From: a virus | Length of the DNA: 20,711 nt | Virus record (IMG/VR): IMGVR_UViG_3300046507_000597 | Coordinates: 1 to 20,711 of that record | Direction: 5' to 3' (one strand) | Shown here: positions 1-20,711 of the stretch, piece after piece | How the letters are laid out: each line of letters begins with the position of its first letter | Numbering within the stretch: position 1 is the stretch's first letter | Notes under the pieces: model-generated | Seen by the model: only the letters and a program-made list of their open reading frames with translations | Told to the model about the DNA's origin: nothing | Database searches by the model: none | Position numbers and translations under genes: made by a program

Positions 1-1
1 G

Positions 2-127
2 CAGATGCTGCACCTCGTCGACCGGGCCGAACGCGGCGTCATCCTCCCCGCCGAAGCCGCCCGACTCCGCATCGCCATACGGGCCCTGTACGCCCGCGCC
101 TACCCGCAGGCGGGGGAGGGTCGGTGA
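2..127 (+). CDS. Small hypothetical protein, 5' end cut by window
   Basis: The frame is open from base 2 to the TGA at 125-127 and encodes about 41 residues with good third-position GC. The visible part is helical and amphipathic (LVDRAERG, LPAEAARLR, IRALYAR), a pattern I associate with short coiled-coil-like hypothetical proteins in Streptomyces phages and plasmids. There is an internal ATG at 5-7, so the gene could also start there, but no ribosome site can be seen because the window begins. No catalytic motif is visible and no function is assigned. It is the last confident rightward gene before the terminator at 413-436. Confidence 0.6.
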   Translation, partial: QMLHLVDRAERGVILPAEAARLRIAIRALYARAYPQAGEGR

Positions 128-402
128 CCGGCCTCAGCTCGAACCGGCCGGGCCCGCCTCGCCGTGGACGCCATCCGGTTCCGCGGGCGTCGGACGAGGC
201 CTCTGCCGTGGCACTTTCTCCTTGGCCACCCCGGCAGCGGCACGAGCCAACTGTGTCCGCAGCTGGTCGAACGCCTGAGGTCCTGACAGATCCCGCAACC
301 TGCGACTCCTGCTCATGCACGACTAACGCCGCACCGCGCGGGCCGACACCAAAATGCGGCCAAATGGGGCATGTTGCGAACGGCGGCGAGCAGCAGCCGT
401 AA
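124..402 (+). CDS. Doubtful small hypothetical protein
   Basis: A GTG at 124 overlaps the previous stop by four bases and is preceded by a purine-rich ribosome site (GGGGGAGGG, 113-121). This would give 92 residues ending just before a hairpin terminator at 413-436. Those three context signs favour translation. Against it, codon third-position GC is poorer than in neighbouring genes and the protein is low in complexity, rich in Pro, Arg and Ser. A leftward 60-codon frame at 134-316 competes for the same DNA and looks equally protein-like. No family is recognised. Confidence 0.3.
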   Translation: MTGLSSNRPGPPRRGRHPVPRASDEASAVALSPWPPRQRHEPTVSAAGRTPEVLTDPATCDSCSCTTNAAPRGPTPKCGQMGHVANGGEQQP

Positions 403-412
403 CACAGGAACG

Positions 413-436
413 CCCCCGGCCGGGAAACGGCGGGGG
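413..436 (+). terminator. Hairpin terminator of the left rightward transcript
   Basis: The arms CCCCC-G-GCCG and CGGC-GGGGG pair around a GGAAA loop with one bulged G, about ten bases after the TAA at 402. There is no long T tract, which is usual for Streptomyces terminators. It marks the end of the rightward transcription entering the window. Confidence 0.5.
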
Positions 437-460
437 GGTGATGCGCTGTAGGGCGGCCGA

Positions 461-814
461 TCACGGCGCGCCGGGCACGGAAGACTCAACGGGCGGTCGA
501 TAAAGCGGTGCGGGCCGCTGCCAACCACAATCCCCCAGAACCCAAGTCCAGCATTGGCGCGTTCGGATACCGTTGACGTACCTCCTGGCTGGAGGGTGGG
601 CTGGGCCCTTGCATTCCCCCGTGCGACCGGGGGTGGGCTCAGCCCTTTGCGTGCACCAGTCCGGGTACGGCGGGCCCTCTGCGGCCAGGGCGGCGATGCC
701 GTAGGGGGTGAGCCCCTTGGCTTCGTGCGGTTCGGGCCCGCTGTCACTGCCGCGTGCCAGGGTGGAGACCGCACGAAGCCCGTCCTCCGTCGACGGAGGA
801 CGGGCGTATACGGC
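461..814 (-). other. Non-genic stretch with a start-less, coding-like open frame
   Basis: No gene with a credible start is seen between about 440 and 814. On the minus strand, however, the frame that ends the 815-1705 gene stays open past its TAA for 117 codons to a TGA at 461-463. Its first third, roughly 650-770, has strongly coding-like codons; translation there includes EAKGLTPYGIAALAAEG and PPYPDW. It has no ATG, GTG or TTG in frame before that part. It may be a gene remnant, a gene with an unusual start, or a readthrough extension. No family is recognised. Confidence 0.3.
778..805 (-). terminator. Perfect 28-bp palindrome, terminator of the 815-2803 operon
   Basis: Two 14-base arms (GCCCGTCCTCCGTC and its exact complement) meet with no spacer at a GTCGAC centre, ten bases past the TAA of the leftward gene ending at 815. 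The position and strength of the stem fit a transcription terminator; a protein-binding palindrome is the alternative. Confidence 0.6.
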
Positions 815-1705
815 TTACCGCCTCCACACGTTGACTTTCTCCGTCGACAGCAGCGGCGCCCCCTCCGGGCCCTTCACGTAGGACGGGATCCACTGCCTGG
901 AGTTCCGCAACTCGTCGCTGTACCGGTCCGACGTATAAGTCCGCCAGTGCCCCGACACGACCCAGCGATTCCGATACCGCCGCCCTTCGGAACCCGCATC
1001 AGAATTCCGATCTGCAGGCCGGTACTGGCGGCGCAGATCAACCAACGTCACCCCGCCATCCGGCATTGCCGCACGCCGCAACGCTCGTGCCTCAGCCCGC
1101 CCCGGCTCCCGTGCCGCCCGCTCCACGAGCTGCGGCTGCTGCATCAGATGCCACGCCGCGGCAAGCGCCGCCACGATCGACCGAGACGGGCGCATCCCCT
1201 CGTAAGCGGGCAGGTCATCCAGCGGGATCGCCTCGGCGGTCACCGGTAGCCGCGCCTCGCGAACAGCGAGCAGCGGGGGCACCCGGCTGACGTCCGCGCC
1301 GGGCAGACCGGACAGGAGTTCCGGCCCGTTCAGCAGATGCCACACGATGAGCGTGGAGTCCGGTCCGGGACCCCAGGCGAGCGCCTGCACCGGGGCGTTG
1401 ACGCCTGGTGCGACGTCCACCATGCCCAGCCCGCCGTCGAACACCGCGAGGCCGATCGGGGACGGCCGGTCCGCGGTCACCCACCGCGCTGCGGCGAGGC
1501 TCTCGCCGGCGTGCATGGAGAGCGCGGTCATGTCCTCGCTGATCCAGAACAGGTCAGCGGCCTTCAGATGCGTGGCCATCGCCCCGACCAGGTTGTCGTC
1601 GCCGGGCAGCATGAACGGGCTCGGATTGCCGTCCAAGTCGAGAGCGGAGATCCGCTGGAGCGTCTGCGCCCTCAACTTCGGCAGCGAGCGGGGGTGGAAG
1701 GTCAC
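815..1705 (-). CDS. Hypothetical protein with conserved WxxxGHWR / KGPEGAPL C-terminus
   Basis: This 296-residue leftward protein starts at GTG, overlaps the stop of the upstream gene by four bases (GTGA) and has a GGAGAG ribosome site. The N-terminal two thirds show no motif I can name. The last ~60 residues (RNRWVVSGHWR, then QWIPSYVKGPEGAPL and a KVNVWRR end) resemble a C-terminal block I know from many hypothetical proteins of actinobacterial phages and plasmids whose function is unknown. It has no membrane segment or signal peptide. It is the last gene of a three-gene leftward operon (2803 to 815) ending in the palindrome at 778-805. A role in DNA or replication control is possible but not shown by the sequence. 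Confidence 0.85.
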   Translation of the reverse strand: MTFHPRSLPKLRAQTLQRISALDLDGNPSPFMLPGDDNLVGAMATHLKAADLFWISEDMTALSMHAGESLAAARWVTADRPSPIGLAVFDGGLGMVDVAPGVNAPVQALAWGPGPDSTLIVWHLLNGPELLSGLPGADVSRVPPLLAVREARLPVTAEAIPLDDLPAYEGMRPSRSIVAALAAAWHLMQQPQLVERAAREPGRAEARALRRAAMPDGGVTLVDLRRQYRPADRNSDAGSEGRRYRNRWVVSGHWRTYTSDRYSDELRNSRQWIPSYVKGPEGAPLLSTEKVNVWRR

Positions 1706-2268
1706 CGGCTCTCCAGATCCGTGCGGGTACCGCGGCCGGGCCGCGCCGTGAGGGCGGCGCGAACCTCACCAGCCAGGTAGATGGCCTGCGGCCGGCCAGC
1801 AGCGGACGGGACGTAGGTGAACGGCTTCAGTCCGAGCCGGGACATGGCGGCAGCTGCGGCCTTGGCGGGGTTGGCCGCCTTGGACTTGAGCTCCCACCGG
1901 CCGATCGCGTCGAGGGTGAGCGGGTCGTTGCGCTCGACGATGGGGCCGAGGTCGATGTCCTCGAACAGCGCCTTGAAGTCGAGAGAGCCGACGTCGTCGG
2001 TCGGGTAGCCGTCGAACTCGTCGTCTTCCGGGTAGGCGGGGCCGATGAACTCGTCGCCGGACAAGGAGACGCTGGGCGGCAGGGCTGCGTCGATCGCGTC
2101 CCGGTACTCGGACTGGATCCGGGCGAGGGCGCCGCTCTCTTCGAGGAGCGTCCGCCAGTCGTCGTCGCCGCCGTTGATGTAGTCGAGGACGTCGGAGTCG
2201 GGGCTGGTGCTGTACGGGCTGACCCGGTTGCACCAGGTGCCGTAGCTGGTGGTGGTCGTGTAGCTCAT
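1702..2268 (-). CDS. Acidic hypothetical protein
   Basis: The protein is 188 residues, starts at ATG with a CGGAGAT ribosome site and is translationally coupled to the next gene through a GTGA overlap. The middle (about residues 70-110) is strongly acidic, and the C-terminal third is basic and alanine-rich with a conserved-looking WELKSKAANPAKAAAAA segment. There is no transmembrane helix or recognisable catalytic motif. As the middle gene of a regulator-led operon it is probably co-expressed with the HTH protein at 2297-2803. Function unknown. Confidence 0.8.
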   Translation of the reverse strand: MSYTTTTSYGTWCNRVSPYSTSPDSDVLDYINGGDDDWRTLLEESGALARIQSEYRDAIDAALPPSVSLSGDEFIGPAYPEDDEFDGYPTDDVGSLDFKALFEDIDLGPIVERNDPLTLDAIGRWELKSKAANPAKAAAAAMSRLGLKPFTYVPSAAGRPQAIYLAGEVRAALTARPGRGTRTDLESR

Positions 2269-2296
2269 GGGGATCTCCGTGGATTGTCGGGGTGGC

Positions 2297-2803
2297 TCAG
2301 AGGGCGGCGATGGCGGTGCGGACTCCGGCGACGATGGCGGCCCACACCTCGTCGCGGGTGGCGACGCGGGACTCGCTCCAGCCGAAGCGGCAGTGCAGCT
2401 TGCCGTCGGCGGCGTCGAACCAGATCTTGTCGATCGAGCCGAGGAGCTTGTAGGCCTGCGAGTTGGAGATGCCCCCGCCCTGGTAGGCGGCGGAGGAGAT
2501 GTTCCCGGTGTTGTACTGCGTGGTCTCGATGCCGGCGAACTCGGTCCAGTTGTTGAGGTAGACGCGGTCCATGCCGTTCTTCTGCCAGCGGTTGCCGCCG
2601 ATCGCGGTCATCGTCTCGATGGAGTAGATGACCTTCTTGGCGGGGCGCTTCATGGCGCCGATGGCGATGCGGGCGGCGAGGGAGGCGGTGTCGATGATCC
2701 AGCGGCCGGCCTGTTTGACGGCGGCGACGGCTCCGAGGCGGCACCAGGTGCGGACGGTGGCGACGGTGACGTGGGCTTCGGCGGCGGCGGTGCTGGTGTT
2801 CAT
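2297..2803 (-). CDS. HTH (excisionase/MerR-like) protein with a C-terminal domain of unknown function
   Basis: This 168-residue protein starts at ATG behind a GAGAGGGG ribosome site. Residues ~8-45 look like a helix-turn-helix of the excisionase/MerR/HTH_17 kind: TVATVRTWCRLG is the HTH and AVKQAGRWIIDTASL is the small wing and following helix. The remainder (about 55-168), with several Trp and Tyr residues, matches nothing I can name. It is too long for a simple excisionase. As the first gene of the operon, downstream of a promoter containing a palindrome (2838-2851), it could be an autoregulator. That role is inferred from position only. Confidence 0.8.
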   Translation of the reverse strand: MNTSTAAAEAHVTVATVRTWCRLGAVAAVKQAGRWIIDTASLAARIAIGAMKRPAKKVIYSIETMTAIGGNRWQKNGMDRVYLNNWTEFAGIETTQYNTGNISSAAYQGGGISNSQAYKLLGSIDKIWFDAADGKLHCRFGWSESRVATRDEVWAAIVAGVRTAIAAL

Positions 2804-2832
2804 CGGGTTCCCCTCTCCCTTGCGATGACTCC

Positions 2833-2862
2833 ACTATGCTGTACGTACAGCGAGGTTGGCAA
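2833..2862 (-). promoter_or_regulatory. Leftward promoter with a palindromic operator in the spacer
   Basis: Read on the minus strand, a -35 box TTGCCA (2857-2862) and a -10 box CATAGT (2833-2838) are separated by 18 bases, close to the vegetative Streptomyces pattern. The spacer is filled by a perfect 14-base palindrome GCTGTACGTACAGC (2838-2851), just overlapping the -10 edge. A repressor bound there would block RNA polymerase. The transcript would lead into the operon starting at 2803 with a leader of about 20-25 bases. Confidence 0.55.
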
Positions 2863-2916
2863 GGGGGGTAACCCGAAAGAGTGAAAGCGACAGCAGAAAC
2901 CCCAGTTCAAACACGA

Positions 2917-2950
2917 GCGCCCCCGCAGCCACACACGGCTACGGGGGCGC
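2917..2950 (-). terminator. Hairpin terminator after the zinc-ribbon membrane gene
   Basis: The arms GCGCCCCCG-C-AGCC and GGCT-A-CGGGGGCGC pair over 13 base pairs with one mismatch around an ACACAC loop. It lies ten bases past the stop of the leftward gene ending at 2961, and insulates that gene from the promoter at 2833-2862. Confidence 0.6.
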
Positions 2951-2960
2951 CCTGCTGCGC

Positions 2961-3275
2961 CTAGAACTGCCCGGTGCAGGCGAGACAGAGCTGCGCCGCA
3001 CTCCACTCCGCCAGCGACGCCCGATACCGCTCCACGCCCTGGAACATCACCACGCCGTAGATGAGACCGCCCACCGCAACCAGCAGGCCGAGCAACACCG
3101 CACCCGACACAGCGACAGCAATCCCGCCGATTGTCGCCAGCAGGGCGATCCAGTAGTTGGCCTGCACCTCACCCGGCGGCGCGTACTTCACCCGCAACGG
3201 CGACTCCGCCGGCAGAGACTGCCAGTAGTGCGAGAGACGCTCCACGTTCGTCGACGAACACGACTTGCACTGCAT
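2961..3275 (-). CDS. Split zinc-ribbon membrane protein
   Basis: The chosen ATG (3273-3275) puts a CxxC pair directly at the N-terminus (C3, C6); a second CxxC is at C97 and C100 close to the C-terminus of the 104-residue product. Residues ~42-79 are a strongly hydrophobic stretch long enough for two membrane helices. A reading frame extends further upstream, but those codons look non-coding; a weak GGGGG ribosome site precedes the chosen start. Both Cys pairs would lie on the same side of the membrane and could form one zinc ribbon. Small zinc-ribbon membrane proteins are common on Streptomyces mobile elements; their function is unknown. Followed by the hairpin at 2917-2950. Confidence 0.7.
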   Translation of the reverse strand: MQCKSCSSTNVERLSHYWQSLPAESPLRVKYAPPGEVQANYWIALLATIGGIAVAVSGAVLLGLLVAVGGLIYGVVMFQGVERYRASLAEWSAAQLCLACTGQF

Positions 3276-3381
3276 TCCAACCCCCGGCATCCACCCAGCA
3301 CCTGACGGCAGATTGGCCAGCCGGGGCAGGGTCGGCAAGCAGTACCGGCGGGTCTGTGAGCGGGGCCACAAGCGGGACGCA

Positions 3382-3416
3382 CCGAGAGCCCCACCTGCAT
3401 CAGATGGGGCCCTCGG
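3382..3416 (-). terminator. Hairpin terminator after the 3429-3725 gene
   Basis: CCGAG-A-GCCCCA and TGGGGC-C-CTCGG form an 11-bp stem with one mismatch and an 11-base loop, 12 bases beyond the leftward stop at 3429. Its position between two leftward genes fits a terminator. Confidence 0.55.
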
Positions 3417-3428
3417 GTGACGGTGCGG

Positions 3429-3725
3429 CTACAGCTCCGTCAGCTCGTACATCTCCGGCAGCGGTCCGAGCGGCACGCCGATCACCCGCCCGAGCATCGC
3501 CCGCGCCACTGTGTCCCGCTCAAGGCGCGGCCGGCCCGGCGGCATCGACAGGACCAGGGTCCCGTCCGGCAGTTGGATCAGGGCGCCGATGAATCCGGAG
3601 TCGGTGATCTGCGAGAGGTGGAGCTTGACGTCCAGCTCGAGGAGGAGGTCGTCGAGTGGTGCATCCAACAGGCGGGCGGCGGTGATTGTCCGTCGTGCTG
3701 GTAAGGCCGAGACGGTAGTCTGCAT
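3429..3725 (-). CDS. Small hypothetical protein
   Basis: The product is 98 residues, starting at ATG with a ribosome site AAAGGGG seven to eight bases upstream. The centre (DDLLLELDVKLHLSQI, then GFIGALIQLPDGTLVLSM) looks like an alternating beta-strand fold. No cysteine cluster, membrane helix or catalytic motif is visible. It stands alone between the hairpins at 3382-3416 and 3788-3813, so it is probably monocistronic. Function not recognised. Confidence 0.7.
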   Translation of the reverse strand: MQTTVSALPARRTITAARLLDAPLDDLLLELDVKLHLSQITDSGFIGALIQLPDGTLVLSMPPGRPRLERDTVARAMLGRVIGVPLGPLPEMYELTEL

Positions 3726-3787
3726 AGCAGGGTCCCCTTTGACGAGACGGATCTGATGATCGGCGAGTTAGCGCTCGCTGGTTGAAT

Positions 3788-3813
3788 CGGCCCGGTGTTA
3801 GCGCACCGGGCCG
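3788..3813 (-). terminator. Perfect 10-bp hairpin downstream of the Nudix operon
   Basis: CGGCCCGGTG and CACCGGGCCG pair perfectly around TTAGCG. It lies about 85 bases beyond the stop of the leftward Nudix gene (3898) and before the next leftward gene (start 3725). A terminator is likely. The octamer GTTAGCGC occurs both here (3797-3804) and 30 bases to the left (3767-3774), so regulatory use cannot be excluded. Confidence 0.5.
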
Positions 3814-3897
3814 TTCGCTGTTTCTGGGCTGGTCTCATTCATTCACCCGCGCGAGGTGCGCGCCAGACCCTCCATCGAGTGAGAGCCGGGCCACACG

Positions 3898-4308
3898 TCA
3901 GTGCGGCAGAACCTCGTCGAGGTAGGCCTGCACCTTGTCGTACAGCGGGTACGGCACGTAGTCGGTGATCTCCGAGTGGGCGACCCAGGCGACCGCGTCC
4001 AGCTCCTCGGCATCCGCGACCCGGGCCTCGCCCTCGATGACCGTCGCCGCCGTGTACGACATCAGCCGGCCCGTGTTCGGGTGGATGCGCTCACCTAGCA
4101 ACCGGATCGCCTTCACGGTCAGCCCGGTCTCCTCGAGCGTCTCCCGCACGGCCGCGTCCTCCGCGCCCTCGCCGGGCTCGATGGCGCCCGCGGGGAACTG
4201 CCAGCTGAGCTTCCCCTCCTTGACGGCGCGGCGCACCATGAGCACCTTGCCGTCCTGGACGATGATCGCGGCGGAGATGCCCGGCTTCTCGGTGATGGTC
4301 TCGGTCAT
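3898..4308 (-). CDS. Nudix hydrolase
   Basis: This 136-residue protein has a complete Nudix box from G41 to L63 with the signature order G-x5-E, then R55-E56 and E59-E60 followed by TG. Nudix enzymes hydrolyse nucleoside diphosphates linked to another group, using Mg2+ held by the REUxEE glutamates. The chosen ATG (4308) has a GGAGG ribosome site and overlaps the stop of the upstream HTH-Nudix gene by four bases, so the two are made together. The substrate cannot be told from sequence. In pSAM2, a Streptomyces conjugative element, the immunity factor Pif carries a Nudix motif; with tra genes in this window that is a relevant comparison, though homology to Pif itself is not shown. Confidence 0.92.
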   Translation of the reverse strand: MTETITEKPGISAAIIVQDGKVLMVRRAVKEGKLSWQFPAGAIEPGEGAEDAAVRETLEETGLTVKAIRLLGERIHPNTGRLMSYTAATVIEGEARVADAEELDAVAWVAHSEITDYVPYPLYDKVQAYLDEVLPH

Positions 4309-4943
4309 ACGGTGGCCTCCAAGGCTTCCAGGATCGGCGGGTAGATGCGGTCTTCGGGGATGTAGCGGGCGAGCTCCGTTATCGGGGCCCACGCCACGGC
4401 GACGTTCTCGGAGGAATCCCCATTGATCGCCTCGCCGTGCACGAAATCGCAGAGAAAGTAATCGCAGTAAGCGCGCGTCACGGGATGCAGTCGTTCACCC
4501 AGATGCTCGCGGACCATGCAGTGCACGCCCGTCTCGTCCAGCGTCTCCCGGACCGCGACCTTCGTAGCCGACCCGCCCGGCTTCACGATGCCGGCCGGGA
4601 ACTGCCAGGTCATGTCGCTGCCGTCCTGCCTGCAGACGAGGAGCACCTTGTCCTCGCGTCGCACCACGGCGATGGCCACACGCAGCGCCTGCGCCGCCGT
4701 CTGACTTTCCGGTGGGCGCGCGAGGTGAATGAACCGCCGACGCACCGCATCACCTGCCCTCTCGTATGCCAAGTCGAGGATCTGCTGTACCTCGGTCCGG
4801 TGCACCATTTCCGGGCTGGAATGCCAGCGGGTAATGGTGCGCGCGGAAATGCCGAGGTGTTCGGCGAATCCGTCGTTCGTCATTCGTAGCGCCTCCTGGA
4901 GGAGGCACGCTGTCCGGCCGGTCCATGTACCGACGACGTCCAC
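4305..4943 (-). CDS. HTH-Nudix fusion protein with a degenerate Nudix box
   Basis: This 212-residue product begins at GTG 4943 with GGGAG upstream. Residues ~22-60 form an XRE-like helix-turn-helix (FAEHLGISARTITRWHSSPE), followed from ~88 by a Nudix fold. The Nudix box spans G118-V140, but the first consensus glutamate is glycine (G124) and the first glutamate of the REUxEE pair is aspartate (D136); R132, E133 and E137 are kept. It may therefore be a weak hydrolase or a ligand sensor whose nucleotide binding controls the HTH. It is coupled to the second, intact Nudix gene through an ATGA overlap. Such regulator-Nudix pairs recur in Streptomyces elements. Confidence 0.9.
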   Translation of the reverse strand: MDVVGTWTGRTACLLQEALRMTNDGFAEHLGISARTITRWHSSPEMVHRTEVQQILDLAYERAGDAVRRRFIHLARPPESQTAAQALRVAIAVVRREDKVLLVCRQDGSDMTWQFPAGIVKPGGSATKVAVRETLDETGVHCMVREHLGERLHPVTRAYCDYFLCDFVHGEAINGDSSENVAVAWAPITELARYIPEDRIYPPILEALEATV

Positions 4944-5015
4944 AATGGGGCTCCCGTGCTCGCTGCGCTCGGGTCTGGCTTGGCGGTGACGGGGTCGTGT
5001 CGCCGCGGTGTCTAC

Positions 5016-5348
5016 CTACTGCTGATCTGGCGTTCCGGTGTCGTGCGAGTGTCCTTCTGTCGTGCCCGCGCGAGGCGTTGACTCGGCGTCATGACGAAGT
5101 GGCCCCCGCCCTTTGGCGATCTGCTCGGCGCGAGAGCCGGATACGCCCAGCAGTTCTCCGACCTCGCGCCAGGGTCGGTCCTTCTTGAGCTCGTTGACGA
5201 CGGCCCGTTCCAGTGCCTTGCCGCTGCGGTCGCCATCTGCCAGGGCTTGCCGGAAGTCCCGGACCGCGTGGAAGCGCTCGACGAGGTCGGTGATCTCTGC
5301 GAGCCGACCCGTCTCGGACTCGATGGCGGAGGTGAGCGCTTCTGTCAT
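5016..5348 (-). CDS. Small HTH DNA-binding protein, candidate switch regulator
   Basis: The 110-residue protein starts at ATG 5346-5348, chosen because a leftward promoter lies so close (5355-5383) that the mRNA would begin at or near the start codon; a longer frame to 5378 would overlap the promoter. Residues 1-50 are helical. Residues ~59-80 (RPWREVGELLGVSGSRAEQIAK) resemble a sigma-70 region 4 type helix-turn-helix. The tail from ~82 is polar and probably disordered. Its position beside two opposing promoters suggests it represses one or both; no repressor family is identified with certainty. Confidence 0.75.
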   Translation of the reverse strand: MTEALTSAIESETGRLAEITDLVERFHAVRDFRQALADGDRSGKALERAVVNELKKDRPWREVGELLGVSGSRAEQIAKGRGPLRHDAESTPRAGTTEGHSHDTGTPDQQ

Positions 5349-5354
5349 GGACGT

Positions 5355-5383
5355 AGCGTATGGGCCAATTGCCGCCACTTCAA
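5355..5383 (-). promoter_or_regulatory. Leftward promoter, probably giving a leaderless mRNA
   Basis: On the minus strand, TTGAAG (5378-5383) and TACGCT (5355-5360) are 17 bases apart. The ATG of the HTH gene begins only six bases after the -10 box, so the transcript should start at or within a few bases of the codon. Leaderless transcripts are common in Streptomyces. No ribosome site is present upstream of the ATG, in agreement. Confidence 0.5.
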
Positions 5384-5391
5384 GACGCCCC

Positions 5392-5421
5392 TTGACAGTG
5401 AGGTGTGGCTCGCTACAGGAT
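5392..5421 (+). promoter_or_regulatory. Strong rightward promoter of the small-gene operon
   Basis: TTGACA (5392-5397), an 18-base spacer and CAGGAT (5416-5421) closely match the Streptomyces vegetative consensus TTGACA/TAGGAT. The inverted pair TGAGGT (5399-5404) and ACCTCA (5424-5429) brackets the spacer and -10 box and could be an operator. The predicted start near 5428 leaves a leader of about 150 bases before the first gene at 5582. The leftward promoter lies back to back, nine bases away. Confidence 0.6.
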
Positions 5422-5512
5422 GTACCTCAACGGCTACAAGGACCCCCTTGAAGTCGCCGGCCGTCCACTCCTACCGGACCCAGTCCGCGGACGGCACCCC
5501 ACAAATGAAGAC

Positions 5513-5550
5513 GGGCCGGACACCGCGACTCCTACATCGCAGGCCGGCCC
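5513..5550 (+). promoter_or_regulatory. Leader stem-loop, possible attenuator
   Basis: GGGCCGG (5513-5519) and CCGGCCC (5544-5550) pair, and an inner GCGA/TCGC pair extends the stem. It sits in the untranslated leader between the rightward promoter and the first gene at 5582. With no T tract it may be an attenuator or a processing structure. The leader is also open in the frame of the first gene (from GTG 5405), but the ribosome site favours the later start. Confidence 0.35.
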
Positions 5551-5581
5551 TCACCACGAGGAATCTCTGAAGGGTCCCCTC

Positions 5582-5926
5582 ATGGCTACACAAGAGCTTA
5601 CCGGTGCGCCCGTGCGCCCCGACCGCACCACCCCCACCGCCCGCCACCACTACGCCCAGATGCGCCTCGCTGAGACCGTCGCGCGGTCCGTGTCGGTGCA
5701 GCTGTCCGTCCGTGGCTTCGTCGGCGGGTTCGCCGGTGAGATCTCGGACGGCGAGATCGCCGAGATGAAGGCCCAGCGGGACAGCTACTGCCGTCTGGCC
5801 GTCGCGCACCGGAACGCCGGCCGGCGCCGGGAGCGCGCCGAGATGTTCTGGGCGTCCCGCCCGGGCACGATCCTCCGCATCACCGCCCGCGGCCTCCGCG
5901 CCGTGCGATCGGCGGTGACGGCATGA
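5582..5926 (+). CDS. Small basic hypothetical protein, first gene of the rightward operon
   Basis: The start ATG 5582 is chosen for its GAAGGG ribosome site; the frame runs open further upstream into the promoter. The 114-residue product is helical: residues ~25-60 carry LAETVARSVSVQLS and ~60-95 form an arginine-rich helix (EMKAQRDSYCRLAVAHR), ending in a basic tail. No membrane helix or enzyme motif is seen. Its stop overlaps the next ATG by four bases, so it is translationally coupled. Function not recognised; its early position suggests an early or accessory role. Confidence 0.75.
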   Translation: MATQELTGAPVRPDRTTPTARHHYAQMRLAETVARSVSVQLSVRGFVGGFAGEISDGEIAEMKAQRDSYCRLAVAHRNAGRRRERAEMFWASRPGTILRITARGLRAVRSAVTA

Positions 5927-6108
5927 GCACCGCAACCCCCACTACCCCGCTGGAGGCGGCTTCCCGCTACCAGTCGGCCGCCGTCCACTACCAGGAGCTC
6001 GCCGCGAACGGCGACTACGAGGGCTGCGAGTACGTTCGCGACGAGATGACGATGTGCCGCTGCCAGCTCCAGGCCGCCGGCCGCCTCGACCTGATCGAGG
6101 CCGCGTGA
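5923..6108 (+). CDS. Small hypothetical protein
   Basis: A 61-residue acidic product starting at ATG 5923, which overlaps the previous stop (ATGA). It appears to be a helical hairpin: SRYQSAAVHYQELAANGDYEGC, then a second helix EYVRDEMTMCRCQLQ. Its shape resembles a tetratricopeptide-like helix pair, but it is too short to call. The TGA shares its A with the next ATG (TGATG at 6106-6110). Function unknown. Confidence 0.7.
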   Translation: MSTATPTTPLEAASRYQSAAVHYQELAANGDYEGCEYVRDEMTMCRCQLQAAGRLDLIEAA

Positions 6109-6275
6109 TGGCCCGCGAGATCCTCGCCGCCACCCAGGCCGGCCACCCGCGCGGTTCCTGGCCGGCGGAGGAGCAGGCGCAGCAGTTCCGCGACAACGGC
6201 ATCCCGGCGACCGTCCTGCAGGACCTGCGCACCGACCGGTTCCTCGTCGTCACGGACGAAGGCGGCCAGCGATGA
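6108..6275 (+). CDS. Small hypothetical protein
   Basis: This 55-residue product starts at ATG 6108, overlapping the previous stop by one base; an upstream GTG/ATG in the same frame lies inside the preceding gene and is rejected. The sequence has a polar first half (SWPAEEQAQQFRDNGIPAT) and a beta-like second half (DRFLVVTDEGG). The next gene starts inside its stop (ATGA). No family is recognised. Strict overlaps on both sides show it is part of the operon. Confidence 0.7.
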   Translation: MAREILAATQAGHPRGSWPAEEQAQQFRDNGIPATVLQDLRTDRFLVVTDEGGQR

Positions 6276-6349
6276 CCGACGCCGAGTACGCGGAGCTGCT
6301 CCGCAAGCTGCGCGAGCAGAACCACCAGTCCGAGACCCGGCCGAAGTAG
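6272..6349 (+). CDS. Very small ORF, 25 residues
   Basis: ATG 6272 overlaps the upstream stop by four bases and the frame ends with TAG at 6347-6349. The peptide is helical and charged (AEYAELLRKLREQ). Translational coupling and good codon use support it; the tiny size keeps confidence moderate. It is the last gene before the stem-loop at 6366-6400. Confidence 0.5.
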   Translation: MTDAEYAELLRKLREQNHQSETRPK

Positions 6350-6365
6350 CCGGGCCCCTAGACCG

Positions 6366-6400
6366 CCGTCGGTGGGTTGACCCCCCGTCCCCACCGACGG
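6366..6400 (+). terminator. Perfect 11-bp stem-loop in a gene gap
   Basis: CCGTCGGTGGG (6366-6376) and CCCACCGACGG (6390-6400) pair perfectly with a 13-base loop, 17 bases after the stop at 6349. It is the first of several stem-loops in gaps of this operon; it may terminate partly or mark an mRNA end. Confidence 0.5.
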
Positions 6401-6447
6401 TGCCCCACCCCCGCACTACTCCCATTACCCGGAAGGGCTGATTCGTC

Positions 6448-6609
6448 ATGGACAAGAACACTGCGGTCCAGTCCGCCGCGGACGCCGTGCAGGCACACAT
6501 CGATGCGCCGGACAGCGTCACGTTCCACAACATGCAGCGGGCGGTGCAGGACGCGCAAAACCTCGGCGCGAGCCTCACCGACATCCGCGACGCCCGCCCC
6601 ACCGCCTGA
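6448..6609 (+). CDS. Small hypothetical protein, 53 residues
   Basis: ATG 6448 is preceded by a GGAAGGG ribosome site. The 53-residue product is one helical unit (TAVQSAADAVQAHIDAPDSV, then NMQRAVQDAQNLGASLTDIRDA). Codon usage is strongly GC3. It is not coupled to its neighbours, with gaps of about 50-100 bases on either side. Function unknown. Confidence 0.65.
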   Translation: MDKNTAVQSAADAVQAHIDAPDSVTFHNMQRAVQDAQNLGASLTDIRDARPTA

Positions 6610-6660
6610 CCCCGCACCACCCCACGCACCCCCATGACCCGAAAGGTCCCGTGATCCGTC

Positions 6661-6891
6661 ATGTCTCCGTTCCTGTTCTCCGCCGACTTTGCCGCCACCG
6701 AGATCGGCCGTCGGGCCCGCGCCAACACGACCGTGGCCGAGGCGACCGTCCTGTCGATCACCGACCTGTTCGGCGAGTACGCCAAGGCCCGCGGCTCCGG
6801 TGATCTGGCCCGCATGCGGCAGATCCGGCAGGACGCCGACGCGGACCTGCTCGCCGAGTTCGACGGCTTCGACTACCCGGCCGCCGCCTGA
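6661..6891 (+). CDS. Small hypothetical protein
   Basis: A 76-residue product starting at ATG 6661, with a GAAAGG ribosome site somewhat far upstream. After a hydrophobic start (SPFLFSADFAAT) it is helical and charged (ITDLFGEYAKARGSGDLARMRQIRQDADADLLAEF). Its TGA and the next ATG share the A (TGATG), so it is coupled to the following gene. No family is recognised. Confidence 0.75.
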   Translation: MSPFLFSADFAATEIGRRARANTTVAEATVLSITDLFGEYAKARGSGDLARMRQIRQDADADLLAEFDGFDYPAAA

Positions 6892-7139
6892 TGGGCCGCC
6901 GGTTCCGCGACATGGAGACGCCGGAGCAGCGGTTCGTCCGCGAGGCTTCCCAGCGTCCGCATCGCCCGGCGGTGGAGGCAGACCAGCTCTCGAACCGGGA
7001 GTGGCGGTCGATGGACGGCTACGAGCAGGCCGCGTACTTGGCTCGCCAGTCCGGCAACGAGTCGGAAGCTCGCAAGCACGAGACGGCACGCGCCGAACGG
7101 ATCGCACCCGCACCGAAGAAGCGCGGCTGGTTCCGGTAA
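6891..7139 (+). CDS. Small charged hypothetical protein
   Basis: The 82-residue product starts at ATG 6891, overlapping the upstream stop by one base. It is highly charged, helical in the middle (EWRSMDGYEQAAYLARQSGN) and basic at the end (APKKRGWFR). No cysteine, membrane segment or catalytic motif is visible. A stem-loop (7150-7194) follows the stop. Function unknown. Confidence 0.7.
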   Translation: MGRRFRDMETPEQRFVREASQRPHRPAVEADQLSNREWRSMDGYEQAAYLARQSGNESEARKHETARAERIAPAPKKRGWFR

Positions 7140-7149
7140 CCCCCTGATC

Positions 7150-7194
7150 GCCGTGGCGGTGGGATTCGTTCCCCCGCGGCCTCGCCGCCACGGC
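7150..7194 (+). terminator. Perfect 10-bp stem-loop in a gene gap
   Basis: GCCGTGGCGG (7150-7159) and CCGCCACGGC (7185-7194) pair perfectly. The loop contains a smaller GGG/CCC pairing. It begins ten bases after the stop at 7139 and precedes a gap of about 90 bases to the next gene. Confidence 0.5.
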
Positions 7195-7281
7195 CCAGCC
7201 CCGGTCCGGTCACCACGGACGTAGCCGCGAAGGCAACCCGGGGCACGCACCACCACCCGTCCACCGCATCGAAGGAGACCC

Positions 7282-7470
7282 ATGGCGATCAAGAAGCGTG
7301 ACCGGGTGACCGTCACGTCCAGCCCGGACGCCCCCGGCCTGGTCGGGCGGACCGGCGAGGCCTGGCCGACCAGCGACGGACGGGTGCAGGTCGACGGCAT
7401 CCGCGACCCGCAGATCGACCTGGCGCTCGGGACCCCGACCTTCACCGAAGACCAGCTCCGCCAGGCCTGA
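7282..7470 (+). CDS. Small beta-rich protein, possibly SH3/KOW-like
   Basis: ATG 7282 has a strong GAAGGAGA ribosome site. The 62-residue product has the rhythm of a small beta barrel: KRDRVTVTSSPDAPGLVGRT, then DGRVQVDGI, ending LRQA. The phrase DRVTV...GLVGRTGEAW resembles KOW/SH3-type proteins in which a turn glycine follows a VG pair; this is a weak fold guess, not an identification. It stands between two small gaps. Confidence 0.7.
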   Translation: MAIKKRDRVTVTSSPDAPGLVGRTGEAWPTSDGRVQVDGIRDPQIDLALGTPTFTEDQLRQA

Positions 7471-7507
7471 CCAACCGACCCGACCACCCCAACCCGAGAG
7501 GAACCCC

Positions 7508-7684
7508 ATGTTCGGACGCAAGAGCAGCCCCGAGATCGCAACGCACAGGGCCGCAAAGAAGGCCCTGCTCGACAACCAGCGCAGCGAGAAGGCGGCCGGT
7601 GTCACCGAGGAGACCGACACCTACGTCGCCCTCAACACCGCAGTCGTCCAGGCCGAGAAGAACGTGCCCTGGTACCGCCGCTGA
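7508..7684 (+). CDS. Small hypothetical protein, paralogue of the 13536-13757 product
   Basis: ATG 7508 follows a GAGAGGA ribosome site. The 58-residue product is basic at the start and has AAGVTEETDTYVALNTAVVQ near its middle. The protein encoded at 13536-13757 has AAGITHETDEYLRLNQAVID in the same place and both end in a basic segment, so the two appear to be paralogues flanking the spd-tra module. Function unknown. A stem-loop follows at 7698-7719. Confidence 0.7.
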   Translation: MFGRKSSPEIATHRAAKKALLDNQRSEKAAGVTEETDTYVALNTAVVQAEKNVPWYRR

Positions 7685-7697
7685 CCGGCTGCCCGAT

Positions 7698-7719
7698 CCG
7701 CCCGTCGTGGCACGGGCGG
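7698..7719 (+). terminator. Perfect 8-bp stem-loop in a gene gap
   Basis: CCGCCCGT (7698-7705) and ACGGGCGG (7712-7719) pair around CGTGGC, 13 bases after the stop at 7684. No T tract follows, so partial termination or mRNA stabilisation are both possible. Confidence 0.45.
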
Positions 7720-7765
7720 TGAGGGGAACCGATCAGCGTTCCAACCCCCACCCGAGGAGAACCGT

Positions 7766-7963
7766 ATGCCGAAGTTCAACATCGTCGCGAAGGTCACCGG
7801 CCGCGACGGCACCACCCGCGAGGTCACCGGCACCGTCGAGCAGGCCAGCCCCATGTACACGCACGACAGGGCCCGCGCTGACGCCGCCACCCAGCTCGGC
7901 AAGAACATCGCGTCCGGCGAAAAGGTCGACACCGACAACATCCAGGTCCGCTACAGCCGCTGA
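7766..7963 (+). CDS. Small beta-rich hypothetical protein
   Basis: ATG 7766 is preceded by a GAGGAGAA ribosome site. The 65-residue product has a strand-strand-helix-strand look: PKFNIVAKVTGRDG, TREVTGTVEQAS, then ARADAATQLGKNI and IQVRYSR. No motif is named with confidence. Next to it lie the membrane protein and DUF4236-like gene upstream of spdB, so a transfer-associated role is possible by position only. Confidence 0.72.
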   Translation: MPKFNIVAKVTGRDGTTREVTGTVEQASPMYTHDRARADAATQLGKNIASGEKVDTDNIQVRYSR

Positions 7964-7978
7964 CCGGTAGCCCTTGGT

Positions 7979-7995
7979 GCACGTCCCGCACGTGC
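7979..7995 (+). terminator. Small perfect stem-loop in a gene gap
   Basis: GCACGT and ACGTGC pair around CCCGC, 15 bases after the stop at 7963. The stem is short at six base pairs, and it is reported mainly because it belongs to a series of such hairpins in this operon. Confidence 0.35.
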
Positions 7996-8050
7996 GCCTT
8001 GGAGATCTGGCCAGCAACCCGCATCCCCCCAACCTTCGAGAGAGGCCGTC

Positions 8051-8260
8051 ATGCGTCGTCACCCCATCCTCTGGCTGCTCGCCGGGACTTACCTGCTGGT
8101 CGTGGGCCTGTGGCCTGCGGCTGCGACCCCGGTCGAGCTGGCTGCGACGGGCGCGTTCACCGTGTTGGCGCAGCCGGCCGTGCTGCTGCTCGCCGCAGTC
8201 GTCGCCCTGATCGCGTCCGCCCGCCGCAAGCCCGCTCCTGCGCCTGCCGGGAGGCGCTGA
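8051..8260 (+). CDS. Small two-helix membrane protein, Spd-like by position
   Basis: The 69-residue product starts at ATG 8051 after a GAGAGAGG ribosome site. Residues ~6-24 (ILWLLAGTYLLVVGLW) and ~36-56 (FTVLAQPAVLLLAAVVALI) are membrane helices, followed by a short basic Pro/Ala tail that is probably cytoplasmic. Small membrane proteins encoded just before spdB and traB in Streptomyces plasmids are called Spd proteins and help intramycelial spread; this one fits by size and place, not by sequence match. It shares a base with the next gene (TGATG). Confidence 0.75.
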   Translation: MRRHPILWLLAGTYLLVVGLWPAAATPVELAATGAFTVLAQPAVLLLAAVVALIASARRKPAPAPAGRR

Positions 8261-8463
8261 TGCCGATCACGTTCCGCAAGAGCATCCGGATCTTCCCCGG
8301 CGTCCGGCTCAACATCAACCGGCGCTCCTGGTCAATCACCGTCGGGTCCCGGAACGGCCTGCAGCACACCCGCAGTTCGACCGGCCGCGACACCACCTCG
8401 CTCAACCTGCCCGGCCCGTTCGGCTACAGGTCCACCCGCACCCGACGTAACCGAGAGGGGTGA
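8260..8463 (+). CDS. DUF4236-like protein
   Basis: ATG 8260 overlaps the upstream stop by one base. The 67-residue product begins FRKSIRIFPGVRLNINRRSW and continues SITVGSRNG and TTSLNLPGPFGY, which is the arrangement of DUF4236 proteins: an RKS start, a GVRLN strand, a repeated VG strand and a final PG-x-GY/L motif. The domain is widespread in bacteria and usually has no assigned function. Its presence inside the transfer operon may point to a role at the membrane or cell wall, but the sequence does not show it. Confidence 0.7.
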   Translation: MPITFRKSIRIFPGVRLNINRRSWSITVGSRNGLQHTRSSTGRDTTSLNLPGPFGYRSTRTRRNREG

Positions 8464-8468
8464 CCGCC

Positions 8469-8555
8469 ATGCGCGAAAGCACTTGGGAGGTCCTCAGCTT
8501 CGTGATCCCCGGACTCATCGCCCTGGTGATCATCCTGCTGGTCGCCTGCCTCTGA
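8469..8555 (+). CDS. Single-pass membrane microprotein, 28 residues
   Basis: ATG 8469 follows GAGAGGGG closely, and the TGA is at 8553-8555. After a short polar start (RESTWEVLS) the rest (FVIPGLIALVIILLVACL) is one membrane helix that ends with the protein. It is too short for ordinary gene finders, but its ribosome site, placement six bases after the DUF4236 gene and strict hydrophobicity argue that it is real. It may be a small Spd-type accessory of the transfer complex. Confidence 0.6.
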   Translation: MRESTWEVLSFVIPGLIALVIILLVACL

Positions 8556-8558
8556 TCT

Positions 8559-8581
8559 GGCTTGTCCCCCGGCCACAAGCC
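8559..8581 (+). terminator. Perfect 7-bp stem-loop before spdB
   Basis: GGCTTGT (8559-8565) and ACAAGCC (8575-8581) pair around a nine-base C-rich loop. It begins three bases after the stop at 8555 and 42 bases before the spdB-like start. Confidence 0.45.
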
Positions 8582-8622
8582 GTCCCGTACCCCCACCGAG
8601 CCTCGAAAGGACACCGATCACC

Positions 8623-9921
8623 GTGACCGCCACATCCGTCGAGAAGGTCAACGGCACGCCGAAGACCTCGCCCGAGCCGCGGTTTGACCCGCGCGCGCTG
8701 GCCGAGGCGGAGGCGATCCGTACCCGAGCCGCCGCCGAAGCCGAGGCCCTGCGCACCGAAGCGGCGGGCAAGGCTGAGGCCGAGAAGATCCTCGCCGCGG
8801 AGAAGGCCGAGAAGGAGCGCATCGCCAACGAGCGCGCCGCCATGCGGCTGGAGAAGGAGCAGGCCGACCACCAGGCGTACCTCGCCAAGAAGAACGCCGA
8901 GACCGCCAAGTCCAACACCGAGAAGGAGAAGGCCAACAAGGCCGCCGCCGAGAAGGAGGCGGCCGAAGCGAAGAGGGACGCCGAGCAGCAGCGAACCGAG
9001 CTGTGGTGGAAGTGGGGTGCCCGCGGCATCTACGCCGTCGGCCTGGTCATCGCCGCGCCGGTGCAGTTCATGCACTTCTGGGACCGGGCCCGCCCGTTCC
9101 TGATCGCGGCGCCTGCGCTCCTCGAAGGCCTCGCCCTCGTGTTGGCGTTCGGCGCCGCCTGGGCGGTCGCGCACCGCCGGGATGTCGCCCCGTACCGGGT
9201 CGGCATCATGCTTGGCGCCGTGATCGCCGCCGGCATCAACATGTACGGCGGTCTGTCCGATCCGCGGATCGGTTTCAACGCCGGCCTGATCGGCGCTATC
9301 GCCTCCCTTGGCGGGCCGATCGTGCTGATGGCCTACGAGCACGGCATCGCCCAGAAGGCGGACGGGATCCCGTCGTGGCGGGAGCGGCGCAGCGCTGAGA
9401 AGGTCGCGGAGGCGGAGGCCGCCGTTGTCGAGCAGGCGCGCCTGGAGAAGGAAGCGGCCGAGACGGCCGCGGCGGCCGAGAAGAAGGCTGCGCAGGAGCG
9501 CGCCGAGGAGGAGCAGCGGCGCCGCGACGATGACCGCCGTGAGGGTCACCCGGAGATCTGGAAGACCGCCGAGGCGATGCGTTCCGCTCGCGGCTCGCAG
9601 TACGTCACGGAGCAGATCTGGGCCGAGGCCTGGTACCGCAAGACGGGCTCGAAGTTGGTCGGCGTGACCGCCGAAATCGAAGCCGAGTCGCGCGCCGCGC
9701 AGGCCCGCATGCAGAACGTCACCAGCACTCCGATAATCGGTGAGTTTTCGCTGGTCGATTCCCAACGACCCGCCCGCGAAAAGCGTGACCCGAACGCCCC
9801 CGACGGACGCCGCAACAACGGCGGCACCCCGCCCGTCCGTCGAGTCGGCGACGCCACCCCGAACCACCCCGTCGCACGCAAGCAGGCCGCCGTCGAGCGG
9901 ACCACCGAGAAGAAGGACTGA
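8623..9921 (+). CDS. spdB: SpdB-like DUF2637 membrane protein (plasmid spread/transfer)
   Basis: This 432-residue product starts at GTG 8623, with an AAAGGA site upstream. Residues ~20-125 are an Ala/Glu/Lys-rich coiled coil. Residues ~135-243 hold four membrane helices (GIYAVGLVIAAPVQFMHF; LLEGLALVLAFGAAWAVA; GIMLGAVIAAGINMYGGL; a last one ending PIVLMAYEHGI). Residues ~255-300 are a second coiled coil, followed by a helical domain and a basic tail. The membrane core matches DUF2637, which includes SpdB-type proteins of Streptomyces conjugative plasmids; these sit beside TraB and help DNA spread between mycelial compartments. It directly precedes traB (nine bases). The gene symbol is by family and context. 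Confidence 0.8.
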   Translation: MTATSVEKVNGTPKTSPEPRFDPRALAEAEAIRTRAAAEAEALRTEAAGKAEAEKILAAEKAEKERIANERAAMRLEKEQADHQAYLAKKNAETAKSNTEKEKANKAAAEKEAAEAKRDAEQQRTELWWKWGARGIYAVGLVIAAPVQFMHFWDRARPFLIAAPALLEGLALVLAFGAAWAVAHRRDVAPYRVGIMLGAVIAAGINMYGGLSDPRIGFNAGLIGAIASLGGPIVLMAYEHGIAQKADGIPSWRERRSAEKVAEAEAAVVEQARLEKEAAETAAAAEKKAAQERAEEEQRRRDDDRREGHPEIWKTAEAMRSARGSQYVTEQIWAEAWYRKTGSKLVGVTAEIEAESRAAQARMQNVTSTPIIGEFSLVDSQRPAREKRDPNAPDGRRNNGGTPPVRRVGDATPNHPVARKQAAVERTTEKKD

Positions 9922-9930
9922 GACCCCGCC

Positions 9931-12042
9931 ATGGCCACCCCGCTGACCGACGAGCGCACCCCGCTGAAGCTCGTCAAGGACGAGCCCGCACCGGCCGCGC
10001 CCCTCGCCGTCGAGCCCCGCCCGCGTGCCGCCTGGATTCTGTCCGGGGAGCAGCTGCGGCATCGCCTTGTCTACATCCGCGACAACGCCTCCGACGCGAT
10101 CCGCTTCCACGTCACCCACTCGCCGTACTACCTCGGCTGGTCGGTGCGCGGATACCGGCGGCTGTGCCTGCGGTGGTGGGAGGCGCGGTGTGACGACTAC
10201 CGGCAGCAGATCGCCACCGCCAAGCAGATGATCCGCGAAGCGAAGGCACAGCCGCGCGGCAGCGTGCGAGCGGCGGACGAGGCGAAAGCCCGCGCGCTGC
10301 GCAAGGTGCTGCGCGCCGACTATCGCGCCCACAAGCGGCAGCACTGGATCAAGACCGGTCACAGCGGCCTGCTTCCCGCAGCCATCGTCACGGGCGGGGC
10401 CATCGCAGCCGGCTTCTGGGTGCAGTTGCTGCTCGCCCTCGCTTTCATCGTCACCGGCGCCTACTTCGGCCGGCCCGAAGAGCCCGCCGTCGCCCCAACC
10501 CAGGCCCCGACCCGCACCAGCCACCTGGGCGAGGAGACCATGCGGCGCGTCCTCGTCGAGGCCGGCGTCGTCCCCGAGAAGCGCGCCACCGAGGTCCGCG
10601 GCGTTGGCCTGCCCCACACCGACGGGCCGGGCATCGCCTACGCCGTCGACCTGCCCTCCGGTATCCCCGCCTCCGCGGCGCTCGGCAAGGAGACGCAGAA
10701 GAAGATCGCGTCCGCGCTCACCGTGCACCTGGACTGGATCGACCTCGACGTCGACCGCAGCCCCGGCAGCAGCGAGTCCCGCCTCAAGGTGTGGGTGTCC
10801 AACGGTGATCCGTTCGCCGTCGTCCGCCGGTCCCCGCTGCTCGACCACAAGGGGGCGATCAACACCTTCCTCGACGGCATCCCCGCCTCGTTCGCCAAGC
10901 GCGGCAACGCGATCATCCTGCGGATCCGGGACACCAGCATCCTCGTCGCCGGTGCCACCCGCCGCGGCAAGGGCATGTTCCTCGCGAACATCCTCATCGG
11001 CGTGATGAAGGACCCGTGGGTCAACGTCCGGATCTTCGACGGCAAGGGGACCGCCGAACACAACCCCTACGCGCCGACCCTGTCCACGTTCGTGAAGCGC
11101 AATCCCGAACGGCTCGCCATCATCACCCGCGCGATCGTCGCCGAACTCGACCGTCGCTCCGACCTTCTCGACGAGCACGGCTACGAGAAGATCGACGACG
11201 ACAACTACGACGAGGTCATGAAGCTCCTCGGCGGCCGGGAAGTCTTCATCGTCGACGAACTCGCCACCTACACCCCCAAGGGCACCAGCCCCTACGACGA
11301 GGAGATCACCGAGAACCTGTCGCAGATCGCCGCCGTCGGCGCCGCGCTCGGCGTCCTCCTCATCAGCGTCACCCAGGTCCCCGAGGTCAGCGTCATCCGT
11401 GGCCGGCTCCGCCAGAACCACATCGGCCGCGCCGCAATGAACACCGAGTCCGGCACCGCCTCGAACACCATCCTCGGCGACGGCATGACCGGGCAGGGCT
11501 ACGACGCCTCCAAGATCCCGATCGACCAGCCGGGACGGTTCTGGCTGGCCACACCCGAGAGCGGCGTCATCGAGGGCCGTTCCTACCTGGTCACGCCCGA
11601 CGACAAGAGGCAGGTCGCAGCCGAGGGCTACGAGATCCGCAAGGCGGCCGGCCGCCTGCCTGGCCAGTGGCGCGACCCGATCGAGGAGCACCTGCAGCAG
11701 GTGACCGGCGTGTCCTCCGCGGCCGGCGGCGAGGGAGGCAAGGGGCGCATCGTCCACTTCGACTTCCTCACCTGGCTGGAGGAGTTGGCCCTGTCCACGG
11801 GGCGCGGCAACGTCACCAACCTGGAGGTGTTCACCAGCCTCGTCGACGTGTCGGCGGATTACGCGCGCCGGGACGGCGAATCGGACGAGGGCTGGACTGC
11901 CCGCGTCGGGAAGCTCGTCAGGGATCTGATCGCCGCGACGGGCGCCGAACTGCGGGTCAAGCGGGTGCCCGTGGATGACGGGAAGCGCTCGCAGGGCTAC
12001 CTGCTCGACGACGTCACGAAGGCCCGCAAAAGCCGCAAGTAA
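9931..12042 (+). CDS. traB: TraB-type FtsK/SpoIIIE DNA translocase
   Basis: The 703-residue protein starts at ATG 9931. Residues ~146-180 are a hydrophobic region fit for one or two membrane helices. The ATPase core has Walker A GATRRGKG at 341-348 and Walker B VFIVDE at 438-443, and then the FtsK-like RQNHIGRAAMNTESGTA segment. Residues ~608-703 look like a winged-helix domain, comparable with FtsK-gamma, which in TraB recognises octamer sites. TraB proteins are hexameric pumps that move double-stranded plasmid DNA between Streptomyces hyphae. Neighbours agree: SpdB before it and an octamer repeat cluster (12043-12193) right after it. A chromosomal-type FtsK is unlikely given length and context. 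Confidence 0.9.
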   Translation: MATPLTDERTPLKLVKDEPAPAAPLAVEPRPRAAWILSGEQLRHRLVYIRDNASDAIRFHVTHSPYYLGWSVRGYRRLCLRWWEARCDDYRQQIATAKQMIREAKAQPRGSVRAADEAKARALRKVLRADYRAHKRQHWIKTGHSGLLPAAIVTGGAIAAGFWVQLLLALAFIVTGAYFGRPEEPAVAPTQAPTRTSHLGEETMRRVLVEAGVVPEKRATEVRGVGLPHTDGPGIAYAVDLPSGIPASAALGKETQKKIASALTVHLDWIDLDVDRSPGSSESRLKVWVSNGDPFAVVRRSPLLDHKGAINTFLDGIPASFAKRGNAIILRIRDTSILVAGATRRGKGMFLANILIGVMKDPWVNVRIFDGKGTAEHNPYAPTLSTFVKRNPERLAIITRAIVAELDRRSDLLDEHGYEKIDDDNYDEVMKLLGGREVFIVDELATYTPKGTSPYDEEITENLSQIAAVGAALGVLLISVTQVPEVSVIRGRLRQNHIGRAAMNTESGTASNTILGDGMTGQGYDASKIPIDQPGRFWLATPESGVIEGRSYLVTPDDKRQVAAEGYEIRKAAGRLPGQWRDPIEEHLQQVTGVSSAAGGEGGKGRIVHFDFLTWLEELALSTGRGNVTNLEVFTSLVDVSADYARRDGESDEGWTARVGKLVRDLIAATGAELRVKRVPVDDGKRSQGYLLDDVTKARKSRK

Positions 12043-12193
12043 CCCCTGACAGGCCCCTGGCGACGAGTGGATAACCCCAGGTCGCTGCCCTGACACACCC
12101 CTGACAGCTGCTGCCGTGAACAGCAGCCCAAGCCACCCCCGGTCAGGGGTCTGTCAGGGGCCCGACCTGCAGTAATCCAGGCTCCGCCAGGGG
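12043..12193 (+). repeat. GTCAGGGG octamer cluster around a hairpin, clt or origin candidate
   Basis: The non-coding gap after traB holds four exact copies of the octamer GTCAGGGG. Two are inverted (CCCCTGAC at 12043-12050 and 12098-12105) and two direct (12142-12149 and 12153-12160). Single-mismatch copies are at 12054-12061, 12087-12094 and 12186-12193. A 13-mer CAGGGGTCTGTCA occurs twice (starting 12144 and 12189), with a near copy in inverse. Orientation flips across a hairpin GCTGCTG/CAGCAGC (12107-12127). Known clt loci of Streptomyces plasmids contain short TraB-recognition repeats near traB, which fits. A replication origin or operator array is the alternative. Confidence 0.65.
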
Positions 12194-12229
12194 TCTGTCA
12201 CCCCGAAAATCGAGAAAGGTCCCGGCCCG

Positions 12230-12838
12230 ATGCTCACCCTGAAGATCCAGCAGATGACGGTCGACGGGCACCCCAACCTGTGCCCCGAGTGCGGTTCCGA
12301 GGCCTACACCCTCGACGGCGCCGGGTTCATCGACGGACTGCCCGTCCGCGGCAACTGCTGGCAGTCCCACAGCTGGGGAGAGCCGTTGATCACCATCGGC
12401 ATCCTCAAGGAGATTCAGGCCGCGAGCACGGGACGGGAGCGCGCCGAGGACGACGACACGTTCGAGATCGAAGTCGGTGGCGCCGTCTTCGCCGGGATCC
12501 TCCACCCCGACGTCATCGTCGACGACCTGAAGCGGGCTGTCCGCGACGTGTACTGGAAGCGGCTGATCAAACCCGCCCTCCGCAAGCAGAAGCGCAAGGC
12601 CCTGCGCGCCGCGAAGAAGCCCGTCAGCAACGCTGCCGCAGCCGCCAAAGCCGCAGCCATCGGTGCCGCCTGGGGCCTCCAAGCCGGCGGCCACGAACCC
12701 GACCCTGACTACACACCCGAACCGATCAACGCCTGCCCCGCCTGCGAGGGCAAGGGCGGCTTCGACCTCAAATCCAACATCCACGGCAACCGCCGTATCC
12801 CCTGCACCGTGTGCACCGGCACCGGCGAAATCGACTAG
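12230..12838 (+). CDS. Zinc-binding protein with DnaJ-like CxxCxGxG motifs
   Basis: The 202-residue product starts at ATG 12230 with GAGAAAGG upstream. It has an N-terminal zinc site CPECG (C18, C21, with C43 and H47 as possible partners). A basic, alanine-rich helical stretch lies at ~120-150. A C-terminal pair CPACEGKGG (C169, C172) and CTVCTGTGE (C192, C195) is the CxxCxGxG form found in DnaJ zinc fingers. No J domain is present. It probably binds nucleic acid or protein; exact role unknown. It begins 36 bases after the octamer cluster and heads a second group of accessory genes. Confidence 0.78.
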   Translation: MLTLKIQQMTVDGHPNLCPECGSEAYTLDGAGFIDGLPVRGNCWQSHSWGEPLITIGILKEIQAASTGRERAEDDDTFEIEVGGAVFAGILHPDVIVDDLKRAVRDVYWKRLIKPALRKQKRKALRAAKKPVSNAAAAAKAAAIGAAWGLQAGGHEPDPDYTPEPINACPACEGKGGFDLKSNIHGNRRIPCTVCTGTGEID

Positions 12839-12846
12839 GAGAAACC

Positions 12847-13014
12847 ATGATCCGAACCATCCGCCGCGCGTTCAGTACCCGCGTCGAATGCGACTGCGGC
12901 TTCGCGCAGACCGCCAGCAGCGACCGCATGGCCGACGTCATCGTCAGGCAGCACAGCTGCCAGCCCGCCGCCCCGCGCCGCACCCGCCGCAGTTCCACCT
13001 CGAACCGCGCCTGA
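12847..13014 (+). CDS. Small Cys/His basic protein
   Basis: ATG 12847 follows TAGGAGAAA, which overlaps the preceding stop. The 55-residue product contains CDCG near residue 16 and a later HSC, a possible single zinc site, then an Arg/Ser/Pro-rich tail (PRRTRRSSTSNR) that could bind DNA. An earlier in-frame ATG (12811) lies inside the previous gene and is rejected. No family is recognised. Confidence 0.65.
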   Translation: MIRTIRRAFSTRVECDCGFAQTASSDRMADVIVRQHSCQPAAPRRTRRSSTSNRA

Positions 13015-13034
13015 CCACAAGGAGACCCGACCCC

Positions 13035-13523
13035 ATGACCGTCCTGCCCGAGCCGAAGCCCACCGCCACCGCGGCCGGGCAGGCCCACCTCGACGACCAG
13101 GCCCGCCAGCTGCTCGCCGCCGTCGAGGAGGCGATGCGGACGCCGACCTCGTACCGCGACGACGCACCCGTCCCCATGGTGGGCACCGCCCCGCCCGTCG
13201 CGCAGCCCGGACGGCCGCCGATGTCCCAGAAGGCCACCGACGTCAGCGCGTTGATGCTGTCCGGCGGTCTCGCCTCCCTGCCCATCGGAGCTGCGGCCAG
13301 CCTCGTTCTCTGGGCATCCGGGCACGCCGACCCCATGGTCATCGCCGTGATCTGCGCCGCCCCCACCACGCTCATCCTCGCCCTCAGCCGCCTCGTCAAG
13401 CGCGCCAAGGAAACCGCCCCGGATGAGATCCACAACCACTACAACGGGCCCGTCTACCAGGACCAGCGCAACGTCCACAGCAGCACCCGCGGCGTGTGGG
13501 CCAAAACCAACAACCAGCAGTAG
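13035..13523 (+). CDS. Two-helix membrane protein with polar C-terminus
   Basis: ATG 13035 has AAGGAGA ahead of it; the frame extends upstream through other genes and is not used. The 162-residue product has a Pro-rich soluble N-terminus (1-70), membrane helices at ~72-94 and ~101-121, and a C-terminal polar tail with HNHYNGPVYQDQRNVHSS. The whole design (Pro-rich arm, two helices, His/Asn/Gln tail) resembles hypothetical membrane proteins of Streptomyces integrative elements. It may be an Spd-type accessory; this rests on context. Confidence 0.72.
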   Translation: MTVLPEPKPTATAAGQAHLDDQARQLLAAVEEAMRTPTSYRDDAPVPMVGTAPPVAQPGRPPMSQKATDVSALMLSGGLASLPIGAAASLVLWASGHADPMVIAVICAAPTTLILALSRLVKRAKETAPDEIHNHYNGPVYQDQRNVHSSTRGVWAKTNNQQ

Positions 13524-13535
13524 GAGGAGACCGTC

Positions 13536-13757
13536 ATGCCCAAGCCCACCGCCGAACAGCTCCGTGTCGACGCCGAGGAGAACGAGCTCCTCGCCGCGTT
13601 CCGTCGCGCCCAAGCCGACCTGTACGCCAACGCCGCCCGCGAATCTGCCGCCGGAATCACCCACGAAACCGACGAGTACCTGCGCCTCAACCAGGCCGTC
13701 ATCGACGCCGGAAAGCGGCTGCCCAAGGGGCTCAAGCGCCTCGCCAAGGACATCTGA
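13536..13757 (+). CDS. Small hypothetical protein, paralogue of the 7508-7684 product
   Basis: ATG 13536 is preceded by an excellent GGAGGAGA ribosome site starting at the previous stop. The 73-residue product is helical (VDAEENELLAAFRRAQADLY) and has AAGITHETDEYLRLNQAVID, then a basic end LPKGLKRLAKDI. The middle block aligns without gaps with AAGVTEETDTYVALNTAVVQ of the 7508-7684 product. A strong hairpin (13774-13798) follows, ending the unit that began after traB. Confidence 0.72.
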   Translation: MPKPTAEQLRVDAEENELLAAFRRAQADLYANAARESAAGITHETDEYLRLNQAVIDAGKRLPKGLKRLAKDI

Positions 13758-13773
13758 CCTGCCGCACGACCAC

Positions 13774-13798
13774 GCCCCCGGCCGATCCGGTCGGGGGC
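13774..13798 (+). terminator. Strong hairpin terminator
   Basis: GCCCCCGGCCG and CGGTCGGGGGC pair over 11 positions (one G-T wobble) with a three-base loop, 17 bases after the stop at 13757. It probably ends the transcript of the spd-tra and accessory genes. Confidence 0.65.
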
Positions 13799-13856
13799 CT
13801 CGACGTCATCCCCTGGAGCAGCATTCCGCTCCGCATCGACAACTGAAAGAGACCCG

Positions 13857-14168
13857 ATGCCCCGCCGACCCATGTCCGCGAAGCGCGCCGCCGCCATCAT
13901 CGGCGGCGCCCAGCTCGTCAAAGCCCCCGACTGGCCAGACACCCGCCACTGGCACGTCGTATCCGGCGGGAACGCCCTCGTCGTCATCGCCCCGTCCTAC
14001 GGCGGGGTCTCCCGCAGCGGACGGAACGGCTGGACCTGGTGGCTCGCCGACCCCGGCCCCGGCATCGGACCCGCCGCCGGCAGCCGACCCGAAGCGAACC
14101 GCGAGCAGGCCGCCGCAGCCGGGCTTGACGCCTGGCAACGCCGGGCCACCACCGCGGACCGCCGATGA
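13857..14168 (+). CDS. Small hypothetical protein
   Basis: The 103-residue product starts at ATG 13857 with a GAAAGAGA ribosome site. It has an N-terminal helix (SAKRAAAIIGGAQLVKA), a Trp-rich centre (PDWPDTRHWHVVSGG, NGWTWWLADPG) and an alanine-rich C-terminal helix. The centre could be a small beta sheet. No cysteine or catalytic motif is present. A short hairpin at 14183-14203 follows. No family recognised. Confidence 0.7.
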   Translation: MPRRPMSAKRAAAIIGGAQLVKAPDWPDTRHWHVVSGGNALVVIAPSYGGVSRSGRNGWTWWLADPGPGIGPAAGSRPEANREQAAAAGLDAWQRRATTADRR

Positions 14169-14182
14169 ACCGCACCGCGCAG

Positions 14183-14203
14183 GCCCCGCCTCCAGTCCGG
14201 GGC
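14183..14203 (+). terminator. Short GC hairpin in the 14169-14301 gap
   Basis: GCCCCG and CGGGGC pair around a nine-base loop, 15 bases past the stop at 14168. It is only six base pairs, so termination may be partial. The rest of the 133-base gap shows no promoter I would defend. Confidence 0.3.
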
Positions 14204-14301
14204 GAGCCCTGCTATGCCATTGGCCTGCCGTGTCAACCCTCTCGTGCACAATTGGCTCAGTAGTGGCCACGCTTCCCGTACCACCGCCGAGGAGCCGCAG
14301 C

Positions 14302-14955
14302 ATGCACGACCACGCCCCCGACGACGACGGCTACATCCGGCCGGTCTGCGACCCCTGCGGACGCGAACTCCGCCACGACGAACTCGGCCGCCGCGCTTGC
14401 CGCCTCTGCCAGGAGCGTGTCGACCTCGCGCTCCGCCAACTGCCCGGACCCGACGGCCTATACGCCCAACTTGCCACCCGGCTCACCCCCGGCAGCGGTG
14501 GCGGTGTCGGCCCCGTCTCCGGATCCCGCACCGCACCGCTCCCGCTCCGGCTGGAGCCCCTGTCGCTCATGGCCCGCGGCGGTGTCGTCACCGTGCTGCA
14601 GGCCTGGCAGGTCGACTGGCACGAGCTCCTCGGCTGGCCGCATCCGCGCTGGCAGGGCGACCTCCAGCAGCAACTCGACAACGTGGTCAGGGCCTTGCGC
14701 GTCAACCTCGAATGGGCTGCCACCGAACACCCCGCCTTCGGTGACTTCGCCCGGGAGACCGTCAGTCTGGTCCGCCAGTGCGAACGCCAGATAACTGGCG
14801 AGCGGGCCGAGCGGCGCGTATCCGTGGCCTGCCCGTGCGGCACCGTGCTGCGGGTCACCGTGTCCACGCCGGGCGCACGGTGCCGTGGATGCGGCACCCA
14901 GTACGCGCGAAGCGACGTCCTAGACCTGCCCATCGCCGAACGGGCCGCCGCGTAA
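14302..14955 (+). CDS. Protein with N- and C-terminal zinc fingers
   Basis: ATG 14302 is chosen for its GAGGAG site and because the open frame upstream runs antisense-like through other genes. The 217-residue product has a first zinc finger C16-x2-C19 with C33-x2-C36, a helical middle with QAWQVDWHELLGWPHPRW (about 90-110) and LDNVVRALRVNLEWAATEHP, and a second zinc ribbon C177-x-C179 with C194-x2-C197 (CRGCGTQYAR). Two-ended zinc proteins of this type occur in Streptomyces phages and plasmids without known function. DNA binding is plausible. It is the last gene before the late terminator at 15050. Confidence 0.8.
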   Translation: MHDHAPDDDGYIRPVCDPCGRELRHDELGRRACRLCQERVDLALRQLPGPDGLYAQLATRLTPGSGGGVGPVSGSRTAPLPLRLEPLSLMARGGVVTVLQAWQVDWHELLGWPHPRWQGDLQQQLDNVVRALRVNLEWAATEHPAFGDFARETVSLVRQCERQITGERAERRVSVACPCGTVLRVTVSTPGARCRGCGTQYARSDVLDLPIAERAAA

Positions 14956-15049
14956 TCGCCCAATCACCCAACGAATCAACGCTTGCGCAGGTCACTGCCC
15001 GTATGTCACAGTGCCCACATCCGGATACTCGTGTGTCCGCAGCTACTAC

Positions 15050-15074
15050 AGCCCCCAGCTTCCGGCCGGGGGCT
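15050..15074 (+). terminator. Intrinsic terminator with T-rich tail before the phage genes
   Basis: AGCCCCC and GGGGGCT pair around an 11-base loop and are followed by TTCT. It lies 95 bases after the stop at 14955 and directly before the phage-type genes, separating the accessory block from the late module. Confidence 0.65.
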
Positions 15075-15095
15075 TTCTGCATGTCGGGGGTAAGC

Positions 15096-15341
15096 GTGAA
15101 CGTCACCGACCTGTACCCCGAAGACCTCGTCTTCGAGCACGAAGCCACCGCAGCAACCGGCATACCAGGCCCCGTGATCCGACAATGGGCCAGGCGCGGC
15201 AAAGTCCGCCGCTTCCAAGGCAGGCCAAGCGAATACTCCGGCCAAGGCCACGAGTACAAGACCCTGTACGCCCTGCCTGACGTGCAGGCCCGCGCTGCCA
15301 CCTACCGGCCCATGCCGCAGCGCGCACCTCGGGCGGCTTGA
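15096..15341 (+). CDS. Small HTH protein (MerR/excisionase-like)
   Basis: GTG 15096 follows a GGGGG ribosome site; ATG 15081 overlaps that site and is less likely. The 81-residue protein carries EHEATAATGIPGPVIRQWARRG (about 14-35), typical of a MerR/excisionase winged helix, followed by RFQGRPSEY and LYALPDVQARA, the place where such folds set their wing and next helix. Proteins of this type precede structural genes in several Streptomyces phages; it may regulate late genes. Excisionase is possible but no integrase is in the window. Confidence 0.7.
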   Translation: MNVTDLYPEDLVFEHEATAATGIPGPVIRQWARRGKVRRFQGRPSEYSGQGHEYKTLYALPDVQARAATYRPMPQRAPRAA

Positions 15342-15360
15342 AACCTGACAGGAGACCGCC

Positions 15361-15807
15361 GTGGCCAACATCGTCTTCAACGTTGCGCTCGGCCGCGTGG
15401 CCTACTACGCCTCCCTGCCTGCCGCCAACGACGGACTGATCGCGGTCCCCATCGAGACGACGGGCATCGTGGGCGACGCGACGATGCGCGACTATGACGA
15501 CCTCGCAACGCTCCTCGCCGGCGCGAGCAACGAGCAGACCACCATGGGCCGTAAGACCTTGTCCGGGGCGACGGTGACCGTCGATGACACCAACGACCGC
15601 GTGGCCCTCGACTCCGCAGACATCGTCTGGACCGGCGCCACCGGCAACCCGATCAGCGCGATCGTCATCTGCTACGACCCCGACACCGCCACCGGGACCG
15701 ACGCGGACCTGATCCCGCTGACGAAGCATGACTTCGCGATCACGCCTGACGGCAGCGATATAGCCGCGACCGTCGCGGACTTCTACCGCGCCACCAGCGC
15801 CGCCTGA
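15361..15807 (+). CDS. Phage structural-type hypothetical protein
   Basis: GTG 15361 has CAGGAGA ahead of it. The 148-residue product starts NIVFNVALGRVAYYASLPAA and continues with acidic beta-rich stretches (TVTVDDTNDRVALDSADIVW, AIVICYDPDT) and ends TKHDFAITPDGSDI. I know this type from actinophage genomes, where it lies among tail or head genes; its role (decoration or fibre-associated) is unproven. No signal peptide or membrane segment. It forms a unit with the two downstream structural genes. Confidence 0.75.
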   Translation: MANIVFNVALGRVAYYASLPAANDGLIAVPIETTGIVGDATMRDYDDLATLLAGASNEQTTMGRKTLSGATVTVDDTNDRVALDSADIVWTGATGNPISAIVICYDPDTATGTDADLIPLTKHDFAITPDGSDIAATVADFYRATSAA

Positions 15808-15832
15808 CCGGCCGCACCGGGAGGGATGAACC

Positions 15833-16681
15833 ATGGCGCTCATCTCGACCTTGGTCGACGACTTCAACGACGGCGTCGTAGATCCGGCGAAGTGGCCCAA
15901 CAGCTTCGGGACGTACAGCGAGGTCGGCGGCCGGGCGCGGATCGTCTGCGACACCGGCTTCAACGCGTACAGCTCGGCCCTCAACTACACGCTCGCCGGA
16001 TCCTCGATCTACCTGCGCGGCTACGCCCCTGCGGCAGGCGGTGCCACCACGGAGGCGTGGGCGCAGATCCTGATCAAAAGCAGCACCGGCGGCACGGACC
16101 TCGGTTTCGAGCTGAGGGCTCTCACGGGCGAGTTGGTCATGTTCTCGCGCACCGGCTTCTTCGATGCCGGGGCCGTCCTCATCCCGTACTCGGCGACCGC
16201 GCATGCGTGGCTGCGGGTCCGTGAAACCGGCGGCACCACCTTCTGGGACACGTCACCCGACGCGGCAACGTGGACGAACAGGCGCAGCCTGACCAGCCCG
16301 GCATGGGTCGCCGACACCAACATCGAGTTCCAGCTCATCGCCCACCGCGACAGCGGCACGAACGACTATGCCGAGTTCGACAACGTCAACGTCACCGGAA
16401 CCCGCGCCGCCCTCGGTACGGCCGGCGAGACGGACACCGCGCGGACGCTCGGCGCCCGGAAGACGAAGCTCCTGCCCCTCGCGACCGGCATCGAGACGGC
16501 CGTCGCGCTGGGGCGACGCAAGGTCCGCACCCTCCCGCCAGCAGTCGAGACCAACACGGCCGTCGCCATCGCCGGACGCGTGGGCGCAGACGACCTCGAC
16601 GTCACCGTCGGCCAGCCGTACAGCCCGTGGACCGCAGGCGAACCGCAAGGCGCGACCTGGCCCGTAGGCGCACCGCACTGA
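15833..16681 (+). CDS. Jelly-roll (lectin/glucanase-like) phage fibre or tail protein
   Basis: The 282-residue product starts at ATG 15833 with GGGAGG upstream. Residues ~5-195 have the layout of a concanavalin-like jelly roll: VDDFNDGVVDPAKW at the start, then VGGRARIVCD, WAQILIK, ELRALTGELVMFSR, HAWLRVRETGGTTFW and a last FDNVNV. Residues ~200-250 carry imperfect short repeats (ETDTARTLGARKTKLLP, ETAVALGRRKVRTLPP, ETNTAVAIAGR) of a kind common in Streptomyces phage tail proteins. The fold often binds carbohydrate, so host surface recognition is a fair guess. It is one of three structural-type genes in a row. Confidence 0.78.
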   Translation: MALISTLVDDFNDGVVDPAKWPNSFGTYSEVGGRARIVCDTGFNAYSSALNYTLAGSSIYLRGYAPAAGGATTEAWAQILIKSSTGGTDLGFELRALTGELVMFSRTGFFDAGAVLIPYSATAHAWLRVRETGGTTFWDTSPDAATWTNRRSLTSPAWVADTNIEFQLIAHRDSGTNDYAEFDNVNVTGTRAALGTAGETDTARTLGARKTKLLPLATGIETAVALGRRKVRTLPPAVETNTAVAIAGRVGADDLDVTVGQPYSPWTAGEPQGATWPVGAPH

Positions 16682-16693
16682 GAGGTGGTGGAC

Positions 16694-16993
16694 ATGGAAC
16701 TCCCCGCCACCACCACCGAATACGTCCGCATCCCGGTGACCGCGCCCGTCGGAGTCGACATCACCGGGACTCCGCCGAAGCTGGCGTTCCTGCCCGTCTC
16801 GAACCGGGACAACCCGGTGACCGGCGATTGGAAGACGGGATCGTGGGCGAGCGGGCCAGAGGCGCGGCTCCTCGTCGGCCCTGATGGCGGGGCGGTCACG
16901 CTCGCGCGAGGCGACTACCGGGTGTACGTCAGCTTCGATCCGCCAGGCAGCGAGAACATCGTGCGCCTGTCCGGCTACCTCGGGATCATCTAG
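16694..16993 (+). CDS. Small phage structural-type protein
   Basis: ATG 16694 is chosen because GAGGTGG lies six bases upstream; GTG 16685 overlaps that site. The 99-residue product is beta-rich: EYVRIPVTAPVGVDIT, PPKLAFLP, then ARGDYRVYVSFDPPGSENIV and a final LSGYLGII. Short proteins with this pattern follow fibre-like genes in Streptomyces phages. Its TAG lies within a CTAG that also ends the leftward gene at 16990-17205. Confidence 0.72.
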   Translation: MELPATTTEYVRIPVTAPVGVDITGTPPKLAFLPVSNRDNPVTGDWKTGSWASGPEARLLVGPDGGAVTLARGDYRVYVSFDPPGSENIVRLSGYLGII

Positions 16994-17205
16994 CCCCGCT
17001 TACGCCACGGCCGGCCTTCGCCGCCCGGCCTCAGCGTCACTTCTGGATCCGGTCCAGTCCGACGCTGACGTGCTGTCGCAGCCACTGCACCCAGCATCAT
17101 CAGCCCGCCGATCACGAGCAGGGCTACGTTGAACTCCTTGACCACGCCGATCATTAGCACGGCCAGGCCAACCACGAACACTCCGAGCGCTGCATCGGTA
17201 CGCAT
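16990..17205 (-). CDS. Small leftward two-helix membrane protein (moron-like)
   Basis: ATG 17203-17205 has a GGGGGTGGTGAG site upstream on the minus strand. The 71-residue product has membrane helices at ~7-22 (LGVFVVGLAVLMIGV) and ~27-44 (NVALLVIGGLMMLGAVAAT), followed by a basic soluble tail. It is the only leftward gene in the late region, convergent with the structural gene and divergent from HNH, with stop codons shared in CTAG (16990-16993). Independent transcription of this type is typical of phage morons; roles such as superinfection exclusion are possible but unproven. Confidence 0.65.
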   Translation of the reverse strand: MRTDAALGVFVVGLAVLMIGVVKEFNVALLVIGGLMMLGAVAATARQRRTGPDPEVTLRPGGEGRPWRKRG

Positions 17206-17250
17206 GCTCACCACCCCCAAGCCGCACACGGTACGACCACGGAGGCGGCC

Positions 17251-17634
17251 ATGCCCAGACGCGGGGGATACCGGGTGTGCTCCCGGCCTGGCTGCCCGGA
17301 GTACACCACGGGCGGACGATGCGAGGGCTGTCGGCGCGAGGCAGAGCAGAGGCGAGGCAGCGCAAGGCAGCGAGGCTACGGACGAGGGCACGAGCAGCGG
17401 TTCCGTCCTGGCGTGCTGGCCCGCAACCCGACGTGCGTGTGCACCGACGAGAGCCACGACCACGGCTCACCGTGCGGCCAGCGGTCCGTGCACGCCGACC
17501 ACTGGCCACTCAGCCGGCGCGAGCTCGTCGAGCAGGGCCTCGACCCCGACGATCCGAAGCATGGCCGAGGCCTGTGCACGTCATGCCACAGCAGGTCAAC
17601 GGCACGAGAGCAGCCAGGAGGATGGAACCGATGA
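17251..17634 (+). CDS. HNH endonuclease (phage packaging associated)
   Basis: ATG 17251 follows GGAGG. The 127-residue product has an N-terminal zinc knuckle (C10, C15, C24, C27), then the HNH core: H81-x-D83-H84 with WPLSRRELVEQGLDP, and GLC109-x2-C112-H113 followed by SRSTARE; C75 completes the likely zinc set. This is the form found just before the terminase genes of many cos-type phages of HK97-like kind, where HNH nucleases act with terminase in cutting concatemers. It overlaps the next gene by four bases. Confidence 0.9.
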   Translation: MPRRGGYRVCSRPGCPEYTTGGRCEGCRREAEQRRGSARQRGYGRGHEQRFRPGVLARNPTCVCTDESHDHGSPCGQRSVHADHWPLSRRELVEQGLDPDDPKHGRGLCTSCHSRSTAREQPGGWNR

Positions 17635-17840
17635 CCACCAAGGGCAAGGCGACGACCGACAGCGAGACGGCAGACGAGCCAGCGAAGGCCAAGGAGAGGC
17701 CGCTGTGCGGTGCGCCGCACTTCCTGCCGACCCTGGCTCACCTGACGTGCGCCCAGCCGGCTGCCGACCCGGACTTGCCGCCCGGCACCCCGGAGCACGA
17801 GCACCGGCACCAGGACGGCGACGCGATCTACACCTGGTAG
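17631..17840 (+). CDS. Small phage hypothetical protein between HNH and terminase
   Basis: ATG 17631 overlaps the HNH stop (ATGA) and has GGAGGATG ahead of it. The 69-residue product has a charged N-terminus (TDSETADEPAKAKERP), a Cys/His segment CGAPHFLPTLAHLTC and a His-rich end (EHEHRHQDGDAIYTW). The Cys and His residues could bind a metal ion. Short proteins with this CGAPH...LTC and HEH...DGDA arrangement recur next to HNH genes in Streptomyces phages. Function unknown. Confidence 0.72.
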   Translation: MTTKGKATTDSETADEPAKAKERPLCGAPHFLPTLAHLTCAQPAADPDLPPGTPEHEHRHQDGDAIYTW

Positions 17841-18069
17841 GCAGTGGCCGGCTCTGGCCGGCGATGCTCCCAGGCTCCCGGTGATCATCACGGTCAGTCA
17901 CGAAGGCCATGATCACCCTGGGGAGGGACCCCCAGATCAAGATCCACGGGGGACCGCCGGGGAGGTGGCTCCCAGGTTTGCCAGGTTCAGAGCCTAGGTG
18001 ATCATGCTCCGCTGTCACGCAAGGTGACGGCGTTTTCGCCGCGCAACGCGGCTAGTTGGAGTGATCGAT
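17841..18069 (+). other. Non-coding repeat-bearing region, cos/packaging-site candidate
   Basis: This 229-base gap lies between the HNH unit and the small terminase, where cos sites of such phages are usually found. GTGATCAT occurs directly at 17881-17888 and 17998-18005 and inverted at 17909-17916. GCTCCCAGG occurs at 17866-17874 and 17968-17976, each time upstream of a GGTGATCAT. Hairpins GTCAC/GTGAC (18014-18028) and GGCG/CGCC (18029-18040) follow. A G-rich CCGCCGGGGAGG segment lies near 17955-17966. The repeats may be small-terminase binding sites; the cut position cannot be told from sequence. Confidence 0.4.
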
Positions 18070-18540
18070 ATGCCGAAGGGTGGAGCACGCACCAGGTCCG
18101 GGCCGGCGCCCGATCCGACCGCGCTGAGGCGCGAGCGAGACGCCGGCGAGTGGACGATTCTGCCTGCTGAAGGCCGTGAAGGCGCAACGCCTGACTGGCC
18201 GTTCGAGGAGCAGAGCGTTCGTGAGGCGGTGCTGTGGGAGCGCCTGTGGGAGAAGCCGCAGGGGCTGATGTGGGAACGGTACGGCCAGGAGATCGAGGTT
18301 GCGCTGTACGCCCGTCGGCTCGCTGAGGCGGAGAAGCCGGACTCGGCGGTCGTCCTGTCGACGCTTGTGCGGCAGATGGCGGACTCGTTGGGGCTGACGA
18401 CGCCTGGAATGCGCGGCAACCGGTGGCGCATCGACCGGATCAGCGAGGAAGACGAGACGCTGACGGGGCTGAGCGCGCCTGCCATTGAGGCGACCTCGGC
18501 GCGAGCCAGGCTGAGGGCGGTGCCTGGTGGTAGCGGCTGA
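18070..18540 (+). CDS. terS: Terminase small subunit
   Basis: ATG 18070 is chosen because TTGGAG lies at good spacing; GTG 18061 would touch it. The 156-residue product begins PKGGARTRSGPAPDPTALRR, a typical start of actinophage small terminases (P.GP...D), and has a DWPFEEQSVREAVLWERLW helix, a long helical middle and an NRWRI segment before the tail. Small terminases bind the packaging site and load the large subunit. The gene overlaps the large subunit gene by 14 bases, and the repeat-bearing gap just upstream fits as its binding site. Confidence 0.85.
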   Translation: MPKGGARTRSGPAPDPTALRRERDAGEWTILPAEGREGATPDWPFEEQSVREAVLWERLWEKPQGLMWERYGQEIEVALYARRLAEAEKPDSAVVLSTLVRQMADSLGLTTPGMRGNRWRIDRISEEDETLTGLSAPAIEATSARARLRAVPGGSG

Positions 18541-20155
18541 CGACGGGACCTGGCCGCTGGATTTCCCCACCCTGTACGTCGTCCCTGACTGGATTGCTCG
18601 GCATTGCCTGCTGCAGTCGGTTGGCGGCCTGGATATCACGCCGCGCCCGTTCGAGATGTACGACTGGCAGCTGCGGATCACGGCGAATCTGTACCGTGTC
18701 AAGCCGACTGCCGAGCTTGGCCAGCTGTCGACCGCGTTCCACTATCGGCGTGCTCAGGCGGTGGCTCCTCAGAAGTCCGGCAAGGGTCCGTGGGCCGCGT
18801 CTGTGGTTGCCGCGGAGGCCGTTGGCCCGGTGCTGTTCAACGGTTGGGCGCAGGGCGGGGAGCGCTATCGGTGCTCGGATCACGGGTGCGGCTGTGGCTG
18901 GGTGTACTGGTACGAGCCGGGCGAGCCAATGGGCCGGCCGTGGAATCAGCCGCTGATCCAGATCACGGCAACGTCCGAGGATCAGACGGACAACACGTAC
19001 CGGCCTCTGCAGGCGATGATTCGGAATGGCCCGCTGTCCGAGGTGATGAAAGTCGGTGAGCAGTTCATCCGGCTGCCGAACGACGGCCGGATCGACGTCG
19101 TCACATCGTCCGCCCAGTCGAGGCTGGGTAACCCGATCACGTTTGCGTCGCAGGACGAGAGCGGAATCTGGACCGAGCAGAACGGCATGACCAAGGTCGC
19201 CACGACGCAACGCCGCGGCCTGGCGGGCATGTCAGGGCGCTCGCTGGAGCAGACGAATGCCTGGGATCCGACGGAGAACACGGTCGCGCAGAAGACCGCG
19301 GAGACGAAGGCCCCGGACGTCTACCGGTTCCACCGGCTGCCGCCCAAGAGCCTGTCGTACACGAACAAGGCGGAACGGCGGCGAATCCACGCGGCCGTGT
19401 ACCTGGGCAGTACGCACATCGACCTCGATGCCATCGAGGGCGAGGCCTTCGAGCTGATGGAGAAGGAGCCTGCGGAAGCGGAGCGCTTCTACGGCAACCG
19501 CATCACGGCGGGCATGGGCACCTGGCTGCAGCAGGACCGCTGGGACGCCCGCATCGCCTTGGAGGACGTGCCGGACGGCACGGCTCTCGCGCTGGGCTTC
19601 GACGGCTCCGACGTGGACGACTGGACCGGCATCCGTGCCGAGACTTTGGACGGCTACCAGTTCACTCCGACCTACGGGCCCGACAACAGGCCGTGCATCT
19701 GGGATCCAGAGGACTGGGAGGGCCAGGTGCCGCGGCTTGAGGTCGATGCCGCGGTGGATGAACTGATGGGCCGCTTCAACGTGGTGCGTATGTACGGCGA
19801 CCCGCCGTACTGGACCAGCGAGATGGCGGCCTGGCAGGCCCGATTCGGCGAGAAGCGCGTCACTGAGTGGCAGACGTACCGCGTTGCGCAGATGCATGCG
19901 GCCTGCGAGCAGCTACTGACGGACGTCACGAAGAAGGACACGACCTTCCGGCATGACGGCTGTGAGACGACGTCTATCCACGTCCGGAACGCCCGCAAGG
20001 CGGCCCGGCCGGCGAAGCGTTACGTGCTGCGTAAGGCGACGCACGTTCAAAAGATCGACCTTGCCGTGGTGTCAGTTCTAGCCCATGAGGCCGCGTGCGA
20101 TGCGATCGCCGCTGGTGAAGCCCGGACCAAGAAGCGCAGGGCGCGCGGATTCTGA
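18527..20155 (+). CDS. terL: Terminase large subunit
   Basis: The 542-residue product starts at GTG 18527 inside the small subunit gene. The ATPase has Walker A APQKSGKG (80-87) and Walker B TFASQDES with D210-E211. The C-terminal nuclease (RNase H-like) shows LGFDGSD with D359 and D362, and IDLAVVSVLAHEAA with D511. An inserted Cys-rich stretch near 115-125 (CSDHGCGCGW) may bind zinc. The enzyme cuts concatemeric DNA and drives it into the prohead through the portal. Full length for the family, with no broken motif. The portal gene follows after 15 bases. Confidence 0.95.
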   Translation: MVAADDGTWPLDFPTLYVVPDWIARHCLLQSVGGLDITPRPFEMYDWQLRITANLYRVKPTAELGQLSTAFHYRRAQAVAPQKSGKGPWAASVVAAEAVGPVLFNGWAQGGERYRCSDHGCGCGWVYWYEPGEPMGRPWNQPLIQITATSEDQTDNTYRPLQAMIRNGPLSEVMKVGEQFIRLPNDGRIDVVTSSAQSRLGNPITFASQDESGIWTEQNGMTKVATTQRRGLAGMSGRSLEQTNAWDPTENTVAQKTAETKAPDVYRFHRLPPKSLSYTNKAERRRIHAAVYLGSTHIDLDAIEGEAFELMEKEPAEAERFYGNRITAGMGTWLQQDRWDARIALEDVPDGTALALGFDGSDVDDWTGIRAETLDGYQFTPTYGPDNRPCIWDPEDWEGQVPRLEVDAAVDELMGRFNVVRMYGDPPYWTSEMAAWQARFGEKRVTEWQTYRVAQMHAACEQLLTDVTKKDTTFRHDGCETTSIHVRNARKAARPAKRYVLRKATHVQKIDLAVVSVLAHEAACDAIAAGEARTKKRRARGF

Positions 20156-20170
20156 CCGAGAGGGGGCCGG

Positions 20171-20711
20171 ATGCTTCAGCCTGCAGTCCAGTCCCCGGAG
20201 TGGTGGCGTGACCGCTTGTACGAGGCGCTGTGCAAGCGGTCGGAGGAGACGAAAGTCTTTGACGACTACTACGAGTGCGAGCACCCGCTGCCGCACCTGC
20301 ACGAGAGGGCGCGGGAGCCGTTCCGGCGGCTGCTGAAGATGTCCCGGGCGAATTACATGGAGCTCGTCGTCGATGCGCTCGTGGGTCGCCTGGAGGTGGC
20401 TGGCTTCCAGTCGGACGCCGACGCCGGTGACGCGGATCAGGCGGCGTGGGGGCTGTGGCAGGACAACAACCTGGACGGCGGCTCGTCGCTGGCGTTCCTG
20501 GAGGCGGCGATCCGCGGAAACGCCTACATGCTGGTGTCGCCGGACAAGCGACTCGGCTTCCGGATCACTCCGGAGCATCCGACGCAGGTCATCACGGAGG
20601 AGAAGCCGGGGGAGCCCGGCGAGATGGCCGCTGCGCTGAAGCTGTGGATCGATGACTGGACGGCCAAGCTGTGCTGCACGGTCTATCTCCCCGACCGGAT
20701 CTACAAGTTCG
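20171..20711 (+). CDS. Phage portal protein, SPP1 gp6-like, 3' end cut
   Basis: ATG 20171 has GAGAGGGGG upstream, and the frame stays open to the window end (180 residues). The start PEWWRDRLYEAL, followed by FDDYYECEHPLPHL, FRRLLKMSRANYMELVVDAL and then LAFLEAAIRGNAYMLV and a TPEHPTQVI segment, is typical of SPP1 gp6-type portals. These form the dodecameric ring at one head vertex through which terminase pumps DNA. Order (small terminase, large terminase, portal) is canonical. Confidence 0.92.
   Translation, partial: MLQPAVQSPEWWRDRLYEALCKRSEETKVFDDYYECEHPLPHLHERAREPFRRLLKMSRANYMELVVDALVGRLEVAGFQSDADAGDADQAAWGLWQDNNLDGGSSLAFLEAAIRGNAYMLVSPDKRLGFRITPEHPTQVITEEKPGEPGEMAAALKLWIDDWTAKLCCTVYLPDRIYKF

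Follow-up and report, generated by a model that had tools for sequence, protein, structure and literature searches.

The closest described system to the locus analysed here is pZL12, which was reportedly recognised in Streptomyces in 2010 as both a phage and a conjugative plasmid, with tra genes of its own, and which is extrachromosomal. According to passages in later papers that cite the original work, conjugation of pZL12 requires the major tra gene and two of its neighbours (PMC3583192, PMC4487206), and one of these papers describes pSLE1 of S. leeuwenhoekii, a circular element of 86.4 kb, as related to pZL12 and as carrying genes for phage particles along with two putative integrases (passage in PMC4487206). 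For the plasmid pWTY27, the clt locus is given as 16 bp of traA and 159 bp adjacent to it (passage in PMC3583192). AICEs, in turn, are defined by Int, Tra and Rep in the section of Ghinet (2011; PMC3218068) drawn on here.

The window, by which we mean the whole 20,711-nucleotide stretch of DNA that was analysed, is a complete IMG/VR virus record (20.7 kb) that is itself a fragment of a genome. Its plus strand holds an Spd-like gene, a full-length TraB/FtsK-type translocase gene, a series of small genes, an HNH endonuclease gene, the genes for the small (TerS) and large (TerL) terminase subunits and the first part of a portal gene. The original prediction, made from the DNA letters, had placed the first two of these on the same strand about 6 kb upstream of the packaging genes, and profile matches bear this out, the TraB stop codon lying 5.2 kb from the HNH gene and 6.0 kb from TerS. 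The absence of a junction between the two modules likewise withstood scrutiny: a boundary or attachment site was looked for between 13.8 and 15.1 kb and none was found. Since a second record repeats the same gene order and att repeats enclose both modules in a Streptomyces pacificus relative, the two modules belong to one element. The window is therefore probably a fragment of a single temperate actinobacterial phage genome that carries a conjugation cassette (Spd-TraB-clt-12230-70c) directly before its packaging region, and its relatives suggest that the host is most likely Streptomyces. TerS, TerL and portal follow one another in the order characteristic of Caudoviricetes, and the presence of terminase and portal genes sets the window apart from AICEs, which combine Int, Rep and Tra without phage structural genes. 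The prediction had left the choice between a phage and a phage-plasmid; the latter is not supported for this fragment, because a Pfam search with 33 frames of the window returned no rep or par family and several relatives are chromosomally integrated. No tRNA was found in the window, nor were integrase, rep or lysis genes found within this fragment.

The similarity to pZL12 (phage ZL12, GQ919031) lies in gene order and orientation: a membrane gene annotated as similar to SCO6921 (73c), an FtsK-like gene (71c, phrog_31069) and 70c (phrog_19266) are followed by TerL (67c, phrog_38, the type found in relative G002) and by 66c, which has a weak portal match. The two differ in that pZL12 has an extra gene, 72c, between 73c and 71c, no repeat array was found behind 71c, the profile of the window TraB family gives its FtsK protein 39 bits, and it carries ParA/ParB, whereas several relatives of the window are integrated. 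At E 1e-3 the 70c protein (42-47% identity) and the Nudix proteins alone match window proteins (bases 90,001-90,435 lying outside this search), which rules out pZL12 as a close relative. A pZL12 relative with phage-particle genes is, by its published description, also what pSLE1 represents. At the DNA level, a search with 8.5-15.0 kb of the window among 50,697 phage records returned pZL12 (two record copies, 7% of the query) and a short match to a Variovorax phage in the charged coiled-coil part of spd, and no other relative.

The Spd-like membrane protein (8,623-9,921, plus strand, 432 aa) was recognised by profile iteration, and in the aligned relatives its gene immediately precedes traB. 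It comprises a long charged helix, hydrophobic helices (judged by eye) and C-terminal helices; a structural model with mean pLDDT 74 and pTM 0.30, used for helix positions only, places helices at residues 23-152, 158-183, 189-212 and 218-246. The DUF2637 label that it had been given stands through its homologues and not through its own sequence, which did not match PF10935 (DUF2637) even at E 0.1 and had no match in Pfam, PHROG or NCBIfam at E 0.01, whereas the iterative profile reaches a plasmid protein annotated as DUF2637 (L011) with 303 bits, and the homologues in relatives G009 and G011 match PF10935 below the cut-off. Two plasmid relatives of this protein were found, both weak, and no close ones. 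It is a probable intramycelial-spread or TraB-partner protein.

TraB (9,931-12,042, plus strand, 703 aa) is an FtsK/SpoIIIE-type DNA translocase with an N-terminal helical part that includes a hydrophobic stretch (by eye), a motor at about residues 201-596 and a C-terminal domain at about 606-703, a candidate winged helix with the predicted order H-E-H-H-E-E-H. It matches PF01580 with 29.1 bits (cut-off 24) and phrog_1358 with E 2.3e-33, its motor fold matches FtsK (6t8b, Z 30.6) and TcpA (6o1z, Z 29.9), and the Walker A and B residues G341, G346, K347, D442 and E443 are invariant in 13 of 13 aligned TraBs. Similarity to proven plasmid proteins extends beyond the motor, the family profile matching pJV1 TraB with 124 bits (profile positions 173-736, E 8e-40) and pIJ101 Tra with 91 bits (111-581); pJV1 TraB gave no significant BLASTP match, and the C-terminal profile of the family did not match the pJV1 C-terminus. 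Among phages, protein-level relatives were two Listeria records at E 1e-5, and the 71 records that match at E up to 1 include none that covers 80% of the query. The mycobacteriophage matches listed, that of the Cluster J phage Baka among them, share about 30% identity with part of the motor. In a tree of TraB and FtsK sequences long branches meet, the placements of pIJ101, pZL12 and FtsK are unsure, and the sequence FtsK_G038, for which the longest frame was taken, has no profile match and may be wrong. We regard the window TraB as a putative mediator of DNA transfer.

The new feature of the locus is a repeat array in the 187-bp gap directly behind traB (12,043-12,229), in which the 8-bp word CCCTGAC(A) occurs in both orientations, with three direct copies (12,044, 12,088 and 12,099) and two inverted copies (12,142 and 12,153), 11-bp steps from 12,088 to 12,099 and from 12,142 to 12,153, and additionally CAGGTC ... 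GACCTG. The repetitiveness of this gap was reached by none of 300 shuffles (in which base steps were resampled by a Markov process, in contrast to an exact dinucleotide shuffle) and by one of 401 other windows, and the 7-mer is found five times in the gap and five times in the remaining 20.5 kb. The array is likely to be a clt-like docking site for TraB, a candidate cis-acting locus by its sequence of short repeats and its place beside traB, and this candidate makes a specific transfer system likely, where the original prediction had spoken of a functional double-stranded DNA transfer system. It is placed like the clt of pJV1, our positive control, in which a repeat array was found directly after the tra gene; arrays of 7-9-bp repeats at this spot are common to pJV1 and, in the published excerpt, pWTY27, although both are plasmids, pJV1 has no annotated phage gene and its TraB is only distantly related. 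No array was found behind pIJ101 tra, as expected, since the pIJ101 clt lies near korB.

A different role for this TraB is nevertheless conceivable, namely that of a phage 'moron' of the FtsK type such as Cluster J mycobacteriophages carry, moving or resolving phage or host DNA within the cell rather than serving in mating. Phages with FtsK-like genes are known, and their motors too have a C-terminal DNA-binding (gamma) domain as the most variable part (passage in PMC3706429), while the family profile also matches a chromosomal FtsK with 79 bits. That match, however, spans positions 270-554 and is lower than the one to pJV1 TraB; the Cluster J proteins have no N-terminal membrane domain according to the same passage, whereas the window TraB begins with partly hydrophobic helices (by eye) and has an Spd partner; and, unlike KOPS, which are spread out, the repeats keep to the gap behind traB. 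We consider this explanation unlikely.

Between the array and the terminase genes, again on the plus strand, lies first a conserved 202-aa cassette gene (12,230-12,838) with a C-terminal CxxCxGxG-like zinc motif, which matches PF00684 weakly (E 0.002, below the cut-off) and is 64-70% identical in G001-G004. It is followed by a small membrane protein, judged by eye (13,035-13,523; phrog_19266, E 6.5e-72), with 47% identity to pZL12 70c, itself a member of that family (E 1.8e-47), by a small phage gene with no function assigned (13,857-14,168; phrog_36470, E 2.6e-26), by a protein with zinc-ribbon-like cysteine pairs, also by eye (14,302-14,955; phrog_1467; 74% in G001), by a MerR-like DNA-binding protein with an uncertain start (15,081-15,341; phrog_2474, E 1.2e-4) and by three phage genes (15,361-15,807, 15,833-16,681 and 16,685-16,993; phrog_26662, phrog_14065) whose order is kept in L027, L050 and G001. 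The call of an HNH endonuclease (17,251-17,634) is upheld by PHROGs (phrog_589, E 5.9e-14; phrog_144) but not by Pfam, which gave no match. TerS (18,061-18,540) was assigned from phrog_226, a family named minor tail protein in PHROGs, from a match below the cut-off to PF25673 (terminase small subunit) and from its position before TerL (18,527-20,155; phrog_19179, phrog_21277, phrog_9). The TerL matches 1970 phage records, every one at less than 60% identity, and the portal gene (20,171-20,711; phrog_104, PF05133) is cut by the end of the record.

Comparison of the window with G001 shows that TraB is 93% identical in the motor and 37% in the C-terminus, and that DNA identity in 150-bp steps falls from 81-92% to 51-55% over the C-terminus and the gap, then rises again; the C-terminus and the gap thus diverge together, as one block, in elements that are otherwise alike. 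Variation extends beyond the C-terminus, as the TraB N-terminus differs too (51-86% DNA identity before 10.68 kb). Other relatives have different repeat words at the same spot behind traB, and across 28 elements a repeat word was shared by 15 of the 19 pairs with C-terminal identity of at least 53%, compared with 9 of 359, a clear co-variation that depends on a threshold chosen after the data had been seen (a first table with rounded identities gave 16/20). In rank-based Mantel tests the partial correlation for the C-terminus given the motor was 0.03 (564 of 2000 permutations as high) and, after masking, 0.05 (365 of 2000), and the motor given the C-terminus was significant both unmasked and masked (0 and 4 of 2000), so that these tests do not separate the C-terminus from the motor. 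With its post hoc threshold and weak Mantel tests, the comparison argues for a repeat word that follows the TraB C-terminal domain rather than the motor, and the co-variation, weak in one form of test, argues for a working TraB-clt pair. That the phage acquired plasmid tra genes and has retained them without function appears very unlikely. Decay of this kind would agree with the 9 of 28 elements that have no convincing array (seven with two copies only, G218 and G059 borderline; where an element has three copies, that number is also reached in about 4-10% of the remaining windows of its contig), and with the 9 of 17 TerL relatives that have no TraB-family gene in at least 9 kb of upstream sequence, but not with the open frames and invariant Walker residues, nor with C-termini and array words that go together.

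The reading of a phage with its own conjugation cassette is strengthened by the recurrence of that cassette. The gene order Spd-TraB-12230-70c-1467-15361-TerS-TerL-portal recurs in the second record (L005/L012), with TraB 76% and TerL 92% identical, and the cassette also lies upstream of three other terminase types (G002, G003 and G004; TraB identity 65-88%). The S. pacificus relative (G045) is one 59.8-kb prophage, in which 44-bp att repeats in tRNA-Val enclose integrase, DnaB, GntR, Spd, TraB, terminase, portal, tail and amidase genes; the integrase (449 aa, beside attL) matches phrog_1 with E 1.4e-29 and has no Pfam match at 0.001. This prophage is AICE-like in its integrase, tRNA att site and FtsK/SpoIIIE-type Tra, but exceeds in size, and by its virion genes, the TraB-bearing elements of one Streptomyces population, given as 11.9-36.2 kb in a passage of PMC9513070. 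The TraB neighbourhoods of twelve of the fifteen matching Streptomyces genomes were covered, and phage terminase, portal or tape-measure homologues lie downstream of TraB in G038, in G045 and in nine of the other ten; five of these ten are on contigs of at least 4.3 Mb. No convincing att repeats were found for G038 and G044, and among nine other neighbourhoods (G335 left out) they were found in G059 only, within 40-kb stretches that could not hold both ends of a 60-kb prophage. That the window joins, by assembly or insertion, an AICE or integrated conjugative plasmid to an unrelated neighbouring prophage is largely refuted and highly improbable, for although a related TraB occurs in the AICE-like G059 (a 25.7-kb repeat-flanked island at tRNA-Thr with no phage genes seen) and two plasmids carry relatives, with no terminase in the annotation of stretches of 41 kb, gene order is conserved in G001, the cassette recurs with other terminases and the att-bounded S. 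pacificus element holds both modules.

In a lysogen of such a phage, the cassette would be kept silent, probably through a repressor of the GntR type like that of the relatives. Once the element is excised and replicating, hexamers of TraB would use their C-terminal domain to dock on the repeat array and would drive the circular double-stranded genome across hyphal tips or cross-walls, while Spd would help it to spread within the mycelium, steps that we infer from the TraB of pSVH1, pJV1 and pWTY27. When the phage enters lytic growth, packaging of the same genome into virions would fall to TerS, TerL and portal. The virus may therefore have two ways to spread, as particles and through mating.

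Compared with pZL12, what appears to be new is a broader family, partly integrated and with exchangeable specificity; among the papers listed by searches of an open-licence library, none deals with chromosomal prophages that carry TraB and clt. The TraB C-termini and their repeat words provide natural experiments on cargo recognition by a DNA pump, and surveys that recognise conjugative elements by TraB together with Int and Rep should look for terminase as well, given that TraB is also found in prophages. We tentatively propose, with somewhat less than even confidence, that Streptomyces harbours widespread conjugative prophages, integrating tailed phages in which a TraB-clt pump would offer a second, non-lytic route through the mycelium and between colonies, and that the TraB docking domain and clt form a single specificity cassette, exchanged jointly among phages, plasmids and AICE-like elements; much like an incompatibility type, this cassette would set which genomes can share a pump. 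If so, one element would move in virions and also by mating through hyphae, with neither lysis nor a receptor, and the distinction between phage, plasmid and AICE would be blurred.

The transfer and packaging modules of the window belong to one element, not two. As the entire IMG/VR record (20,711 bases), the window is a fragment that lacks known ends; its plus strand carries genes for an Spd-like protein (8623-9921), the TraB/FtsK translocase (9931-12042), a cassette protein (12230-12838), a homologue of pZL12.70c (13035-13523), a small protein (13857-14168), a phrog_1467 protein (14302-14955), a MerR-like protein (15081-15341), three phage proteins (15361-16993), HNH (17251-17634), TerS (18061-18540), TerL (18527-20155) and a portal (20171 to the window end). 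Nine of these genes, from Spd to portal, recur in unchanged order in record G001 (L005/L012), with identities of 68% (Spd), 76% (TraB), 64% (12230-12838), 43% (70c homologue), 74% (phrog_1467), 64% (15361-15807), 82% (TerS), 92% (TerL) and 90% (portal), and a collinear 9.1-kb record (L027) spans the phrog_1467 gene to the portal at 90-100% identity. On a 697-kb contig of Streptomyces pacificus, a 44-bp direct repeat, one copy of which lies within a tRNA-Val, encloses 59.8 kb (549,524-609,332) in which an integrase (phrog_1, E 1.4e-29) adjoins attL, together with DnaB, a GntR/UTRA regulator, Spd (no match in Pfam or PHROG; labelled by a local profile), TraB (41% identical to the window), TerS, TerL (66%), an SPP1-type portal, a phage tail protein and an amidase with LysM. 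The original prediction had placed both modules in one element and looked to a boundary between them for its refutation; the opposite was seen, as the S. pacificus repeats surround both.

The G+C content of the window is 66-72% all along (72% at 14.0-15.0 kb, 67% at 15.0-16.0 kb), and a tRNA search of the window returned none. Its left part carries minus-strand genes, among them two adjacent Nudix-hydrolase genes (3898-4943; PF00293), the second of which also gives a weak HTH match at its N-terminus; pZL12 also has a Nudix-like match near its tra region (65.4-65.8 kb). Directly before the Spd gene, a frame at 7999-8463 has a C-terminal DUF4236 domain (PF14020, E 8e-16). A 1188-aa open frame antisense to spd and traB (8530-12096, minus strand) is in all likelihood no gene but the shadow that coding DNA of high G+C casts on its other strand.

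A TraB search of IMG/VR gave four loci: G001, with the same TerL lineage as the window; G002 (78 kb; TerL phrog_38, portal PF05133, tyrosine integrase, GntR); G003 (85 kb; portal phrog_776, TerL piece phrog_979 at E 1e-7, integrase phrog_1, DnaB); and G004 (24 kb; TerL phrog_9/2699, portal phrog_2662). The TerLs of the window, G002, G003 and G004 have no mutual match at E 1e-4, so that the cassette stands upstream of four packaging modules differing in type, although phrog_9 is matched by the TerLs of both the window and G004. For 17 TerL relatives the upstream sequence spans 9 kb or more; a TraB-family gene lies in it in 8 cases and is absent in 9. Of 36 records searched in full, 16 contain PF01580 at E 0.01 (7 above the cut-off), or 13 of 33 once three records found via TraB alone are excluded. 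TraB at E 1e-60 or better occurs in 15 of 392 Streptomyces genomes, and in 11 of the 12 neighbourhoods counted (G037, G147 and G418 left out) TraB is followed on its own strand by homologues of terminase, portal or tape-measure proteins, some with an identity of just 22-28%. The sole neighbourhood without such homologues, in the AICE-like G059, sits at tRNA-Thr within a 25.7-kb island flanked by repeats. Of ten of these 12 neighbourhoods, five lie on contigs of at least 4.3 Mb and are therefore chromosomal; the other five are on contigs of 181-588 kb. Among side observations on these relatives, G002 encodes a TROVE-domain (Ro60-like) protein in a phage-like element (71908-73536, L016:11908-13536; PF05731, E 1e-15), with a tRNA-Ser(GCT) gene (71732-71802) 0.1 kb before it. 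G009 (62,602 bases) has CCAGGGGTCCGAAAACCGGAC plus inverted GGGGTCCGG/CCGGACCCC repeats at both ends (L126:1-60 and the end of L129) and is perhaps a circular genome cut within a repeat.

In the TraB tree the window clusters with G002, G001, G330, G003, G004 and G251 (100/100), and the plasmid TraBs (L009-L011) are interspersed among prophage TraBs. One of these plasmid records, L009 (CP075612.1; 23 kb, labelled linear), may be one piece of an element that is larger or circular, since it begins inside its own traB-like gene and holds a recombinase, prim-pol and ParA. In the TraB structure model (mean pLDDT 78), residues 201-596 form an FtsK motor (6t8b, Z 30.6, rmsd 3.8, 360 residues; TcpA 6o1z, Z 29.9, rmsd 3.9, 346 residues), and Walker residues G341, G346, K347, D442 and E443 are unchanged in 13 of 13 aligned TraBs. 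A family profile scored pJV1 TraB at 124 bits (profile 173-736), pIJ101 Tra at 91, chromosomal FtsK at 79 (profile 270-554) and pZL12.71c at 39; isolated phages gave weak TraB matches only (71 records at E ≤ 1, 15 of them among the matches listed).

The 187-bp gap after traB (12043-12229) holds CCCTGAC in direct (12044, 12088, 12099) and inverted (12142, 12153) orientation, against five copies in the other 20.5 kb of the window (5.06 expected by chance). Its best 8-mer has four copies, a count reached by none of 300 shuffles and by one of 401 other windows. Relatives have different words at the equivalent site, often spaced by 11 bp: ACCCTGCC in G001, G331 and G201 (6, 6 and 4 copies), CAGGGGTC in G002 (4), AGGTCTGC in G251 (5), ATCACGGG in G004 (4) and CGGACACC in plasmid L011 (9). 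Of the 28 elements, 11 have repeats equalled by no more than 1 of 300 shuffles and a further 8 by no more than 7 of 300, while the remaining 9 fall short of this; for three-copy elements, about 4-10% of their own contig's windows also reach three copies. According to PMC3583192, the pJV1 clt contains nine repeats of CCGCACA[C/G][C/G], and the proven 175-bp clt of pWTY27 spans 16 bp inside traA plus the adjoining 159 bp. In the positive control, pJV1, the detector found seven copies from 11106 onward, directly after the traB end (11101) and crossing the origin of the circular record, and these rank as the plasmid's best windows. The window array is clt-like, with short repeats directly behind traB, and is a candidate docking site. 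Besides the element-specific repeats, CAGGTC (12078-12083) and GACCTG (12164-12169) face each other within the gap; 9 of 28 elements have both words there, 8 of them in this order, and the ordered pair is found in 71 of 11,743 control windows. Might the arrays have this pair in common as a second signal?

The repeat word appears to go with the TraB C-terminus. Between the window and G001 the motors are 93% and the C-termini 37% identical; for the window and G002, whose terminases are of a different type, the values are 96% and 95%. DNA identity with G001 is 90-92% at 10.68-11.58 kb, 51-55% at 11.73-12.18 kb (C-terminus and array) and 67-87% beyond; with G002 it is 91-95% up to the traB end and 81-85% across the gap. 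Before 10.68 kb, in the N-terminal part, identity is variable as well (51-86% with G001, 68-90% with G002). Among 378 pairs of the 28 elements, strong word sharing was seen in 15 of the 19 whose C-termini are at least 53% identical and in 9 of the other 359; when labels were permuted 10,000 times, 15 shared pairs were never reached (maximum 7), the threshold having been picked after inspection (others gave the same direction) and the pairs being non-independent. Where the C-terminus is at least 53% but the motor less than 60% identical, 3 of 4 pairs share words (10 of 10,000 permutations), and the G001 word is common to G201 and G331 despite motors just 47-49% identical. Rank-based Mantel tests gave Spearman values of 0.15 and 0.13; partial Mantel tests showed no significant effect of C-terminus given motor and a significant one of motor given C-terminus. 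Taken as a whole, the data are probably best explained by one temperate actinobacterial phage genome with a conjugation cassette before its packaging genes, a reading held slightly less firmly because the Mantel result favours the motor and the N-terminus is variable.

The plasmid-phage pZL12 has an order matching the window: a membrane protein (73c), 72c, an FtsK (71c, phrog_31069) and 70c (phrog_19266), then downstream TerL (67c; phrog_38, PF03237) and 66c, a weak portal match. The gene before TerL, pZL12.68c (L003:16183-16713), belongs by its match to phrog_645 (labelled RNase E, E 1.5e-27) and to no recognised small-terminase family. pZL12 reportedly forms phage particles and conjugates, and pSLE1 (PMC4487206) is a relative of it; a phage element that conjugates is therefore no new idea. 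For conjugation pZL12 requires its principal tra gene together with two adjacent genes, as stated in a citing paper. In Cluster J mycobacteriophages the FtsK-like proteins vary in the gamma domain and lack a membrane domain (PMC3706429). The main text of an actinobacterial prophage survey (PMC10023795) never mentions FtsK, conjug-, translocase or TraB, and no report of a prophage family with TraB-clt cassettes and cassette exchange was found among the papers listed in searches of an open-licence library. The parts are ordinary, the combination is unusual and recurrent, and the candidate docking site is testable. The window element may be capable of mating, and it is a tentative possibility, somewhat short of even, that it represents a class of Streptomyces conjugative prophages in which the TraB C-terminus and clt are exchanged as a specificity cassette.

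Follow-up and report, generated by a model that had tools for sequence, protein, structure and literature searches.

A candidate clt locus in a viral genome: an inverted octamer array adjoining a traB-like gene and apparently following its C-terminal domain

Described transfer loci and related systems

Short polar octamers, KOPS for FtsK and SRS for SpoIIIE, are read by the winged helix of FtsK-family motors, and in the FtsK/KOPS system the direction of the motor follows the polarity of the octamer. KOPS and SRS are scattered along chromosomes, whereas octamers of the type described here are concentrated in one array. In the Streptomyces plasmid pSVH1 (NC_007431), the octamer GACCCGGA, which we take to be the TRS, occurs in the gap 3′ of traB four times on the plus strand at the left and inverted at the right. 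TraB of pSVH1 reads its 8-bp TRS through helix α3 of the C-terminal winged helix, a result of Vogelmann et al. (2011) as relayed in PMC3583192, and an 8-bp TRS is also given in PMC4170104. The clt of the Streptomyces plasmid pWTY27, 159 bp located 3′ of traA, is required for transfer, and TraA leaves a footprint on it; it contains the 7-bp repeat TGACACC four times, along with inverted repeats (PMC3583192). For the archetypal AICE pSAM2 no clt is described (PMC9513070). A Streptomyces plasmid-phage whose genome is reported to have conjugal transfer function, pZL12/phage ZL12 (NC_013420), is cited in PMC3583192.

The array reported here resembles the pSVH1 clt in its non-coding location directly 3′ of traB, its repeated 8-bp sites and its polarity flip, and pSVH1 shares a constant core on the right arm (CTGACCTGC). 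On the other hand, pSVH1 has another octamer, an irregular spacing and no left core, and it is a plasmid, not a phage. The two TraB proteins are 27% identical over the motor, and their C-termini are not alignable by BLASTP. The clt of pWTY27 likewise presents repeats and inverted repeats adjoining a tra gene but, unlike the present array, takes in 16 bp of traA (PMC3583192). The polarity flip had been regarded in an earlier note on this DNA as a departure from the usual layout; this view has to be given up, since the TRS of pSVH1 flips in the same way and published clt loci hold inverted repeats (PMC3583192). pZL12/ZL12 resembles our case in the combination of phage and transfer, but showed no match to the TraB studied here when phage records were searched by tblastn.

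The traB-like gene and the array

The window, i.e. the whole stretch of DNA that was analysed, comes from IMG/VR, where it forms a virus record of 20.7 kb. The genes and protein regions referred to below are as follows.

8623–9921, plus strand: gene before traB, distantly SpdB2-like (pSVH1; weak match, 32% over 69 aa, E 0.002)
9931–12042, plus strand: traB-like gene, 703 aa, with a hydrophobic segment at about residues 145–179, an FtsK/SpoIIIE motor and a predicted C-terminal winged helix
11752–12039, plus strand: TraB C-terminal domain, residues 608–703, predicted winged helix and putative swappable specificity domain
11884–11940, plus strand: predicted recognition helix of the C-terminal domain, residues 652–670, within EGWTARVGKLVRD
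12230–12838, plus strand: gene after the array, small Cys-motif protein with a weak DnaJ-type zinc-finger match
18527–20155, plus strand: phage terminase large subunit (context)
20171–20711, plus strand: phage portal protein, running off the contig

The Walker A motif of this TraB is GATRRGKG (residues 341–348). The model of the full-length protein was poor (pLDDT 54), and the C-terminal model alone was therefore used; it is a winged helix with pLDDT of about 90 or more. The folds nearest to this model are forkhead, PadR and MarR winged helices (Z 4–6). Foldseek returned nothing below E 0.001, and FtsK gamma was not among the matches listed.

Directly 3′ of the traB-like gene, four exact and three one-mismatch copies of GTCAGGGG lie within 151 bp (12043–12193), the left-arm copies on the minus strand and the right-arm copies on the plus strand, in agreement with the positions and the strand switch that had been reported before. 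The octamers are direct repeats inside each arm and inverted between the arms, so that a stretch of 158 nt forms one long imperfect inverted repeat. Three features go beyond the earlier description: a degenerate eighth slot, two core octamers (12076–12083 and 12164–12171) and a strict 11-bp register, with spacings of 11-33-11 / 44 / 11-33-11.

12043–12204, no strand: whole element, clt-like inverted TRS array, with homologous arrays in the same gap of relatives
12043–12050, minus strand: TRS1, GTCAGGGG, exact
12054–12061, minus strand: TRS2, GCCAGGGG, one mismatch
12076–12083, plus strand: left constant core, CCCAGGTC, sharing the 11-bp register of the TRS slots
12087–12094, minus strand: TRS3, GTCAGGGC, one mismatch
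12098–12105, minus strand: TRS4, GTCAGGGG, exact
12107–12127, no strand: central hairpin of the earlier note
12142–12149, plus strand: TRS5, GTCAGGGG, exact
12153–12160, plus strand: TRS6, GTCAGGGG, exact
12164–12171, minus strand: right constant core, GACCTGCA (TGCAGGTC on the minus strand)
12186–12193, plus strand: TRS7, GCCAGGGG, one mismatch
12197–12204, plus strand: TRS8 slot, degenerate (GTCACCCC)

A scan of the 20.7-kb sequence, as the earlier note had suggested, finds exact GTCAGGGG at the four array positions only. With one mismatch allowed, about 33 matches are expected per window and about 0.24 per 151 bp, compared with the seven seen in the array. Four exact copies of any 8-mer within 151 bp were obtained in 0 of 40 dinucleotide shuffles. 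A de novo inverted-array score computed from this sequence alone was 13, which is not significant against 60 shuffles (mean 5.8, largest 18). Because this single-sequence score is not decisive, the strong evidence for the array is comparative. One other place in the window likewise reaches four copies in 151 bp: an 8-mer pair belonging to a coding repeat, GAGAAGGAG, at 8808–8958 in the gene that precedes traB.

Conservation of the array in relatives

The gap 3′ of traB was compared across phage contigs, chromosomal elements and plasmids, and it was found that inverted arrays occupy it in temperate phages, integrated elements and plasmids as well. In 12 relatives, eight slots recur at nearly equal offsets, in multiples of 11 bp, with a variable octamer. 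Counted from the traB stop, the slots lie at 3/14/47/58 and 102/113/146/157 nt in the window and in L003, L015, L017, L019, L020, L023, L024, L066 and L070; the pattern also fits L018 (with a shift of one), L064 (the same slots, with the octamers read in a different frame) and L072 (part of the left sites being degenerate). The comparison proposed earlier thus shows the place and geometry of the array kept while the octamer changes: CCCCTGAC, GGTCTGCC, GGTCGGAC and CATCGGAC are found among elements with this geometry, and ACCCTGCC and CCCGTGAT in other relatives. Where the slots of relatives were read out, 10 of these have an octamer of their own class at the offset of the degenerate TRS8. Of the 146 sites that differ from the consensus of their element by at most one mismatch, 7 have the wrong polarity.

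Equal density of the octamer over the whole genome, which had been named as evidence against the idea, is not what we see. In the 78-kb relative G395, GTCAGGGG occurs five times against 6.2 expected, with three of the five copies in the array, and in G404 six of the seven copies of GTCCGACC are in the array. A system of the FtsK/KOPS kind, in which octamers would be over-represented and polar genome-wide, was rejected on these counts. Exact copies of the E. coli KOPS (GGGNAGGG) stand in the arrays of L002, L022, L025 and L027, and they point outward in both arms.

Many arrays, that of pSVH1 included, carry the core GCAGGTC/GACCTGC on one or both arms whatever their octamer, but it is absent from some, e.g. 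L030–L034. Within the close clade, this constant core occupies another position of the 11-bp slot register. In the more distant plasmid and integrated elements (L026–L036, L040–L050 and L076–L090), an automated scan gave partial or weak inverted arrays; with the exception of L027, these were left out of the tests. A DNA-level search of plasmids gave no matches.

The octamer follows the C-terminal domain of TraB

Among the relatives compared, the TraB motor is conserved and residues 608–703 are strongly variable. In a Mantel test, run first on 15 elements and extended to 19, the divergence of the C-terminal domain correlates with that of the octamer (r = 0.71, p = 5e-5), and the correlation persists when motor divergence is controlled (partial r = 0.66, p = 5e-5), whereas that of motor with octamer, the C-terminus being controlled, is 0.11 (p = 0.13); the elements are akin and the slots were placed after the motifs were known, so that these permutation p values overstate independence and serve as guides only.

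Natural swaps point the same way. The motors of the window and L002 are 94% identical, with C-termini of only 33% identity and different octamers. Octamers also differ in the pairs L022–L005 (motor/C-terminal identity 95%/17%), L024–L019 (97%/65%) and L015–L018 (95%/75%). Conversely, an octamer is shared by L022 and L002 (79%/83%) and by L019 and L023 (80%/85%). Three of the four phage elements added after the classes had been defined (L064, L066 and L070) carry the octamer class expected from their C-terminal domain; that of the fourth, L072, is not as predicted. Taken together, these comparisons indicate, albeit indirectly, that octamer identity tracks the C-terminal domain rather than the motor, and that the specificity for the repeat would be set there.

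The recognition helix of L072 is like that of L019/L023 (the GGTCGGAC group), and its octamers belong to the GGTCTGCC group, the class of L015. A recent exchange of domain or array is a possible explanation for this mismatch. A rule predicting the octamer from the two residues between W and R of the recognition helix was also tried; it fails for L072 and was dropped.

Assignment of the array and competing explanations

The window array has the characters of a clt/TRS locus: it is non-coding and adjoins an FtsK/SpoIIIE-type tra gene, a motif of about 8 bp is present there in several concentrated copies, the motor carries a C-terminal winged helix according to the predicted model, and co-variation and natural swaps indirectly assign specificity to that C-terminal domain. 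On account of its position, repeats, domain and co-variation, we assign the array to clt. Given the array, its geometry and conservation, the co-variation, the predicted fold and the phage context, all of which come out of the present analysis, it is very probable that the array serves as a clt, at which the winged helix of TraB would bind the octamers and load the motor, and from which double-stranded DNA would be pumped to the neighbour. The clt idea of the earlier note has therefore gained from the comparison, since the array keeps its place and geometry, the octamer co-varies with the TraB winged helix and the octamer is not spread over the element.

Could the array instead be an operator that places the downstream genes under the control of TraB or some other regulator? 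The next gene follows it directly, and bound TraB could act as a roadblock. However, the gap is without a promoter-like site, and the corresponding position in pWTY27 is a cis-acting transfer site (PMC3583192). We consider this quite unlikely as a replacement for the transfer site, though it is conceivable as a second role.

The predicted fold of the gap raises another question, namely whether base pairing itself is selected, as in a folded RNA or cruciform; between traB and the gene that follows, such a structure might be an attenuator or a hairpin for processing or stability. All 158 nt are predicted to form a single long hairpin with a very strong score (z −7.5 as DNA and −8.4 as RNA), and 18 of 35 consensus pairs have changes on both sides. 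Nevertheless, by column position the consensus pairs fall nearly all inside the octamers or the core, with the spacers hardly paired, and facing octamers are no more alike than randomly dealt ones (four mismatches against 3.0 expected in L020, and four against 2.0 in L019). Moreover, octamers are repeated within each arm, which pairing does not need; the gap has no Rfam match, and a test for a Rho-independent terminator or attenuator (a GC-rich hairpin followed by a T run) found no such site in it. A selected RNA structure was rejected on the facing octamers and the missing conserved pairing of the spacers, and selected base pairing in general is highly improbable. Because facing octamers match no better than chance, the hairpin is best read as a by-product of the inverted sites. 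This fold is larger than the central hairpin (12107–12127) around which the array had been described earlier; the coordinates of the array are confirmed, and that hairpin is not conserved in relatives.

An origin, which the flip had also been thought to mark, is very unlikely. Repeats in helical register with dyad symmetry do look like iterons, and RepA of pWTY27 binds a long inverted repeat (PMC3583192); but the iteron and clt loci of pWTY27 are separate (PMC3583192), the pSVH1 array adjoins traB far from rep, and the octamers vary together with the C-terminal domain of TraB. It is also very unlikely that the array serves phage packaging (pac/cos) or partition and adjoins traB by chance: terminase or portal genes follow about 5–8 kb downstream in several phage contigs, but arrays occupy the same gap in plasmids such as pSVH1, their geometry is common to phages with different portal families (SPP1_portal or Phage_portal), and the octamers track the TraB domain.

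Proposed mechanism

For the array as a clt, we propose that the TraB winged helix would bind the octamers (TRS) on one face of the DNA helix, in one orientation on the left arm and in the opposite orientation on the right arm. In this way the FtsK-like hexamer, anchored in the membrane, would assemble on the DNA of its own element, and this DNA would then be pumped unprocessed into the neighbouring hypha or compartment. The layout is compatible with the two oppositely directed pumps of the earlier note: as the arms are inverted, two motors might load back to back and take one arm each, like SpoIIIE at the septum; this part of the model is tentative and somewhat less than an even bet. Two-sided loading would allow a closed circle to be threaded without cutting. 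Outward movement of the motors is suggested by the G-rich strand of the KOPS-matching octamers, which reads outward on both arms, on the analogy of FtsK.

The fullest version of the model is possible but rather doubtful: the clt would be a dyad, bidirectional loading site with eight TRS in helical register and two outward TraB motors, a separate factor bound at the constant core GCAGGTC/GACCTGC would set the dyad, and temperate Streptomyces phages would use the system to spread without particles. If true, both arms of an uncut circular double-stranded DNA would be pumped simultaneously, much as SpoIIIE moves both arms of the chromosome, and a phage family would gain a second, particle-free route of spreading through a plasmid-type system. 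As to how TraB passes uncut circular DNA through a pore, a dyad-symmetric loading site of inverted polarity would be a concrete and testable answer. The natural domain swaps also offer a ready specificity code that links the recognition helices of TraB to their 8-bp sites; with it, clt loci, and clt-like host sites mobilised by TraB, would become predictable from sequence.

Phage context

Downstream of the array are the cysteine-rich small protein, then terminase (with a weak small-subunit match) and portal genes; in the phage and S. hygroscopicus relatives, the start of the gene at 12230–12838 can be recognised 3′ of the array. Among the 12 TraB-carrying virus records, the window included, 11 encode a phage portal, which belongs to either of two Pfam families, and eight a tyrosine integrase. 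Two records examined at length contain portal, capsid, terminase, tail tape measure, endolysin and integrase families. From the two portal families and the integrases, we conclude that the TraB/array module sits, as judged by gene content, inside temperate phages with different head genes, so that plasmid-type transfer modules are found within temperate phages. The chromosomal relatives of the module belong to Streptomyces and its family. A tblastn search of phage records found no isolated phage with this TraB in the collection. L003/G395 (78 kb) and L023/G404 (60 kb) are phage-like records that have integrase, head, tail and lysis genes in addition to TraB and the array.

Immunity to conjugation in the AICE pSAM2 uses the Nudix protein Pif (PMC3218068). 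On the minus strand of the window (3898–4943) two Nudix ORFs overlap, and one of them has an XRE-like helix-turn-helix at its N-terminus; by analogy with Pif, this may be an exclusion gene of the TraB module.
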